Shown: piece after piece, positions 1 through 64,000 of the stretch
Layout of the letters: every line of letters starts with the position of its first letter
Numbering within the stretch: position 1 is the first letter of the stretch
NCBI RefSeq assembly: GCF_000300005.1
Contig: NC_018691.1
Span: 4,855,001-4,919,000, forward strand
DNA: 64,000 nucleotides
From: Alloalcanivorax dieselolei B5
GTDB taxonomy: Bacteria; Pseudomonadota; Gammaproteobacteria; Pseudomonadales; Alcanivoracaceae
Direction: 5' to 3'
The notes under the pieces: model-generated
The model's database searches: none
Told to the model about the DNA's origin: nothing
What the model saw: only the letters and a program-made list of their open reading frames with translations
Position numbers and translations under genes: made by a program

Positions 1-1104
1 GGCAAAGCGTTTTCCCGGCACCGCGCCGATGTCCTCACCGTTGAACTGAATGCTGCCGGATGTGGGGTCCAGCAACCGCATGATCATCGACGACGTGGTG
101 GACTTGCCACAGCCGCTCTCGCCCACCAGCCCCAGGCTTTCACCGCAACGCACCTCGAAGGACAGGCCGTCCACGGCCCGATACTCATCGCCCTTGTCCT
201 TGCCGGGGAAAACCTTGACCAGATCCTGTATTCGCAGCAGTGCCTCACCAGGCGGGCGTGCACTCGGTGTACGGCGGCGCGAATCCTCTTCCGGCAACAG
301 ATCCGCCACCTTTGAATCGAGTCTTGGTGTCGCCTGCAACAATCGCCGGGTATAGGGGTGCTGGGGGTCGGCAAACAGTGTGGCGGTATCCGCTTCCTCG
401 ACAACACGCCCTTTTTCCATCACCACAATGCGGTCACAGTAGGCGGCGGAGAGACCGAGGTCATGGGTAATCAACAGTGTCGACATATTACGCTCGGCGG
501 TGAGCTCGCGGATCAGATCCATCACCGCCTTCTGCGTGGTCACATCCAGACCGGTAGTGGGTTCATCAGCGATCAGCAGCTGCGGGCGGCACGCCAAGGC
601 GATGGCGATCACCACCCGCTGACACATACCCCCGGACAGTTCGAACGGATAAGCGTGGTAGCGGCTTTCCGGGTCATTGATGCGCACCGCCTTGAGCACG
701 TCGATGGCTTTTTCCCTGGCATCGGCGCGGGTAGCCAGACTGTGTTCGATCAGCACGTCATCGATTTGACGGCCCACCGAGCGGATCGGATTGAGTGCCG
801 CCCGGGGATTCTGGAAAATCATCGACATCTCACGGCCACGCAGATCCCGCATGGTGCGCTCATCGGCCTTGCCCACATTGATGCCGCCGAACACGATGCT
901 GCCACCGGCGATACGGCCGGCGCGATCAAGGATGCGCATCACCGCGTAGGACGTCACCGACTTGCCCGAACCGGATTCCCCGACAATGCCGACGGTTTCT
1001 CCCTTGGCCACGGTGACCGAAACCTGCCGCACCGCGTCCACCACGCCGCGACGGGTACCGAATTCCACCGTGAGCGCTTTTATATCCAATAACGGTATGC
1101 TCAT
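1..1104 (-). CDS. Tandem ABC transporter ATPase, peptide/nickel type (partial, runs off the left edge)
   Basis: This ATP-hydrolysing subunit of a Dpp/Opp/Gsi-type importer starts with ATG at 1104 and stays open to the window edge (368 codons seen). Two nucleotide-binding domains lie in one frame. The first has Walker A GESGSGKS around residues 42-49, signature LSGGM-C-QR, and Walker B with the D-loop LLIADEPTTGLD. The second begins near residue 300 and has Walker A GESGCGKS around residues 328-335. Such double-domain ATPases (GsiA, YejF) replace separate DppD and DppF subunits. It lies 9 nt after the DppC-like permease gene and is the last gene of the operon seen here. The C-terminal half of the second domain is outside the window, and the substrate (peptide, glutathione, nickel or other) is not decided by the ATPase. 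Confidence 0.93.
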   Translation of the reverse strand, partial: MSIPLLDIKALTVEFGTRRGVVDAVRQVSVTVAKGETVGIVGESGSGKSVTSYAVMRILDRAGRIAGGSIVFGGINVGKADERTMRDLRGREMSMIFQNPRAALNPIRSVGRQIDDVLIEHSLATRADAREKAIDVLKAVRINDPESRYHAYPFELSGGMCQRVVIAIALACRPQLLIADEPTTGLDVTTQKAVMDLIRELTAERNMSTLLITHDLGLSAAYCDRIVVMEKGRVVEEADTATLFADPQHPYTRRLLQATPRLDSKVADLLPEEDSRRRTPSARPPGEALLRIQDLVKVFPGKDKGDEYRAVDGLSFEVRCGESLGLVGESGCGKSTTSSMIMRLLDPTSGSIQFNGEDIGAVPGKRFA

Positions 1105-1113
1105 GTCCTCACC

Positions 1114-1974
1114 TCAAGTGCGCCGCTGCGGGTCGACCAGATCGCGCAGACCATCGCCGAGCAAATTGAACGTGAACACCGCCAGCATCAGTGCCACACC
1201 AGGGAAAAACGCCAGCCACCACTCACCGGAGACAATGAAGTTGGCGCCTTCCGCCACCATGATCCCCCACTCCGGGGTCGGTGGGCGCACGCCCAGACCG
1301 ATGAACGAAAGACCGGCGGCGTTGAGAATGGCCCAGCCCATATTGAGCGAGATTTGCACCATCATCGGCGGCAAGGTGTTGGGAAAGATATGCTGGGCCA
1401 GGATGCGCCAGTCGCCGTTGCCGGACAGACGCGCCGCCTGCACGAACCCGGCATTGCGGCGGATATTCACTTCCGCCCGAGCCATGCGCGCATAGAACGG
1501 CAGGTTGATGATGGCGGTGGCGTAGACGATGTTTTCGATGGTGTTGCCGGCCGCCGCCACCACGCCCATGGCGAGCACGAACAGCGGAAACGCCATGATG
1601 GTATCGAGCAGCCGGCCGGTGATGCGATCCGCCCAACCACCAAAGTAGCCGGCCACCGCCCCCATGGCGGAACCGATGACAAAGGCCATGGCCACCGCGG
1701 CCAGAGAAATCATCAGATCCAGACGGGTCGCCACCACCACCCGGGAAAACACGTCGCGGCCGAGATGGTCGGTACCGAACCAGTGATCCCAGGACGGCGA
1801 CTGCAGAGCGCGGCTGCCATCGGTGGCCATCGGGTCGTAAGGTACCAGCGCGGGTCCGGCCACGGCGGCGATGACAATCAACAGAAACAATAGCGCCGCC
1901 AGTGCGGTCACCGGGTTTTCCGTCATCACATAACGGGCATGGCGAGCGAAATTCTTCACCGAGGAAAGTGACAT
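1114..1974 (-). CDS. ABC transporter permease, DppC-like
   Basis: Inner-membrane permease of a peptide/nickel-type ABC importer, 286 aa, the usual DppC length. An N-terminal membrane segment (about residues 24-46) is followed by the motif FGTDHLGRDVFSR (about residues 86-98), which is diagnostic of the DppC/OppC/NikC subfamily. The BPD_transp_1 domain with its EAA-loop region (ARLSGNGDWRILAQHIFPN) sits in the second half. It begins 4 nt after the DppB-like gene stops and ends 9 nt before the ATPase gene, so co-translation in one operon is expected. It should pair with the DppB-like permease to form the channel. Confidence 0.94.
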   Translation of the reverse strand: MSLSSVKNFARHARYVMTENPVTALAALLFLLIVIAAVAGPALVPYDPMATDGSRALQSPSWDHWFGTDHLGRDVFSRVVVATRLDLMISLAAVAMAFVIGSAMGAVAGYFGGWADRITGRLLDTIMAFPLFVLAMGVVAAAGNTIENIVYATAIINLPFYARMARAEVNIRRNAGFVQAARLSGNGDWRILAQHIFPNTLPPMMVQISLNMGWAILNAAGLSFIGLGVRPPTPEWGIMVAEGANFIVSGEWWLAFFPGVALMLAVFTFNLLGDGLRDLVDPQRRT

Positions 1975-1978
1975 CGGG

Positions 1979-3010
1979 TCAGTCCTCCATACCCAGACGG
2001 GGATCGACCAGGGTATACGTCACGTCGATCAGCAAATTGAGAATCACGAACAGCAGCGCCATGGACAACACGAAGCCCTGCACCGCGGCGTAGTCGGACA
2101 CCACCAGTGCTTCCACCGCATAGGAGCCAATGCCCGGCCAGGCGAACACTTTTTCCACCAGCACATTGGCGCCGAGAGCGAAGGAAAACACCATGCCCAA
2201 AGTGGTGATCACCGGCAGGATGGCGTTGCGCAAGGCATAGGTGTACAGCACTTTATTGCCGGATAGGCCCGCCGCCCGGGCGGTGCGGATGAAGTCGCCT
2301 TCCAGCACCTGCAACATGGCCGCCCGGGTCATGCGGGCAATCGGCGCCAGCGTAAACAGGCCCAGTGTCACCGCTGGCAGGATCAATTGCGCCAGCGCCG
2401 CCCGCGCCGTCTCGAAATCACCGTCAATCAGCGCGTCGATCACATAGAAACCGGTAACGTGGGGGGGTGACAGATAAAGAATGTCGAGCCGCCCCATCGG
2501 CGCCGGTGACCAGCCGAGCAAAAAGTAGAACAGGTAAACCAGCGCCAGCCCGGTAAAGAAAGTGGGCAGCGATACCCCGGCGGTCACCACGAACCGGCAC
2601 AGGTGATCGATCCAGGAATTGGGCCGAGTGGCGGCCAGAATCCCCAGCGGCATCGCCACCGCGATGGAGAACAGCAGCGCGAACCCGGTCAGCTCCAGCG
2701 ACGCCGGCAAACGCGTGGTCAGCTCGGTCAGCACTGGCTGACCGGTGGAAATGGATTGCCCCAGCTCCCCGCGCAACAGATCCCCCACGTAAGCGAAGAA
2801 CTGAACCGGCAGTGACCGGTCCAGCCCCATGCTGACGCGAATCTGTTCGATGGACTCCTCCGACGCCGCCGGTCCGGCGAAATAGACCGCCGGATCCCCG
2901 GGCAACGCCCGGGTCAACAGGAACGACACCACGACAATGCCGATCAACACCGGAATCGCCTGCAGCAGGCGGTAACCCACCAGCCGCAAACGTTTGGGCA
3001 CACGCACCAT
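1979..3010 (-). CDS. ABC transporter permease, DppB-like
   Basis: Inner-membrane permease, 343 aa, the usual DppB length. The start R-LVGYRLLQAIPVLIGIVVVSFLLTRALPGDP is the typical first membrane helix of DppB/OppB/NikB proteins, and GLDRSLPVQ followed by LLRGELGQSI matches the family periplasmic segment. The EAA loop RTARAAGLSGNKVLYTYALRNA lies in the C-terminal half. It starts 3 nt after the binding-protein gene stops and forms the membrane pore with the DppC-like protein. Substrate cannot be inferred from the permease. Confidence 0.94.
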   Translation of the reverse strand: MVRVPKRLRLVGYRLLQAIPVLIGIVVVSFLLTRALPGDPAVYFAGPAASEESIEQIRVSMGLDRSLPVQFFAYVGDLLRGELGQSISTGQPVLTELTTRLPASLELTGFALLFSIAVAMPLGILAATRPNSWIDHLCRFVVTAGVSLPTFFTGLALVYLFYFLLGWSPAPMGRLDILYLSPPHVTGFYVIDALIDGDFETARAALAQLILPAVTLGLFTLAPIARMTRAAMLQVLEGDFIRTARAAGLSGNKVLYTYALRNAILPVITTLGMVFSFALGANVLVEKVFAWPGIGSYAVEALVVSDYAAVQGFVLSMALLFVILNLLIDVTYTLVDPRLGMED

Positions 3011-3013
3011 GAT

Positions 3014-4636
3014 TCAGTCCTGTTTCAGAGTCAGGGGCCGGACATCCAACTGACGGTGGTACCAGTACTCGTAACCGCCTGTATTCTGTTGCATCGCCAC
3101 GTTCAGCGACGGTTGATACAGCGGAATACGCGGCACATCGTCGATGGCGATTTCGATCATGCGGCGAATATTCGGGGCGTACTTGGGATCGTCCTGGGCC
3201 ATGTACAGGGTTTCATCCACCAGCCCGGCAATCTCCTTGTTGTCGTAGTTGGAGGAGTTGAACAGGTTCCCTTTTACGTAGGCCCAATAGAAATAGTAGT
3301 CCGGCGTGTTCAACCAGCCGCCAAAGTTTTCCAGGTGCAGCGGTAGGGATTTCTCCACCAGTGCCACGGTTCGCCAGTTGGCACCCGGCACCTTGTTCAA
3401 GGACACCTTGATGCCGATCTTGCCCAACGCTTCCTGGATCAGCAGCGCGGTGGGTTCAGCCCAGTCCGCCTGGCCCAGATCGAACGACAGCGGCACGGAA
3501 AAACCGTCGGCATGGCCGGACTCCGCCATCAAAGCCTTGGCCTTCTCCATATCCTGGCTGTAGGGAAAGGGCTGCGGCCAGGCGGTGCTTTCCGGTTTGG
3601 TGCTGTCACCGCCCCACATCGGCACGCCACGCCCGTAGGCGGCATTGTTGAAGATCGCTTCGTAGGGCACCGCATAGGCGATGGCCTGGCGTACTTTTTT
3701 ATCCTGGAACGGTTCGAAGTTGAGATTGGTGCAGAGCACATGCAGACAGTTTTCGATCGGCGTGCTGACCACCTTTACCTTACCGGCCGCCTCCAGTTCG
3801 CGGGCGTCCTTGGCCGGGATACTCTGGGAGAAGTGCACGTCCCCCCGTTCGATCAAGGCCCGGCGCGTGGACTGGGACGGAATCTCGCGAATAATCACGC
3901 GTTGGATCTTCGGCACCGGCCCGCAGGCCCAGTCGTCGTTGCGGCTATAGACCAGTTGCTGACCGGAGTCCCAGCGTTCCACCTTGAAGGCGCCGGAACC
4001 GGCCGGATTACGATGCAGGTATTCCGTGGCCCAGGGGTCCTGATCGGTGGCGTGCACCTTGGCCACTTCCGAGTTGATGACGATGGCCACCGGCGTGGTC
4101 AGATCTGGCAGCGTCAATTTGGACGAGTGCGGCAAACGAATACGGAAGGTCTTGTCATCCACCGCTTCGAACTGCTCCGGTTCTTCCAGGGAGCCGGCGG
4201 CCATCTGCGCGGTGGGGAAGCCGCCCAGCGTCACGGCACGATCGAAGGACCATTTCACATCGTGGGCGGTGACCGGCTTGCCATCCCAGAAGCGGGCGTT
4301 GTCACGAATTTTAAAGGTCAGCGTGCGGCCGTCCTCGGAGACTTCCCAGGATTCGGCCAGCTCCGGCTGCAGGTTGTCGTAATCGTAGCTGAGAGACCCG
4401 TCCTCCAATTGCTTGTGGCCAAAGGTCAGCAAACGGTCGTAGCAGTTCACCGCCACCTGGTAACTGGGCCGGTTGGTGCCGCTGCGGTGGATGTCCAGAC
4501 TGTTGATGGTGGTTCCGGTGACCACCACCAGGGTGTCATTCCGGGCCGCCAGCGCCGGCATGCTCTTGAGGAAGGTCAGGGCGCCCACACCCACGGACAA
4601 AGCGGAGACCCCTTTTAAAAAATCGCGACGGTACAT
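3014..4636 (-). CDS. Peptide-type ABC transporter substrate-binding protein with a Tat signal
   Basis: Solute-binding protein of the SBP_bac_5 (DppA/OppA) family, 540 aa, first gene of the operon. The frame is open further upstream, but ATG at 4636 is chosen because it gives MYRRDFLKG, a textbook twin-arginine (RRxFLK) signal followed by a hydrophobic stretch and an ALAA cleavage site near residue 31; AGGGGGC lies just upstream. The mature part has family features such as LAESWEVSEDGRTLTFKIR and DVKWSFDRAV. Tat export of a DppA-type protein implies folding, or cofactor or metal loading, before export, whereas E. coli DppA uses Sec. Ligand unknown; peptides, opines, nickel and other small molecules are all bound by this family. 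Confidence 0.92.
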   Translation of the reverse strand: MYRRDFLKGVSALSVGVGALTFLKSMPALAARNDTLVVVTGTTINSLDIHRSGTNRPSYQVAVNCYDRLLTFGHKQLEDGSLSYDYDNLQPELAESWEVSEDGRTLTFKIRDNARFWDGKPVTAHDVKWSFDRAVTLGGFPTAQMAAGSLEEPEQFEAVDDKTFRIRLPHSSKLTLPDLTTPVAIVINSEVAKVHATDQDPWATEYLHRNPAGSGAFKVERWDSGQQLVYSRNDDWACGPVPKIQRVIIREIPSQSTRRALIERGDVHFSQSIPAKDARELEAAGKVKVVSTPIENCLHVLCTNLNFEPFQDKKVRQAIAYAVPYEAIFNNAAYGRGVPMWGGDSTKPESTAWPQPFPYSQDMEKAKALMAESGHADGFSVPLSFDLGQADWAEPTALLIQEALGKIGIKVSLNKVPGANWRTVALVEKSLPLHLENFGGWLNTPDYYFYWAYVKGNLFNSSNYDNKEIAGLVDETLYMAQDDPKYAPNIRRMIEIAIDDVPRIPLYQPSLNVAMQQNTGGYEYWYHRQLDVRPLTLKQD

Positions 4637-5060
4637 GAACACTGCCCCCTGCGGGTTAACATGAATACCAACTTGTATGCGACTTCCAGTATGCAGATTC
4701 CGGGCCAGATGCCGGCGAGCGCCAGGAGCCCTTTTTTTAAAGGTATTTGGCGATGCCGCGAAGGCCGTGGGGAGGGGTTGCGGAGAGGCCCAAGGCGCCC
4801 CGCTCCACTGCCTTGCATGCAAGGACGGTTTACCGCCCCACTCTGGGGTGCAAGCCGGATTTTCTGGTGGCAATGCACCATTTCGGAGCACCACCGCACC
4901 AGGGCCGTCCACCCGTCAACCGATCCGCTGGGGCCAAAATAGCGGGCTGGCCGGGCGTATTGCCCCCGGGCACCGGCGCCGGGGCAAATTACCCGCGCCG
5001 GCCCAGGAGCGACAATGGAGCCGGTTTGCTTCAGGAATCCGACCCGCAGGGAGACAGGCA
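4637..5060. other. 424-bp divergent intergenic region with palindromes
   Basis: No convincing gene is seen between the ABC importer and the hydrolase-SDR fusion, so the promoters of both divergent units should lie here. It holds a perfect 14-bp palindrome CCTTGCATGCAAGG at 4811-4824, which could be an operator, and a GC-rich imperfect hairpin with arms TTGCCCC (4960-4966) and GGGGCAA (4981-4987) in the probable leader of the fusion gene. No clear sigma70 or sigma54 promoter could be picked out by eye. Confidence 0.5.
4811..4824. promoter_or_regulatory. Perfect 14-bp palindrome, candidate operator
   Basis: CCTTGCATGCAAGG is its own reverse complement. It lies between the divergent starts at 4636 and 5061, about 175 bp and 237 bp away. 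Position and symmetry fit a dimeric regulator site, but no other copy was noticed in the window and no regulator gene is adjacent. Confidence 0.3.
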
Positions 5061-6794
5061 ATGATGATGCAATGGCAACATCGGACCGTGGTACGCGACG
5101 GCGTCAACCTGGCGGTACGCCAGGGGGGCAACCCGGACGGCCCGACCCTGGTCATGGTGCACGGCTACCCGGACAACAGTGAGACCTGGGACAAGCTGGC
5201 CGAGGCCCTGTGGGAGGACCTGCATGTGGTCACTTACGATGTCCGTGGCGCCGGCGCCTCCTCCGCGCCAACGGCGGTGTCCGCCTATCGCCTCGGCGAG
5301 TTGCGCGACGACCTGTTAGCGGTAATCGATGCGGTCAGCCCCGCCAAGCCCGTGCATTTGCTGGCCCACGACTGGGGTTCGATCCAGTCCTGGGAAGCGG
5401 TCACCGAACCGGATGCCGGACGCCGCCTGGCCTCGTTCACCAGCCTGTCGGGGCCCTGCCTGGATCACATGGGCCAGCGTCTGCGGCGCCGTTCTTCCCT
5501 GGCTTCCGGTCTCGGACAATTGGCCAAGAGCTGGTATATCGGCGCTTTTCATCTGCCCGGCCTGGCGCCCATGGCGTGGCGCCTGGGCCTGGATCGCGCC
5601 TGGCCGGACCTGTTGCGGCGCACCGAACAACTACGGGTCGCGCCAAGCCCCACCCAGCGCCGGGACGGTATCAACGGTATCGCCCTCTACCGCGCCAATA
5701 TGCTGCCGTGCCTGCTGCATCCCCGGGAGCGTCACACCCGGGTGCCGGTGCAATTGCTGGTGGCGTTGCGCGACCGCTACGTCGGCCCGGAACTGCTGGA
5801 CGAGGTGCCGCGGTGGGCGGAACGGGTGTGGCGCCGGGAAATGCATACCGGTCATTGGGGGCCACTGCAGGCCCACCCGGACATCACCGCTGGTTACATG
5901 CGTGAGTTCATCGCGCACATCGAAGGGGCGCCGGAGAGCCCGTCCCTGCAACGGGCGCGAGTGCCCGCTGCCCCGCAGCCGGACAGCGGCAAGCTGGTGG
6001 TCATCACCGGAGCCGGTTCCGGTATTGGTGAGGCCACCGCCCTGGCTTTCGGCGCTCGCGGCGCCACCGTGCTATGTACCGACATTGATGGCGGCGCCGC
6101 CGAACGCACCGCTCAACACATTGTCGATGCCGGCGGCCAGGCTCTGGGCCGCCGCGCGGACGTTGCCAACGCGCGATCCATGGAAGCGCTGGCACGTTAC
6201 GTGGAGCGGGAACTGGGCGCTCCGGACGTGGTGGTGAACAATGCCGGCGTCGGGCTGGCCGGACCGCTGCTGGATACCAGCGTGAAGGACTGGAAACAGG
6301 TACTGGACGTCAATCTGTGGGGCGTGATCCACGGCTGCCGGCTGTTCGCCCGGCAAATGATCGACCAGGCCAAGGCCGGCCATATCGTCAATGTTTCCTC
6401 GGCTTCCGCCTACCTGCCCTCAAAGGTCCTGCCCGCTTATGCCACCAGCAAATCCGCGGTACTGATGCTGACCGAGTGCCTGCGCGCGGAACTGGCGGAC
6501 CAGGGTATCGGCGTCTCCGCCATCTGCCCCGGCATCATCGATACGCCGATCACCGGCCGCACCCGTTTTGTTGGCGCCGATGACGAAGAGCAGGCGCGCC
6601 GTCGGGCGTCCGCGGAGCGTTTCTACCGGCGCCGGGGCTTCACCCCTGACCGGGTGGCGGCCGCCATCGTCTCCGCGGTGGAGGAGAACCGGGCGGAAGT
6701 GCCGGTCAGCGCCGAAGCCAGCGGCATGCGCCTGGTGGGCCGTTTCAGCCCGGCGCTGGCGCGGCGGCTGGCACGGCTGGATCTGACCCCTTGA
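5061..6794 (+). CDS. Alpha/beta hydrolase - short-chain dehydrogenase fusion (EphD-like)
   Basis: Two-domain enzyme of 577 aa. Residues 1-290 are an alpha/beta hydrolase of epoxide-hydrolase type: HGYP at 34-37, nucleophile D104 in AHDWGS, candidate acid D238, catalytic H265. Residues 310-577 are a short-chain dehydrogenase: TGAGSGIG at 316-323, NNAG at 393-396, S447, and Y460-x3-K464. The frame is open upstream, but ATG 5061 with GGGAG 7 nt before gives a normal hydrolase N terminus. The order matches mycobacterial EphD. An Asp nucleophile suggests epoxide or haloalkane rather than ester hydrolysis. An inferred role is hydration of an epoxide and oxidation of the product. It stands alone on its strand, ahead of the MerR gene. 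Confidence 0.9.
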   Translation: MMMQWQHRTVVRDGVNLAVRQGGNPDGPTLVMVHGYPDNSETWDKLAEALWEDLHVVTYDVRGAGASSAPTAVSAYRLGELRDDLLAVIDAVSPAKPVHLLAHDWGSIQSWEAVTEPDAGRRLASFTSLSGPCLDHMGQRLRRRSSLASGLGQLAKSWYIGAFHLPGLAPMAWRLGLDRAWPDLLRRTEQLRVAPSPTQRRDGINGIALYRANMLPCLLHPRERHTRVPVQLLVALRDRYVGPELLDEVPRWAERVWRREMHTGHWGPLQAHPDITAGYMREFIAHIEGAPESPSLQRARVPAAPQPDSGKLVVITGAGSGIGEATALAFGARGATVLCTDIDGGAAERTAQHIVDAGGQALGRRADVANARSMEALARYVERELGAPDVVVNNAGVGLAGPLLDTSVKDWKQVLDVNLWGVIHGCRLFARQMIDQAKAGHIVNVSSASAYLPSKVLPAYATSKSAVLMLTECLRAELADQGIGVSAICPGIIDTPITGRTRFVGADDEEQARRRASAERFYRRRGFTPDRVAAAIVSAVEENRAEVPVSAEASGMRLVGRFSPALARRLARLDLTP

Positions 6795-6846
6795 GAAAGG
6801 CCGGGATCCCTGGCACCACCACGGTATAGGGTCTATTATCGCCCCC

Positions 6847-7692
6847 ATGAGTTCATCACGAAAAACCCCCGCCGCGCTGCTGCGCTCCCTGCGTCAGCAA
6901 GCCTTCCGGCCGACGGGGGGCACCAGCGCCGACCTGGAAAAACGCCAGGAATTCACCATCGACGAGTTGGCCCGGGAGGCCGGCTCCACGGTGCGCAACG
7001 TGCGCGCCTATCAGGACCGAGGGCTGCTGCCGCCACCGGAGAAGCGCGGTCGTACCGGCATCTACAGCGATGTCCATCTAGCTCGGCTGAAGATCATCGG
7101 CGCCCTGCTGGAACGGGGTTATACCCTGAACAATATTCGTGATCTGCTCAGCGCCTGGGAAGAGGGCCGCGATCTCAACGATATCCTCGGCCTGGAAGTG
7201 GCGGTGACCTCCTGGCGTAATCCACAGGTGCCCTCCTATGTGGATTATCAGGACCTGATCGACGACTTTGGTGAGGACATCACCCCGGAAGTCATGACCA
7301 AGGCGGTCAGCCTGGGTTACATCGTTCCCGAAGGCATGCGCCTGCGCGTGCCCTATCCGCGCGTCTACAACGCCGGCAAGGAACTGGTGGAGGCCGGAGT
7401 GCCTCTGGATGCGGTGCTCACCCATGTGCGTCTGGTACGCCAGGAAGTGGACAAACTGGCCGAGCGTTTCATCGGCATGATCATTCAGCATCTGGTGGAC
7501 GACAAATACGGTGAGAACAGCCTGCCCCAGGGCGAGGACGTGGCCACCCTGGCGGAATTCATCACCCGCATCCGGCCGCTGGCCGAAGCGGTGGTCAACG
7601 ACGAACTGGGCCGGGTACTGGAAAAAAGCATCAACAAGGTGCTGGTGGACCGGCTGGAAAACGTACTGGCCCATCTGGAGAAGCATCACTGA
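6847..7692 (+). CDS. MerR-family transcriptional regulator
   Basis: DNA-binding regulator, 281 aa. After about 35 unconserved residues comes a MerR winged helix-turn-helix (FTIDELAREAGSTVRNVRAY, then DRGLLPPPEKRGR) and the second helical hairpin LARLKIIGALLERGYTLNNI. The C-terminal 170 residues have no metal-binding cysteines, so an organic ligand is more likely than a metal. It starts 52 nt after the fusion gene and converges with alkB. The alkB promoter has an inverted repeat inside an 18-bp -35/-10 spacer, the layout used by MerR proteins, so control of alkB is a reasonable but untested guess. Confidence 0.9.
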   Translation: MSSSRKTPAALLRSLRQQAFRPTGGTSADLEKRQEFTIDELAREAGSTVRNVRAYQDRGLLPPPEKRGRTGIYSDVHLARLKIIGALLERGYTLNNIRDLLSAWEEGRDLNDILGLEVAVTSWRNPQVPSYVDYQDLIDDFGEDITPEVMTKAVSLGYIVPEGMRLRVPYPRVYNAGKELVEAGVPLDAVLTHVRLVRQEVDKLAERFIGMIIQHLVDDKYGENSLPQGEDVATLAEFITRIRPLAEAVVNDELGRVLEKSINKVLVDRLENVLAHLEKHH

Positions 7693-7701
7693 GTTGCCCC
7701 C

Positions 7702-7717
7702 GATCCCTGAAGGGATC
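7702..7717. terminator. Short hairpin between merR-type gene and alkB
   Basis: Perfect 7-bp inverted repeat GATCCCT-ga-AGGGATC, 9 nt after the MerR-type stop codon and 65 nt beyond the alkB stop on the other strand. It is followed by TTCTAC rather than a long T run, so it may only be a weak or bidirectional terminator between convergent genes. Confidence 0.35.
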
Positions 7718-7781
7718 TTCTACAGCAGCTTCGTCCTTCCCTCCGTGCGCTCTCCCACACTCCAAGGACCGCGATTCGATA

Positions 7782-8966
7782 TCAGTTCACCGGCTCCCGG
7801 CCACCATACCGAGCCAATACCTCGTCCCGGATCCGCGGTTTGATGTTGGCGCGGCTCATATCGCCTTGATAATGGCGCACCACCATCGGGTCGATGATCC
7901 TGAACCACAGCGGAGGTACCCACGCCAGCAGGATCATCGATGCGTATCCGCCCGGTAATTGGGGGGATTCATCGAAATGCCGCAGCGATTGATAGCTGCG
8001 CGTGGGGTAGGCGTGATGATCGGAATGCCGTTGCAACTGGTAGAGGAAAATATTGGTTACCCGGCGGTTCGAATTCCAGGAATGCTCCGGCAGACAGCGT
8101 TCATAACGCCCATTGTCCTTTTTTTGCCGTAACAAGCCGTAGTGCTCGAGATAATTGACCACCTCCAGCAACTGAAAACCGAACAGGCTCTGAATCAGCA
8201 GGAACGGCACCACCGCCCAGCCCAACCACAGCATCAGGACACCCCAAAGCACCGCCGACAGTGCCCAGGCCTGCAGATTGTCGTTCTGCCAGCTCCACAC
8301 CGAAAGTCCCTGCCGCTCCAGTCGCTGTTTCTCCAGCGACCAGGCGGATTTAAGGCTGCCGATCACGGTGCGCGGCAGGAACTCCCAGAACGTCTCGCCG
8401 AACCGGGAAGATGCCGGATCCTCCGGGGTGGACACCCTGACGTGATGCCCACGATTGTGTTCCACATAGAAGTGCCCGTAGAACACCGGGGCGAGACATA
8501 GCTTGGCCATCCATTTCTCGTGGCGGTCGGTCTTGTGCCCCATCTCATGGGCGGTATTGATGGCGATACCCGTGGCGCAGCCCGTGGAGACCGCCAGCCC
8601 CAGATAGCTGTACCAGGGCAGACTCCAGGTGGCGGCCACCCAGGCGGCATAAATAAAGGCGCCATAAAGAAACGGCAGGCACACATACACCGCCCAGCGG
8701 TAATACCGGTCCTGTTCCAACCGCGGCACCAGCGCTTCCGGCGGATTCTCGGTCTCTTCGCCAAGCAGCATGTCCAGCAGCGGGATCACCCCGAATACGA
8801 ACAGGAATCCAAACCACCAGAACACGGCCCAGCCGGTACTGCTGGCCAGCCAGACCGTGAACAGGGGCAACAGCATGGTCAGAGTGCTGAGCAACCAAAG
8901 GTAGCGGCGACTGTCCCGCCATTCTTGTACTTCGCCTGATTGAGTCTGCATGGTTACGGTCTTCAT
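7782..8966 (-). CDS. alkB: Alkane 1-monooxygenase (membrane di-iron AlkB)
   Basis: Integral-membrane hydroxylase that converts medium-chain n-alkanes to 1-alkanols using O2 and electrons from rubredoxin. 394 aa, typical AlkB length. Membrane segments fill residues 20-70 and 90-130. All histidine boxes are present: HEMGHK (140-145), EHNRGHH (169-175), the NYLEHYG signature (271-277) and LQRHSDHHA (311-319). The frame is open 21 codons further upstream, but ATG 8966 follows GAGGA at good spacing and a promoter lies at 9029-9000. No rubredoxin or rubredoxin reductase gene is next to it, so electron transfer must come from elsewhere. Which paralogue (AlkB1 or AlkB2) this is cannot be settled here. 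Confidence 0.97.
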   Translation of the reverse strand: MKTVTMQTQSGEVQEWRDSRRYLWLLSTLTMLLPLFTVWLASSTGWAVFWWFGFLFVFGVIPLLDMLLGEETENPPEALVPRLEQDRYYRWAVYVCLPFLYGAFIYAAWVAATWSLPWYSYLGLAVSTGCATGIAINTAHEMGHKTDRHEKWMAKLCLAPVFYGHFYVEHNRGHHVRVSTPEDPASSRFGETFWEFLPRTVIGSLKSAWSLEKQRLERQGLSVWSWQNDNLQAWALSAVLWGVLMLWLGWAVVPFLLIQSLFGFQLLEVVNYLEHYGLLRQKKDNGRYERCLPEHSWNSNRRVTNIFLYQLQRHSDHHAYPTRSYQSLRHFDESPQLPGGYASMILLAWVPPLWFRIIDPMVVRHYQGDMSRANIKPRIRDEVLARYGGREPVN

Positions 8967-8999
8967 CGTTATTCGTCCTCGCCCACGCCCGGTCAATTC

Positions 9000-9029
9000 A
9001 TGATCAATCTTTACATTGAACAATGTCAA
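9000..9029 (-). promoter_or_regulatory. Predicted alkB promoter with an operator-like inverted repeat
   Basis: On the minus strand TTGACA (9029-9024) is a perfect -35 box, followed by an 18-nt spacer and GATCAT (9005-9000) as a moderate -10. A perfect inverted repeat ACATTG-AA-CAATGT (9013-9026) overlaps the -35 and the spacer, 47 nt upstream of the alkB start codon. Such placement fits a repressor, or a MerR-type activator acting on a slightly long spacer. Confidence 0.55.
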
Positions 9030-9174
9030 TATGAACGGGCTTGCTTGCCACGGCGCAAGAATCGCCCCCCTTTATTCATACTGTTTATGCCCTTTGATGA
9101 GCCTTATGCATTTGTCTAATGCATGGCCCAGGGGTAGCGTGTCGGTCTCAATAAGTATTATTCGGGAGAGATGC

Positions 9175-10149
9175 ATGCGCGCCATTCTCTGCAAGGAGTT
9201 GGGGCCGGCGGATAAGCTGGTCATTGAGGACGTTCCTTCCCCCGCCGTCGGCGCCGACGGCATCAAGGTCCGGGTCAAGGCCGCTGGCCTGAACTTCCCT
9301 GACACTCTGATCATCGAGGGCAAGTATCAGATCAAACCGGAACTGCCCTTTTCTCCGGGCGGTGAAATGGCCGGCGAGATCGTCGAGGTGGGTGAGAACG
9401 TCAAGGGCTATAAGCCGGGCCAGCGCGTGATGGGGCTCACCGGCTACGGCAGCTTCGCCGAGGAAATGGTGGTCACCGCTGATCGCGTGATTCCGGTTCC
9501 GGACGGTATGTCCGACGAACAGGCCGCCGGTTTCAGCATGGTCTACGGCACCAGCTACCACGCGCTGAAACAACGGGCCAATCTGCAGCCGGGCGAAACC
9601 CTGCTGGTCATGGGCGCCAGCGGTGGTGTTGGCCTGGCCGCGGTGGAACTGGGCAAAGCCATGGGCGCCAAGGTGATCGCCGCCGCCAGCACCGCCGACA
9701 AGCTGGAAGTGGCCCGTGAAGCCGGTGCCGACGATCTGATCAACTACACCGAAGAAGACCTGAAGGACGTGCTGAAAAGCCGCTACCCGCAGGGCATCGA
9801 CGTGATCTACGATCCGGTGGGCGACCGCTTTACCGAGCCGGCGCTGCGTAACATGGCCTGGAACGGCCGTTTTCTGATCGTCGGCTTCGCCGCCGGTGAG
9901 ATTCCGAAGATCCCCGCCAACCTGCCCCTGCTCAAGGGTTGCAGCGTGGTCGGTGTGTTCTGGGGCACCTTCACCCGCAAGGAGCCGGAAGCGCACATCC
10001 AGAACGTGAAGGATCTGATGCGGATGTTCGCGGAAGGGAAGATCAACCCCAAGGTCAGCGAAGTGTTCCCGTTCGAGGAATATGAGCAGGCCCTGGCGGC
10101 ATTGAGCTCCCGTCGTGCCAAGGGCAAGGTGGTGCTGAAAGTCGGTTGA
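9175..10149 (+). CDS. NADPH:quinone oxidoreductase-like MDR protein
   Basis: Medium-chain dehydrogenase/reductase of the quinone-oxidoreductase (Qor) subgroup, 324 aa. An N-terminal GroES-like domain (AAGLNFPDTLIIEGKYQ) is followed by a Rossmann domain with GASGGVGLAAVELGK near residues 145-160. Zinc-binding cysteines of true alcohol dehydrogenases are absent, which is normal for QOR proteins. ATG 9175 is chosen over the open frame from 9016 because GGGAG lies just before it and it gives the family N terminus MRAILC. It is divergent from alkB. Members reduce quinones or act as enoyl reductases; a role in alkane or fatty-acid metabolism is inferred only from position. Confidence 0.9.
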   Translation: MRAILCKELGPADKLVIEDVPSPAVGADGIKVRVKAAGLNFPDTLIIEGKYQIKPELPFSPGGEMAGEIVEVGENVKGYKPGQRVMGLTGYGSFAEEMVVTADRVIPVPDGMSDEQAAGFSMVYGTSYHALKQRANLQPGETLLVMGASGGVGLAAVELGKAMGAKVIAAASTADKLEVAREAGADDLINYTEEDLKDVLKSRYPQGIDVIYDPVGDRFTEPALRNMAWNGRFLIVGFAAGEIPKIPANLPLLKGCSVVGVFWGTFTRKEPEAHIQNVKDLMRMFAEGKINPKVSEVFPFEEYEQALAALSSRRAKGKVVLKVG

Positions 10150-10200
10150 TTCCGACCGCTTCGGTATTGGCCCGGCGACACCGCCGGGCCATGTCCGCTC

Positions 10201-10638
10201 TCAACCGCTCTGGTCGCACACCTTACCGACGGCGCCTTCCTGCAACGCGGCCCGCAGATCATCGGGCACCCGGGTTTTCTCGAACGGTTCAGTGGTCATC
10301 ATCACGTACACCGATTCCGCCCGGCACAGCAGCTGCTGACTTTCCGCGTTCAGAATAAGGAATTCCAACGAGAACGAGGTGTTACCCAACGACAGCGGTT
10401 TGACCTGAATCTCGAGTACATCATCAAAACGTGCGGAAGCTTTCCATTCCAGAGTGAGCTTCACTACCTGGTTATCCAGCCCACGCGCCAGCAGGGCATC
10501 GTAATCCCGCCCCAAAGCACGCATGAACTCGGTCATGGCCAGGTCAACATAGTCACCGTAACGGGCGTTGAACACCACATGCTGGGCATCGCATTCACTG
10601 TAACGCACGCGCAGCCGGTAACGGAAAGGCTCACTCAT
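10201..10638 (-). CDS. Acyl-CoA thioesterase, 4HBT/YbgC-type hotdog fold
   Basis: Small hotdog-fold thioesterase, 145 aa, expected to hydrolyse acyl-CoA to acid and CoA in the cytosol. The N terminus RVRYSECDAQHVVFNARYGDY is the 4-hydroxybenzoyl-CoA thioesterase signature region, with the Asp (D17) of the active-site helix. ATG 10638 follows AAGGAG at 7 nt; the longer frame to 10668 is not needed. It is divergent from the acyl-CoA ligase, so the two have opposing activities and may be reciprocally controlled from the 229-bp gap. Confidence 0.9.
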   Translation of the reverse strand: MSEPFRYRLRVRYSECDAQHVVFNARYGDYVDLAMTEFMRALGRDYDALLARGLDNQVVKLTLEWKASARFDDVLEIQVKPLSLGNTSFSLEFLILNAESQQLLCRAESVYVMMTTEPFEKTRVPDDLRAALQEGAVGKVCDQSG

Positions 10639-10696
10639 GAAACACTCCTTGGTCTGTATTCTTAACATTGATGGGCGGCCGCGAAATCGCTCAACC

Positions 10697-10713
10697 CCCT
10701 TGTATTACAAGGG
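10697..10713. promoter_or_regulatory. Palindrome between thioesterase and acyl-CoA ligase, candidate operator
   Basis: CCCTTGTA-T-TACAAGGG is a perfect 8-bp inverted repeat with a 1-nt centre. It lies 59 bp upstream of the thioesterase start and 155 bp upstream of the ligase start, a position suited to coordinated control. The size and odd-centred symmetry would suit a TetR- or GntR-type dimer; no other copy was noticed. Confidence 0.4.
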
Positions 10714-10867
10714 TTCCAGGCCAGCCAAGGCAAGCCGTGACCGACCGGTATTGTTCGCCAACATACCTGGTAGTATTCTGCCTGCCAAATTCCAAACGCG
10801 CTTTCCAAGCCGTTTTTCAAAATAACCAGAAGCTCTGGAACCCGGTTCCGGACCACGGGAGAGGACG

Positions 10868-12478
10868 ATGACCGCAGTCAGTAACGCCATGCCCCAGTAC
10901 GCACCGCAAGTCGACGATGAAGAGTTCCGCTGTCTGCCTCGCCGGCTCCAGGAGTTGGCCGCGGAACAGGGCGATCATCCAGCGATTTACGATGACAACG
11001 GCAACCTGACCTGGCGGCAGTTCGTGGATCAGGTCAACCGCGTGGCCAATCGCCTGATTGACGCCGGCCTGCAACCCGGCGATACCGTGGCCGGCCTGTC
11101 CGAAAACAGCATTCCCTATTTTACCCTGTTCATGGGCGTGCTGACCGCCGGCGGCTGCATGGTTCCGCTGTCCAGCATGGCCGCCGGGGACACCCTGGCG
11201 CTGATGATCAACGACTGCGATGCCCGCTTCCTGTTCATTTCCAGAAAAAATCAGGAATTGATCACGCCACTGCTGGATCAGTTGGAAAACGTCGCCCCAC
11301 AGCAGCGCATCGCCCTGGACTTCCAGGATAATGGCTGGAGCAACTTCATGGACTGGGTTGGCGACGCCCCCAGCACCCGCCCGGATCGCGAACCCGGCGC
11401 GGACGACCCATTCAATATTATCTACAGCTCCGGCACCACCGGCGTGCCCAAGGGCATTTTGCACGACCATCGCCTGCGGTCCCGGCAAATGGACCGTTTC
11501 ACCGCGCTGGGATTCGATAATACCGCGATCAACCTGGTGTCCACACCGCTGTACTCCAACACCACTCTGGTTTCCGTGCTGCCCACTCTGTTCGGTGGCG
11601 GCACCATCGTCACCATGGGCAAATTCGACGCACGCAAATTCCTCGAATTGTGCGAGAAGCATCGCGTCACCCACGCCATGTTGGTACCGGTCCAGTATCA
11701 GCGGATCCTTTCCGATCCGGAATTCGATCGTTTCGACCTGAGCAGCTTCAAAGTGAAGTTCTCCACCAGTGCGCCCCTGCGTGGCCATGTCATTGCCGAG
11801 GTGATGCAACGCTGGCCAGGCAATATCATCGAGTTCTACGGCCTCACCGAGGGTGGCGTCAGCACCATCCTCAACTGTGCTGAATTCCCCGATAAATGGG
11901 ATACCGTCGGCCGTGCCGGTGAGGGCTGTGAGCTGCGCATCATCGACGAGGATCTCAAGGAAGTGCCCCCCGGCACCATTGGCGAGATCGTCGGTCGCGC
12001 CGGCGCCATGATGCGCGGTTACTACAAAAGGGAAGACAAAACCAACGAGATGCTCTGGACCAGCCCGAAAGGGGAAGTGTTCTATCGCACCGGTGATATG
12101 GGCCGGCTCGACGAGGACGGCTTCCTGTCCGTGCTGGATCGCCGCAAGGACATGATCATTTCCGGTGGCTTCAACATCTATGCCGAAGACCTGGAAAAGA
12201 TGCTGCTCAAGCACCCCGATGTGGCGGATGCGGCGGTGATCGCCATCCCCAGCGAACAATGGGGTGAAACACCGTTGGGCCTGGTGGTGCGCCGCCAGGG
12301 CAGCGCCACCGGCACCGACGAGATCCGCGACTGGGCCAACCAGCAACTGGGCAAGGCTCAGCGTCTGCACGACGTGGAACTTCGGGATCATTTGCCACGC
12401 AGCACCATTGGCAAGATTCTGAAGCGGGAACTGCGTGACCCTTACTGGAAAGAGCAGCAACAGCAAGAACGGGGCTGA
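10868..12478 (+). CDS. Acyl-CoA synthetase (AMP-forming ligase)
   Basis: ATP-dependent CoA ligase of the adenylate-forming superfamily, 536 aa, activating a carboxylic acid through an acyl-adenylate. Motifs in order: ATP-binding loop YSSGTTGVPKG (about residues 182-192), YGLTEGG (about 325), the hinge block YRTGDMGRLDEDGFLSVLDR (about 407-426), KDMIISGGFNIYAEDLE, and the catalytic lysine region STIGKILKREL near the C terminus. GGGAGAGG lies 6 nt before the ATG. Likely substrates are medium- or long-chain fatty acids, given AlkB upstream and the divergent thioesterase, but aromatic acids cannot be excluded. It converges with the phospholipase D gene, 6 nt apart. Confidence 0.92.
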   Translation: MTAVSNAMPQYAPQVDDEEFRCLPRRLQELAAEQGDHPAIYDDNGNLTWRQFVDQVNRVANRLIDAGLQPGDTVAGLSENSIPYFTLFMGVLTAGGCMVPLSSMAAGDTLALMINDCDARFLFISRKNQELITPLLDQLENVAPQQRIALDFQDNGWSNFMDWVGDAPSTRPDREPGADDPFNIIYSSGTTGVPKGILHDHRLRSRQMDRFTALGFDNTAINLVSTPLYSNTTLVSVLPTLFGGGTIVTMGKFDARKFLELCEKHRVTHAMLVPVQYQRILSDPEFDRFDLSSFKVKFSTSAPLRGHVIAEVMQRWPGNIIEFYGLTEGGVSTILNCAEFPDKWDTVGRAGEGCELRIIDEDLKEVPPGTIGEIVGRAGAMMRGYYKREDKTNEMLWTSPKGEVFYRTGDMGRLDEDGFLSVLDRRKDMIISGGFNIYAEDLEKMLLKHPDVADAAVIAIPSEQWGETPLGLVVRRQGSATGTDEIRDWANQQLGKAQRLHDVELRDHLPRSTIGKILKRELRDPYWKEQQQQERG

Positions 12479-12484
12479 TTCCGG

Positions 12485-13888
12485 TTACAGCAGATTCTCG
12501 ATCGGCAGCAACGCCAACACCGCGCTGGCCAACCGGCGCGGTATCGATACCAGTGGTTCCCGGTGACAGACCACCGGGCCCTGGTCACTTCCCCCGGCCC
12601 ATGTCAGCCGTCCTTCCTCACGAGACAGCCGATAGCTGTTCTGTGGCGCCATGCCTTCCTCGATGAACGCGGCCACCGACGCTGCCAACGCCGGAGAGTA
12701 GATGTAGTACCCCATCTCGGTGTTGAAGTGCACGGAACGGGGATCGGCGTTAAACGAGCCGACAAACAATTCACGCCGATCCAGCACCATGGCCTTGGTA
12801 TGCAAACTGGCTTTGGATCGCCCGCGCAACAGCCGGGCCTGACGCATCATGCTGCGGGCATTGGGTTGCAGTTCGTGCAATTCCAACCCGGCATCCACCA
12901 GCGCCGGGCGATAGCGTTGATAGGCGGCATGGGCGGCAATGACATCGTTGGTGGCCAGACTGTTGGTCAGCACCGCCACCCGGCACCCCCGTTTGCGCCA
13001 ACCGCTTAACGCGCGGGTGAAGTCATCACCGGGAATGAAGTAGCTGGCTTCGATCAGAATCTCCCGGGCGGAATGGCGGCCAAGCAACCGGGCCAGTTGT
13101 GTTCCCATCATTCGCTGAGAAGAGCCGTGCGCTTTTTCCGGACTGTCGAATAGCAACGCCGCCGGGGCGCGGACCCGTCTTGCCCATACGGCCTGCAGGG
13201 CGCGTTCGGATAACGCGGTATCGTCCCGATGCCGGGAGCGTTGTTCCTTATCCAGCTTCGTCCACAATGCTTCCGCGTCATCGCTGGAACGGCGCAGGAA
13301 CTGCCTCAGGTTCACCGACAAAGCGCTATGCCAATATCGATCAAAGGCGTCCTGCGTGTCGGCGGCGATCGGGCCATCGGCGTAAATATCCAGGTCCCGG
13401 AAGTTGGTGACCGCATTGACACCAAAGTAGTGTTCGGAGATGTTCCGCCCTCCGACAATGGCGGCCTCACCATCAACGATCCAGGCTTTGTTATGCATGC
13501 GGCGGTTGAGCTTAGGTGCCCGATAAAGCCAGCGCAGCAGATTAAGGCCGCGACCTCGTAACGGATTGAACAGACGAACTTCCACATTGGGATGAGCGTT
13601 CAAGGTCGCCCAAATCCGGTCCCGACCCAACTGATTGATATGATCCAGCAGCAAACGCACCCGCACACCACGGCGTGCCGCCTCGAGTACGCACCATATC
13701 AACCGACGTCCGACCTGATCGTTGTCCCAGATGTAATACTGCAGATCCAGAGAACGCCTGGCGGCCCGGGCTGTCGCCATACGCAGCAAGAACGCTTCGC
13801 CGGCTTCGGCAACCAACGCGAAGTCGGAATCGACGCCGGCTCCCGGCACCAGGGACGACCGCGATCTGGATCTGGTGGTATCGGACAA
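12485..13888 (-). CDS. clsC: Phospholipase D superfamily protein, cardiolipin synthase C-like
   Basis: Membrane-associated phospholipid-modifying enzyme with two HKD motifs: H132-x-K134-x4-D139 followed by GGRN, and H363-x-K365-x4-D370 followed by GSFNAD. The stretches LDLQYYIW, RLLLD and EVRLFNPLR match E. coli YmdC/ClsC, which makes cardiolipin from phosphatidylglycerol and phosphatidylethanolamine. The frame is open to 14062, but that would overlap mscL by 146 nt; TTG at 13888, 4 nt after GGAAGAGG, gives a 467-aa protein close to ClsC (473 aa). The gene begins 28 nt after mscL stops, so the two may be co-transcribed as envelope-stress genes. The start codon is less certain than the function. 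Confidence 0.85.
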   Translation of the reverse strand: MSDTTRSRSRSSLVPGAGVDSDFALVAEAGEAFLLRMATARAARRSLDLQYYIWDNDQVGRRLIWCVLEAARRGVRVRLLLDHINQLGRDRIWATLNAHPNVEVRLFNPLRGRGLNLLRWLYRAPKLNRRMHNKAWIVDGEAAIVGGRNISEHYFGVNAVTNFRDLDIYADGPIAADTQDAFDRYWHSALSVNLRQFLRRSSDDAEALWTKLDKEQRSRHRDDTALSERALQAVWARRVRAPAALLFDSPEKAHGSSQRMMGTQLARLLGRHSAREILIEASYFIPGDDFTRALSGWRKRGCRVAVLTNSLATNDVIAAHAAYQRYRPALVDAGLELHELQPNARSMMRQARLLRGRSKASLHTKAMVLDRRELFVGSFNADPRSVHFNTEMGYYIYSPALAASVAAFIEEGMAPQNSYRLSREEGRLTWAGGSDQGPVVCHREPLVSIPRRLASAVLALLPIENLL

Positions 13889-13916
13889 AAGACCTCTTCC
13901 GTGCCTGGTTATTCCC

Positions 13917-14348
13917 TCAACGTTGTTTAAGGTTGTCACGGATTTCCCGCAGCAACAAGATATCCTCCGGGATCGGCGGCGGCGCGGCGGCCTCCTCTGC
14001 TTTTTCCTCCTCACGCTTGAGCCTGTTAATGGCGCGCACCAGGAAGAACACCGCCCAGGCAACGATCAGAAAACTGATGACATTATTGAAGAACACCCCA
14101 TAGTTGATCGTCACGGCGCCGGCGGCTTGAGCCTCGGCCAAGGTGGTGAACTCACCGGCACCGCGCAGAACCACGAACAAATTGGCGAAGTCCACCCCGC
14201 CCAGCAGCAACCCGATGGGTGGCATGATGACGTCGGCGACCAGGCTCTTCACGATGGTGGCGAACGCCCCACCGATGATGATACCCACCGCCATATCGAC
14301 CATGTTTCCCTTTATCGCGAATTCACGAAATTCCTTGATCATACCCAT
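13917..14348 (-). CDS. mscL: Large-conductance mechanosensitive channel MscL
   Basis: Homopentameric inner-membrane channel that opens under membrane tension to release solutes during hypo-osmotic shock. 143 aa. [29 protein letters not shown] is the N-terminal helix plus TM1 hallmark, [16 protein letters not shown] follows, and TM2 lies in [20 protein letters not shown] before a charged C-terminal helix ending [12 protein letters not shown] 14348 is chosen by homology to E. coli MscL and by GGGAGAAGG upstream. A C-terminal linker rich in Ala, Pro and Glu is slightly longer than in E. coli. Confidence 0.97.
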
Positions 14349-14576
14349 GGGCCTTCTCCCCAGGTGGTTGGTTTCCGCGCGCACCATGCGTGAACGGATG
14401 ATTCGATAATACTCACAAACCCCAAGACCACCGCTATGAAAATAATGGCTTTTGACGACCACCAATGAGATGGTGCCCCAGGCTCTTTCCGAAACTTTTC
14501 TCTCCATCGGCGTAACATAAAGCGAATTCGGGCATCCAATTCTTCAGGCAGCTTCCACAAGCAGGAGGAACAGGTC

Positions 14577-15653
14577 ATGCGGGTCATCGCCGCGCTTCTA
14601 ATTTCCCTGATCACGGGCTCCGCCCTGGCGGCACAAGCCACGGCGGTGTTCGCTGGCGGATGTTTCTGGTGCACCGAGTCGGACTTCGAGAAACTCGACG
14701 GTGTCAGCGAGGCCATCAGCGGCTACGCCGGCGGTGACGAGGCCGACCCCACCTATGAGGAAGTCTCCAGCGGTGCCACCGGCCACACCGAATCGGTGAA
14801 AGTGATCTATGATCCGGACAAGATCAGCTACGCTCAGTTGCTGGACTGGTTCTGGCGCCATCTGGACCCCACCGACGCCGACGGTCAATTTGTCGATCGC
14901 GGCCGCCAGTACCGGGGTGCCATTTTCTTTGAGACGCCGGAACAGGAAAAACAGGCACGGACCTCCAAGGCGGCACTGGAAAAAAGTGGCCGGTTCGAGA
15001 AGCCCATCGTTACCGAAATCACCCCATTAAAGGCGTTCTATCCCGCCGAGGAATACCATCAGAATTATTATAAGCGCAATCCGTTACGGTATAAGTTCTA
15101 TCGCTACAACTCCGGCCGGGACCAGTTTCTTGAAAAGCACTGGGATGATCCGGATCACCTGCCCGGCGGCAAGAAAGAAAACACCGAAGCCCCGATGAGC
15201 TGGCGGGGTCCCGAACATTTCAACAAGCCCGATGAAGCTACTCTGCGGACCCGGCTATCCCCCTTGAGCTTTCAGGTGACCCAGGAAGACGATACCGAAC
15301 CGGCCTTCAAAAACACCTATTGGGACAACAAGCAGCAAGGTATCTATGTGGATGTGGTCAGTGGTGAGCCGCTTTTTTCATCCACGGACAAATATAAATC
15401 CGGTACCGGTTGGCCCAGCTTCACCAAACCGATTACCCCCGATGCGGTGACCACCCGTGAAGACAGTACTTTGTGGATGGTTCGCACCGAGGTCCGTAGC
15501 AGTTACGCCGATTCTCACCTGGGGCATGTCTTCAAGGACGGCCCGCAACCCACCGGGGAGCGCTGGTGCATGAACTCCGCCGCCATGCGTTTCATCGCCA
15601 AGGAAGACATGGCCGACGCCGGCTACGGTCAGTACCTGACATTGTTTGAGTAG
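14577..15653 (+). CDS. msrAB: Exported bifunctional methionine sulfoxide reductase MsrA-MsrB
   Basis: Repairs oxidised methionine in envelope proteins: the MsrA domain reduces the S- and MsrB the R-sulfoxide. 358 aa. Residues 1-19 are a signal peptide ([18 protein letters not shown]). MsrA follows, with GCFWC and catalytic C29; MsrB spans about 228-345, with H314, H317 and catalytic C331 in RWCMNS. Zinc-binding CxxC pairs found in many MsrB proteins are absent. GGAGG precedes the ATG at good spacing. Unlike Neisseria PilB there is no thioredoxin domain, so an external periplasmic reductant is needed. The stop codon lies inside a 14-bp tandem duplication. Confidence 0.95.
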
Positions 15654-15670
15654 CGTTGTTTGAGTAGCGC
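15643..15670 (+). repeat. 14-bp tandem duplication across the msrAB stop codon
   Basis: TTGTTTGAGTAGCG occurs twice without a spacer (15643-15656 and 15657-15670). The first copy encodes the last residues and TAG stop of MsrAB; the second repeats them after the stop, so the protein end is unchanged. It looks like a slippage duplication. Confidence 0.8.
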
Positions 15671-15675
15671 CCACC

Positions 15676-15698
15676 CGGCGATGGCGGCCATCGCCGGA
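15676..15698. terminator. Strong hairpin downstream of msrAB
   Basis: CCGGCGATGG-cgg-CCATCGCCGG is a perfect 10-bp stem with a 3-nt loop, 23 nt after the msrAB stop. No T run follows, so it may act as a mRNA 3'-end stabiliser or a factor-dependent termination signal rather than as an intrinsic terminator. Confidence 0.4.
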
Positions 15699-15834
15699 AG
15701 CCAAACCGGTTAACGCAATCACGGGGTATCATAAAACCATAATCTGTTGGTTATCCCCCGGTCATGTTCCGTTTTCACCCTCGTTACGCCGGCCCGGACT
15801 TTCCGGCCTTTCTTCTTACGACGACGAGGGTGTC

Positions 15835-17835
15835 ATGTCTGTTTCTTCAAAAATGTTCTGGCTGGGTATCATCTCCAGCGGTGCCCTGCTTACCGGCTGC
15901 GGCGGCGATAGCAATAACGATCCCCCCCTGGTGGATATTCGCCTGATGGAGACCACCGATATCCACGCCAATGTGATGGACTATAACTACTATGGCGATG
16001 CCGCCGACCCCAAGGTGGGACTGGTGCGTACCGCCACACTGATCAAGCAGGCCCGCGCCGCCCTCAACTTCCCCGACAACAGCTTCCTGGTGGACAACGG
16101 CGATCTTATCCAAGGCAGCCCGATGGGCGATTGGCGTCATGCTGAAGGGCTCAACGCCGGAGAAGTGCATCCCGTCTACAAAGCCATGAACGAGCTCGGT
16201 TATGACGTGGCCAACTACGGCAACCATGAGTTCAACTATGGTCTGGAATTCCTGGCCGAAAGCGTCAACGACGCCGGCTTCCCGTACATTAGTGCGAACG
16301 TCTTCGTGGACGATGAAGATGACAATCCGGACAACGATCAGTTGTACTTCGAGCCCTATCAACTGGTAACCAAGTCCGTCCGTGATCGTGACGGCAACAG
16401 CCACGACATCACCGTCGGCTTCATCGGCTTCCTGCCGCCGCAGATCATGCAATGGGACAAAGCCAATCTGGAAGGCGAGGTGATCACCAAGGACATCAAG
16501 GCCATGGCCGAACGCTATGTGCCGCAAATGAAGGCGGAGGGCGCGGATGTCATCGTCGCCATTCCCCATTCCGGCATCAGCACCACCGCCTATTCCGAAG
16601 CGGATAAAGCGGAGAACAGCAGCTGGTATCTGGCGGACGTGGAAGGCATCGACGCCATCATGTTCGGGCACAGCCACTTGCTGTTCCCGTCCGACAGTTT
16701 CTCCGAAACCCCCAACGTGGATGTCGACAAAGGCACTATCAAAGGGGTGCCAGCGGTCATGCCCGGCTACTGGGGCAGCCATCTGGGTGTCATCGATATG
16801 ACCCTGTCCTACGATACCGGAGCGGATCAGTGGTCCATCACCGGCTCCCAGGTGCAGGCCCAGCCGATCTTCGCCGACGATGCCCCCGCGGTGGAAGCCG
16901 ACGCGGCTCTGGTGGCCAAGCTGGCCGGGGATCACCAAGCCACCGTCGACTACATGAACCAGCCCATCGGTGAATCCACCGACGACATCTACAGCTTCCT
17001 GGCGGTGGTGAAAGACGATCCGTCCATTCAGATCGTAGCCGATGCCCAGAAGGCCTACGTGGAGAATCTGATTGAAGGCGACGTCAATCTGCAGGATCTG
17101 CCGGTACTGTCCGCCGCCGCGCCATTCAAGGCCTGCAACCGGGAAGGGATCTGCGCCGATGAAAGCGCCTTCACCGTGGTGCCCAAAGGCGAACTGAAAG
17201 TAAAAAACGCCGCCGACCTGTATCTGTATCCGAATACACTGATGGCGGTGAGAGCCAACGGCGCCGAGCTGACTCAATGGCTGGAATGCTCCGCTTCCCA
17301 GTTTTTCCAGATCGACACCAGCACCAGTGCCCCTCAGGAATTGGTGAATTACAGCGGCTTCCCCACCTATAACTTCGACGTTATCGATGGTCTCACCTAC
17401 CAGATCGACGTTACCCAGCCAGCGCGCTATGACGGCGACTGCGTCCAGGTCGGTGACGGCCAGCGCATCGTCAATCTGGCCTATCAGGGCAACCCGGTAG
17501 CGGACGACGATGAGTTCCTGATCGCCACCAACAATTACCGCGCTGGCGGCGGCAAGTTCGCGGGCACCGGTGGCGACCACATCGTCATTGAGTCACCGGA
17601 TGAGAACCGCGCGGTCCTGGCGGACTACATCCGGGAAAACAGCCCGGTCACCCCCACCGCCGATGGCAACTGGTCGTTCGCGCCGGTTGACGCTGCCACC
17701 GATCTGACCATCGTGTTCCGAGTGCCCAATACCGACCGGGCCCGGAACTTCGTTGCCGAAAAAGCGCCGGAAGCGGTATTCCTGGAGACCAACGACAACA
17801 ACGAAGCGGTGTACGAACTGGACCTGCAACCCTGA
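15835..17835 (+). CDS. 5'-nucleotidase / 2',3'-cyclic-nucleotide phosphodiesterase lipoprotein
   Basis: Envelope nucleotide-salvage enzyme of the UshA/CpdB family, 666 aa. The N terminus carries a lipoprotein signal with lipobox LLTGC (Cys near residue 21) and an acidic, Asn/Asp-rich linker, so the protein is probably membrane-anchored in the periplasm. The metallophosphatase domain shows METTDIHANV (first metal ligands), VDNGDLIQGSP, NYGNHEFNYG and GHSHLLFP; the second half is the 5'-nucleotidase C-terminal domain with TNNYRAGGGKF. The motif LMETTDIHANVMDYNYY resembles CpdB more than UshA. It is monocistronic, between msrAB and the convergent GST gene. Confidence 0.92.
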   Translation: MSVSSKMFWLGIISSGALLTGCGGDSNNDPPLVDIRLMETTDIHANVMDYNYYGDAADPKVGLVRTATLIKQARAALNFPDNSFLVDNGDLIQGSPMGDWRHAEGLNAGEVHPVYKAMNELGYDVANYGNHEFNYGLEFLAESVNDAGFPYISANVFVDDEDDNPDNDQLYFEPYQLVTKSVRDRDGNSHDITVGFIGFLPPQIMQWDKANLEGEVITKDIKAMAERYVPQMKAEGADVIVAIPHSGISTTAYSEADKAENSSWYLADVEGIDAIMFGHSHLLFPSDSFSETPNVDVDKGTIKGVPAVMPGYWGSHLGVIDMTLSYDTGADQWSITGSQVQAQPIFADDAPAVEADAALVAKLAGDHQATVDYMNQPIGESTDDIYSFLAVVKDDPSIQIVADAQKAYVENLIEGDVNLQDLPVLSAAAPFKACNREGICADESAFTVVPKGELKVKNAADLYLYPNTLMAVRANGAELTQWLECSASQFFQIDTSTSAPQELVNYSGFPTYNFDVIDGLTYQIDVTQPARYDGDCVQVGDGQRIVNLAYQGNPVADDDEFLIATNNYRAGGGKFAGTGGDHIVIESPDENRAVLADYIRENSPVTPTADGNWSFAPVDAATDLTIVFRVPNTDRARNFVAEKAPEAVFLETNDNNEAVYELDLQP

Positions 17836-17851
17836 CCCTGACCCGGCGAGC

Positions 17852-18496
17852 TCACAACGGGATCGTCACCTCTTCCCGCTCCAACACCCGGTTTACCGCC
17901 GGGCGTTGGAGCATGCACCGGGTGTGTTCGATCCACGCCGTATGCTCGCTCATATCCAGCCCCACCAGACTGCCCCACCTGAACAGCACCAACAGAAACG
18001 AATCCACCACACTGTACTGGTCACCCAGCGCCCAGGGCCCTGGTTGTGCCAAGCGCTCGGTCACATCCTGATTGGCCCGGGCCACCACCTTCAGACCCTG
18101 TTCCCTCAGAGCCGGGGCGTCATCCGGATCGGCACTGAACCGATGCGGACGCCATATAAGGCCGTAGCCGGTACCGTGCATCCAGCCGGCCAACCACGCC
18201 AGCCATTCCTGAGCACGGCCGCGCTGCAGAGCAGTCGGCGGCAACAGGGCCGGCGTGTCATGGCTTTCCGCCAGAAAGGTCAGGATCGCCGGCAGTTCGG
18301 TGAGCACGCCCGCTTCGCCCGGAATGGCCAGAGCCGGCACCCGCCCCTTGGGGTTGATGGCCAGGTAATCCGGCTTGGAAGTATCGCCGTCGTGGATCCG
18401 CAGGGGCATCAACCTGGTCGGCACACCCAGTTCCTCCAATACGATATGCACTGCCATGGAACAGGCACCGGATGAATAATACAACTGATAGCTCAT
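17852..18496 (-). CDS. Glutathione S-transferase family protein
   Basis: Cytosolic GST-fold protein, 214 aa. The N-terminal thioredoxin-like domain begins YQLYYSSGACSMAVHIVLEELGV, the beta-class GST signature with Ser/Cys near the active site, and has the cis-proline segment NPKGRVPAL and ELPAIL for glutathione gamma-Glu binding. The rest is the helical domain (QEWLAWLAGWMHGTGYGLIW). It is divergent from a LysR regulator, a common pairing that suggests regulation by it. Substrate unknown. Confidence 0.92.
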   Translation of the reverse strand: MSYQLYYSSGACSMAVHIVLEELGVPTRLMPLRIHDGDTSKPDYLAINPKGRVPALAIPGEAGVLTELPAILTFLAESHDTPALLPPTALQRGRAQEWLAWLAGWMHGTGYGLIWRPHRFSADPDDAPALREQGLKVVARANQDVTERLAQPGPWALGDQYSVVDSFLLVLFRWGSLVGLDMSEHTAWIEHTRCMLQRPAVNRVLEREEVTIPL

Positions 18497-18547
18497 GGCT
18501 CGACTCCTTGAACGGGAGTGTCAGCCTAGAAGCCCGTCCTGAACCCG

Positions 18548-18594
18548 ACAAACGATACTTTGTAGGGTCTGGGCATTAGTGATATTAATGTCAC
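18548..18594. promoter_or_regulatory. Operator-like repeats between the GST and LysR genes
   Basis: Two dyads lie in the 100-bp gap: ACAAA-cgatac-TTTGT (18548-18563) and GTGATATTAATGTCAC (18579-18594, 7 of 8 pairs matching). LysR proteins bind such AT-centred dyads next to their own divergent promoter, so these are candidate sites. The second overlaps upstream in-frame start codons of the regulator, which argues for the later ATG. Confidence 0.4.
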
Positions 18595-18596
18595 CT

Positions 18597-19481
18597 ATGG
18601 ATAGAAACTCGCTTCCGCCCCTGCAAACGCTGGTGGCTTTCGAGGCCAGCGTCCGGCTGCGCAGCTTCACTCTGGCCGCACAGGAACTGTCGCTGACCCA
18701 GGGCGCGGTCAGCCAGCACATTCGTTCCCTTGAGCAGCGTCTGGGACGGCAGTTGTTCGAACGACAACGTCAGGGTGTTGCCCCCACCAGGGAAGCCCAA
18801 CATCTGGCCTTGCAGGTGCGCCAGGGCCTGGGTGTGCTGGGGCGGGCTTTCAAGACACCCCGTCGTCGGCACCGCACCACCACCTTGCGTTTGAGCACCT
18901 TGCCAAGCATCGCGCAGCGCTGGCTGTTACCGCGTCTGGCGGATTTCCATCAGCGCTTTCCCGACATCCGCGTGGAGGTCACCACCGCCGTCGATCTGGT
19001 CAAGCTGGGCAGCGACGCGGACAGCGACGTGGCACTGCGCTACGGCCCCGGAGGCTGGCCCGGCCTGCAATCGGAGGTGTTGTCTTCGGAGTGGGTATAC
19101 CCGGTAGCCAGTCCGGATTATCGCGACGGCAAACTACCCCGTCGGCGGGCGGACCTGGCCCATTGCGCTTTACTACGTCACGCGGCACAACCCTGGGCGT
19201 TATGGCTCCAGGCCACGGGCCTGGCACTGACCAACAGCGATCACGGCCCGCTCTTTCCCAACCTGACCAGCCTGCTGGCAGCGGCGGAGAACGGTGAAGG
19301 CATCGCACTGGCACGGCACCATCTGGTGCGTGATGCGCTCGAAGCAGGCCGTCTGGTCCGATTGTGGAAGACCCAGGTAGCCGACGTACATCGCTATTAT
19401 CTGGTCTGGACCCACCAGGCCGATAAGGACGAAGCCATCGGCACATTACGTCACTGGTTGAAAACCGCCTTTACCCTTTAA
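18597..19481 (+). CDS. LysR-family transcriptional regulator, GcvA-like
   Basis: Transcription factor of about 294 aa. A winged helix-turn-helix near the N terminus (LVAFEASVRLRSFTLAAQEL, then LTQGAVSQHIRSLEQRLGRQLFER) is followed by a type-2 periplasmic-binding-like effector domain. LPPLQTL near the start resembles GcvA-group regulators. In-frame starts are GTG 18579, ATG 18588 and ATG 18597; the last gives the usual short leader and leaves the 18579-18594 dyad outside the gene, but none has a clear ribosome-binding site. Probably controls the divergent GST gene. Its stop overlaps that of the convergent antiporter by 4 nt. Confidence 0.9.
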   Translation: MDRNSLPPLQTLVAFEASVRLRSFTLAAQELSLTQGAVSQHIRSLEQRLGRQLFERQRQGVAPTREAQHLALQVRQGLGVLGRAFKTPRRRHRTTTLRLSTLPSIAQRWLLPRLADFHQRFPDIRVEVTTAVDLVKLGSDADSDVALRYGPGGWPGLQSEVLSSEWVYPVASPDYRDGKLPRRRADLAHCALLRHAAQPWALWLQATGLALTNSDHGPLFPNLTSLLAAAENGEGIALARHHLVRDALEAGRLVRLWKTQVADVHRYYLVWTHQADKDEAIGTLRHWLKTAFTL

Positions 19482-20812
19482 ATCGATCGCGCCGGCTGTG
19501 GCGCCTTCAATCGCGGCCGGTTGAAGGCGATCGCCAGCAGCGCCGCCAGCCCCAGCGCCCAACAATAATGAATGGCCCCGATCAATGACAACGGCGACAA
19601 AGAGGCGATGGAGCAGGCCAGAAGAACCTGGGCGCCGTAAGGAATCAGCCCCTGTACCACGCAGGAAAAGATATCCATCACACTGGCCGAACGCCTCGGA
19701 TCGACGCCATACTCCGAAGCGATCTCCTTGGCCATTTCACCACACAGTACGATCGATACCGTGTTGTTGGCGACAAACAGATTGGCGGTGACCACCAGCA
19801 GCGCGATACCGATCTCACCGGCGCGCTGACTGGACAGCTTCAGCCAGCGGGTCAACGAATGAATACGTTCGATCAGCCAGCGCGTGCCACCCTGATCATT
19901 CATCAGTTGCGACAATCCACCGATCAGCATCGATAACAGCATGATTTCGAACATGGATTCGAAGCCCTGGTAGATCGCCGCGTTGACGTCGACCAGACCG
20001 TATTCCGGACTCAATATCGCACCGGTGAGCCCGGCGGTAACGATACCGATCACCAACACCACCAGTACATTCAACCCGGACAACGCCAGAGCGAACACCA
20101 GCAGGTAGGGCATGACCCGCCAGTAGGACACGGATTCGGACGGCACCGTGTGTTCACCTTCCCCCAGCAATGCCAACAGCACCACCGTCGCCAACGCCGC
20201 CGGCAGCGCTATCCAGACATTCACCCGGAATTTGTCTTTGAGGGAGACGCCCTGACTGCGAGTGGCGGCGATGGTGGTGTCCGAGATCATCGACAGGTTG
20301 TCGCCCAACATGGCGCCACCAACCACGGCCCCCAACGACAAGGGCAACGACAATGAGGTGGCCTCGGCGAACCCCACCGCGATCGGCGCGGTGGCCGCAA
20401 TGGTGCCCATTGAGGTCCCCATGGCGGTAGCGATAAAAGCGGAGATCAGGAACAGGGCCGGCAGCACCCAACTGGCCGGCATGATCTGCAACCCGAATTG
20501 CACGGTGGCATCAACGCTGCCGATGCTCTTGCTGACGCTGGCGAAGGCACCGGCCAACAGGAATACCAGGCACATGAGAATGATATTCGGATGGCCGACA
20601 CCCACCAGCAGCCGTTCGACGCTGTGATGGAAAGACTGCCGTGCCAACAGGAATGACAACACAATGGCGACAACCGCCACCACCGGCGCCTTGATTTGAT
20701 AGAACGCGAACTCCGCCCCCACGGCACTGAAATAAAGCCCGCTACCGAGAAAGACGACAAGAAAAAACAGTAACGGGATCAGCGCCCATGCCCGGGCGGG
20801 AGTTTGCGTCAT
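19478..20812 (-). CDS. Na+/H+ antiporter, NhaC family
   Basis: Polytopic inner-membrane antiporter of 444 aa, nearly all hydrophobic, with about 11 membrane segments. Family-typical regions are ATAMGTSMGTIAATAPIAVG, GGAMLGDNLSMISDTTIAA and VTANLFVANNTVSIVL. ATG 20812 is chosen over the open frame to 21169 because it places MTQTPARAWALIPLLFFLVV as the first helix, and the upstream part reads as noncoding. The family also includes carboxylate-coupled exchangers such as MleN, so malate/lactate exchange is possible. It lies 73 nt downstream of the DUF1116 gene on the same strand and may belong to the catabolic unit or be independent. Confidence 0.88.
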   Translation of the reverse strand: MTQTPARAWALIPLLFFLVVFLGSGLYFSAVGAEFAFYQIKAPVVAVVAIVLSFLLARQSFHHSVERLLVGVGHPNIILMCLVFLLAGAFASVSKSIGSVDATVQFGLQIMPASWVLPALFLISAFIATAMGTSMGTIAATAPIAVGFAEATSLSLPLSLGAVVGGAMLGDNLSMISDTTIAATRSQGVSLKDKFRVNVWIALPAALATVVLLALLGEGEHTVPSESVSYWRVMPYLLVFALALSGLNVLVVLVIGIVTAGLTGAILSPEYGLVDVNAAIYQGFESMFEIMLLSMLIGGLSQLMNDQGGTRWLIERIHSLTRWLKLSSQRAGEIGIALLVVTANLFVANNTVSIVLCGEMAKEIASEYGVDPRRSASVMDIFSCVVQGLIPYGAQVLLACSIASLSPLSLIGAIHYCWALGLAALLAIAFNRPRLKAPQPARSI

Positions 20813-20885
20813 AATGGCCGGCCTGTCGGTCCAGGAAGTCTGACCGTCCAGTGTAGGGGGAAACCCGGAATGCCGAAACCGGCTC

Positions 20886-22067
20886 TTAGCCCATGAACAG
20901 CGCTGCCGGAGGCACACAGAGTCCGCGACCCAACAGACCGGCTCGGCCGTCACCGCCCACCATGGCGATGGCCACCCTGGGCAAATCCGTGTCAGCCGTG
21001 ACCCGATGACGCGCGAGCCCGATCGGCAAATGCAAATCCTCGAATAGAGGATGCGCTCCGACCAGCCAGTCCCCTGACGCCGCCGCCGGATCTGGCCACC
21101 ATGGCGCCAGTGCCTCGGCCACTCCGGAACAACGCCCCCACGCCTGGGCTCCCAGCCCGAAAGCATCAATCACGCCACTGTCACCAACCATGGGGCTGGC
21201 CGGCACAACGGAGGCTGATATTCGGGGGCCTTCGGGTACCGGCGCGGTATGAGTGCGCCAAAGTGCCGGTTCGTCGGCGATCCGGATCCCCACCCGGCGG
21301 CCATTACCGGTCAGCGCCAACACCAGACTGGAGCCGGTTTCCCCGGCGGCGGCGGCCAGCATCAGATGACAGGCGCCCATCCATAAAGTGAGAAAAAACA
21401 GCGGCGTATTTCTTAAACACTCACGAACCTCCTCTGGCAAGGTCGATGGCATCGCTGCGCACAGAGCTTGATTGGCGTGGGTAGTCTGGGCGTGCAGATC
21501 GTCACCCGCTTCAAGTCCCAGACGGGCCAGCGGCAGCAGCGCGATCGGCCGGGTCGCCAGCACCTTTCGCAGCGCCGGAGCCAGGACCTGGTCGCGCCAG
21601 CGCAGCCGCTCCAGAATCGCCGGATCCCGGCTGCCAAAGCGGATCTGCGGCCCGCTTCCGCTACCCAGCAAAGACCAGCAACGGTGCCCGGGCTCCACGG
21701 CGTCACTGATTTCCACCAACGCCGTCGATGGCGAGATCACCGCTGCAAGCGGTGTGACCACCGAGAAGTCCTGAGCCGGTAGCAATCTCACCCGGCCCGC
21801 GCTGATCAACCGCTCGGCTTCCTCCTCGTTTCGCGCCCAACCTTCGTACAGACAGCACAGAACCGCGGAAGACAGGATCGGCGGGCTGGGGTCCCGCGGG
21901 TCTTCGAACGGCGGGCCGGCGTGCAGCAAGGTCCGCTCCGGTAATGGCAACACTCGCCGTGCTTCCGCCACGCCAGACCACTGCGGCCGGACCTGCCGGA
22001 CCTTCGACAGCGCCGCCCGATTGGCGCTCTCCACGGCATCCATCCCGACCCTCCGGTCGGATGCCAT
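20886..22067 (-). CDS. DUF1116 family protein (AllG/YlbE-like)
   Basis: Cytosolic protein of 393 aa belonging to DUF1116, recognised by an N-terminal ANRAALSKVRQVRPQWSGVA segment, LLHAGPP (residues 47-53) and CCLYEGWARNEEEAE. In E. coli the relative YlbE (AllG) works with FdrA and YlbF in oxamate carbamoyl transfer during allantoin fermentation. Here neither FdrA nor YlbF partners are seen, so that reaction should not be assumed. The start ATG touches the stop of the amidohydrolase gene (TGA-ATG) and uses a GGAGG located inside it, so translation is coupled. Coupling implies both proteins act on one pathway, possibly on carbamoyl or amide intermediates. Confidence 0.82.
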   Translation of the reverse strand: MASDRRVGMDAVESANRAALSKVRQVRPQWSGVAEARRVLPLPERTLLHAGPPFEDPRDPSPPILSSAVLCCLYEGWARNEEEAERLISAGRVRLLPAQDFSVVTPLAAVISPSTALVEISDAVEPGHRCWSLLGSGSGPQIRFGSRDPAILERLRWRDQVLAPALRKVLATRPIALLPLARLGLEAGDDLHAQTTHANQALCAAMPSTLPEEVRECLRNTPLFFLTLWMGACHLMLAAAAGETGSSLVLALTGNGRRVGIRIADEPALWRTHTAPVPEGPRISASVVPASPMVGDSGVIDAFGLGAQAWGRCSGVAEALAPWWPDPAAASGDWLVGAHPLFEDLHLPIGLARHRVTADTDLPRVAIAMVGGDGRAGLLGRGLCVPPAALFMG

Positions 22068-23339
22068 TCAAGCCACCTCCGGTATCGGCAGAATCGACGC
22101 GGTGGCATCAAAACGCCGGCCCTCCCGCAGGCAAAATACGGGCTGCAACATACGCTCGGCAATCACCTCCGTGCCTTCATTATCGCGCATCAACCAACGG
22201 CCGCTCTCATCGGACAGCACACTGATATCCGCCACCCGACCAGCGCCGAGAGAGCCGATCTCATCGCTCATGTCCACCATGCGCGCCGCGTTCACCGTCA
22301 CCATTGGAATCACCTGCTCCAGACTCAGGCCCAATGCGATCATGCTGGTCATCGCCGACACCAGGCTGAATCGGGAGGTGCCCTTGAACATGTGCTCCTC
22401 ATCCGGATGCTCATGCTCCTCGGGAGTACCCGCCGGCGCCGGAACCGAAGTGTTATAGCCATGCATATCGGAACCAAGCGTATGCGGAACGATGCCCGCG
22501 CTCAGCACTTTCTCCGCCATCTTGAAACTGAAGTGGGAACCGTGCCCGACATCCACCTTGAGCCCTCGCTCGATGGCATCCCGTACCAGCGGGTGCACGT
22601 CTCCATTCACTTCCACGAACCCGCCGGGGTGGCGGCTGAATGGATGAGCCAGCACATCACGCGGTTTAAGCAGATCCACCACCTGGGTAAAGATGGAGTC
22701 CGGGTCCACATCCATACCGCCCTCCTCGGGCTCCGGCCAAAGCTGACCGAAATGAATGTAGACCGGCAGCCCTGTCTGCTCGCCGATGGCGGCGGCCTTT
22801 TGCATCACCTCCGTTCCCCAACGCGCGAAGCCACCCAGCTCGGCGTGGGCCTTGATACCCTTCACCACATCAGCATTGGCTTTGGCCGCCTTGACGGTGG
22901 CGGCAATGTCGGCGCAATCGGGCCGGTACAACTGTGGATAGAAATGGCCTTCCAGCCCTCCCACCAGATAGGCGGAAATAAAGGACAACACCCGGCTGTG
23001 GGAAGGCTCGATCACATGCTTGCGAAAGCCTGGCAGCGTCATACAACTGGCACCACCCTGATCGACCAGAGTGGTGACGCCAGAATGCACACCGCAAAGA
23101 TCCGCATTCAGTCCAAAGCGTCCGGTAACATACTGATAGACATGGCTGTGAGTATCGATCAAACCGGGCAGTACCAGTCGCCCGGTACAGTCGATTCTTT
23201 CCACATCACCGGGCACATCGCTGCCCTGTAAACGGCCCACGGCCGCGATACGCCCGTCGCGCACAAGAACGTCACAAACCTCATCAATGTCGTTGGCGGG
23301 ATCGATTACACGACCGCTGTGCAGTAGTAATGCTTGCAT
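22068..23339 (-). CDS. Metal-dependent amidohydrolase/deacetylase
   Basis: TIM-barrel amidohydrolase of 423 aa with the expected binuclear-metal ligands: H64-x-H66 in DTHSHVY, candidate carboxylated lysine K163, H196, H232 and D291 in GSDMHG. Layout and sequence suggest the Atu3266/EF_0837 deacetylase branch near dihydroorotases rather than true dihydroorotase. ATG 23339 is preferred to an upstream start at 23390 since GGAAGG lies just before it. It opens a minus-strand unit with the DUF1116 gene and is divergent from the Liv-type importer, with operator-like palindromes in between. It would cleave an amide, ester or cyclic amide of an imported compound; the substrate is unknown. Confidence 0.88.
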   Translation of the reverse strand: MQALLLHSGRVIDPANDIDEVCDVLVRDGRIAAVGRLQGSDVPGDVERIDCTGRLVLPGLIDTHSHVYQYVTGRFGLNADLCGVHSGVTTLVDQGGASCMTLPGFRKHVIEPSHSRVLSFISAYLVGGLEGHFYPQLYRPDCADIAATVKAAKANADVVKGIKAHAELGGFARWGTEVMQKAAAIGEQTGLPVYIHFGQLWPEPEEGGMDVDPDSIFTQVVDLLKPRDVLAHPFSRHPGGFVEVNGDVHPLVRDAIERGLKVDVGHGSHFSFKMAEKVLSAGIVPHTLGSDMHGYNTSVPAPAGTPEEHEHPDEEHMFKGTSRFSLVSAMTSMIALGLSLEQVIPMVTVNAARMVDMSDEIGSLGAGRVADISVLSDESGRWLMRDNEGTEVIAERMLQPVFCLREGRRFDATASILPIPEVA

Positions 23340-23468
23340 GAAGACCTTCCGGGTAAACGTTACTGATGCCGACCCGGTAGCAATACACATGCCAATCCAT
23401 TGCTTTTACTTTGTTCCGAGATCACTAATTCATTGTTATTCATGGGCTTACGATCCTCAATATTTATG

Positions 23469-23478
23469 TGGTATACCA
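23469..23478. promoter_or_regulatory. Operator-like site 1
   Basis: TGGTATACCA, a perfect palindrome preceded by ATG (ATGTGGTATACCA). About 130 bp upstream of the amidohydrolase start. Confidence 0.6.
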
Positions 23479-23605
23479 TTTAAATAAAGAAATAACAGAT
23501 TCGTTTCAGACCCCTTCAGTGGGCCCGGCACCAACTCGGACCAGGGAATGTGCACCGACGGTGCGCGTTGCTTTGAAGAAGCGTCATTTTTTATCGCCAT
23601 ATAAA

Positions 23606-23615
23606 TGGTATGCCA
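23606..23615. promoter_or_regulatory. Operator-like site 2
   Basis: TGGTATGCCA followed by CAT; the reverse complement reads ATGTGGCATACCA, so it is the same motif in inverted orientation to site 1. One centre pair differs from perfect symmetry. Confidence 0.6.
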
Positions 23616-23686
23616 CATACTGCCGCATTGTGGTGCGCAAGCCCATTTTCGGGACTGTCTCAGGCACTCTCCCAACATTATTCATG

Positions 23687-23696
23687 TGGCATACCA
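23687..23696. promoter_or_regulatory. Operator-like site 3
   Basis: TGGCATACCA preceded by ATG, identical over 13 bases to the reverse complement of site 2. About 167 bp upstream of the importer operon start. Confidence 0.6.
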
Positions 23697-23863
23697 CCTT
23701 TGTGTATACAAAATATAGTTAATAAAATCATAGGGTTAAACTCATAAGATCCCATCTTTACAGAGGATGGCACAGGACTTGCTGCCTCCTTTCCAGCATG
23801 CCAGCCACGGCTGGAACCCACATCATCATAGTGATAAATCCAATTGTATTTCAGGAGCGCTTT

Positions 23864-25012
23864 ATGTCGATCAAACCGTTGTATGCGATGCTGCTCGGGG
23901 GAGCACTATTGGCATCTCAGGCGCAGGCCGATGACACCATCAAGATCGGTGTTTCACAGCCGTTAACCGGATCCGTGGCCGCTTCCGGGACCTACGTCAC
24001 CAACGGCGCACGCCTGGCCGTGGAATACATCAACGGTGAAGGCGGCGTACTGGGCAAACCTCTGGAACTGATTGTTGAAGACAACAAATCCAATCCCAGA
24101 GAGGCGGTGAATACGGCGGAGAAACTGATCCTGCGCGATAAAGTGCCGGTCATGATGGGAGCCTGGGGTTCCACCTTCACCCTGGCGACGATGCCGAAGC
24201 TGGAGGAGTACGGCGTTCCCATGGTGGTGGAGACCGCTTCTTCGTCCAAGGTCACCACCGCTGGTAACCCCTGGGTTTTTCGTATCAGCCCGACCTCGAT
24301 GATGGAGGCCCAGGCGTTCGCCAAACAGCTTTCCTCATTCACCCCCGCTATCAAGAAAGTGGATTTTCTGTCAGTGAACAACGACTGGGGGTTGGGCGCG
24401 GCCGGTGCCTTCAAAGAGGTACTGGAGAGCAAGGGGATTGAAGTAGGCCGCTCCGAAATCATCGCTCCGGATGCCACTGATTTGTCCGCGCAGCTGGCTG
24501 CCATCAAGAACAGCGGCAGCGACACCATTATCGTTACGTCAGGTGTGGAACAGCTGACTCTGGCGATTCGCCAGGCCGCCGAGCAAGGCATAAAACAAAG
24601 GCTGATCACCACCGGGGGCTCGTTTCCCGAACCTCTGGTGAAGAACCCGGGGCCCAAGGGATACGTCAGCACGCACCTGCTGTTCTTCTCACCCTGGACC
24701 GCGGATCAGGCTCTTCATCCGGAAATCGCCAGGACTTACATGGATGCCTGGGAAGCAAAGGGTTACCCGTTCCCGGGCCTGACCGAAGGCTTTCGCGGCT
24801 ATGACGCCATTCTTACCATCGCGGAAGCCATTCGTGTGGCCGGCAAAGCCGAACCGGAGGCCATTCGTGAAGCGCTTTGGAAGGTCAAGCTGGCCGGCGT
24901 GAACGGCGACATCGCCTTCCACAAGGAAGGCCCTGAAGGCCGGGAAAGCGGCCAGAACACGCCCAATATCTACATCATTCAATTGCAAGACGGCGACGTT
25001 TCAGCGCTGTAA
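23864..25012 (+). CDS. Branched-chain-amino-acid-type ABC transporter substrate-binding protein
   Basis: Periplasmic solute-binding protein of the LivJ/LivK (Peripla_BP_6) type, 382 aa. Residues 1-22 are a Sec signal peptide ending SQAQA. Mature sequence IKIGVSQPLTGSVAASG and VLGKPLELIVEDNKSNP are family hallmarks. ATG 23864 with AGGAG 7 nt upstream is preferred to the frame opening at 23798. It is the first gene of a five-gene importer operon. Relatives bind amino acids, amides, urea and aromatic acids; adjacency to the amidohydrolase and Rieske genes suggests the pathway substrate is the ligand. Confidence 0.93.
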   Translation: MSIKPLYAMLLGGALLASQAQADDTIKIGVSQPLTGSVAASGTYVTNGARLAVEYINGEGGVLGKPLELIVEDNKSNPREAVNTAEKLILRDKVPVMMGAWGSTFTLATMPKLEEYGVPMVVETASSSKVTTAGNPWVFRISPTSMMEAQAFAKQLSSFTPAIKKVDFLSVNNDWGLGAAGAFKEVLESKGIEVGRSEIIAPDATDLSAQLAAIKNSGSDTIIVTSGVEQLTLAIRQAAEQGIKQRLITTGGSFPEPLVKNPGPKGYVSTHLLFFSPWTADQALHPEIARTYMDAWEAKGYPFPGLTEGFRGYDAILTIAEAIRVAGKAEPEAIREALWKVKLAGVNGDIAFHKEGPEGRESGQNTPNIYIIQLQDGDVSAL

Positions 25013-25069
25013 CGGCACCCCCATCCCCTTTGCGCCGCGCAACGGGGATTGGGAGTCAGGGAGATTATT

Positions 25070-25942
25070 TTGGACCAGTTCCTCCAGCACCTCGTCAACG
25101 GCACGGTGCTCGGTGCCACCTATGCCCTGCTTGGCATCGGGCTCACGCTGATCTTCGGCATCATGAAAGTCGTGAACTTCGCCCATGGCGAGTTATACGC
25201 CTTCGGTGCCTATGTGGCCTACGCTCTGGTATCGCTGCTGCAGATGGATTATTTCGTGGCGCTTGTTCTGGCGGCGGGCCTGGGTCTGCTGTTGGGCGCG
25301 GCCATCGAATTCCTGCTGCTACGGCGTTGCCGTCTGGAGAACGTCGACGAAGTCATGCTGATCATGATTGGTGTCATGATCATTATGCAGAATGCCGAAC
25401 TGCTGGCCTGGGGCGGGGTCGCCAAGGTGGTTCCCACGCCATTCCCGCAAGAGTCCATCATTGTCGGCGGCATTTACCTGTCACCAACACGATTGTTCGT
25501 TCTTGGCGCGGCCATCGTGCTGCTGTTGGCCTTCTATCTGGTGATTGAACGTTCCCGGTTGGGGCTGGCAATGCGATCCACCTTTCAGGATGAAGACGCG
25601 GCTCGTATCGTCGGCGTCAACGTGGGCCGGATCTACACGCTCACATTCGGTCTTGGATCGTCGCTTGCGGCAATCACCGGGGCACTGTTGGCGCCGGTTT
25701 TTGTAGTCACACCGACGATGGGAGACCTGGCCAGCCTGAAGGCCTTCGCCATCGTTATTCTTGGCGGTCTGGGCAACATACGTGGGGCTGCCCTCGGCGG
25801 CTTCGCTCTGGCACTGATTGAAGAGTTCGGGGCGGCTTACATTTCCACCGCTTATCGCGACGCGATCGGTTTCCTGGTGATTCTGGCCGTTATGGTTGCC
25901 CGCCCACAGGGGTTGTTCGCGGCCAAGGAAAGGGTGGGTTGA
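25070..25942 (+). CDS. Liv-type ABC transporter permease (LivH-like)
   Basis: Inner-membrane permease, 290 aa from TTG 25070. The first helix region VNGTVLGATYALLGIGLTLIFGIMKVVNFAHGE is a LivH hallmark. No ATG is available near the start; TTG 25070 is preferred to TTG 25049 because AGGGAG lies 6 nt before it. Several further helices and the EEFGAAYISTAYRDA segment near the end are also typical. It lies 57 nt after the binding protein and just before livM. Confidence 0.92.
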   Translation: MDQFLQHLVNGTVLGATYALLGIGLTLIFGIMKVVNFAHGELYAFGAYVAYALVSLLQMDYFVALVLAAGLGLLLGAAIEFLLLRRCRLENVDEVMLIMIGVMIIMQNAELLAWGGVAKVVPTPFPQESIIVGGIYLSPTRLFVLGAAIVLLLAFYLVIERSRLGLAMRSTFQDEDAARIVGVNVGRIYTLTFGLGSSLAAITGALLAPVFVVTPTMGDLASLKAFAIVILGGLGNIRGAALGGFALALIEEFGAAYISTAYRDAIGFLVILAVMVARPQGLFAAKERVG

Positions 25943-25944
25943 TC

Positions 25945-26976
25945 ATGCGGGGATTATCTTTTCTTATCATCGTGGTCGCACTGGCCTTGCTGCCGGTGCT
26001 GTGCCCCGATCCCTATTTGCTGTCAGTGGTGGCCGCCGCCGGAATCATGATCATCGCCGCCATCAGTCTGAACCTGTTGCTCGGCTTTACCGGCCAGCTC
26101 AGTCTCGGACATGCCGCTTTTTTTGGCATCGGCGCCTATACCAGTGCGTTGCTGTCCCTGGGCTTCGACGTCGATCTGGGCTTCTCATCGCCTCTGGTGG
26201 TGGAACCCAAACCGGTATGGGTGGCTTTTATCGGCGGCATCGTCATGGCGTCACTGTTTGGATGGCTGTTGGGCAAGGTCGCTTTTCGCGTACGCGGTGC
26301 CTACTTCGTGATCGTGACCATCAGTTTTGCTCAGGTCATGCGCATGGTGGCGTTGAACTGGGTGGATCTGACCGAAGGCCCCATGGCTCTGGTTTCCATT
26401 CCACCACTGAATCTCTGGGTTCCCGGCGAAGGCGTTGTCCGCCTGGTTAGCAAAGCATCAACGTACTGGCTGGTACTGGCCGCCGGTGTGCTGGCCTACG
26501 TGATCGTGGCCAATCTGGTGCGCAGCCGTATCGGCCGTGCCGCCATCGCGTTACGGGAAAACGAGGTACTGGCGAAGTCCATCGGTATTCCGGTGACCCG
26601 GTGCCTGATTGTCTTTTCGGTTCTCTCCGCCGGCATCGCTGGTGCCGCCGGCGGTCTCTACGCCCATACCGTGCGAATCATCGACCCGGACGTTTTCCTG
26701 TTCATCTACACCATCACCATGGTGATCATGGTGATCGCCGGCGGCAAAGGCACCCTGGCGGGTCCGGTGGTAGGTGGATTGATTTTCGGGCTGTTACCGG
26801 AAGTGCTCAGAGGGGTGGTGGCACCGGAAGTGCAATGGATAATCTACGGTGCCCTGATGATTCTGATTCTTCTGTTCATGCCCAAAGGCATCGTTCCCGC
26901 CTTCGGCGGATTATTGAAGCGCCGCAAGATTTCCGTGCGCCGTCGCCCCTCCGCCACCCAAGGAGCCAGCTCATGA
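25945..26976 (+). CDS. Liv-type ABC transporter permease (LivM-like)
   Basis: Second channel subunit, 343 aa, with the LivM signature SLNLLLGFTGQLSLGHAAFFGIGAYTSAL near residues 38-66 and RVRGAYFVIVTISFAQVM in the middle. ATG 25945 lies 2 nt after the livH stop and is preceded by AAAGGGTGGG; an in-frame TTG at 25939 is less likely. The last 25 residues are basic (KRRKISVRRRPS). The stop overlaps the next start (ATGA), indicating tight coupling with the ATPase gene. Confidence 0.92.
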   Translation: MRGLSFLIIVVALALLPVLCPDPYLLSVVAAAGIMIIAAISLNLLLGFTGQLSLGHAAFFGIGAYTSALLSLGFDVDLGFSSPLVVEPKPVWVAFIGGIVMASLFGWLLGKVAFRVRGAYFVIVTISFAQVMRMVALNWVDLTEGPMALVSIPPLNLWVPGEGVVRLVSKASTYWLVLAAGVLAYVIVANLVRSRIGRAAIALRENEVLAKSIGIPVTRCLIVFSVLSAGIAGAAGGLYAHTVRIIDPDVFLFIYTITMVIMVIAGGKGTLAGPVVGGLIFGLLPEVLRGVVAPEVQWIIYGALMILILLFMPKGIVPAFGGLLKRRKISVRRRPSATQGASS

Positions 26977-27776
26977 CTGTATCCGCGGCAGCACAGCCGG
27001 ACACGTTGTTGTCCTTGTCCGGCATCAGCCTGCGCATTGCTGGCCTGCAGATTCTCAGCGACGTGGACCTCCGGGTGGAGCCCGGCCGGATCGTCAGTCT
27101 GATCGGTCCCAATGGTGCCGGCAAAACCACGGCGTTCAATATTATCTCCGGCTATATGCGTCCCAGTGCCGGTTCAGTGCATTTTCTCGGGCAAGACATT
27201 ACCGGCAAGCAACCCCATGAGATAGCCGAACTGGGTTTGGTTCGCAGTTTCCAGAGGACCAATATCTTCGGTAACTGCACCGTGTTCGAAAACCTGCTTA
27301 CCGCTTTCCACATGCAAGGCCGTAGCGGGCTCTTCGGCGCCATATTCAGGCTGCCCGCCTTCCAGCGGGAGGAGCAGGCGCTGAAGACACGTACACGGGA
27401 GATGCTTGGTTTTCTGGAACTGGAGCATCGCGCTGATGATCTTGCTGCCAATCTGTCCTATGGCGAACAACGTCTGCTCGGCGTCGGCATCGCCCTGGCG
27501 GCCCGCCCCAAACTGCTGTTGCTGGATGAACCCGCCGCGGGGTTGAACCCATCGGAAACCGAAGACTTCAAGCAGATGGTGCGGCGGGTGGCCGACAGCG
27601 GCATCACCATTCTCCTGGTGGAACATGACATGCACATGGTGATGTCGATCTCTGATTACATCATGGTATTGAACCAGGGACACCGCATCGCCGACGGCGG
27701 CCCCGCCGACATTCAAAACGACCCGGAGGTGATTCGGGCTTATCTGGGATCAGGATTGCAACGTGCTAAAGCTTGA
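26973..27776 (+). CDS. Liv-type ABC transporter ATPase (LivG-like)
   Basis: Cytosolic ATPase subunit of 267 aa. Walker A GPNGAGKTT, family-specific ELGLVRSFQRTNIFGNCTV, signature NLSYGEQRLL, and Walker B/D-loop LLLDEPAAGLNPSE appear in order; the C terminus has the H-loop LLVEHDMHMVM. The ATG overlaps the livM stop by 4 nt and is preceded by AAGGAG. A much longer open frame from 26601 lies inside livM and is not used. Confidence 0.94.
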   Translation: MTVSAAAQPDTLLSLSGISLRIAGLQILSDVDLRVEPGRIVSLIGPNGAGKTTAFNIISGYMRPSAGSVHFLGQDITGKQPHEIAELGLVRSFQRTNIFGNCTVFENLLTAFHMQGRSGLFGAIFRLPAFQREEQALKTRTREMLGFLELEHRADDLAANLSYGEQRLLGVGIALAARPKLLLLDEPAAGLNPSETEDFKQMVRRVADSGITILLVEHDMHMVMSISDYIMVLNQGHRIADGGPADIQNDPEVIRAYLGSGLQRAKA

Positions 27777-28467
27777 TGACATTACCGTTCACTATGGCGC
27801 CACCGTGGCGGTGGATAAGGTGTCGCTGGAAGTTAATGCAGGTGAGTTCGTCACCCTCATTGGTTCCAACGGCGCCGGCAAGTCCAGCACGCTCAGGGCC
27901 ATCAGCGGCCTGGAACCCGTGGTCTCCGGCACCATCACTTTTGAAGGAAAGCCCATTACCAACACCAGACCACAGCGCATTATCGAACATGGTATTGCCC
28001 ATTGCCCGGAAGGGCGTCGCGTCTTTTCCCAGTTGAACGTGCGCGAAAACCTGGAGATGGGTGCTTATTGTCGCAGCGACCATGCCGACATCCGCGATGA
28101 TCTGGAGTCCATGCTGGATCGTTTTCCGCGGCTACGGGAACGTATCGAACAACCCGCGGGTACCCTTTCCGGCGGAGAACAGCAAATGCTGGCCATCGCG
28201 CGGGCGCTGATGTCCCGCCCGCGACTGGTCATGTTCGACGAGCCGTCCCTGGGCCTGGCGCCCAACTTCGTTGAGCAGGTTTTCGAATTGACCGCCGAAA
28301 TCCGCGCTGGCGGCACCACCGTGCTGATGGTGGAACAGAACGCCTACGCCGCGCTGGAGCTGTGTGATCGATCCTATCTTCTGGAGACCGGCCGAGTGGT
28401 ACTGCAGGGCACCGCCCGGGAGATGCGGGATAACCCGGATATTCGCAAAGCTTATCTGGGCGGATGA
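27763..28467 (+). CDS. Liv-type ABC transporter ATPase (LivF-like)
   Basis: Second ATPase subunit, 234 aa, from GTG 27763, overlapping livG by 14 nt. It shows Walker A GSNGAGKSS, CPEGRRVFSQLNVRENLEMGAY (a LivF hallmark), signature LSGGEQQML and Walker B MFDEPSLGLAP, then the H-loop MVEQNAYAALE. GTG is chosen because it gives the family N terminus MLKLDDITVHYG. With LivG it powers the importer. Confidence 0.94.
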   Translation: MLKLDDITVHYGATVAVDKVSLEVNAGEFVTLIGSNGAGKSSTLRAISGLEPVVSGTITFEGKPITNTRPQRIIEHGIAHCPEGRRVFSQLNVRENLEMGAYCRSDHADIRDDLESMLDRFPRLRERIEQPAGTLSGGEQQMLAIARALMSRPRLVMFDEPSLGLAPNFVEQVFELTAEIRAGGTTVLMVEQNAYAALELCDRSYLLETGRVVLQGTAREMRDNPDIRKAYLGG

Positions 28468-28535
28468 TACACCGGTGGTCAGCCCGCGCCGCCGGCGGCT
28501 AGACTGAATCGTTCTATCAGTCTGGAGATGACGGT

Positions 28536-29012
28536 ATGCGGCAGGCTCTGTTGATCGTCGATGTGCAACCCTCCTTTTCACCGCCGGCCTGGCTATCCCG
28601 GACCATTGGCCTATTACTTGGCCACATGCCGACGGTAGCGACCGTGGAGTGTCATGACGAAGCCATTACGCCCTTTCAGGCGCAATTGGGTTGGCGACCG
28701 CCGGAACATGAGCGGAGTCTGATCGCGGCCGACCGACAGTTTGTTAAGTACGGCTACCGTCCCACCGACGAGGTACTGGATCATCTCCGCCAACTGTCTC
28801 CGGAAAGGGTTCTGGTGTGCGGCATCCAGACCGAGACCTGCGTACTCGCCGCCGGCTTCGCGCTGTTTGATCTGGGACTGCGCCCGACCCTGGTCACGGA
28901 TTTGACCGTGGGCTCATCACTGGATCCCTCCGGCGCGCTCGGCATTCGGCTTTGGCGGCATCACTTCGGGCACACCACCACATTGGCGGAGGTACTCGCG
29001 ACAAGCACCTGA
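28536..29012 (+). CDS. Isochorismatase-like cysteine hydrolase
   Basis: Cytosolic hydrolase of 158 aa with the isochorismatase-family triad: D9 in LIVDVQ, K71 in VKYGY, and nucleophile C102 in CGIQTETCVLA. The family includes nicotinamidase, N-carbamoylsarcosine amidohydrolase, ureidoacrylate hydrolase and biuret hydrolase, all acting on amide or carbamoyl C-N bonds. It is short for the family (usually 180-230 aa) and lacks part of the N-terminal insertion. It lies 68 nt after livF, on the same strand and likely in the importer transcript, which supports a nitrogen-containing substrate for the cluster. Confidence 0.88.
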   Translation: MRQALLIVDVQPSFSPPAWLSRTIGLLLGHMPTVATVECHDEAITPFQAQLGWRPPEHERSLIAADRQFVKYGYRPTDEVLDHLRQLSPERVLVCGIQTETCVLAAGFALFDLGLRPTLVTDLTVGSSLDPSGALGIRLWRHHFGHTTTLAEVLATST

Positions 29013-29042
29013 AAGCGACCGTGCGGAGAATCCGGGGAAGGA

Positions 29043-30023
29043 TCAGATATCCAGCACCAAATTGGCCGACTGGCTTGAAGAGCAGCAGATGATCATGGTG
29101 CCGCGGCGATCATGCTCTTCCGCCGAACATACCGTGTCCCGATGATCCGGGCGCCCTTCCAGCACTTTCACTTCGCAAGCCCCGCAAAGCCCTTGTTCAC
29201 AGGAGTACATAACGTCGGCGCCGGCATCGCGCAGGGCGTCCAGAATGGTTTGCCCCGGAGCCACTTGCACCTGCGCACCGGAGCGCGCCAAGGTCACCTC
29301 GAACGCATCATTCGACGGGGCCGCCGCGGGGGCGGCCTGGAAGCGCTCCATATGGATGCGGCGCGCCGCGTTCAGCTCCTCTCCCAGTCGCTCCAGATGA
29401 TCGAGCATACCCTGGGGGCCACAACAATAGATCTCGGTTTGCCTGGATACTTCCCTGACTACAGCGGCGAATTGCCCGGCGCTTTCCTCTGCAGAGGCGG
29501 CATAATGCACCGTGACGTCGCTGCGATCGCTCAACGCCTCCAGGAACAGTCCGTGTTTTTCAGAACGGCACCAGTAGTGCAGATGCACGGGCCGACCGCT
29601 GGCACGGACATGCTCGTACATGGAATAGATAGGGGTAATGCCGATCCCCCCCGCCAACAGCAACACCGGCGAGGTGCCCGGTGCCACTTCGAACTGGTTG
29701 CGAGGCGGGCTCAGATCAAACATCTGCCCTACCCGGGCGCTGTCGTGCAACCAGCGAGAGCCGCCCCGGCCGTGCTCTTCCCGCTTTACCGCGATAACGT
29801 AGCGCCGCTGCGAACACAGCGGTGTTATCAGTGAGTATTGCCGTAGCCCCCCACCCGGCAAGCCAATATCCACATGCGCACCGGCGGACACCGGCGGAAA
29901 AGCCGCTGGTGTAATCGCCTCGAATTCATAGAAGATGATCTCTTCAGCACCGTAGCGAATGGTATCCAAACGAACCGACAAGGTCCCAGTATCTTGAGAA
30001 ACACGGGTATCAGACCGTGCCAT
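29043..30023 (-). CDS. Flavin/[2Fe-2S] oxygenase reductase (VanB-like)
   Basis: Electron-transfer partner of a Rieske oxygenase, 326 aa, passing electrons from NAD(P)H through FMN to a plant-type [2Fe-2S] centre. The N-terminal FMN domain has RQYSLI (around residue 60), the NAD domain LLLAGGIGITPIYSM, and the C-terminal ferredoxin domain cysteines C275, C280, C283 and C313 (C-x4-C-x2-C-x29-C). This order marks the phthalate-dioxygenase-reductase/VanB class. The start overlaps the Rieske gene by 14 nt, with GGGAG upstream, so the two proteins are made together. Confidence 0.93.
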   Translation of the reverse strand: MARSDTRVSQDTGTLSVRLDTIRYGAEEIIFYEFEAITPAAFPPVSAGAHVDIGLPGGGLRQYSLITPLCSQRRYVIAVKREEHGRGGSRWLHDSARVGQMFDLSPPRNQFEVAPGTSPVLLLAGGIGITPIYSMYEHVRASGRPVHLHYWCRSEKHGLFLEALSDRSDVTVHYAASAEESAGQFAAVVREVSRQTEIYCCGPQGMLDHLERLGEELNAARRIHMERFQAAPAAAPSNDAFEVTLARSGAQVQVAPGQTILDALRDAGADVMYSCEQGLCGACEVKVLEGRPDHRDTVCSAEEHDRRGTMIICCSSSQSANLVLDI

Positions 30024-31050
30024 ACTGGACTCCCATCTTCTGCAGCCAGGAACGATACTTCATGCCGAGCAGGTCGGTACGGTGGTGGAGTTCCTGACGC
30101 AGATCGGTGGGGATGCGCTCCGGACGCTGCGTGTCGACAATGTCGCTGTCCTGCGCGTAAACCAGATCCTGGCGTTGACGCACTTCATCATCCGTCGGCA
30201 TGGGGTTGAAGTTCATGGCGCAGCAAATCCGGACGATGCTTTCTGTCTCGCTCACCTGTTGAGCGGTCAGATAAGTGCAGAAGCGATCATTGGGGTTCCC
30301 TTCATGGGCACGGTCCGGATCCGTGATCAGGACGCGCTTTTTAAAATAAGCCACCAATGGACGCAAACATTTGTAGGCGTAGAAAGCGGTTACCGGCACA
30401 TTACGCGGATCCCCATAAGGCTGGGTCACTTGCACTTCGGAAGAGGCCAGAGCACCGTTTTCCTCCCAGACGTCGTAAGCCCCGATCGGATCCGGATCAT
30501 CCATCAGACCATTCACGCCCGCGTGCACGAAGGGAAAATGGGTGGGGTCAATAAAGTTTTCCACCGCCCTGTAGCCGGATTTGAAGCGATAGGGTCCACA
30601 CACCACCTTCTTGTAGCTGTCATCATTCCACTCGGGGAAATCCGGAATATCGTGCTCCGGCTCCCCCAGGCTGGTCCAAATGAAGCCGTAGGCTTCCTGG
30701 ACGTGATGACTGATGGCCTTGGCCTTTTTCATCGGTGTTTCCCCCGGGGAAGCAGGGATCAACCGGCACTGTGCCGTGCCATCGTAGTTCCAGCCATGAT
30801 AGGGACACACGACCCGGTCACTGGCGATAAACCCTTTGGAAAGTCGCGCCCCCCGGTGGATGCACAGATCTTCCCAGACATGGGCCTGACCACCGGAATC
30901 ACGCCAGATCACCAGATCCCGCTCGAACAGGGTGGAGGGTATCAGTTTGCCTTCCGTTACTTCGTCGGAAGCGGCCACCACGTGCCAATCATTCAACAAC
31001 GCGGGCTCCAGGGTAAAGTCCTGCTGGTTGAGCTGTTCTCTGCAGTTCAT
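30010..31050 (-). CDS. Rieske non-heme iron oxygenase, oxygenase component
   Basis: Terminal oxygenase of 346 aa. The Rieske [2Fe-2S] site is C63-x-H65-x16-C82-x2-H85, and the mononuclear iron site is D168/H171/H176 in ENFIDPTHFPFVHAG. Single-subunit oxygenases of this size, paired with a VanB-type reductase, do O- or N-demethylation or monohydroxylation rather than ring cis-dihydroxylation with a beta subunit. It is not a close VanA match by eye, so vanillate is not claimed. With an amidohydrolase, a carbamoyl-type hydrolase and an importer in the same cluster, oxidative N-dealkylation or hydroxylation of a nitrogen-containing compound is a working idea only. Confidence 0.92.
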   Translation of the reverse strand: MNCREQLNQQDFTLEPALLNDWHVVAASDEVTEGKLIPSTLFERDLVIWRDSGGQAHVWEDLCIHRGARLSKGFIASDRVVCPYHGWNYDGTAQCRLIPASPGETPMKKAKAISHHVQEAYGFIWTSLGEPEHDIPDFPEWNDDSYKKVVCGPYRFKSGYRAVENFIDPTHFPFVHAGVNGLMDDPDPIGAYDVWEENGALASSEVQVTQPYGDPRNVPVTAFYAYKCLRPLVAYFKKRVLITDPDRAHEGNPNDRFCTYLTAQQVSETESIVRICCAMNFNPMPTDDEVRQRQDLVYAQDSDIVDTQRPERIPTDLRQELHHRTDLLGMKYRSWLQKMGVQYGTV

Positions 31051-31100
31051 CGGTATCTTCCTCGATTACAGCGGCCGGAATAGTACCTTTGAAAAGCAAG

Positions 31101-31110
31101 TTGTATGCCA
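31101..31110. promoter_or_regulatory. Operator-like site 4 (variant)
   Basis: TTGTATGCCA differs from TGGTATGCCA at one base. On the minus strand it reads TGGCATACAA, 51 bp upstream of the Rieske ATG, where a repressor or activator could act. Confidence 0.4.
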
Positions 31111-31267
31111 TCCTTTTGCCAGTCATCTCTGACCTTGCCAGACTTCTCCCGCATTAATCTAAGTCGATGATTTTCTTGGTTATATTAGATGGATATCGAA
31201 CTCGTATGGCGGCCATGAAAGTGCGAGCCCGGAGACCAGGTGTGCCACGGGGCAAGGCATTTTTATG

Positions 31268-31277
31268 TGGTATGCCT
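31268..31277. promoter_or_regulatory. Operator-like site 5
   Basis: TGGTATGCCT preceded by ATG; the left half and flank are identical to sites 1 and 3, and the last base of the right half differs. About 80 bp upstream of the predicted MarR promoter. Confidence 0.5.
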
Positions 31278-31349
31278 CTCAATTGAGCATGACAGGACGA
31301 TCGTTATCCGCCCCTTCTGACCTTTCTCCCGTCACTCGGTGAACCCTGG

Positions 31350-31379
31350 TTGACAAGCCGAAGGGCGCTGGTCTTTACT
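31350..31379 (+). promoter_or_regulatory. Predicted promoter of the MarR-type gene
   Basis: TTGACA (31350-31355), an 18-nt spacer and TTTACT (31374-31379), 37 nt before the start codon. The -35 is perfect; the -10 matches four of six positions. Confidence 0.45.
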
Positions 31380-31416
31380 TCTTCTTATTCTCACCAGATA
31401 TTTCTCCACATTTTTT

Positions 31417-31947
31417 ATGGGCAATTCCTCTAAGACATCCAGGAAAGCGGCCGCCACTCAAGTGGCCACCGCGATCGAACGTTCCGCCCTGCTTGGCCGT
31501 CCGGGTTTCCTGATTCGCCGTTTGCACCAGATCCACTGCGGGCTGTTCCTGGACGAAACCCGGGAGCACAACATCACCCCGGTTCAATACAGCCTGATGA
31601 CCACGTTAAGCACTCATGGAGAGATGGATCAGAATAGCTTGGCCCACGAAATCGGCCTGGAGCGCACCAGTGTGGCGGAGGTGATTCCCCGTTTGGAAGC
31701 CCGAGGCTTGCTTAAACGCCGACAGAGCGACGAAGACCGCCGCTTCAAGCTGGTAAAGCTAAGCCGTAAAGGGGTTTATTTGCTGAAGAAGATGGAGGCC
31801 GCCGTACAACGGGCCCACGATCGTACTATCGAGGCGATCCCGAAAGATCAGCGTGATGTCTTCATGTTGCAGTTGATCAGACTGGTGGAAGCCAACAACG
31901 AAAATGGCAGCGCGCCCTTCCGATTGAACAAGGACGGCGACGGATAA
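31417..31947 (+). CDS. MarR-family transcriptional regulator
   Basis: Winged-helix regulator of 176 aa. A basic, Ala-rich N-terminal tail of about 28 residues precedes the MarR fold: ITPVQYSLMTTLSTHGEMDQ, recognition region LAHEIGLERTSVAEVIPRLEARGLL, and wing KRRQSDEDRRFKLVKLS. The ribosome-binding site is poor, so ATG 31417 is not certain. It is divergent from the Rieske unit and borders the palindrome-bearing regions, making it the best candidate regulator of the cluster. MarR sites are commonly 16-20 bp dyads, compatible with the ATGTGGYATRCCA sites. Confidence 0.9.
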   Translation: MGNSSKTSRKAAATQVATAIERSALLGRPGFLIRRLHQIHCGLFLDETREHNITPVQYSLMTTLSTHGEMDQNSLAHEIGLERTSVAEVIPRLEARGLLKRRQSDEDRRFKLVKLSRKGVYLLKKMEAAVQRAHDRTIEAIPKDQRDVFMLQLIRLVEANNENGSAPFRLNKDGDG

Positions 31948-31975
31948 CCGCGCCTTCGATACGGTATGCTACGAA

Positions 31976-32054
31976 GCCGCTGTAGGAGCTTGCCCTGCAA
32001 GCGAATTCCTGAAACGAGGCCCAATTCGCTTGCAGGGCAAGCTCCTACAGCGGC
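31976..32054. repeat. REP-type inverted repeat, 32-bp arms, downstream of glmS
   Basis: Arms at 31976-32007 and 32023-32054 are perfectly complementary over 32 bp around a 15-nt loop. The core TGTAGGAGCTTGCCCTGCAA resembles Pseudomonas REP sequences. It lies between the convergent MarR and glmS stops. The same core and the same flank CGGCCTTGTAGC occur in the element at 49775-49847. Confidence 0.85.
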
Positions 32055-32085
32055 CTTGTAGCTACCTCCGAATCCCGCTTCCGAC

Positions 32086-33915
32086 TTACTCCACCGTCAC
32101 CGATTTCGCCAGATTGCGAGGCTGGTCCACATCGGTACCACGCAGTACCGCCACATGATAGCTGAGCAGTTGTAACGGCACGGTATAGACGATGGGAGCA
32201 ATGATTTCCGGCACCGCCGGTAGATTCAGCACATGAATCCCCTCACCGTCCTTCACATGGGCGTTCTTGTCGGCGAACAGGTACAGCTCACCGCCGCGGG
32301 CGCGCACTTCCTGCAAGTTGGATTTCAGTTTCTCCAACAGTTCGTCGTTGGGCGCCACCGCCACCACCGGCATGTCTTTGTCCACCAACGCCAGAGGACC
32401 ATGCTTCAGCTCACCGGCCGGGTAGGCTTCGGCATGGATGTAGGAAATCTCCTTTAGTTTGAGTGCCCCTTCCATGGCCACGGGGAACTGGACACCGCGT
32501 CCCAGAAACAGGGTGTGATGTTTTTCCACGAAGGCCCGGGAGAGCTGCTCGATCGGCTTGTCCAGAGAGGTGGCTTGTTCGATCAGGTTCGGCAATTGGC
32601 GCAGTTCGTTGAGAATACTCTCGATCTTCTCGTCCGCCATGCCTTTACGCCGGCCCAGTGCCATTACCAGCATCAACAAGGCGGTCAGCTGGGTGGTGAA
32701 CGCCTTGGTGGAAGCCACACCGATTTCCGGACCGGCCTTGGTCAGGAACACCAATTCGGATTCGCGCACCAGAGAAGAGCCGTCCACGTTACAGATCGCC
32801 AGACGACCCACATAGTTGCTGGAGTCGGTATCACGCAAAGCCGCCAGGGTATCGGCGGTTTCCCCACTCTGGGAGATGGTGACGAACAGCGTGCCTTCCG
32901 GCACCACGTGCTGGCGATAACGGAATTCACTGGCCACTTCCACCTGGCAGGGGATGCCGGCGAGCGCTTCCAGCCAGTAACGAGCTACCATGCCGGCATG
33001 GTAGCTGGTACCGCAGGCAACGATCTGCACGGTACGCACCTGATCGAAAATCGCCGTCGCCCGCTCTCCAAAAGCGTCGCTCACGCTTTGCGGCGAGTCG
33101 ATGCGGTCTTCCAGGGTGCGCTGGATGGCGGCCGGCTGCTCGAAGATTTCCTTCTGCATGTAATGGCGGTACTCGCCTTTTTCCGCATCCTCATGGGCGC
33201 CGTCCAGCTCATGCACTTCGCGGTTCACTTCATTGCCGTCCGCGTCGAAGATACGCACACCTTCGAGCGTCACGTCCACCATGTCCCCTTCACCCAGGAA
33301 TACGAAGCGGTTGGTCACCGGCAACAGCGCCAGTTGATCGGATGCCACGTAGTTTTCATCGATACCCAAACCCACCACTAACGGAGAGCCGGAGCGGACC
33401 GCCACCAGACGATGGGGCTCCCGCGCATGGATCACGCCCAGGGCATAGGCGCCGCGCAGCCGTTTGACCACGCTCTGCAAGGCGCGGAACAGATCACCGG
33501 TTTCCGCCATGGCGCGATGGACCAGATGCACCACCACCTCGGTGTCGGTCTCGGAAGCAAACTGATAGCCTTCGCTTTCCAGTTCCTCGCGCAATTCCTG
33601 GAAGTTCTCGATGATGCCGTTATGTACCAGAGCCAGTTCCTCACCGGACAGGTGCGGGTGGGCATTTTTTTCCGATGGGCGACCATGAGTAGCCCAACGG
33701 GTGTGTGCGATACCGGTGAAGCCGGTGGCACCGGTTTCACGGACCGCCTGTTCCAAGCCGGCCACTTTTCCCTGGCGGCGCACGCGCTGCAGGCCCTGAT
33801 CATTGATCAAGGCCACACCGGCACTGTCGTAACCCCGGTATTCCAGGCGTTTCAGGCCGGTGATCAAAATATTGCTGACGTTGCGCTGAGCCACAGCCCC
33901 GACGATTCCGCACAT
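32086..33915 (-). CDS. glmS: Glutamine-fructose-6-phosphate aminotransferase
   Basis: Makes glucosamine-6-phosphate from fructose-6-phosphate and glutamine, the entry step to cell-wall and LPS aminosugars. 609 aa, full length. The N-terminal glutaminase begins [11 protein letters not shown] with nucleophile C2 after Met removal; two SIS domains follow ([14 protein letters not shown], then [21 protein letters not shown]), and the C terminus ends [13 protein letters not shown], the conserved TnsD-binding end used by Tn7. It begins 19 nt after glmU and is probably co-transcribed with it. Confidence 0.98.
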
Positions 33916-33934
33916 AACGGTCTTTCTCCTTGCT

Positions 33935-35302
33935 TCACTGATCCTGTTTTTTTACAGGACGCTGCCAATCCATAATGTTGCGCTGTTTACCACGCGCCAC
34001 TGCCAGAGCGTTGTCTTCCACATCCCGGGTAATGGTGCTGCCCGCGCCGATGGTGGCATTCTCACCAATGGTGACCGGTGCGACCAGTGAAGAATTGGAA
34101 CCGATGAAAGCGCCATCCTTCATGATCGTTTGGTATTTGTTAACGCCATCATAATTACAGGTGATGGTACCCGCGCCGACATTCACACCCTTGCCGATCC
34201 GGCTGTCGCCGATGTAGGTCAGGTGATTTACCTTCGACCCCTCGCCGATGGTCGCTTTCTTGGTCTCCACGAAATTGCCGACCTTCGCTTTGGCCGCCAG
34301 CTCCGTGCCTGGACGCAGACGGGCAAACGGCCCCACCTGGCAATGCTCGCCCACACGGGCACCGTCGATGACAGAGTTGGCGTCAACCACGGTGTGAGCG
34401 CCGAGATAGGCATCCCGAATCAAGCAATTGGGGCCGATACGCACGCCGGACTCGATGGTAACCTTGCCCTCCAGGACCACGTTGACGTCCATCATTACGT
34501 CACCGGCGACCTGCACATCGCCACGCACATCAAGACGGGCCGGATCCATCAGCGTGACGCCGGCGCGCATCAACGCTTCGGCCTGATTCCGTTGATAGAG
34601 CCGTTCCAGCCGTGCCAGTTGCACGCGATCATTGACGCCGTCCACTTCCCACGGAAAAGCGGGATGGGCGGCTTCCACCGTCATTCCCTTTTCCACCGCC
34701 ATGGCGATCAGGTCGGTCAGGTAATACTCGCCCTGGGCGTTGTTGTTGGACAGCGCCGGCAGACTTTCCGCCAGAAACCCACGGGTACAGGCGAGGATAC
34801 CGGTGTTGATCTCCGGGATGCGTTTTTCGTCTTCGCTGGCGTCTTTTTGCTCAACAATGCGCTGCACCTTACCGTCCTCACCACGAACAACACGCCCGTA
34901 GCCGGAAGGGTCATCCATGGTCAGAGTCATCAGTGCCAGGGTCTGCTCATTCACCCGGGCCACGAACTCCCGCAGGGTTTCCGGCCGGATCAGCGGAACG
35001 TCGCCGTAAAGGACCAGCACCACATCCTCTTCCAGATAAGGCAGTGCCTGGGCCACCGCGTGGCCGGTGCCGAGCTGTTCGGCCTGTTCCGCCCAGCGCA
35101 GGTTGCTCCCCCGCACCGCTTCGCGCACCTTCTCGCCACCGTGGCCATACACCACCACGGTATTCAGCGGGTCAAGCGCCGCCGCCGCGTCGATAACATG
35201 CTGCACCATCGGCCGCCCGGCAATGCCGTGAAGCACTTTGGGGAGGGCGGACTTCATGCGGGTTCCTTTACCCGCGGCAAGGATCACTACCGCTAGGTTC
35301 AT
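33935..35302 (-). CDS. glmU: Bifunctional GlcNAc-1-P uridyltransferase / GlcN-1-P acetyltransferase
   Basis: Makes UDP-N-acetylglucosamine in two steps. 455 aa. The uridyltransferase domain begins [21 protein letters not shown] with the nucleotide loop; the second half is a left-handed beta-helix of hexapeptide repeats (for example [20 protein letters not shown]) ending near RGKQRNI. ATG 35302 matches the family start, and the 6-residue extension to 35320 is dropped. It follows the atp operon but is separated from atpC by a strong terminator. Confidence 0.98.
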
Positions 35303-35366
35303 GTCTGTTCCGGGCTCCATAACGGGGTCGAAAGGGTGTTTATCCTATCCCTCGACCATTGCAAAT

Positions 35367-35392
35367 AAAAAAAGGGCGGCACAAGGCCACCC
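35367..35392 (-). terminator. Intrinsic terminator of the atp operon
   Basis: On the minus strand GGGTGGC-loop-GCCGCCC (one G-U pair) is followed by seven T (complement of 35373-35367). It lies 40 nt beyond the atpC stop and 65 nt before glmU. An A/T run on both sides makes it potentially bidirectional. Confidence 0.85.
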
Positions 35393-35431
35393 TTTTTTAC
35401 ATCTCTTTGAAAATGGTGCCAACACAGAGCG

Positions 35432-35857
35432 TTAGCGCTTCGCCATTTTCTTGATCTGCTCAATGGTCCGCAGGCGGGCGGAGGCCTCCGCCAGAACAGC
35501 GGCGGCACGCGTGTAATCCATATCCGAGCTCTTGCCTTCCAGCGCTTCCTTGGCTCGTTGTCTGGCTTGTTCCGCCTGGGCACCGTCCATATCCTGGGCG
35601 CGCTCGGCGGTGTCGGCCAGCACCGTCACCAGTTTCGGCTGGACTTCCAGGAAGCCACCGGATACGTAAAACACTTCTTCTTCACCGTTCTGCAGCTTCA
35701 CTCGTACCGGACCTGGCTTGAGGCGGGTCAGCAACGGTGCGTGGCCGGGCAGAACACCCAGATCACCTTCGACACCAGCCGCTACCACCATCTCCACCAG
35801 ACCGGAGAAGAGTTGCTTTTCGGCACTCACAATATCGCAATGCACGGTCATCGCCAT
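35432..35857 (-). CDS. atpC: ATP synthase epsilon subunit
   Basis: F1 central-stalk subunit, 141 aa. The N-terminal beta-sandwich has [19 protein letters not shown] and [16 protein letters not shown]; the C terminus is a two-helix hairpin ([20 protein letters not shown]) that can inhibit ATP hydrolysis. It is last in the atp operon, 21 nt after atpD, before the terminator. Confidence 0.97.
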
Positions 35858-35878
35858 TTCGGTTCCTCCCCGTGCAGG

Positions 35879-37276
<1,398 letters not shown>

Positions 37277-37323
37277 TTAAACTTGCGTTTTTCGCCGCGT
37301 TTACCGGTATTGTCGCCAACCCG

Positions 37324-38184
37324 TCAGACCGCGGCGGCACCACCAACGATTTCGGAAATTTCCTGCGTAATGGCTGCCTGGCGCGCCTTGTTGTACACCA
37401 GTTGCAGATCACGAATGATGTCACCGGCGTTATCACTGGCCGCCTTCATCGCCACCATCCGCGCCGCCTGTTCGCAGGCATTGTTCTCTACCACACCCTG
37501 GTATACCTGGGACTCGATGAACCGCACCAGCAGCTCATCAAGCAGCTCCTTGGGCGCCGGCTCGTAGATGTAGTCCCAATGGCGTTTGAGCTCTTCATCC
37601 TCGCCCTGCTCCAGCGGCAGCAACTGGATCTGCTTGGCCTGCTGCGTCATGGTGTTCACGAATTCGTTGTACACAATGTACAGACGGTCGATCTCACCTG
37701 ACTCATAGGCCTCCAGCATGACCTTGATGGAGCCCACCAGGTCGTCCAGGTGCGGCGTATCGCCAAGACCGTTGACGGTGGCTTGCACGTCACCGCCCAT
37801 GCTCTTGAAGAAACTGATGCCCTTGGAACCCACCAGGCAATAGCTTACCTTGGCACCCTGCTCCTGCCATTCACGAGCGCCCTGCACCACATTCTTGAGC
37901 AGGTTCACGTTCAGGCCACCGCACAGACCCCGATCGGAAGTCACCACGATGTAGCCCACGCTCTTCACTTCCCGCTCTTGCAGGTAGGAGTGCCGGTATT
38001 CCAGATCAGCGTTGGCAAGATGCGCCACCACCTGACGAATGCGGGTGGCGTAGGGCTTGCTGGCAGCCATGCGGTCCTGCGCCTTGCGCATTTTGCTGGC
38101 CGCCACCATCTCCATCGCACGGGTGATCTTCTTCGTGCTCTGGACGCTAGAGATCTTGCCTTTGATCTCTTTACCGCTAGCCAT
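37324..38184 (-). CDS. atpG: ATP synthase gamma subunit
   Basis: Rotating central-stalk subunit, 286 aa. Both coiled-coil ends are evident: the N-terminal [31 protein letters not shown] and the C-terminal [37 protein letters not shown]. It lies between atpA and atpD. Confidence 0.98.
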
Positions 38185-38207
38185 AGGACTAATCCTTTTT
38201 TAGCGAA

Positions 38208-39752
38208 TTACCAGGTTTGGGTGGCCTTGAACTGTTCGATGCCTTCTTTGATGCCGGCTTCGATTTCGTCGTTGTAATCACCCTTCTCGTTGATTTTATC
38301 CATCAACGCTTTCTGTTCGCTGTTCATGTAGTCCAGCAGAGCCGCTTCAAAGGCGCCGATTTTGTCGACTTCCATACCGTTCAGGTAACCTTCGTTGGCG
38401 GCGTACAGCACCACGCCCATTTCGGCGATTTGCATCGGGCTGTACTGGTTCTGTTTCATCAGCTCGGTAACCGCCTGACCATGCTCCAACTGCTCACGAG
38501 TAGAGTCATCCAGGTCGGAAGCGAACTGGGCGAAAGCCGCCAGTTCACGATACTGAGCCAGCGCCAGACGGATACCGCCGCCCAGCTTCTTGATGATCTT
38601 GGTCTGGGCCGCGCCACCCACACGGGATACGGACACACCCGCGTTCATCGCCGGACGAATACCGGAGTTGAACAGGTCGGTTTCCAGGAAGATCTGACCG
38701 TCGGTAATGGAGATCACGTTGGTCGGTACGAACGCGGAAACGTCACCACCCTGGGTTTCGATGATCGGCAGCGCGGTCAGGGAACCGGTTTTGCCTTTCA
38801 CTTCACCGTTGGTGAACTGCTCAACGTATTCTTCGTTTACCTTGGCGGCGCGCTCCAGCAGACGGGAGTGCAGGTAGAACACGTCACCAGGATAAGCTTC
38901 ACGACCCGGCGGACGACGCAGCAGCAGGGAAATCTGACGATAGGCCCAGGCTTGCTTGGTCAGGTCATCATAAACGATCAGTGCATCTTCACCGCGATCA
39001 CGGAAGTACTCGCCCATGGTGCAACCGGCAAATGCCGCCAGGAACTGCATGGAGGCCGGATCGGAGGCGGAAGCCGCAACGATGATGGTGTTGTCCATGG
39101 CACCATGCTCTTCCAGCTTGCGCACCACGTTAGCAATGGTGGACTGCTTCTGGCCGATGGCGACGTAGACACACTTAATGCCGGAGTCTCTCTGGTTGAT
39201 GATGGCATCAACCGCTACCGCCGTCTTACCGATCTGACGGTCACCGATGATCAGCTCACGCTGACCACGGCCGATCGGCACCATGGCGTCGATGGACTTG
39301 TAACCGGTCTGGACAGGCTCGTTCACCTCACGACGCCAGATAACGCCGGGCGCTACCTTTTCGACCGCGTCGGTCTGCTTGGCGTCGATCGGGCCTTTGC
39401 CGTCGATGGGGTTACCCAGGGCGTCTACTACACGACCCAGCAGTTCCGGGCCGGTGGGCACTTCCAGAATACGGCCGGTACAACGTACCTTTTGACCTTC
39501 GGCCAGACCCAGGTAATCACCCAGGACCACGGCACCGACAGAGTCCTGCTCAAGGTTAAGGGCCATGCCGTAGATGCCGCCTTCAAACTCGATCATCTCA
39601 CCGAACATCACGTCGGCCAGACCATGAATGCGCACAATACCATCGGATACGGATACCACCGTACCTTCGTTGCGTGCCTCGGTGGAGGTATCAAGTTTTT
39701 CAATGCGGGACTTGATAATCTCGCTGATTTCGGACGGGTTGAGTTGCTGCAT
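38208..39752 (-). CDS. atpA: ATP synthase alpha subunit
   Basis: Non-catalytic nucleotide-binding F1 subunit, 514 aa. It starts [20 protein letters not shown], carries the P-loop GDRQIGKTA near residue 170, and the signature [17 protein letters not shown] near 365. It lies 16 nt after atpH. Confidence 0.99.
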
Positions 39753-39768
39753 CTCTAGTCCCTCAAAC

Positions 39769-40305
39769 TCAAGAGTTCAGTTGCTCTGCCAGACGGTTCA
39801 GTCGGCCACGCACACTGCCATCAATTACGGTATCACCGGCTCGAACCAGCACGCCGCCGATCAGGGCGGGGTCCACGGAAGTGCTGATTTTCACTTCGCC
39901 GCCGAGACGTCTTTTCAGAGCATCGACCAGTCGGCTGATATCGGCGTCTTCCATCTCGTAAGCGGAGATGAGTTCCACATCCGTGAACGCTTGCTGTTCG
40001 GCCAGCAGTTCGTGGAATAACGCCAAAATCAGCGGCAGAAGCGACAGGCGCTTGTAGCGCGCCAGTTGGGCAATGAAATTACGGCCGCTCTCGTCCAACA
40101 CATCGCCGCAAACCTGGGCAAAAGCGTCGACTTTAGCGGCGTCGTCCAGTTGGGGCCGATCCAGAAAGGCGTGCATGGTGGCGTCCCGCGCCACAGCCGC
40201 CATCGTGGTCAGCATCTGTTCCCACTTGTCCAGGGCCCCTGCTTCCTTAGCGTACAAAAAAGCCGCTTTGGCGTAGGGGCGTGCGATGGTGGTCAATTCA
40301 GCCAT
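39769..40305 (-). CDS. atpH: ATP synthase delta subunit
   Basis: Peripheral-stalk subunit linking F1 to the b subunits, 178 aa. Starts [18 protein letters not shown]; the C terminus has the conserved [27 protein letters not shown]. It lies 15 nt after atpF. Confidence 0.97.
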
Positions 40306-40320
40306 GGGTTACCCGTTTAC

Positions 40321-40791
40321 TCAGAGTTCAGCCGCCAACTGGTCCAGAAGCTGCTTGTGAGTGTCGCGGTTGATTTCGCCGCCGAGTACTTTCTCGGCAC
40401 CGCTCAACGTCAGTGCGGACACTTCCTTACGCAGCTGCTCACGAGCCTGATTGACTTCCTGTTCAATCTCGGACTGGGCTTTGGCAATCAGACGCTCACC
40501 TTCGGTGCGGGCCTGATCTTTTGCCTCATCCACAATCTGATTTGCTCGGCGGTTGGCCTGCTCAATGATTTCGGCCGCTTTCTCTTTTGCTTCCTTGAGA
40601 TTAGCCGTCGCTTTTTCCTGGGCCAATTCCAGATCACGCTCAGCGCGATCAGCGGCACTCAGGCCTTCGGCGATCTTCTGTTTTCGTTCTTCCAGCGCCC
40701 GCGAAATGGGCGGCCAGACGAACTTCATGCAGAAGGCGACGAACAGAGCGAACCAGATGGCCTGGCCGATCAGTGTCAGGTTGATATTCAT
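40321..40791 (-). CDS. atpF: ATP synthase b subunit
   Basis: Peripheral-stalk F0 subunit, 156 aa: one N-terminal membrane segment ([23 protein letters not shown]), then a long charged, Ala- and Glu-rich helix that dimerises. Length and position between atpE and atpH are standard. Confidence 0.97.
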
Positions 40792-40826
40792 TGCGCCTCC
40801 TTAAATCGGGTGCGGCAGCAATCGAT

Positions 40827-41075
<249 letters not shown>

Positions 41076-41097
41076 TCAGTTAAGGTAAAAACAGTGC

Positions 41098-42018
<921 letters not shown>

Positions 42019-42030
42019 CTAGTCGTCAGT

Positions 42031-42459
42031 CTAGTCGTCTTGCCCGTCCCGCTCCGCTCCCAGGCGGCGATCCAGGCGCATCACCTGAATCCATCCGACA
42101 ATCTGCGTCAGCAGAAACCCCAGAAGCAGGACCGTTACATTCCTGAACTCGCGCGAAAGCCGCACTTCGGCGAAGGTCAGCCCGAAGAGCGCGAGCATTA
42201 TCAAAACTTTTCCGGCTTCGCCCCGAATGGCGGCACCCGCCATGCGATCGGGCTTGATGTTGCCCGGGTGAAGCCATACCTGGTAGCCACCCCAGGCGTA
42301 TGCGATCAGGCTGATGGCCGAGCCCCAGGCTGCAAACAAGCCCGCGGTGGCATCCGCCAGCACCGTGCTCAGTATGGCGACAATCACCAAAGTGATGATT
42401 TGGGCGCGCATCAAGCCCCAGAACAGTGTTCTGCGGGCTCGTAAGTCGAAGCTGGTCAC
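42031..42459 (-). CDS. atpI: ATP synthase protein I
   Basis: Small membrane protein with four predicted helices, 142 aa, first in the operon; AtpI assists c-ring assembly or Mg2+ supply. The start is GTG 42459, 6 nt after GGGAG. Helices are seen at LMRAQIITLVIVAILSTVLA, LFAAWGSAISLIAYAWGG, GKVLIMLALFGLTFAEV and TVLLLGFLLTQIVGWIQVM. Low sequence conservation is normal for AtpI. Confidence 0.92.
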   Translation of the reverse strand: MTSFDLRARRTLFWGLMRAQIITLVIVAILSTVLADATAGLFAAWGSAISLIAYAWGGYQVWLHPGNIKPDRMAGAAIRGEAGKVLIMLALFGLTFAEVRLSREFRNVTVLLLGFLLTQIVGWIQVMRLDRRLGAERDGQDD

Positions 42460-42480
42460 CGTGCTCCCGTGTTTGGCTAC

Positions 42481-42502
42481 TGGTGAAAAAATCGATTCAC
42501 CA
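42481..42502. promoter_or_regulatory. Hairpin in the atp operon leader
   Basis: TGGTGAA-aaaatcga-TTCACCA, a perfect 7-bp inverted repeat 22-43 bp upstream of the atpI start and downstream of the predicted promoter, so it would be in the mRNA leader. It may affect mRNA stability or be a protein site; no function is proven. Confidence 0.4.
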
Positions 42503-42540
42503 GGCGAAGGTCGCGGGTACCCCCTGATCTTGGCGCGGGA

Positions 42541-42569
42541 AGTATATGGGGAAGGTTATCCGGTATCAA
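42541..42569 (-). promoter_or_regulatory. Predicted sigma70 promoter of the atp operon
   Basis: On the minus strand TTGATA (42569-42564), exactly 17 nt, then TATACT (42546-42541): five of six matches at each box and ideal spacing. It lies downstream of the parB terminator and 82 nt before atpI, giving a leader of roughly 75 nt. Confidence 0.75.
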
Positions 42570-42602
42570 CCGGCTGAGCGCGATAGTTTGGCCCAATTTG
42601 AT

Positions 42603-42636
42603 AAAAAAGAGCCCAAAAAACAGACGGTTGCTCTTT
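42603..42636 (-). terminator. Intrinsic terminator after parB
   Basis: On the minus strand AAAGAGC (42636-42630) and GCTCTTT (42612-42606) pair around a 17-nt loop; with TTT (42605-42603) this ends in six T. It separates the gid-par transcript from the atp promoter. Confidence 0.6.
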
Positions 42637-42709
42637 CGTATACAAATAGGCTTTATTCGTATCCACCCAGGACTTGCAAAGCGTCCTCCTTTTTCCACCA
42701 AACGTCAAG

Positions 42710-43636
42710 TTACTTGATGTGGGACAGGATGCCGTCGAGTTCGTCCAGATTGTTGTAGCTGATCACCAGCTTGCCTTTTCCTCCCGAGCCCTGCTGGATT
42801 TGCACCGGCGCGCCGAGACGATCCGACAAATCGGTGATCAGGGAGCGGACATTGGGGTCTTCCCTTTTCGGCGCCGGCCTGGCCGGCTTCTGCTTCTCGA
42901 ATTCCCGCACCAGCACTTCGGTCTGACGCACGGAGAGCCCCTTGGCCACCACCACGCGGGCCGCTTCCACCTGCTTGTCGCCCGCGAGCGCCAGCAGGGC
43001 CCGGGCGTGCCCCATTTCCAGGTCACCGTGCTCAAGCAGCTTCTTCACGTCCCCTTCCAGCGTCATCAGACGCAGCAGGTTGGTGACCATGGCACGGGAT
43101 TTACCCACGGCATCCGCCACCTGCTGGTGAGTCAGGCCAAATTCATCCTTGAGCCGCGACAAGGCCAGCGCCTCTTCCATGGGATTGAGGTTTTCCCGCT
43201 GGATGTTCTCGATCAGCGACATGGCGATGGCGGCTTCGTCCGGCACCTCACGGATCACCGCGGGGATGGAGTCCAACTCGGCCATTTGCGCGGCACGCCA
43301 GCGGCGCTCACCGGCAATGATCTCGTAACGATTCTCGCCGAGCGGACGCACCACGATGGGCTGCATCACGCCCTGGGCGCGGATCGACTCCGCCAGCTCC
43401 TCGAGAGCGTCGGCGGACATGTCCTTGCGCGGCTGGTAACGGCCACGCTGCATGAACTCCACTGGCAAATGGCGCAGTTCCCCATCCCGGGGCGGACGTT
43501 GTTCCTGCTGAGCCGGCTCAGCCGGGCTGGCCGCGGCACCGACGGCGACTTCTTCCTGATGTTGCTGATAGCTCGCACTGGTGCTGAGCAGGGCATCGAG
43601 TCCTTTGCTGAGACCGCGTTTACGCTTTGCCGCCAT
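42710..43636 (-). CDS. parB: Chromosome-partitioning protein ParB
   Basis: CTPase and parS-binding protein that loads near oriC and drives chromosome segregation with ParA, 308 aa. N-terminal basic KRKRGLSKGLDALL, box I/II with GERRWRAAQMAEL (CTP-binding region), HTH LTHQQVADAVGKSRAMVTNLLRL, and a C-terminal dimerisation end VISYNNLDELDGIL. It lies 71 nt after parA. No parS (TGTTTCACGTGAAACA type) was found by eye in the window. Confidence 0.97.
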   Translation of the reverse strand: MAAKRKRGLSKGLDALLSTSASYQQHQEEVAVGAAASPAEPAQQEQRPPRDGELRHLPVEFMQRGRYQPRKDMSADALEELAESIRAQGVMQPIVVRPLGENRYEIIAGERRWRAAQMAELDSIPAVIREVPDEAAIAMSLIENIQRENLNPMEEALALSRLKDEFGLTHQQVADAVGKSRAMVTNLLRLMTLEGDVKKLLEHGDLEMGHARALLALAGDKQVEAARVVVAKGLSVRQTEVLVREFEKQKPARPAPKREDPNVRSLITDLSDRLGAPVQIQQGSGGKGKLVISYNNLDELDGILSHIK

Positions 43637-43707
43637 GATTCAAACTCGCTCATGTTCGGTTGCGGTGACACTTCGCCACCGGAGGTTGTTGCCCGACGTC
43701 ACCGCCT

Positions 43708-44520
43708 TCACGGCGTCTCGGGGGGCTGCTGGGAGGGCGCTGTCGAGGCCACCGCCTGCTCGCGCCGCAGGATTTCACCGGCCAGCGCCAGATAGCTTAC
43801 CGCACCCCGGGATTTGGGGTCATAGGTGATCACCGGCGCGCCGTGGCTGGGCGCCTCCGCCAAACGCACATTGCGTGGAATGATGGTGCGATAGACCTTG
43901 TCGCCAAAGTGACTGATCAGCTGGTTGGAAACGTCGTTGGACAAACTGTTGCGCGGGTCATACATGGTCCGCAACAGGCCGCCGATATGCAGCTTCGGAT
44001 TCAGTACCGAGCGGATCTTCTCGATGGTGTTCATCAACGAGGTCAGCCCCTCCAGCGCATAGTACTCGCACTGGATCGGCACGATCACCGAATCCGCCGC
44101 CGCCAGGGAATTCACGGTCAGCATATTCAGTGACGGCGGGCAGTCGATAATAATGTAGTCGTAGCGGTCACGGATTCCGACCAGGGCATCACGCAGCCGG
44201 TACTCCTTACTGTCCAGTTGCAGCAGCTGCACTTCCGCGGCGGTCAGATCCCCGTTGGCGGCCACCAGATCAAAACCGGACTCCTCCGGCGTAATCACGA
44301 CCGCATCAGCCATATCGGCCTCGCCGAGCAGCACATCCAAGATGGTGTATTCCGGTTCGTGCTTGTCGACACCGGCACCACTGGTGGCGTTCCCCTGCGG
44401 GTCGATATCCACCAGCAGCACCTTCTTGCGGGTAGCCGCCAACGACGCCGCCAGATTGACGCTACTGGTGGTCTTGCCGACCCCGCCCTTTTGGTTGGCA
44501 ATGGCAAAAACGGTGGTCAC
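43708..44520 (-). CDS. parA: Chromosome-partitioning ATPase ParA
   Basis: Deviant-Walker ATPase, 270 aa, that moves ParB-parS complexes over the nucleoid. KGGVGKTT near residues 11-18, IIIDCPPSLNMLT as Walker B, and a Pro/Gln-rich C-terminal tail (STAPSQQPPETP). It lies 27 nt after rsmG; order mnmG-rsmG-parA-parB is the usual origin-proximal cluster. Confidence 0.98.
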   Translation of the reverse strand: MTTVFAIANQKGGVGKTTSSVNLAASLAATRKKVLLVDIDPQGNATSGAGVDKHEPEYTILDVLLGEADMADAVVITPEESGFDLVAANGDLTAAEVQLLQLDSKEYRLRDALVGIRDRYDYIIIDCPPSLNMLTVNSLAAADSVIVPIQCEYYALEGLTSLMNTIEKIRSVLNPKLHIGGLLRTMYDPRNSLSNDVSNQLISHFGDKVYRTIIPRNVRLAEAPSHGAPVITYDPKSRGAVSYLALAGEILRREQAVASTAPSQQPPETP

Positions 44521-44547
44521 GAGGCTCCCTCTTATTGGCGACGCGCG

Positions 44548-45165
44548 TCATTGGCGACGCACGATCAACAGCACCCTTGATTCCGCCAAACCGGGCACGC
44601 TCAGGGTTTCGCGTTGCACCCGCCAGCAGGCTGGCAGGGCAGCCATCTCCTGATCGGCGGCGGCGGCCTTCATCGCCAATAACCGGACATCGCCCTGCAT
44701 CAGGGGTCCGAGTAACTCCAACATGTCCGGCAAGGCGGCGAAAGCGCGGCTGATAATCTGTGATGGAGCCTTACGGTACTGTTCCACGCGGGCGTGCACA
44801 ACCTCCACGTTATGCAAACCCAGCTCCCGTCGCGCCTGACGGATAAAACGGAGTTTCTTGCCATTGCTGTCCAGCAGCACAAAGGACTGGTCCGGGCGGG
44901 CCAGGGCCAGAGGGATACCGGGCAGCCCGGCACCGGTCCCCACATCCAGGGTGTCCACCGGTTCCACATGAGGCAGCACCGCCAGGGAATCGAGCAGGTG
45001 GCGGGTGACCATCTCCGCCGGATCACGCACGGCGGTAAGGTTATAGGCGCGATTCCAGCGTACCAGCAGGTCCCGGTAGAGCAACAGGCGGTCCTGCTGC
45101 TCCCGGTCCAGGTCGATATTCAGTTCGGTCAGCCCTTGCGCCAGCCGCTGTTGGTCCTCGGTCAT
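44548..45165 (-). CDS. rsmG: 16S rRNA (guanine527-N7) methyltransferase
   Basis: SAM-dependent methyltransferase (GidB), 205 aa, modifying G527 of 16S rRNA; loss gives low-level streptomycin resistance in other bacteria. The SAM site [15 protein letters not shown] lies near residues 70-85 and ISRAFAAL in the middle. The ATG overlaps the mnmG stop (ATGA), so the two are coupled. Confidence 0.97.
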
Positions 45166-47048
45166 GCCTGGCGGGCCGCCCGATGCTGGTGCTTTTTCAG
45201 GTAGATCAGCAACAGGGAAATGGCCGCTGGCGTCACGCCGGGAATACGGCCGGCCTGGCCGATGGTTTCCGGGTGGACCTCGGCGAGCTTCTGCTTGACC
45301 TCATTGGACAACCCCTGCACCTGACCAAAGTCGAAGTCCGCCGGCAAACGCTGATGCTCGGCGGCGCGCAACCGGGCAATCTCCGCCTCCTGACGGTCGA
45401 TGTAACCGGCGTACTTGGCGAGGATTTCCATCTGCTCCACCACCGGCGGCGCCTCCGGTTCCAGCCCCACCGCGCCAATCAGGGCGTGGTAGTCGATTTC
45501 CGGGCGCTTGAGCAGATCCAGCAGGTTGTACTCATGGGGCAGCGGCTTATCCACCAGGGCATTGATCTGGTCCGCCTCCGCCGTCCCCGGGCGCACCCAG
45601 GTGGCGCTCAGGCGCGTCTGTTCGCGCGCCATCCCTTCACGTTTGTCGTTGTAGGCGGCCCAGCGCTCATCGTCCACCAGCCCCAGCTCGCGGCCTTTTT
45701 CGGTCAGACGCAGGTCGGCGTTATCCTCACGCAGTAACAGGCGATATTCGGCGCGGCTGGTGAACATGCGGTACGGCTCGCGGGTGCCCATGGTGATCAG
45801 ATCGTCCACCAGCACACCCAGGTACGCTTCGTCCCGGCGCGGCGTCCACGGCGCTTTCTCCTGGCTCATCAGGGCCGCGTTCAGACCCGCCAGCATGCCC
45901 TGGGCACCGGCTTCTTCATAGCCGGTGGTGCCATTGATCTGGCCGGCGAAGAACAGCCCCGGCATGTGCTTGGTCTCAAGGCTGTGCCGGAGATCCTGGG
46001 GATTGAAGAAATCGTACTCGATGGCGTAGCCCGGCCGGGTGATGTGCGCGTTCTCGAACCCGCGGATGGAACGTACCGCCGCCAGCTGGATATCGAACGG
46101 CAGACTGGTGGAGATGCCGTTGGGATACAGCTCATGGGTGTTCAACCCTTCCGGCTCCACGAACACCTGGTGGCTGGTCTTGTCCGGATAGCGGTTGACC
46201 TTGTCTTCCACGGACGGGCAGTAGCGCGGCCCCACGCCTTCGATAACGCCGGCGAACATCGGGCTGCGGTCAAAGCCGGAACGAATGATCTCGTGGGTGC
46301 GCTCGTTGGTATGGGTAACATGACAACACACCTGGCGCGGATGGTCCTCCACCCGGCCCAGGTAGCTCATCACCGGGGTGGGGCTGTCACCCCACTGTTC
46401 CTCCATCACGGAGAAGTCCACGCTCCGGCCGTCAATACGCGGCGGCGTGCCGGTTTTCAGCCGATCAACACGGAACGGCAACTCACGCAGCCGGCGGGCC
46501 AGAGCATTGGAAGGCTGATCACCGGCCCGACCGCCCTGGTGGTTTTCCATCCCCACATGGATGACCCCGCCGAGAAAGGTCCCCGCGGTGAGCACCACGG
46601 CATCGGCGTGGAAACGCAATCCCATGCTGGTCACCACCCCCACACAGCGGTCCTGCTCGACGATCAGATCATCGGCGGCCTGCTGGAACAGTGTGAGATG
46701 CGGCTGATTTTCCAGAGCATGGCGGATGGCGGCTTTATAAAGGATGCGATCGGCCTGGGCACGAGTGGCGCGCACCGCCGGCCCCTTGCGGGCATTGAGC
46801 ACCCGGAACTGGATGCCGGCCTGATCGGTGGCGCGGGCCATGGCCCCGCCCAGGGCATCGATTTCCCGCACCAGATGGCTCTTGCCGATGCCACCGATGG
46901 CCGGATTGCAACTCATCTGACCCAGAGTCTCGATATTATGAGTGAGCAACAGGGTTTCCACGCCCATGCGAGCCGCCGCCAGGGCCGCTTCGGTGCCGGC
47001 GTGGCCACCGCCAATCACGATCACGCCAAATCGCTGGGGAAAGTCCAT
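45162..47048 (-). CDS. mnmG: tRNA uridine-5-carboxymethylaminomethyl modification enzyme MnmG
   Basis: FAD-dependent partner of MnmE that modifies the wobble uridine of several tRNAs, 628 aa. FAD motif [17 protein letters not shown] near residues 13-29, then [18 protein letters not shown] and [21 protein letters not shown] 47048 matches the family start; the 15-residue extension to 47093 is dropped. mnmE, usually upstream, is not adjacent: the next gene is a divergent K+/H+ antiporter. Confidence 0.98.
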
Positions 47049-47207
47049 GGAAATGTCTCGCTCAGAGTGCCGTACCCAAAGAGGGCTGTGCAAAATATGA
47101 TCAGTCCGGGCGCGCTAGTATAGTGCCATGGGAATTAAAAGAAAGGCCCGCCGGTCTGTTATGATGATCCTTGTCTTTATCCTCCCCCCGATATTCCAGG
47201 AGTGCAT

Positions 47208-48908
47208 TTGGATTCGTTGAATCTGTTTCTGCTGATCGGCACCGGATTGATGTTCATCGGGCTGCTTTTGGGCTCCCTGAGCACCCGCATCGGCGTACCG
47301 TCCCTGTTGATGTTCCTGCTGGTGGGGATGGCCGCCGGTGAGGATGGCATCGGCGGTATTGAATTCGACGATCTTTCCACCGCGTACGTTATCAGTAACA
47401 TCGCCCTGGCGGTCATCCTCATGGATGGCGGCCTGCGCACCCGTATGGACACCTTTCGCCTGGCCCTGAAGCCGGCGCTGTCCCTGGCCAGCCTGGGCGT
47501 GGCCATCTCCGCCGCCCTGGTCGGCGCCTTCACCACCTGGCTGATGGGCGTGGACTGGCGCCTGGGGCTGCTGTTGGGCGGCATTATCGGCTCCACCGAC
47601 GCGGCGGCGGTATTCAGCGTGATCAAGGGCGCCGGGGTCAATATCAATGAGCGGGTGGCCAGCACTCTGGAAATCGAATCCGGTCTCAACGACCCGATGG
47701 CGATCTTCATCACCCTGATGCTGGTCGGCGTGCTGGTGGAGCCGGACGCCGCCTTTGGCTTCGGCATGATCCTGACTCTGGTCCAGCAGTTTGGCCTGGG
47801 GGCGATCATCGGCCTGGGACTGGGCGCGGTGCTCAGTGAAATCCTGCTGCGGGTGCGCAGCAACGAAGGCCTGCACGCCTTATTACTGTGCAGCGGCGGT
47901 GCCATGGTATTCGCCCTCACCAACCTTGCCGGCGGCAGCGGCTTCCTGGCGATCTATCTGACCGGCCTGGTCGCCGGTAACCGCCGTGGCGGTACCGGGG
48001 ACAACGTGCTGCGTTCCATGGACAGCATGGCCTGGCTGGCCCAATCCGGCATGTTCCTGATGCTGGGTCTGCTGATCACACCATCGGAACTGGGCCAGCA
48101 CCTGCTGCCGGCGTTGCTGGTGGCCTTGTTCCTGATGCTGGTGGCGCGGCCGGCGGCGGTGTGGGTGAGCCTGATTCCCTTTATTTTCACCTGGCGCGAA
48201 AAGCTGTTCATCGCCTGGACCGGTCTGCGCGGGGCGGTGCCCATTGTCCTGGCGGTGTTCCCGCTGTTGGCGGGTGTGGGCGAGACCCGCCTGCTGTTCG
48301 ATATCACCCTGGTGGTGGTATTGATTTCACTGCTGGCCCAGGGGGCCAGCCTGCGTTACATGGCACGATTGTTGAAAGTCTCGGTACCAGCGACGGCGTC
48401 GCCGAAGCAGATGGTGCCCATGGCGCACTCCGCCAACCGCTATCTGATGCAGTTCGAGGTGGAGGAAGGCGCCAAAGCCCAGGGCCAGCGGCTTGGCACC
48501 ATTACCACCCAGCGCATTACCCCGATATTGATCATTCGGGACAAGACATTCCTCAATCTGTCCGAGGATCCGCAGATTGAAGCCGGGGACATGGTCAGTT
48601 GGTTGGCGCCGCTGAGCGAACAGGACTATCTGTCGGACATGTGCCACAAGATCACCGTGGCGGAAAGACGCTATTTCGGCGACTTCATCGTGCGCGGCAG
48701 CGTGCCGGTGGATCAGTTGGTGGCGGTGTACGGTATCCATGAACTGGAGGAGCAGCTCAAGGGCATGACCGTGGAAGCCGCCTTCGAGGACCACTTCGGT
48801 CAACACGCTGTGGTGGGTGACACCCTTAAACTGGGCGGCCTGAGACTGCGCGCCCGCACCGTGGAAAAAGGACGGGTGATCATGGCGGGCATCAAACTGC
48901 CGCAATAA
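47208..48908 (+). CDS. nhaP2: K+/H+ antiporter of the NhaP2/CvrA type
   Basis: Inner-membrane monovalent-cation/proton antiporter, about 566 aa, CPA1 family. Twelve or more membrane segments carry ILMDGGLRT, GSTDAAAVFSVI, LEIESGLNDPMA and WTGLRGAVPIVLAVFP, all very close to E. coli NhaP2 (CvrA). The C-terminal cytoplasmic part (from about residue 405) has a TrkA-C-like segment followed by RRYFGDFIVRGSV. TTG 47208, 5 nt after AGGAG, is preferred to GTG 47202, which is too close to the ribosome-binding site. It would protect against K+ overload and aid pH balance. Confidence 0.93.
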   Translation: MDSLNLFLLIGTGLMFIGLLLGSLSTRIGVPSLLMFLLVGMAAGEDGIGGIEFDDLSTAYVISNIALAVILMDGGLRTRMDTFRLALKPALSLASLGVAISAALVGAFTTWLMGVDWRLGLLLGGIIGSTDAAAVFSVIKGAGVNINERVASTLEIESGLNDPMAIFITLMLVGVLVEPDAAFGFGMILTLVQQFGLGAIIGLGLGAVLSEILLRVRSNEGLHALLLCSGGAMVFALTNLAGGSGFLAIYLTGLVAGNRRGGTGDNVLRSMDSMAWLAQSGMFLMLGLLITPSELGQHLLPALLVALFLMLVARPAAVWVSLIPFIFTWREKLFIAWTGLRGAVPIVLAVFPLLAGVGETRLLFDITLVVVLISLLAQGASLRYMARLLKVSVPATASPKQMVPMAHSANRYLMQFEVEEGAKAQGQRLGTITTQRITPILIIRDKTFLNLSEDPQIEAGDMVSWLAPLSEQDYLSDMCHKITVAERRYFGDFIVRGSVPVDQLVAVYGIHELEEQLKGMTVEAAFEDHFGQHAVVGDTLKLGGLRLRARTVEKGRVIMAGIKLPQ

Positions 48909-48923
48909 CACAGGAGGGATTCG

Positions 48924-49733
48924 ATGCGATTTTCAGGACACCGGGTTTTGATCACCGGCGCCGGGGCCGGCATTGGCCGGCTGATGGCGGAACGGATGGC
49001 AGGCCGTGGCGCGGAGGTAATCGTTACCGCCCGCCGCATCGATGCCGCCCGCGAGGTGGTAAAGCATATCGCCAACGCTGGCGGCACCGCCCACGCGTAT
49101 ACCCTGGATGTGGGAAAAATCAGCTCGATCGCCACCTTGCGTGACAAGATCCATGAGGAAGTCGGGCCGCTGACCATGCTGATCAACAATGCCGGCGTGG
49201 TATTCGGCGGCGAATTCGAGCAAGTCTCTCTGGATCAGCATTTGCAGACCTTCAAGGTCAACAGCGAAGGTCTGATGGCCTGCACCCATGCCTTTCTTGA
49301 CGATCTGATACAGGCGCAGCACGGCCACCTGGTGAACATCGCCAGCGCCTCCGCCTTCATCGGCCTGCCCTACGGCAGCAGCTATGCCGCCAGCAAATGG
49401 GCGGTGGTGGGCTTTTCCGAATCGTTGCGTCTGGAACTGGCCGAACGCGGCCTGCGTAATGTGAAAGTCACCACGGTCTGCCCCAGTTACATCGCCACCG
49501 GTATGTTCAAAGGGGTAAAAACACCGTTGTTCTCCCCCATGCTGACACCGGACAAGGTGGTCTCCAGCATTCTCAAGGGCATCGCCGCCGGTGAGCCCTT
49601 CGTGATCGAGCCGCCCATGGCCCGCTCCGTGGAGCTGCTCAAAGGCGTACTGCCACGCCGCCTTTGGGATCAGGTAGCCAAATACACCGGTGTTTCCACT
49701 TCCATGTACAGCTGGAAGGGCAAGCACGACTGA
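48924..49733 (+). CDS. Short-chain dehydrogenase/reductase
   Basis: NAD(P)-dependent oxidoreductase of 269 aa. GAGAGIG near residues 12-18 is the cofactor loop, NNAGVVFGG the NNAG motif, and Y-AASK (YAASKWAVVGFSESL) the catalytic YxxxK with SASAF before it. LELAERG and TVCPSYIATGMFKG are typical of SDRs acting on lipids or retinol-like alcohols (RDH10/HSD group). It starts 15 nt after nhaP2 with AGGAGG, so is probably co-transcribed. Substrate unknown. Confidence 0.92.
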   Translation: MRFSGHRVLITGAGAGIGRLMAERMAGRGAEVIVTARRIDAAREVVKHIANAGGTAHAYTLDVGKISSIATLRDKIHEEVGPLTMLINNAGVVFGGEFEQVSLDQHLQTFKVNSEGLMACTHAFLDDLIQAQHGHLVNIASASAFIGLPYGSSYAASKWAVVGFSESLRLELAERGLRNVKVTTVCPSYIATGMFKGVKTPLFSPMLTPDKVVSSILKGIAAGEPFVIEPPMARSVELLKGVLPRRLWDQVAKYTGVSTSMYSWKGKHD

Positions 49734-49774
49734 TTCGCTCCGGCCAGCTTCCCACAGAGGGGTCTACGAAGGCT

Positions 49775-49847
49775 CTGTAGGAGCTTGCCCTGCAAGCGAA
49801 TTTCTTCGGAGTTCAGCCCGATTCGCTTGCAGGGCAAGCTCCTACAG
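49775..49847. repeat. REP-type inverted repeat, 27-bp arms
   Basis: Perfect arms at 49775-49801 and 49821-49847 with a 19-nt loop. The arm core is identical to the element at 31976-32054 and is followed by the same CGGCCTTGTAGC. It lies between an SDR gene and an acyl-CoA dehydrogenase gene. Confidence 0.85.
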
Positions 49848-50015
49848 CGGCCTTGTAGCCATCTCTGGACCGCTATTTAGTGCATAGACGTTCCCTCAAT
49901 CTCCGTCACCTATTTACCCTAAAGCCGCCCCCTTCACGCCTTCCCGTCAATGTCTGTCAACGACCGTTCGCCAACAATGCGGCATCCGGCCCGTTTGCCA
50001 ACCGAAGGTGTGTTT

Positions 50016-51830
50016 ATGCCGAGTTACAAGGCTCCCCTGCGCGATACGCGCTTTTTGATGAATGAAGTGTTTGATTTCGAAAGCCACTACAAGACGCTGC
50101 CCAACGGGGAAGAAGCCACCCCGGACATGGTGGAAGCGATCCTGTCGGAGATGGCCAAACTGTGTGAAAACACCGTTGCACCGCTGTATCAAAGCGGCGA
50201 TGAGGAAGGCTGCCGTCTGGAGAATGGCCAGGTGTACACGCCCAAGGGCTATCCCGAAGCCTATAGCGAATTCGTCGCTGGCGGCTGGCAAGGCCTGAGC
50301 CATCCGGTGGAGTATGGCGGCCAGGGCCTGCCCATGTCCCTGGGCCTGATCAAGCACGAGATGCTCGGCACCGCCAACTGGTCCTTCGCCATGTATCCGG
50401 GCCTGTCCCTGGGGGCGATGAACACTATCCAGATGCACGGCACCGACGCGCAGAAAGAAACCTATCTGACCAAGCTGACCGAAGGTACCTGGGCCGGCAC
50501 CATGTGCCTGACCGAGCCGCAGTGCGGCACCGACCTGGGTCAGGTGAAAACCAAGGCTGAACCCCAGGACGGCGGCGCTTACAAGATCACCGGCACCAAG
50601 ATTTTCATCTCCTCCGGTGACCACGATCTCACCGAGAACATCATCCACATCGTGCTGGCGCGCCTGCCGGACGCCCCCGCCGGTACCAGGGGCATTTCGC
50701 TGTTCATCGTACCCAAGTATCTGCCCGGTCAGATCGGCGAGGACAACGGCGTAAGCTGTGGCGCCCTGGAAAAGAAAATGGGCATCAAGGCCTCCGCCAC
50801 CTGCGTGATGAACTTCGATCAGGCCATCGGGTTCCTGATCGGCCCGCCCAACCAGGGCCTGGAGTGCATGTTCACCTTCATGAACAGCGCCCGTGTCGGC
50901 ACCGCAATTCAAGGTGTGGCCCACGCCGAGCGCGCCTATCAGGCGTCCCTGCCCTACGCCAAGGAGCGCCGTTCCATGCGTGCCCTGTCCGGTAAAAAGG
51001 ATCCGGAACAGGTCGCCGATGCCCTGATTCATCATGGCGACGTGCGCCGCATGCTGCTCAAGCAGAAAGCCTATGCGGAAGGCGGCCGAGCCATGGCGTA
51101 CTTCACCGCCATGTACGCGGACCATATGATCGCCGGCATGCTGGAAAACGATCAGAAGAAGTACGACAAGTGGGACAGCGAACTGGGCTTTCTCACCCCG
51201 ATCCTGAAGGGCTTCCTTACTGAAAAAGGCCTGGAAGCCGCCAACGAAGCCATGCAGGTATTCGGCGGTCACGGCTATATCAAGGAACACGGCATCGAAC
51301 AGATCGCCCGGGACGCGCGCATCGCCACCCTGTACGAAGGCACCACCGGCATCCAGGCCCTGGATCTGCTCGGCCGTAAAGTGCTGCTGACCAGCCGCGG
51401 CAAGTGTGTGCGCAGCTTCTCCAAGAACCTGGTGGACTTCGGGCGGCAGAACCTCAAGGACGCCAAACTGCGCCCTTACGCCTGGAAGCTGCTAAAAATC
51501 GCCGCCGAGTGGAACTATCTGACCACCCGCATCATGCTGGCCGCCACCAAGGACCGGGACATCGTCTCCACCGCCAGCTACGACTACCTGATGTACTCCG
51601 GCTACGCCATGATGGCGTACTTCTGGGCCCTGCAGGTGGCCACCGCCCGCGACAAGCTGGCAAACGGCGGCAACGAGCCGGCGGAGTTCTACAAGGCGAA
51701 GCTGGCCACCGCGGAGTTCTACTTCGAGCGTCTGCTGCCCTCTGCCAAGGGCCACGCCGACGCGGCGCTCAAACCCACTCGCAGCACCATGCAGATGAGC
51801 GCGGAGCACTTCTCGTTCGACTACGAGTAA
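50016..51830 (+). CDS. Acyl-CoA dehydrogenase (about 600-aa AcdA-type)
   Basis: FAD enzyme of 604 aa, the larger acyl-CoA dehydrogenase class with an extra C-terminal domain. N-terminal helix region AEILSEMAKLCENTV, then the beta domain with MCLTEPQCGTDL and KITGTKIFISSGDHDL, then the C-terminal part with MQVFGGHGYIKEHGIEQIARDARIATLYEGTTGIQA. The catalytic glutamate is expected in the YEGTTGIQ segment. ATG 50016 with GAAGG upstream is preferred to the frame from 49950. It catalyses the first step of beta-oxidation of imported or alkane-derived fatty acyl-CoA. Confidence 0.94.
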   Translation: MPSYKAPLRDTRFLMNEVFDFESHYKTLPNGEEATPDMVEAILSEMAKLCENTVAPLYQSGDEEGCRLENGQVYTPKGYPEAYSEFVAGGWQGLSHPVEYGGQGLPMSLGLIKHEMLGTANWSFAMYPGLSLGAMNTIQMHGTDAQKETYLTKLTEGTWAGTMCLTEPQCGTDLGQVKTKAEPQDGGAYKITGTKIFISSGDHDLTENIIHIVLARLPDAPAGTRGISLFIVPKYLPGQIGEDNGVSCGALEKKMGIKASATCVMNFDQAIGFLIGPPNQGLECMFTFMNSARVGTAIQGVAHAERAYQASLPYAKERRSMRALSGKKDPEQVADALIHHGDVRRMLLKQKAYAEGGRAMAYFTAMYADHMIAGMLENDQKKYDKWDSELGFLTPILKGFLTEKGLEAANEAMQVFGGHGYIKEHGIEQIARDARIATLYEGTTGIQALDLLGRKVLLTSRGKCVRSFSKNLVDFGRQNLKDAKLRPYAWKLLKIAAEWNYLTTRIMLAATKDRDIVSTASYDYLMYSGYAMMAYFWALQVATARDKLANGGNEPAEFYKAKLATAEFYFERLLPSAKGHADAALKPTRSTMQMSAEHFSFDYE

Positions 51831-51860
51831 GCGTTTTCGCGCCACTAATCGCGGTTAATC

Positions 51861-51905
51861 GACCGCTCCCACAGGAAGACTTGCGCTGTCCCTGTGGGAG
51901 CGGTC
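51861..51905. repeat. REP-like or terminator hairpin after acyl-CoA dehydrogenase
   Basis: GACCGCTCCCACAGG (51861-51875) and its exact complement (51891-51905) form a 15-bp stem around a 15-nt loop, 30 nt after the stop codon and followed by TTCTTC. The arm resembles another Pseudomonas REP type (CCTGTGGGAGCGG). It could terminate the upstream transcript. Confidence 0.6.
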
Positions 51906-51975
51906 TTCTTCATCCAGGAAAGAACCGCGATGATCTTTCAATCCGGCGTTGTTCGCGGTTTGCGCCATTGCCGGA

Positions 51976-52557
51976 TTACAACCAGTCCAGCACCTCGCCA
52001 AGGTGATCCAGCACCAGATCCGCCTGGTCCTCGAAGTGTCGATTCTTCCCATTGCGCAACAATCCCGACGCCATGCCGGCATTGCGGGCGGCCTGGAGAT
52101 CGAAGACGAAGTCCCCGACGTACACCATGCTAGCCGGTCGCAATCCGAGGTAATCAGCGATCAACAGCAAGCCCTCGGGATGTGGCTTCGGAGCACAATC
52201 CTCGCGGGTCAGAATCAGGTCCACCGGCAACCCCAGCACGGCGTTGGTCCGTGCCACCGCCGCCCGGCTGTTACGGGTGAGGATCCCGGTGGGGACACCG
52301 TTTCGATGAAGCGTTTCCAGAACGTGCTGTGCGCCGTCGATCCAGGTGGCCGCCGACGCCCCTTCCATTTCATGGCGATCAATCACCGTACTCGCCCAAG
52401 CTGCCTGCTCCGGGTCTTCCAGGGTCGCCAGGTGCTCAAGCACGCCGATGCCTTCGGGAAACCCCAGCTCCCGCCGTAAGGCGGCAAAATCCAGACGGGT
52501 ATCCACCAAGGTCCCGTCCAGATCAAACAACACCGCCGTAAACGGTCCCTCGGTCAT
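51976..52557 (-). CDS. HAD-superfamily hydrolase
   Basis: Phosphatase of 193 aa with DLDGTLVDT (nucleophile Asp near residue 13), TRNSRAAV (motif II), KPHPEGLLL (motif III) and VGDFVFDLQAA (motif IV). The small alpha-helical cap suggests the phosphoglycolate-phosphatase-like or beta-phosphoglucomutase-like subgroup. ATG 52557 is preferred to 52611, which adds non-family residues. Substrate unknown. Confidence 0.9.
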   Translation of the reverse strand: MTEGPFTAVLFDLDGTLVDTRLDFAALRRELGFPEGIGVLEHLATLEDPEQAAWASTVIDRHEMEGASAATWIDGAQHVLETLHRNGVPTGILTRNSRAAVARTNAVLGLPVDLILTREDCAPKPHPEGLLLIADYLGLRPASMVYVGDFVFDLQAARNAGMASGLLRNGKNRHFEDQADLVLDHLGEVLDWL

Positions 52558-52665
52558 AACAGCGGCCTCTCCACTAAACACGGATCCCTCAATAGTCCGA
52601 CATCGCACCATGGCGGATTATTGGCACCCAGGACGGCACTGTAAAGCGACCGATACCGTCGTCCT

Positions 52666-55089
52666 TCAACGACGCATCCGGCGGCGCAGGCCAGCCAGCA
52701 ACGCCAGGGTGATCATGCCACCGAAGGCGCCGCCGCCTGAGCTGCCAGAGTCGCCGGGCTCGGGTTCCGGCTGGGGCTCTTCACCGCCATCCAGGGCCAG
52801 GTCCACCCACACCGGGTCATGATCGCTGGCGCGGTAGGCGTCGGCGGCGTAGAAGCTGTCGATCTGCCCTTCGCTCTTGTACTCGGTGTTGTAATCCAGG
52901 GCGCGGGGCTCGTCGGCGTTGATGTGCCATTCACCGGCGCCCAGGATCGCGCTCTCCAGTCCCGCGTCCGCCAGGGCGTGGTCCAGGTAACCGGTTTCGC
53001 CCATATATACATAGCTGTAGGCGTCATCGCCGTTAAAACGGGCCAGCAGGTTCTGGTAACCCGTCTCTTCCAGCGTGCGGATCGGATCTTCCTTGGCGTA
53101 GGCGTTGAGGTCACCGATGATCAGGGTACCGGCGGCGGCTTCCTCCAGACCGGTGGGGTTGTCCGCCAACCAGTCGGCAAGCATCCGCGCGGACTCGGTG
53201 CGTAGCGGGTTCCAGCAACCCTGGCCGTGCTCGGCGTTGGCGTCGTCGTTGTCCTCCGCTTTGGGACAGCTGCCTTTCGACTTGAGGTGGTTCACCGACA
53301 CCGTGACCACTTCCCCGCTGTTGAGATGGCGGAAGCTCATCGCCAGCGGCTGCCGGCTTTTATCGGTGAAAGGCCCGCCTTCGAGCGTGGCCGGCTGGCC
53401 CACCGGTTCCACCACATCGGTGCGGTACAGCATGCCCACGGCGATGGCATCGGTACCCAGTTGGTCCAGTCCGGGGTCAACAAAGGCCCAGGACGTTCCC
53501 AAAGCCTCCGTCAGTTCGGCGATGGCGGAGTCGGTCCCGTAGCCGTCGTTCTCGATTTCCATCAGTCCGATGACGTCGGCGTCCAGTTGCGACAGGGCGG
53601 TGAGAATCTTCGCTTTTTGCCGTTCGAATTCGGTCGGGTTATCGGCGCCCCGGTTGTCTGGATCATCAAACCCGCCGCCATTGCCGTCACCGTTGAAGAA
53701 GTTCAGTACGTTGAACGCCGCCACCCGCAGATTGCTGCCAGCGGTGCGGGCAGGCGGCTGCGGACGCGGGTTGGCGGCTTCGATCTGTACCGATACCGGC
53801 TGGATGCGCCAGTCATTGAAGCCGTAGCTGACAATGCCTTCCAGTTCGGTGACGGTGTCCCCGACCCGCAGGGTATTGGTGGCGGACAGGCCGCCTTCGG
53901 GGTAGATCACCGGATCCGGATTCTGCGCGTTGCCAGCATCATCCAACAAAATCCGGTTGAGGGCGTTGGCTTCGGCCACCGCGTTGGCGGCGTCTCCGGG
54001 TTCGGCCGCGTGGGTGGGAATCATCCGGCGACCGTGGCTGAGCATCATCGAGCCATAACGAGCCAGATCATAAACCTCGCTCACCGTCAGGGTCTGATCG
54101 CTCACTACCCACATCCCTTCCAGAGCTTCCAACTGATCCGGCGAGGTCAGCGGCAGCGTCAGTGTCGCCGGCGTCACCGCCACTTGATCGGCGCACACCG
54201 CACCGTCGTTCCAGGCGATCTGGGTTTGTCCTTCATACTCGTCAATGGCGCCACTGACGCGGACCTGATTGCCCGCCTGCACCGAAACCTCATTGTTACC
54301 GGTATAGACGAACAGACCCTCGGAGGTCAGGTCATCCTCGTCACGGTCGACGTCTTCCTCGATCACGAAGAAGCCGCTGAGGTCCGGGAAGACTCCGGTG
54401 ACCACCGCTTCCACCACATGCGCCTCGCCGGCCAGCGGGGAAGCGTCTCCCTGCCCCTGGATTTGTGAGATCAGGGTGGAGGGATCGCCGCAGCTGCCCA
54501 GATCCACCATCGGAGGTTCTTCTTCCGTTACTTCCTCTCCGGGCAGGCCCAGACCGCTGAAGTCGTTCTGGCCGGAAACGACCCATTGGTCCGCGGGATC
54601 GAAGGCGTCATCAATGACGGTGTCTCCGCTGGTCACGGTTTCCATGCGCCGCAGAGTACGGTCCTTGGTGGTGACGTCGCCGCTGGTCCAGGCGTCTCCT
54701 GGGTCCTCGCCGACCCGGCCAAAGCTGTCCACCACGGTGTCGCCGTTAAACAGTATGTAGGCGTCGTCACCGTTGTGGTTGATGGCGTTGCTGGGTCGAT
54801 CCCCTTTACTGATCAGATCGCTGTGGGCTTCGGAATTATCAGTGATGATAACCAGGACGTCCCCGGCTTCCAGGGTCCCGTCCAGCGTCTGGGAGCGCGA
54901 GGCCGTAACACCACCATTGGAATACAGTTCAAGACGATAGCCGTCCAGGCTGACGGCGCTGGTGCCATTGTTGTACAGCTCCAGGGCTTTATTGTGTCCG
55001 CTGCCCTCGACGTACTCGCTGATCAACACGTCCCCGTGTGCCAGCGACCCCATCAGCATCAAGGCAAGGGTAAAAGAAAAGCGCTTCAT
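52666..55089 (-). CDS. ExeM/NucH-type extracellular endonuclease with GlyGly-CTERM tail
   Basis: Secreted DNase of 807 aa. Residues 1-19 are a signal peptide; then a lamin-tail domain (VLISEYVEGSGHNKALELYN), an OB-fold region, and an exonuclease-endonuclease-phosphatase domain: RVAAFNVLNFF, LMEIENDG, SVNHLKSKG, IIGDLNAYAKEDP, YLDHALAD, SDHDPVWVDL. The C terminus EPEPGDSGSSGGGAFGG, a hydrophobic stretch and RRRMRR form a GlyGly-CTERM signal, processed by rhombosortase in other bacteria. No rhombosortase gene is in the window. It would degrade extracellular DNA for nutrients or biofilm turnover. ATG 55089 is chosen over 55182 to start at the signal peptide. Confidence 0.92.
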   Translation of the reverse strand: MKRFSFTLALMLMGSLAHGDVLISEYVEGSGHNKALELYNNGTSAVSLDGYRLELYSNGGVTASRSQTLDGTLEAGDVLVIITDNSEAHSDLISKGDRPSNAINHNGDDAYILFNGDTVVDSFGRVGEDPGDAWTSGDVTTKDRTLRRMETVTSGDTVIDDAFDPADQWVVSGQNDFSGLGLPGEEVTEEEPPMVDLGSCGDPSTLISQIQGQGDASPLAGEAHVVEAVVTGVFPDLSGFFVIEEDVDRDEDDLTSEGLFVYTGNNEVSVQAGNQVRVSGAIDEYEGQTQIAWNDGAVCADQVAVTPATLTLPLTSPDQLEALEGMWVVSDQTLTVSEVYDLARYGSMMLSHGRRMIPTHAAEPGDAANAVAEANALNRILLDDAGNAQNPDPVIYPEGGLSATNTLRVGDTVTELEGIVSYGFNDWRIQPVSVQIEAANPRPQPPARTAGSNLRVAAFNVLNFFNGDGNGGGFDDPDNRGADNPTEFERQKAKILTALSQLDADVIGLMEIENDGYGTDSAIAELTEALGTSWAFVDPGLDQLGTDAIAVGMLYRTDVVEPVGQPATLEGGPFTDKSRQPLAMSFRHLNSGEVVTVSVNHLKSKGSCPKAEDNDDANAEHGQGCWNPLRTESARMLADWLADNPTGLEEAAAGTLIIGDLNAYAKEDPIRTLEETGYQNLLARFNGDDAYSYVYMGETGYLDHALADAGLESAILGAGEWHINADEPRALDYNTEYKSEGQIDSFYAADAYRASDHDPVWVDLALDGGEEPQPEPEPGDSGSSGGGAFGGMITLALLAGLRRRMRR

Positions 55090-55344
55090 TCCGTGCTCCC
55101 AAGGTCGTTTACCGCAGGCTAGCGCATGGGGATGACCATCCAGTGGCATGAAGATGGCAGGAATATTGCACCTTTTTAGCACAGGGCGTGAGGGTGCGGA
55201 GAATGGATCACACGGCCAACACGGGGTGTCATGATAGGGAGTGCCCGACCGGCTCGATCTTTGATCGCACCGGGCCTGGATTTTAGGGCACTATCGATAA
55301 TTGCCAGGCAGATAACGCGTTAACCGCATAACAAAGGGGATGGC

Positions 55345-56718
55345 ATGAAATCACTGAGTCCCGTGGACCAGCTCTTTCTGTGGCTGGAGAAGCGCCAGCA
55401 ACCCATGCACGTGGCCGGGTTGCAGTTGTTCTCGTTTCCCGAGGATGCCGGGCCCAAGTACGTCAGCGAACTGGCCCAGTCGATCCGCGACTATTGCTGT
55501 CCCGAGCCCCCGTTCAATCAGCGTCTTACCCGTCGTTTCGGCCAGTATTTCTGGACCGAGGACAAGCAGTTCGACATCGATCATCACTTCCGCCACGAAG
55601 CGCTGCCCAAACCCGGCCGCATTCGTGAGCTGCTGTCGCTGGTGTCCGCCGAACACTCCAACCTGCTGGACCGGGAACGGCCGCTGTGGGAGGCCCATCT
55701 GATCGAAGGCATCCGCGGGCGCCAGTTTGCCCTCTACACCAAGGTGCACCATTCCGTGGTCGATGGCATCTCCGCCATGCGCATGGGCATGCGGGCGCTG
55801 TCCAAGGATCCGCAAGAGCGGGACCTGCCGCCGGTGTGGGCCTATAAACCCGAGAAAAAACAACGCTCTCTGCCCAGCAATCCGGTGGACGCCATGAGCA
55901 GCCTGGCGCGCCTGACCGCCGGCGTGAGCAAGCAGGTGGCCACGGTGCCGGCGCTGGCGCGGGAACTGTACAAGGTCGGCCAGAAAGCCAAGACCGACCC
56001 GAACTACGTGTCCATCTTCCAGGCGCCGGATACCATGTTCAATCAGTGCATCACCGGCTCCCGTCGTTTCGCCGCGCAAAGCTTTGCCCTGCCCCGTCTG
56101 CGCAAGCTGGCCGGCACTTTCAACTGCACCATCAATGATCTGGTATTGAGCATGTGCGGCCACGCACTGCGTGAATACCTGATCAGCCAGAACGCGCTGC
56201 CGGACCAGCCGTTGATCGCCATGGTGCCGCTCTCCCTGCGCAAGGACGACAGCGCCGGCGGCAATCAGATTGCCTTGATTCTGGCCAATCTGGGCACCCA
56301 TGTGTGCGATCCGGCCAATCGCCTGCGCATCGTCCAGGCCTCGGTAAAAGACGCCAAACGGCGCTTTGCCCAAATGAGCCCGGAGGAAATTCTCAATTTC
56401 ACCGCCCTGAGCATGACCCCCACCGGTCTGAACCTGCTCACCGGGCTTGCACCAAAATGGCGCGCGTTCAATGTGATTATCTCCAACGTCCCCGGGCCGC
56501 GGGAGCCGTTGTATTGGAACGGCGCCCGCCTGCGCGGCATGTACCCGGTATCGGTGGTACTGGACCGGATCGCCCTCAATATCACCCTGACCAGCTACCA
56601 GGATCAGCTGGAATTCGGCCTGATCGCCTGTCGCCGGACCCTGCCCTCCATGCAGCGCCTGCTGGATTATCTGGAAAATTCGATACGGGAACTGGAGATC
56701 GCCGCCGGTTTCAAATAG
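55345..56718 (+). CDS. Wax ester synthase / acyl-CoA:diacylglycerol acyltransferase
   Basis: Storage-lipid enzyme of the WS/DGAT family, 457 aa, joining acyl-CoA to fatty alcohol or diacylglycerol. The active-site HHxxxDG is at H135-H136-S-V-V-D140-G141 in KVHHSVVDGISAM; PLWEAHLIEG, the ND motif in CTINDLVLSMCGHALREYL, and NVPGPREPLYWNGARLRGMYPVS complete the family set. Length equals AtfA1 of Alcanivorax borkumensis. It is monocistronic and probably produces wax esters or triacylglycerol from alkane-derived acyl groups. Confidence 0.96.
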   Translation: MKSLSPVDQLFLWLEKRQQPMHVAGLQLFSFPEDAGPKYVSELAQSIRDYCCPEPPFNQRLTRRFGQYFWTEDKQFDIDHHFRHEALPKPGRIRELLSLVSAEHSNLLDRERPLWEAHLIEGIRGRQFALYTKVHHSVVDGISAMRMGMRALSKDPQERDLPPVWAYKPEKKQRSLPSNPVDAMSSLARLTAGVSKQVATVPALARELYKVGQKAKTDPNYVSIFQAPDTMFNQCITGSRRFAAQSFALPRLRKLAGTFNCTINDLVLSMCGHALREYLISQNALPDQPLIAMVPLSLRKDDSAGGNQIALILANLGTHVCDPANRLRIVQASVKDAKRRFAQMSPEEILNFTALSMTPTGLNLLTGLAPKWRAFNVIISNVPGPREPLYWNGARLRGMYPVSVVLDRIALNITLTSYQDQLEFGLIACRRTLPSMQRLLDYLENSIRELEIAAGFK

Positions 56719-56949
56719 AAACCGGCCTGGGGCCCCATGACGGCCCGCTTTACCCACCGCGGACCACGGTTACAAAAAAATCAGTGGTGCCGGCTGGAAA
56801 AGGGGAGTAGAGTCGGAAGTGCTGCAGATTCAGGCAGTGGTGGTTTGTTTTGGTAGTTGCCTTCCCCCGCGCGAAGCTGAGAAGTCTCCGAACACCCTCC
56901 TCCGGTTTGCAAGCAAAACCCTATGTAAAGTTTTGAGGTATAGATTCAC

Positions 56950-57153
56950 ATGGCTACTGGTACCGTTAAATGGTTCAACGAGTCCAAGGGGTTCGGTTTC
57001 ATCTCCCAGGACGACGGTGGTGCGGACGTATTCGTTCACTTCAGCGCGATCCAAGGCTCCGGGTTCCGTACCCTGGCTGAAGGTCAAAAAGTTTCCTTCG
57101 ATATCCAGCAGGGCCCGAAAGGCCCGCAGGCAGCTAACGTAGAAGCCGGCTAA
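56950..57153 (+). CDS. Cold-shock protein (CspA family)
   Basis: Single-stranded nucleic-acid-binding OB-fold protein, 67 aa. RNP1 KGFGFI and RNP2 VFVHFSAI are present in [19 protein letters not shown] leader of about 120 nt with long noncoding stretches upstream is typical of cold-shock mRNAs. Poor ribosome-binding site (GAGGT) 9 nt upstream. A strong terminator follows. Confidence 0.96.
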
Positions 57154-57175
57154 GGCTTCTTAGTACGCTGGAAAG

Positions 57176-57196
57176 CCCCGCCTCGCGCGGGGTTTT
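57176..57196 (+). terminator. Intrinsic terminator of the cold-shock gene
   Basis: CCCCGC-ctcgc-GCGGGG stem (57176-57192) followed by TTTT (57193-57196), 22 nt after the stop codon. Confidence 0.8.
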
Positions 57197-57314
57197 CATA
57201 TTAAGGACTCAGGGCGACGGCGAAAGCCGGACCGTCAGATTCTCTTTTTTGTCTCTCAACCTCCCCCGCCACGTCTCCCTGTATCACCACAATCGACAAC
57301 GCCAGGCAGAGACC

Positions 57315-57518
57315 ATGACAATTACCCTGTATGGCGGTGAAGTCAGCTATTTCACTGGCAAAGTCCGCGCCTACCTGCGTTGGGCGGATCTTCCGTTCGA
57401 GGAAGTGATCGCCAGTGCCGACGTTTACGGACAGGTCATTCTCCCCTCCGTGGGAATACCGGTGATTCCGGTACTGCGCACCCAAAGCGGCGAGATCCTG
57501 CAAGACACCACGGTCATC
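57315..57518 (+). pseudogene. Truncated glutathione S-transferase (N-terminal domain only)
   Basis: ATG 57315 opens 68 codons that match a GST N-terminal domain: MTITLYGGEVSYFTGKVRAY, LRWADLPFEEV, the cis-proline segment GIPVIPVL and QDTTVI. After residue 68 the frame reads unrelated sequence and runs into the 3' end of gdhA, where it stops at 57650. The roughly 130-residue helical domain is missing, so the gene is a 3'-truncated remnant. The break is next to the hairpin at 57531-57558. Confidence 0.75.
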
Positions 57519-57530
57519 ACTGAAGGCCGC

Positions 57531-57558
57531 CGCGCCGCTTGTACTGACAAGCGGCGCG
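57531..57558. repeat. 12-bp perfect hairpin at the GST remnant / gdhA boundary
   Basis: CGCGCCGCTTGT-actg-ACAAGCGGCGCG, a perfect stem with a 4-nt loop. It lies 20 nt past the gdhA stop on the minus strand and 12 nt past the end of GST homology on the plus strand. No T run follows in either direction, so it is not a clear intrinsic terminator. Confidence 0.6.
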
Positions 57559-57577
57559 AGCCCTGCTTTCCCGCGAA

Positions 57578-58918
57578 TCAGACCACGCCCTGTCGCAACA
57601 TCGCTTCCGCCACCCGCACGAAGCCGGCCACACTGGCGCCCTGGACATAATCCGGGCGCTCGTCCTGGCCACCATATTCTAGGCACTTGTGGTGAATGCG
57701 CGACATGATGTCATGCAGCCGCCGATCCACTTCTTCACGGCTCCAGGGGTGACGCAGGCTGTTCTGACTCATCTCCAATCCGCTTACCGCTACACCACCG
57801 GCATTGGCGGCCTTGCCCGGCGCATAGCCGACGCCATGGCCAACCAGGTAGGACACCGCTTCCGTGGTGGTGGGCATGTTCGCACCCTCCGCCACCCACC
57901 GACAGCCGTTGTCCACCAAAGCACGAGCGTCCTGTTCGTTCAGCTCATTCTGGGTGGCGCACGGCAAGGCGATATCGCAGGGGAAGCGCCACGGTTTGAT
58001 GCCCTCCTGATAGGTGAGCTCCGCATGGTGATCGGGTAACTGATGCAGCCGGCCGCCCCCTGCCTGGATCCGGTCGAGGGTTTCCAGGTGCTCGCGAGTC
58101 AGTCCGTTGGCGGCGTGCAAGGCACCACGTGAATCCGACAGACTGATGACGATGCCTCCCTCAATCAGCACTTTCTCCGCCGCGTATCGGGCCACATTAC
58201 CCGCCCCGGACACCGCCACCCGGCGACCCTCCAGCTCCTCATCCCGCTCTTGCAGCATGTATTGCAGAAAATAAACCAGTCCATAACCGGTGGCCTCGGT
58301 GCGCAGCAGGCTGCCGCCGAAGACCGGCGACTTGCCGGTGATCGCGCCGCTGTCATGGGAGCGATGAAGTTTGCGATACATACCGAACAGATAACCGATT
58401 TCCCGGGCGCCGACACCAATATCACCGGCCGGCACGTCCACGTCGCTGCCGATGTGGTCAAACAGCTCTGCCATGAACGCCTGACAGAAACGCATGATCT
58501 CACCATCGGAACGGCCATGAGGATCGAAATCCGCGCCGCCCTTGCCGGAACCCAGCGGCAGATCGGTCAACGCGTTCTTGATGGTCTGTTCCAGAGCCAG
58601 GAAACGCAGGACATCGAGATTCACCGACGGATGGAAGCGCAGCCCGCCCTTGTAAGGGCCAAGAGAACCGTTCATCTGCACACGGAAGCCGCGGTTCACC
58701 TGCACCCGTCCCTGATCATCCACCCAGGGCACGCGGAAAATGATGACGCGCTCCGGCTCGAACAGCCGGGCGAACAAACTGGGATCCGCGTAGCGGGGAT
58801 GGTTCCGCAAGAACGGCCCCAGCCCTTCCAGCAAGCCGCCAGCCGCCTGGTGAAAATAGGTCTGATGGGGATCTTTCTCCCGCAGTCCCTTGATCAGGGT
58901 ATCGATGTCCATAGTCAC
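57578..58918 (-). CDS. gdhA: NADP-specific glutamate dehydrogenase
   Basis: Hexameric enzyme making glutamate from 2-oxoglutarate and ammonium, 446 aa, the size of E. coli GdhA. MNGSLGPYKGGLRFHPSVNL and LPLGSGKGGADFDPHGRSD carry the substrate and catalytic lysines; GAGNVARYAAEKVL binds the nucleotide. AAGGAG precedes ATG 58918. It provides ammonium assimilation in nitrogen-rich conditions. Confidence 0.97.
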   Translation of the reverse strand: MTMDIDTLIKGLREKDPHQTYFHQAAGGLLEGLGPFLRNHPRYADPSLFARLFEPERVIIFRVPWVDDQGRVQVNRGFRVQMNGSLGPYKGGLRFHPSVNLDVLRFLALEQTIKNALTDLPLGSGKGGADFDPHGRSDGEIMRFCQAFMAELFDHIGSDVDVPAGDIGVGAREIGYLFGMYRKLHRSHDSGAITGKSPVFGGSLLRTEATGYGLVYFLQYMLQERDEELEGRRVAVSGAGNVARYAAEKVLIEGGIVISLSDSRGALHAANGLTREHLETLDRIQAGGGRLHQLPDHHAELTYQEGIKPWRFPCDIALPCATQNELNEQDARALVDNGCRWVAEGANMPTTTEAVSYLVGHGVGYAPGKAANAGGVAVSGLEMSQNSLRHPWSREEVDRRLHDIMSRIHHKCLEYGGQDERPDYVQGASVAGFVRVAEAMLRQGVV

Positions 58919-58929
58919 AGCCTCTCCTT

Positions 58930-59592
58930 TTATTCAGGCAAAAATTGATCCAATCGTTGTTTTCGTCGACGCCAGTCCGGCATCCGTCGGTCCATCAAGG
59001 CATGGAATTGCGGTCCATGATGGGCGTACTCCAAGTGACAAAGTTCGTGCATTACCACGTAGTCGATCACCTCAAGGTCATAGCGCATCAGCGCCAGATT
59101 CAGATTGATGTACCCCCGCTGGGACAAGGAACCCCAGCGGGTGCGCATTTTCTTGATCCTTAGTACCGGCGCGCCATGGCCTCGGGCGGCGAACCAGTGG
59201 AATTGCCGCTCGATGCTGCGCAGGAATTCGCCACGCGCCAGCCGCCGCCACCAGGCTTCCACCGCTTCCCTGACCGCCTCTTCCGACGCCGGCAGCGGCA
59301 TCGCCACGGTCAGAGTATCGTGCTCCAACCCCACCCGGGTTCTGGCCGCTTCGACCAGATTCAGACGAACCGGCCGCCCCAGGTGGGGCACGGTGTCACC
59401 ATCGCGCCAATGCTGGCGCGGACGCGTGCGCCAATAATCCTGCTGGCGCCGAATCCAATCCTGATGTTCGCGCACGAAGTCATCAATATGCCGACGGCCA
59501 AGGCGCAACGGCGCACGGACCTCGATCTGGCCGTCGGGCGCCACTCGTAAAGCCAGTGTGCGTCGCTTGGAGCGAACCAGTTGATAATCCAT
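58930..59592 (-). CDS. YgjP-type zinc metallopeptidase
   Basis: M48-like metallopeptidase (former DUF45), 220 aa. The active site is H182-E183-L-C-H186-L-E-Y-A-H-H, with H191/H192 as candidate third ligand; RIKKMRTRWGSLSQRGYINLNLAL before it is the family hallmark. ATG 59592 is chosen over 59709 as the family starts here and the longer frame overlaps the RND gene. Cytosolic, function unknown; it lies between the pump genes and gdhA. Confidence 0.9.
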   Translation of the reverse strand: MDYQLVRSKRRTLALRVAPDGQIEVRAPLRLGRRHIDDFVREHQDWIRRQQDYWRTRPRQHWRDGDTVPHLGRPVRLNLVEAARTRVGLEHDTLTVAMPLPASEEAVREAVEAWWRRLARGEFLRSIERQFHWFAARGHGAPVLRIKKMRTRWGSLSQRGYINLNLALMRYDLEVIDYVVMHELCHLEYAHHGPQFHALMDRRMPDWRRRKQRLDQFLPE

Positions 59593-59627
59593 GTGAGTTG
59601 CCTGGAGATAGCGGATATAGGACGCGA

Positions 59628-62600
59628 TCAGCGATCCGTTTCTTGTTGCATTTCCGACGCCAGCTGCTGAGCCACCGCGTCCGCCGGGCGGGCGTAGGGA
59701 GCCAGCCACAGATAAAGCACCGGAATGATGAACAGGGTGAGAACGGTGGCGAACAGCAGGCCGCCGAGAATCACCACGCCGATGGTCATGCGACTTTCCG
59801 CGCCGGCGCCGCTGGCCAGCACCAGAGGAACCGCGCCAAAGATGGTGGAAATACCGGTCATCAACACTGGCCGGAAGCGCAGAATCGCGCCTTGATAGAC
59901 CGCGTCACGCACCGCCAGCCCCTGGTCGCGCAACTGATTGGCGAATTCGACGATAAGAATACCGTTCTTGGCCATCAGCCCCACCAGCATCACCATGCCG
60001 ATCTGACTGTAGATATTCAGGCTGTTGCCGGTCACGCGCAATGCCAGAATGGCGCCGGCGATCGCCAGGGGCACCGTCAGCATGATAATCAGCGGATGTA
60101 TCCAGCTTTCGAATTGCGCCGCCAGCACCAGAAAGACGATCACCAGCGCCAGCAGGAACGTGATCAGGATCGCCGCGGAAGCCTCGGTGAATTCCTGGGC
60201 AATACCCTTGTAGCTCAGACGCGCTTCCAGCGGCAGGGTTTCCCGCACCGTCTGCTCAATGAAATCCAGCGCACTGCCCAGGTCATAACCGGGGGCCAGA
60301 TTCGCCGAAAGCGTCACCGCCGGCAGACGGTCCAGCCGTCTCAGTTCCGGCGCCGCCCCAAGGGTGCGCAGCTCCACCAGGCTGGACAGCGGCACCAGGT
60401 CGCCGGCGGCGGTGCGAACATAAACCGAATTGATGTCCTCCGGGATGCGGGCATCCTGTTCCCGCGCTTCCAAAAGAACATCGTATTCACGGCCCCGGTC
60501 GATATAAGTCGAGGCCGTCAGGGTGGCGAACATGGCTTGCAGGGTCTGCCCCACTTCAGCGGCGGAAATGCCGAAGTCCGCCGCCCGGTCCCGATTGATC
60601 ACCACTTCCACCTGCGGCTGGGTTTCCTCGTAATCGGTATCCACGCTCAACAGATTGGGGTTGGCGGCCATCGCGGCGCGCAGGGTTTCGCTCCAGCCCA
60701 CCACGGAATCGTAATCCTGCCCGCCGATCACCACTTCCAATTCCTGATCGAAGCCGCTTTGTCCCAGCCCCGGCGGGTTAACGGCAAACACGCGCAGGCC
60801 GGGCACGGTGGTGACTTCGCCGCGGATGTCGTTAACGATGTCCTGCTGGCTCCGGTTCCGGTCCTCCCAGGGCTCCAGCCGCACGATACTGAACCCGCGC
60901 TCGGTCTGTCCGCGGAAACCGACAATGGACAACACCCGAACCGCCAGCCCGTTTTCGATCAAGGGCAGCAGTTTTTCTTCCACCTTCTGGATATGGTGAC
61001 TGGCGTAAGCGGTGCTGGATCCCTGCGGGGCATTCGCCGACACGATGAACACGCCCCGGTCCTCGGTGGGGGCCAGCTCCCGGGATAACTGGCTGAATAC
61101 CAGCCCCGCCGCCACGCAGATCAACACCGAGATCACCACAACGGGAGCGGGTCGCTTCAGGGTTTTCCCCAGTCGCGTTGCGTAAGCCCGGTTCAGCCCA
61201 TTCAGCGCGCGGTTGAGCAGATTGTTCTGTTCCTGCTGTTCCTCTTCCGGAGTATGCGCGTGCAGCCAGCGGGAACACAGCATGGGGGCCAGGGACAACG
61301 CCACTATGCTGGAAATGATCACCGCCACGGCCAGGGTAAAGCCGAACTCACCGAACAGGCGCCCGACATCCCCGCCCATGAATGAGATCGGCACAAAGAC
61401 CGCCACCAGAGTGGCGGTGGTGGCGACAACCGCGAAAGCGACCTGCCGGGCTCCCAGGAAGGCGGCCACCAGACGGCTCTCGCCTTCATCGATGCGCCGC
61501 TGGATGTTCTCCAGCATGACGATGGCATCGTCCACCACCAGGCCGATGGCCAGAATCAGCGCCAACAACGTCAGCACATTGATTGAGAACCCGAGAATTC
61601 CCAGGCCAATAAACGCCCCAACGATGGACACCGGAATAGTGACCGCCGGAATCAGCGTGGCACGCAGATTTCCCAGGAAAACGAAAATCACCAGGATCAC
61701 CAGCGTCACGCTCATCGCCAGCGTCACCAGCACTTCCCTGATGGAAGCGCGAATAAACAGAGACTCGTCGTGACTCACATCCAGGCGGATGTCATCGGGC
61801 AGGTTATTGCTCACCGCCTCGATTTCTTCGCGGACGTTGTTGGAAACGGTGACGGTATTGGCCTTGGACTGGCGCACCACCCCGAGCCCGATGGCGGTCT
61901 GGCCGTTGGCGCGCAACACGGTGTCGTCGTTCTCCACACCCAGCGCCACCCGCGCCACATCCCCCAGCCGCAACAGATAATCGCCCTGGCGATGCACCAC
62001 CATGTGGTTGAACTCTGCCACCGAGCCAAGCCGGCTATCAGCACGAACGGTGAAGCTGCGACTGTCGGAGTCGAGACGGCCGGCCGGTAATTCCACGTTA
62101 TTGGCGCGCAGGGCGTTATAGATATCGGTGACCGTGACATCGTTGGCGGCCATGCGTTGCCGATCCAGCCATACCCGCATGGCATAGCGGCGTTCACCGC
62201 CGATGATCACTTCGGAAACCCCGCCCAGAACGGCGAAACGGTCCACCAGGGAGCGTTCGGCGAAATCGGTCAGTTCCTGCGGCGCCAGGCTGTTACTGCT
62301 GAGCGTGACCCACATGATGGGCCGGGCATCGGCGTCGGTCTTGGCGATCACCGGCGCTTCCGCTTCCTCTGGCAGGCGATTGAGCACCCGCGACACCGCG
62401 TCGCGAACATCGTTGGCGGCGACGTCCAGATCCCGTTCCAGATTGAATTCCACCGAAGTGCGGGCGGAACCCCGGCGGGAACGGGATTCGATGCGGCGCA
62501 CGCCTTCCACCCCGGCGATGGCCCCTTCGATGACCTGAATGATCTGGGTATCGATGACCTCCGGTGCCGCCCCCGGGTACTCCACCGCCACCGATACCTC

Positions 62601-62729
62601 AGGGGGATCGATGTCCGGATACTCCCGCACCGGCAGCTTCATCAAGGCACTGATGCCGAACACCACGATCAGCAGACTGATCACGGTGGCGAACACCGGA
62701 CGCTTGATAGAGACATCGCTGAGGATCAT
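59628..62729 (-). CDS. RND efflux transporter (AcrB/MexF-type)
   Basis: Proton-driven inner-membrane exporter of 1033 aa. Starts MILSDVSIKRPVFATVISLL; the proton relay is in LALILAIGLVVDDAIVMLENIQ, with the usual two-half layout and periplasmic porter loops (VRREYPDIDPPEVSV, VNPPGLGQSGFDQEL). The HAE1 subgroup exports hydrophobic compounds, drugs and solvents. The start overlaps the stop of the adaptor gene by 1 nt. No outer-membrane channel gene is in the operon, so a shared TolC-type channel is likely. Confidence 0.96.
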   Translation of the reverse strand: MILSDVSIKRPVFATVISLLIVVFGISALMKLPVREYPDIDPPEVSVAVEYPGAAPEVIDTQIIQVIEGAIAGVEGVRRIESRSRRGSARTSVEFNLERDLDVAANDVRDAVSRVLNRLPEEAEAPVIAKTDADARPIMWVTLSSNSLAPQELTDFAERSLVDRFAVLGGVSEVIIGGERRYAMRVWLDRQRMAANDVTVTDIYNALRANNVELPAGRLDSDSRSFTVRADSRLGSVAEFNHMVVHRQGDYLLRLGDVARVALGVENDDTVLRANGQTAIGLGVVRQSKANTVTVSNNVREEIEAVSNNLPDDIRLDVSHDESLFIRASIREVLVTLAMSVTLVILVIFVFLGNLRATLIPAVTIPVSIVGAFIGLGILGFSINVLTLLALILAIGLVVDDAIVMLENIQRRIDEGESRLVAAFLGARQVAFAVVATTATLVAVFVPISFMGGDVGRLFGEFGFTLAVAVIISSIVALSLAPMLCSRWLHAHTPEEEQQEQNNLLNRALNGLNRAYATRLGKTLKRPAPVVVISVLICVAAGLVFSQLSRELAPTEDRGVFIVSANAPQGSSTAYASHHIQKVEEKLLPLIENGLAVRVLSIVGFRGQTERGFSIVRLEPWEDRNRSQQDIVNDIRGEVTTVPGLRVFAVNPPGLGQSGFDQELEVVIGGQDYDSVVGWSETLRAAMAANPNLLSVDTDYEETQPQVEVVINRDRAADFGISAAEVGQTLQAMFATLTASTYIDRGREYDVLLEAREQDARIPEDINSVYVRTAAGDLVPLSSLVELRTLGAAPELRRLDRLPAVTLSANLAPGYDLGSALDFIEQTVRETLPLEARLSYKGIAQEFTEASAAILITFLLALVIVFLVLAAQFESWIHPLIIMLTVPLAIAGAILALRVTGNSLNIYSQIGMVMLVGLMAKNGILIVEFANQLRDQGLAVRDAVYQGAILRFRPVLMTGISTIFGAVPLVLASGAGAESRMTIGVVILGGLLFATVLTLFIIPVLYLWLAPYARPADAVAQQLASEMQQETDR

Positions 62730-63817
62730 CAGGCACTGGTCTCCAGCAGAACCCGCTGGGACGGCAGCAGCGCCCCTTCATCCTCAACCACCGTCACCGG
62801 CGCGCCACTGCCAAGCCGGCTGTGCCCGTTAACGATCACCGCGTCGTCATCGCTGAGTCCGTGAACCACTTCGACCCAGCCATCCCGGCGCCCACCCAGC
62901 TCCACCGGCAACCGCAGAGCGGTGTCGTTTTCGGCTACCACGAACACGAAGTTCTGGGCGCCCTGGGCAACAATCGCCTGTTCCGGTACCAGCAAGGCCT
63001 GATGCTGACTGAGCAGAATATCGATTTGCAGCAACTGCCCCGGCCGCAGCAGCCCATCACTGTTGTCCAGACTGCCTTTCACCGCCAGCGTCCGGCTGAC
63101 GGCATTGACGCGGGAGTCCAGCAGCGTGACCTTGCCCTGGAAAAGGCGCTCCGGATAGCTGTCGCTGGACACCACCAATACCAGCCCCGGCTTCACCCTG
63201 GCCAGATATCGCTCCGGCACCTCGAAGGTCACTTCCAGATTACGCACACTGTCCAGGGTAACCACCGGCGTACCCGGCTGCAGATAAGCGCCGGGGTCGA
63301 CCTGGCGCAATCCCACCACACCTTCGAAAGGCGCGCGGATCTTATGCTTTTCATAGGTGGCCTGGGCCACCCGCAAAGCGGCTCGGGCCGCTTCCATGCC
63401 GTTCTTGAGATTGTCCACCTCGGCCTGGGAAATAGCGCGGCTGTTGATCAGACGGGAAGCGCGCTGGTAATCGGACAGCGCCCGTTGGTATTCGGCGCGC
63501 AGCCGGTCCCGCTCACCTTCGGCCTGGCGATCATCCAGTTCCACCAGCAGGTCATCGGCGTCAACGGCCTGCCCTTCCTGGAAATGCACTTGCATCACCC
63601 GGCCTTCCACCTCCGCGGACAGCACCACAGCGCGAGTGGCGCGGGCGTTGCCCACCACCTCCACTTTTTCCGTCAGAGGACGTACCAGAGCCGAAATCAC
63701 ATTGACCGTGGTCGCCGGCCGGGTTCCGGCGGCCGCCGGCTCTTCAGCCCGCCACCACCAGAGCAACGCCACCGCCGCCACCACTATCACCACCACCAAG
63801 GCGCCCACACGCACCAT
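62729..63817 (-). CDS. RND efflux membrane-fusion (adaptor) protein
   Basis: Periplasmic adaptor of 362 aa, anchored by an N-terminal hydrophobic segment (VGALVVVIVVAAVALLWWW). Barrel-sandwich region VLSAEVEGRVMQVHFQEGQ, alpha-hairpin (RLRAEYQRALSDYQRA), KIRAPFEGVVG and the membrane-proximal domain follow in order. It links the RND pump to an outer-membrane channel. First gene of the pair; no regulator is seen upstream within the window. Confidence 0.95.
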   Translation of the reverse strand: MVRVGALVVVIVVAAVALLWWWRAEEPAAAGTRPATTVNVISALVRPLTEKVEVVGNARATRAVVLSAEVEGRVMQVHFQEGQAVDADDLLVELDDRQAEGERDRLRAEYQRALSDYQRASRLINSRAISQAEVDNLKNGMEAARAALRVAQATYEKHKIRAPFEGVVGLRQVDPGAYLQPGTPVVTLDSVRNLEVTFEVPERYLARVKPGLVLVVSSDSYPERLFQGKVTLLDSRVNAVSRTLAVKGSLDNSDGLLRPGQLLQIDILLSQHQALLVPEQAIVAQGAQNFVFVVAENDTALRLPVELGGRRDGWVEVVHGLSDDDAVIVNGHSRLGSGAPVTVVEDEGALLPSQRVLLETSA

Positions 63818-64000
63818 CTTGTTCTCCGAGCAACAACACCGTCACGGAGGGAACCGCAACCGGGCCGGCACCTATAAAAAGATCAGGCAACCGAAGATAC
63901 CGGCTCTGTCACAGGCCGGTAAGAAAGGATTGTTCTGTATTCCGTGGATCGGACCCGGGAACCCGCCCGGGGTTCAAAGGCGCTTACATTTGATACAACA
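63818..64000. other. Upstream region of the RND operon
   Basis: 183 bp to the window edge with no gene seen. It holds a small dyad ACCGGC-tctgtcacag-GCCGGT (63899-63920). No confident promoter was picked; any regulator gene would lie beyond the edge. Confidence 0.35.

Follow-up and report, generated by a model that had tools for sequence, protein, structure and literature searches.

The question raised by this locus in Alloalcanivorax dieselolei B5 is what a Liv-type importer, a Rieske oxygenase with a reductase, a metal amidohydrolase, a DUF1116 protein, a cysteine hydrolase and a MarR regulator do side by side in the window, i.e., the whole 64,000-nucleotide stretch of DNA analyzed. The results described below indicate that this Alloalcanivorax-like cluster probably imports, oxidizes and ring-opens a ring-shaped nitrogen compound and removes nitrogen from it. 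All named genes were found to be open, confirmed in their families and unbroken, and the translational coupling claimed in an earlier sequence-only reading was borne out by tight packing. On the plus strand, a Liv/HAAT-type ABC substrate-binding protein (23798–25012; PF13458, E 9e-64) is followed by the Liv-type permeases livH (25049–25942) and livM (25939–26976; both PF02653) and the Liv-type ABC ATPases livG (26973–27776; PF00005 and PF12399) and livF (27763–28467; PF00005), with overlaps of 4 bp for livH/livM and livM/livG and 14 bp for livG/livF. The binding protein may start at the internal ATG of MSIKPLYAM. Copies of this protein were 69–75% identical in loci L022, L023, L025, L026, L031 and L040, and livG and livF showed 97–98% identity to the copies in two Alloalcanivorax relatives (G018 and G028). 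The nhaC gene (19478–20818) is unlikely to be a member of the island, since it is intact in a relative that lacks the island.

The whole island was complete and syntenic in G018 and G028 (88–99% protein identity), and a third Alloalcanivorax relative (G029) had kept the flanks and only remnants of allG and marR; the island genes are inherited together in relatives. At least 508 amidohydrolase relatives were confirmed in the genome collection, and the neighborhood survey comprised 82 loci carrying the amidohydrolase. Near this gene, a molybdenum hydroxylase was present in 61 of the 82 loci and AllG (DUF1116) in 30, and a MarR match was found in the same locus in 54; most of the neighborhoods include both an oxidase and MarR. 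The amidohydrolase-MarR-oxidase-AllG neighborhood recurs in Alpha-, Beta- and Gammaproteobacteria, and the importer type differs between lineages. The short isochorismatase-like cysteine hydrolase (158 aa; 28536–29012, plus strand; PF00857, E 4e-11) contains the D, K and C motifs, with PF00857 spanning residues 66–152, and showed a single weak match among solved structures, 8rkz. It was matched in 2/82 loci, both Alloalcanivorax, and is therefore placed outside the conserved core. The six families thus do not form one fixed set, the isochorismatase being local and the importer type varying by lineage. Three plasmid loci opened for their Rieske homologues (52–54% identical) contained no amidohydrolase (0/3), and one contained DUF1116.

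The presumed regulator of the cluster is a MarR-family protein (31417–31947, plus strand; PF01047). An operator-like palindrome, TTTAnnTGGTATACCAnnTAAA (23463–23484; 18 of 18), is located upstream of the amidohydrolase gene, a second site (23600–23621; 14 of 18) and a third (23684–23699) in the amidohydrolase-livJ intergenic region, and another (31262–31283; 14 of 18) between the Rieske and marR genes. The operator-like sites previously suggested to be shared by both divergent intergenic regions are real, a palindrome being present in each. The motif TGGTATRCC, which was framed on these same window sites, showed six matches in the 64-kb window compared to 0.54 expected, five of them within the two divergent intergenic regions; these five represent four sites, because two are both strands of one palindrome. 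In 79 other loci, 13 operator-like sites were found, whereas the first-order Markov controls yielded 0, 0 and 1, and the palindrome recurs in distant homologous loci.

The oxidase consists of an SxtT/NdmA-like Rieske non-heme iron oxygenase (30010–31050, minus strand; PF00355 and PF19112, VanA_C) and an FNR-type reductase with a C-terminal plant-type 2Fe-2S domain (29043–30023, minus strand; PF00111 and PF00175), which is the partner of the oxygenase. Their genes overlap by 14 bp, and the reductase gene comes after the Rieske gene in L016, L017, L018, L040 and L042. With the motifs C-x-H...C-x2-H and N-x2-D-x2-H-x4-H intact and a reductase as neighbor, the oxygenase belongs to the VanA/NdmA type. 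Its nearest solved relatives by sequence were SxtT (E 2e-51), SxtDIOX (E 5.9e-50) and NdmA (E 8.8e-29), from which it differs in gene context. The Rieske pair was present in five loci, none of them with a molybdenum enzyme alongside (0/5), the amidohydrolase tree forces at least three Rieske/molybdenum changes, and the main difference between the sister loci L031 and L040 is the oxidase. These gene swaps show that the Rieske pair replaces the molybdenum hydroxylase across homologous loci. Because the Rieske pair stands where the molybdenum hydroxylase does, ring hydroxylation is favored over dealkylation; of the two reactions previously offered for the oxidation step, dealkylation is thus the less favored possibility.

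Among the homologous loci, molybdenum hydroxylases were the most frequent oxidase, and they are absent from the window island; the large subunit of L019, taken as one representative, was closest to quinoline 2-oxidoreductase 1t3q. CO dehydrogenase is an unlikely identity for the molybdenum partner: besides the similarity of L019 to 1t3q, the motif AYxCSFR, which we take to be that of CO dehydrogenase, was present in 0/61 matched molybdenum-enzyme stretches, some of them partial, yet the top NCBIfam score of the L085 large subunit was to the CO dehydrogenase model, below cut-off. A 2OG oxygenase was rejected as a general substitute, as only L013 and L015 have it without a molybdenum enzyme; in 10 other loci it was found beside one, and an SDR gene was present in all 12 loci with a 2OG oxygenase. 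HpxDE, the hypoxanthine oxidation system, stands in for xanthine dehydrogenase. The logic of HpxDE, in which a Rieske-type pair hydroxylates an N-heterocycle (PMC7373994), resembles that proposed here, but the purine gene set is absent near the cluster.

The metal-dependent amidohydrolase (22068–23336, minus strand) is of the PRK09237 type and passes the curated NF006689/PRK09237 cut-off (406.6 bits; cut-off 371). Its D-x-H-x-H motif, VKG-x-KAH lysine region and later H and D are intact, and the metal-ligand motifs were invariant across five copies. The best solved relative was 2ogj (E 1e-38), and the start was set near an internal ATG because the upstream extension carries a stop in L012. Immediately adjacent (gap of 0), the allG-like gene (20886–22067, minus strand; PF06545, E 8.6e-59) encodes a DUF1116 protein of 393 aa showing 30% identity to E. 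coli AllG. In E. coli, AllG is one of the three proteins of oxamic transcarbamylase (OXTCase) and works with AllF and AllH, both of which are needed (PMC11326118). With PF06545 over cut-off and H49, E75, R143, D189, H192, N255-G256 and G295-D296-S297 in common with E. coli AllG, the window protein belongs to the AllG subunit family, and its AF2 model (pLDDT 94.6) matched only 3clq, an uncharacterized protein, in a fold search at E ≤ 0.001. AllF, AllH, AllK and AllD were found in none of the 82 loci around the amidohydrolase. Neither a full-length AllF nor a full-length AllH was found in the own genome, AllH giving no match and AllF only a 24% partial match (residues 117–290, 304-aa frame, E 2.6e-6), i.e., AllG is stand-alone. 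DUF1116 was also seen adjoining another Rieske-reductase pair in Rhodococcus ruber.

In two pseudomonads (L018 and L019), AllG forms a fusion protein with the oxalurate protein HpxZ (HpxZ model over cut-off), and AllG-HpxZ is sometimes followed by an AtzE-like amidase and an HpxW-like hydrolase. A Caballeronia plasmid operon is annotated as MarR, amidohydrolase, molybdenum hydroxylase, DUF1116, hpxZ and amidase. The GGT-family neighbor in L018 and the own-genome copy were both closest to 5hft, presumably Klebsiella HpxW. Elsewhere on the own chromosome, HpxZ, the 5hft-like protein and an amidase that passes the PRK08310 cut-off are encoded side by side; beside the window island itself, HpxZ, amidase and HpxW-like hydrolase are absent. 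Of the 82 amidohydrolase genes, 14 have an HpxZ match nearby, 13 an amidase match and 7 an HpxW-like match, several of these at low identity. In the 54 long loci, the co-occurrence of AllG with HpxZ is weak (8/24 versus 2/30, p 0.016, a statistic that ignores kinship), and no association with AllG was seen for the amidase (5/24 versus 3/30, p 0.44). An exclusion between AllG and an alpha/beta hydrolase (0/24 versus 14/30) was discarded, the tree giving three independent pairs and no signal. AllG is an OXTCase protein and is accompanied by HpxZ, the AtzE-like amidase and the HpxW-like hydrolase in some relatives, which therefore points to an acylurea end game of the oxalurate type.

The logic of import, oxidation and hydrolysis proposed in the sequence-only reading fits the gene families found, and no published assignment of this gene combination to a characterized pathway was found, in agreement with the set having been called uncharacterized. 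Our best reading, which we regard as evenly poised, is that the island is one MarR-controlled module using an N-heterocycle as nitrogen (perhaps carbon) source. The Liv-type importer would bring in a small polar ring compound, and the reductase would supply electrons to the Rieske oxygenase, which would hydroxylate the ring next to the nitrogen, a job apparently held in other loci by the quinoline-oxidoreductase-like molybdenum hydroxylase. Judging from its family, the amidohydrolase may open the resulting cyclic amide or ureide, and the stand-alone AllG would dismantle an N-acylurea of the oxalurate or ureidomalonate type, joined in some relatives by the putative helpers HpxZ, AtzE-like amidase and HpxW-like hydrolase; in the own genome, the distant genes for these three could finish the pathway in trans. 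MarR is predicted to repress both divergent operons via the palindrome, TGGTATACCA sites, until the ligand is present. Against this best reading weighs that E. coli OXTCase requires AllF and AllH, whereas AllG here stands alone. The low number of amidohydrolase genes with HpxZ nearby (14/82), the lack of association between AllG and the amidase, and the absence of all three putative helpers beside the window island also count against it, as do the missing riboswitch and purine or allantoin genes, the plasmid loci lacking the amidohydrolase, the flavin monooxygenase and racemase-family neighbors and the L085 score. As a tentative further proposal, one we would sooner doubt than adopt, the stand-alone AllG may be a new enzyme cleaving N-acylureas without AllF and AllH and, at the same time, the cluster an undescribed oxidative cyclic-ureide route with the Rieske pair and the molybdenum hydroxylase as interchangeable first-step oxidases, e.g., for a pyrimidine via a ureidomalonate-like acylurea or for an imidazolone or hydantoin via parabanate to oxalurate. 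In the oxidative pyrimidine pathway, an AtzD-type barbiturase acts alongside uracil dehydrogenase and ureidomalonase; here, the barbiturase step would fall to another kind of amidohydrolase.

Among the rival explanations, an N-heteroaromatic substrate without a ureide (pyridine-, quinoline- or nicotinate-like) survives best and is considered unlikely; the oxidase would hydroxylate the substrate, the amidohydrolase would open a lactam, and AllG, amidase and isochorismatase would remove simple amides. The similarity of the L019 molybdenum partner to quinoline 2-oxidoreductase agrees with such a substrate, as do the FAD monooxygenase and Asp/Glu-racemase-family genes downstream of the Azospirillum copy, and pyridine-like substrates would also suit those copies that have flavin monooxygenases or a gene of the Asp/Glu racemase family nearby. 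In Pantoea, an FAD monooxygenase, ruled out as HpxO by the NCBIfam cut-off, and an isochorismatase are encoded near the Rieske homologue. Nicotinate clusters also include isochorismatase and MarR. However, a ring-cleaving dioxygenase is absent among the window island genes, and AllG, HpxZ and the HpxW-like protein all have ties to the chemistry of oxalurate (PMC11326118).

N-dealkylation, by which an NdmA-like Rieske enzyme would take an N-methyl group off a cyclic ureide or guanidine (methylxanthine, N-methylhydantoin or creatinine-like) and the hydrolases would finish, is judged improbable. It would suit SxtT, SxtDIOX and NdmA as nearest solved relatives, a DAO-family flavoenzyme, by eye sarcosine-oxidase-like, near two Methylobacterium copies, and the location of the Rhodococcus ruber DUF1116 and Rieske genes beside formate dehydrogenase and malate synthase G. 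No formaldehyde-handling gene was recognized in the island, however, and the Rieske enzyme exchanges with molybdenum hydroxylases, a class for which demethylation is, to our knowledge, not known.

That the cluster is a canonical ALL (allantoin/oxalurate) or HPX purine pathway using OXTCase is very improbable, even though E. coli OXTCase includes AllG as a subunit (PMC11326118) and HpxZ/HpxW-like genes occur both in relatives and at another place in the own genome. The window protein is of the same AllG family as that of E. coli OXTCase AllFGH (anaerobic allantoin pathway) and keeps many conserved residues, but here neither AllF, AllH nor carbamate kinase is found alongside, an oxygenase is present in the setting, and AllG is fused to or adjoins HpxZ in some cluster relatives; with AllF, AllH and AllK not accompanying the window AllG, canonical OXTCase was ruled out. 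As in the Klebsiella HPX oxalurate branch (HpxW, HpxY, HpxZ), some relatives carry HpxZ over the NCBIfam cut-off, a 5hft-like protein and the PRK08310 (AtzE-like) amidase, a candidate counterpart only of HpxY; in contrast, no urate/allantoin genes were seen here, and AllG, amidohydrolase and the molybdenum or Rieske oxidase are extra. In a search of the 82 loci with 25 E. coli Rut, allantoin and xanthine marker proteins, disregarding matches that overlapped the amidohydrolase or CoxL, 18 of the proteins had no match and 7 were matched in 1–4 loci each. Near the cluster, neither a purine or allantoin gene set nor a complete Rut set was found, nor an allantoinase or urate gene, and xanthine dehydrogenase-like matches were scattered. 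Across 19 sources, no xanthine/urate NMT1-motif riboswitch exceeded the gathering score; two riboswitches of the guanidine-I class (L019 and L020) precede other genes, away from the operator sites. That the genes are chance neighbors without a common pathway, as the lineage-dependent isochorismatase and importer type might suggest, is hardly credible and is refuted for the core by the neighborhood recurring in three proteobacterial classes and by the common operators.

The repeated exchange of molybdenum hydroxylase and iron Rieske enzyme in otherwise matching operons provides a natural test of enzyme replacement. Given the three-protein oxamic transcarbamylase of E. coli, the cluster also offers an experimental handle on AllG acting by itself. 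If the pattern seen in the 82 neighborhoods holds more widely, an unassigned catabolic pathway would be common in soil and marine bacteria.

The island (20886–31947), for which the sequence-only reading had named a Liv-type importer, a Rieske oxygenase with its reductase, a metal amidohydrolase, a DUF1116 protein, a cysteine hydrolase and a MarR regulator, was found to contain all of these genes as open frames, each confirmed by family and with intact catalytic motifs. The DUF1116 family now carries the Pfam name AllG. The window (G000:C1:4855001–4919000) belongs to a single-contig genome of 4.93 Mb, and the island is flanked by a Na+/H+ antiporter gene (19478–20818) and glmS (32086–33915), its genes overlapping or tightly packed. 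Because its G+C content (58.6%) is near that of the window (60.2%), it is not foreign-looking by composition. Elsewhere in the window, a 705-aa protein (4677–6794) combines two domains, one of the alpha/beta hydrolase and one of the short-chain dehydrogenase type.

The island genes were found to be co-inherited within the family. Alloalcanivorax xenomutans JC109 and A. balearicus MACL04 contain the same island, with amidohydrolase identities of 98 and 97%, respectively. An AllG search of 46 family genomes (E ≤ 0.001) matched nine, our own included. The entire island was syntenic in the A. balearicus (G018) and A. xenomutans (G028) genomes (AllG 90 and 88%), and G021 and G019 showed AllG (36–39%) beside an amidohydrolase (62–64%) and a MarR gene (67–69%); Rieske, livJ, livH and livM were looked for in 20-kb stretches of both, with no match. 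Three further AllG matches were weak (E 1e-4 to 8e-4). The remaining genome, G029, matched through an AllG fragment (84% identical) and represents a natural deletion of the island in which the antiporter and glmS genes were kept. Between these two, at 9181–9644 of its locus, the remains of allG (residues 325–392) and marR (residues 23–59 and 128–176), the sole island parts that gave a match, are adjacent, and the loss amounts to about 10.4 kb in window terms.

A scan of a genome collection (84,980 species) with amidohydrolase alignment A2 gave at least 508 confirmed relatives. The best 80 together with L013 and L015 made up the 82 loci scored; L011 and L012 duplicate L017 and L016, respectively, and were set aside, as was L014, which has the deletion. 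The set is biased to close relatives of the query, and several loci are short. Genes were called with a purpose-written script and families were scanned in representatives only. A match (tblastn, E 1e-8, 40% coverage) denotes the same locus, not necessarily an adjacent gene, and weak hits are counted too, with identity at 25–37% for some of the Liv, SDR, amidase and HpxW-like ones. The molybdenum-hydroxylase large subunit was matched most often (61 loci), followed by MarR (54), the Liv binding protein (36) and AllG (30). HpxZ (14), an AtzE-like amidase (13), an HpxW-like protein (7), alpha/beta hydrolase (22), SDR (19), 2OG oxygenase (12), reductase (6) and isochorismatase (2) were also matched. 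The amidohydrolase was present in 17 plasmid records, and neighbourhoods were examined in four. The order on a Caballeronia plasmid was MarR, amidohydrolase, xanthine-dehydrogenase-family subunits, SRPBCC, DUF1116, hpxZ and amidase, and a Pacificitalea plasmid carried MarR, molybdenum hydroxylase, DUF1116 and amidohydrolase. In the stretches examined, a Geminicoccaceae plasmid (alpha/beta hydrolase, molybdenum hydroxylase and Liv genes) and an Azospirillum plasmid (Liv genes, GGT-family protein and molybdenum subunit) were without DUF1116. The four loci of cluster c33 (L030, L055, L059 and L075) showed a phosphoribosyltransferase-domain protein near the amidohydrolase gene (domain scanned in L075), a possible hint at nucleobase-like substrates. 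Guanidine-I riboswitches were detected in L019 (2397–2497) and L020 (4800–4917), both on the minus strand, kilobases off the homologous clusters and upstream of other genes.

Across loci, the Rieske pair replaces the molybdenum oxidase. The pair was found in 5/82 loci, namely those of A. xenomutans (L016) and A. balearicus (L017), L018 (Pseudomonas), L040 (a betaproteobacterial MAG) and L042 (Marinobacterium), none of which contained the molybdenum enzyme. Among the 54 loci spanning 20 kb or more, the molybdenum enzyme was present in 0/4 Rieske loci versus 41/50 others (Fisher p 0.002, kinship ignored). On a quick IQ-TREE amidohydrolase tree of 83 rows with SH-aLRT support only, 56 rows were labelled (these longer loci, the window and the short, hand-added L040) and 27 were uncounted. 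The Rieske carriers required three changes, all forced by starred branches, compared to 5.8 on average after shuffling. The Rieske locus L018 and the molybdenum locus L019 grouped with the window copies (support 99), and L040 (Rieske) was sister to L031 (molybdenum; support 98). L040 and L031 have AllG, HpxZ, amidase and MarR in common, and their Liv binding proteins are 69–71% identical to that of the window. L042 lies on a long branch and its placement is unsure. The L019 molybdenum large subunit, the only one compared with solved structures, scored higher against quinoline 2-oxidoreductase (1t3q, 469 bits) than against CO dehydrogenase (429 bits); for that of L085 the top NCBIfam score was the CO dehydrogenase model, at 526 bits, below the cut-off of 950.

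The island Rieske enzyme is nearest to SxtT, SxtDIOX and NdmA. It is rare, and at E ≤ 1e-80 our own genome was the only one matched among the 369 gammaproteobacterial genomes drawn. HpxDE, described in the available text of PMC7373994 as a Rieske-type system that oxidises hypoxanthine, provides a precedent for such chemistry. Of 18 plasmid records matching the Rieske enzyme, three were examined (52–54% identical); the amidohydrolase was found in none of these and DUF1116 in one, from Rhodococcus ruber. This plasmid, from strain MSA14 and typed as conjugative, contains two DUF1116 genes and two Rieske-reductase pairs, one DUF1116 gene adjoining such a pair. A formate dehydrogenase set is also encoded there, as is malate synthase G. 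On a Pantoea sp. At-9b plasmid, the Rieske homologue (54% identical) lies beside a second Rieske gene and a reductase, in a neighbourhood with an NMT1-type importer, isochorismatases, an AtzH-like protein and an FAD monooxygenase.

A palindrome framed as TTTAnnTGGTATACCAnnTAAA is common to both divergent intergenic regions of the island, amidohydrolase-livJ and Rieske-marR. The operator-like palindrome at 23463 matched at 18/18 positions and the sites at 23600 and 31262 at 14/18, with a fourth operator-like site at 23684. The core TGGTATRCC occurs six times in the window versus 0.54 expected; five matches fall within the two divergent regions, where the 23463 palindrome counts twice, once per strand. 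Since the motif was framed on the window sites and L018, it was tested on 79 other loci (1.43 Mb; without L014, L016, L017 and L018), where 13 sites of at least 14/18 were found; first-order Markov controls yielded 0, 0 and 1. Seven of the 13 lie at most 500 bases upstream of an amidohydrolase or marR gene. The other six are L031 8707 and 8987 (beside marR, near the molybdenum-hydroxylase gene), L031 18797, L037 4161, L040 6586 (directly after AllG) and L068 503.

In the portions available of PMC11326118, E. coli OXTCase is reported to convert oxalurate and phosphate to oxamate and carbamoyl phosphate and to require AllF, AllG and AllH, and the corresponding portions of PMC12625717 and PMC3364942 treat AllG within allFGH only, or as a candidate. 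Island AllG showed 30% identity to E. coli AllG and keeps residues H49, E75, R143, G188-D189, H192, N255-G256 and G295-D296-S297. The sole match of its structure model (pLDDT 94.6) was 3clq, an uncharacterised Enterococcus protein (next match E 0.5). AllH was absent from our own genome, and E. coli AllF, AllH, AllK and AllD gave no tblastn matches in the 82 loci. E. coli AllF gave only a 24% match in our genome (residues 117–290, E 2.6e-6), to a 304-aa frame that was rejected as AllF for being too short.

Two pseudomonad loci encode an AllG-HpxZ fusion, L018 at 11253–12812 (HpxZ model NF033625, 166 bits, cut-off 135) and L019 at about 15700–17257 (one frame, 161 bits), which suggests that the two proteins act on the same or consecutive intermediates. 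In L018 the fusion is followed by the amidase, by a GGT-family protein whose closest match is 5hft (Klebsiella HpxW) and by the Rieske pair. In the 54 loci reaching 20 kb or more, with kinship ignored, HpxZ and amidase co-occurred (7/10 versus 1/44), AllG and HpxZ did so weakly (8/24 versus 2/30, p 0.016), and AllG and amidase were not associated (5/24 versus 3/30, p 0.44). Our own genome has HpxZ above cut-off at two other places. At L100 (C1:4311000–4329999; 5530–13823), unlinked to the island, HpxZ lies beside an HpxW-like GGT-family protein, again with 5hft as its closest match, and a PRK08310 amidase (465 bits, cut-off 391) of the same family as the cluster amidase. Further genes there encode a regulator, an NMT1-type binding protein/importer, an FAD-linked oxidase and a member of the creatininase family. 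At L101 (C1:785000–803999; 4803–9115), HpxZ lies beside a carbon-nitrogen hydrolase and two isochorismatases, one above the biuret hydrolase BiuH cut-off. This locus, with an ABC ATPase judged by eye to be nucleoside-type and an AtzH-like gene, resembles published triuret/biuret loci.

In the literature searched, with subscription journals mostly outside its coverage, no paper was found on DUF1116 together with Rieske. Among the matches listed, no assignment of the cluster was found under oxalurate/parabanate/hydantoin, hpxDE, OXTCase, HpxW (enzyme work being cited in the available part of PMC5270733), barbiturase/ureidomalonase, the amidohydrolase family names or Alcanivorax nitrogen compounds.

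Given the ties of AllG, HpxZ and the HpxW-like partner to oxalurate chemistry, our favoured substrate is a cyclic ureide or its parent heteroaromatic. A small polar ring compound would be imported, hydroxylated on the ring and opened hydrolytically, and the resulting acylurea, oxalurate or ureidomalonate, would then be dismantled, with L100 perhaps supplying the last steps. MarR derepression would switch the cluster on.
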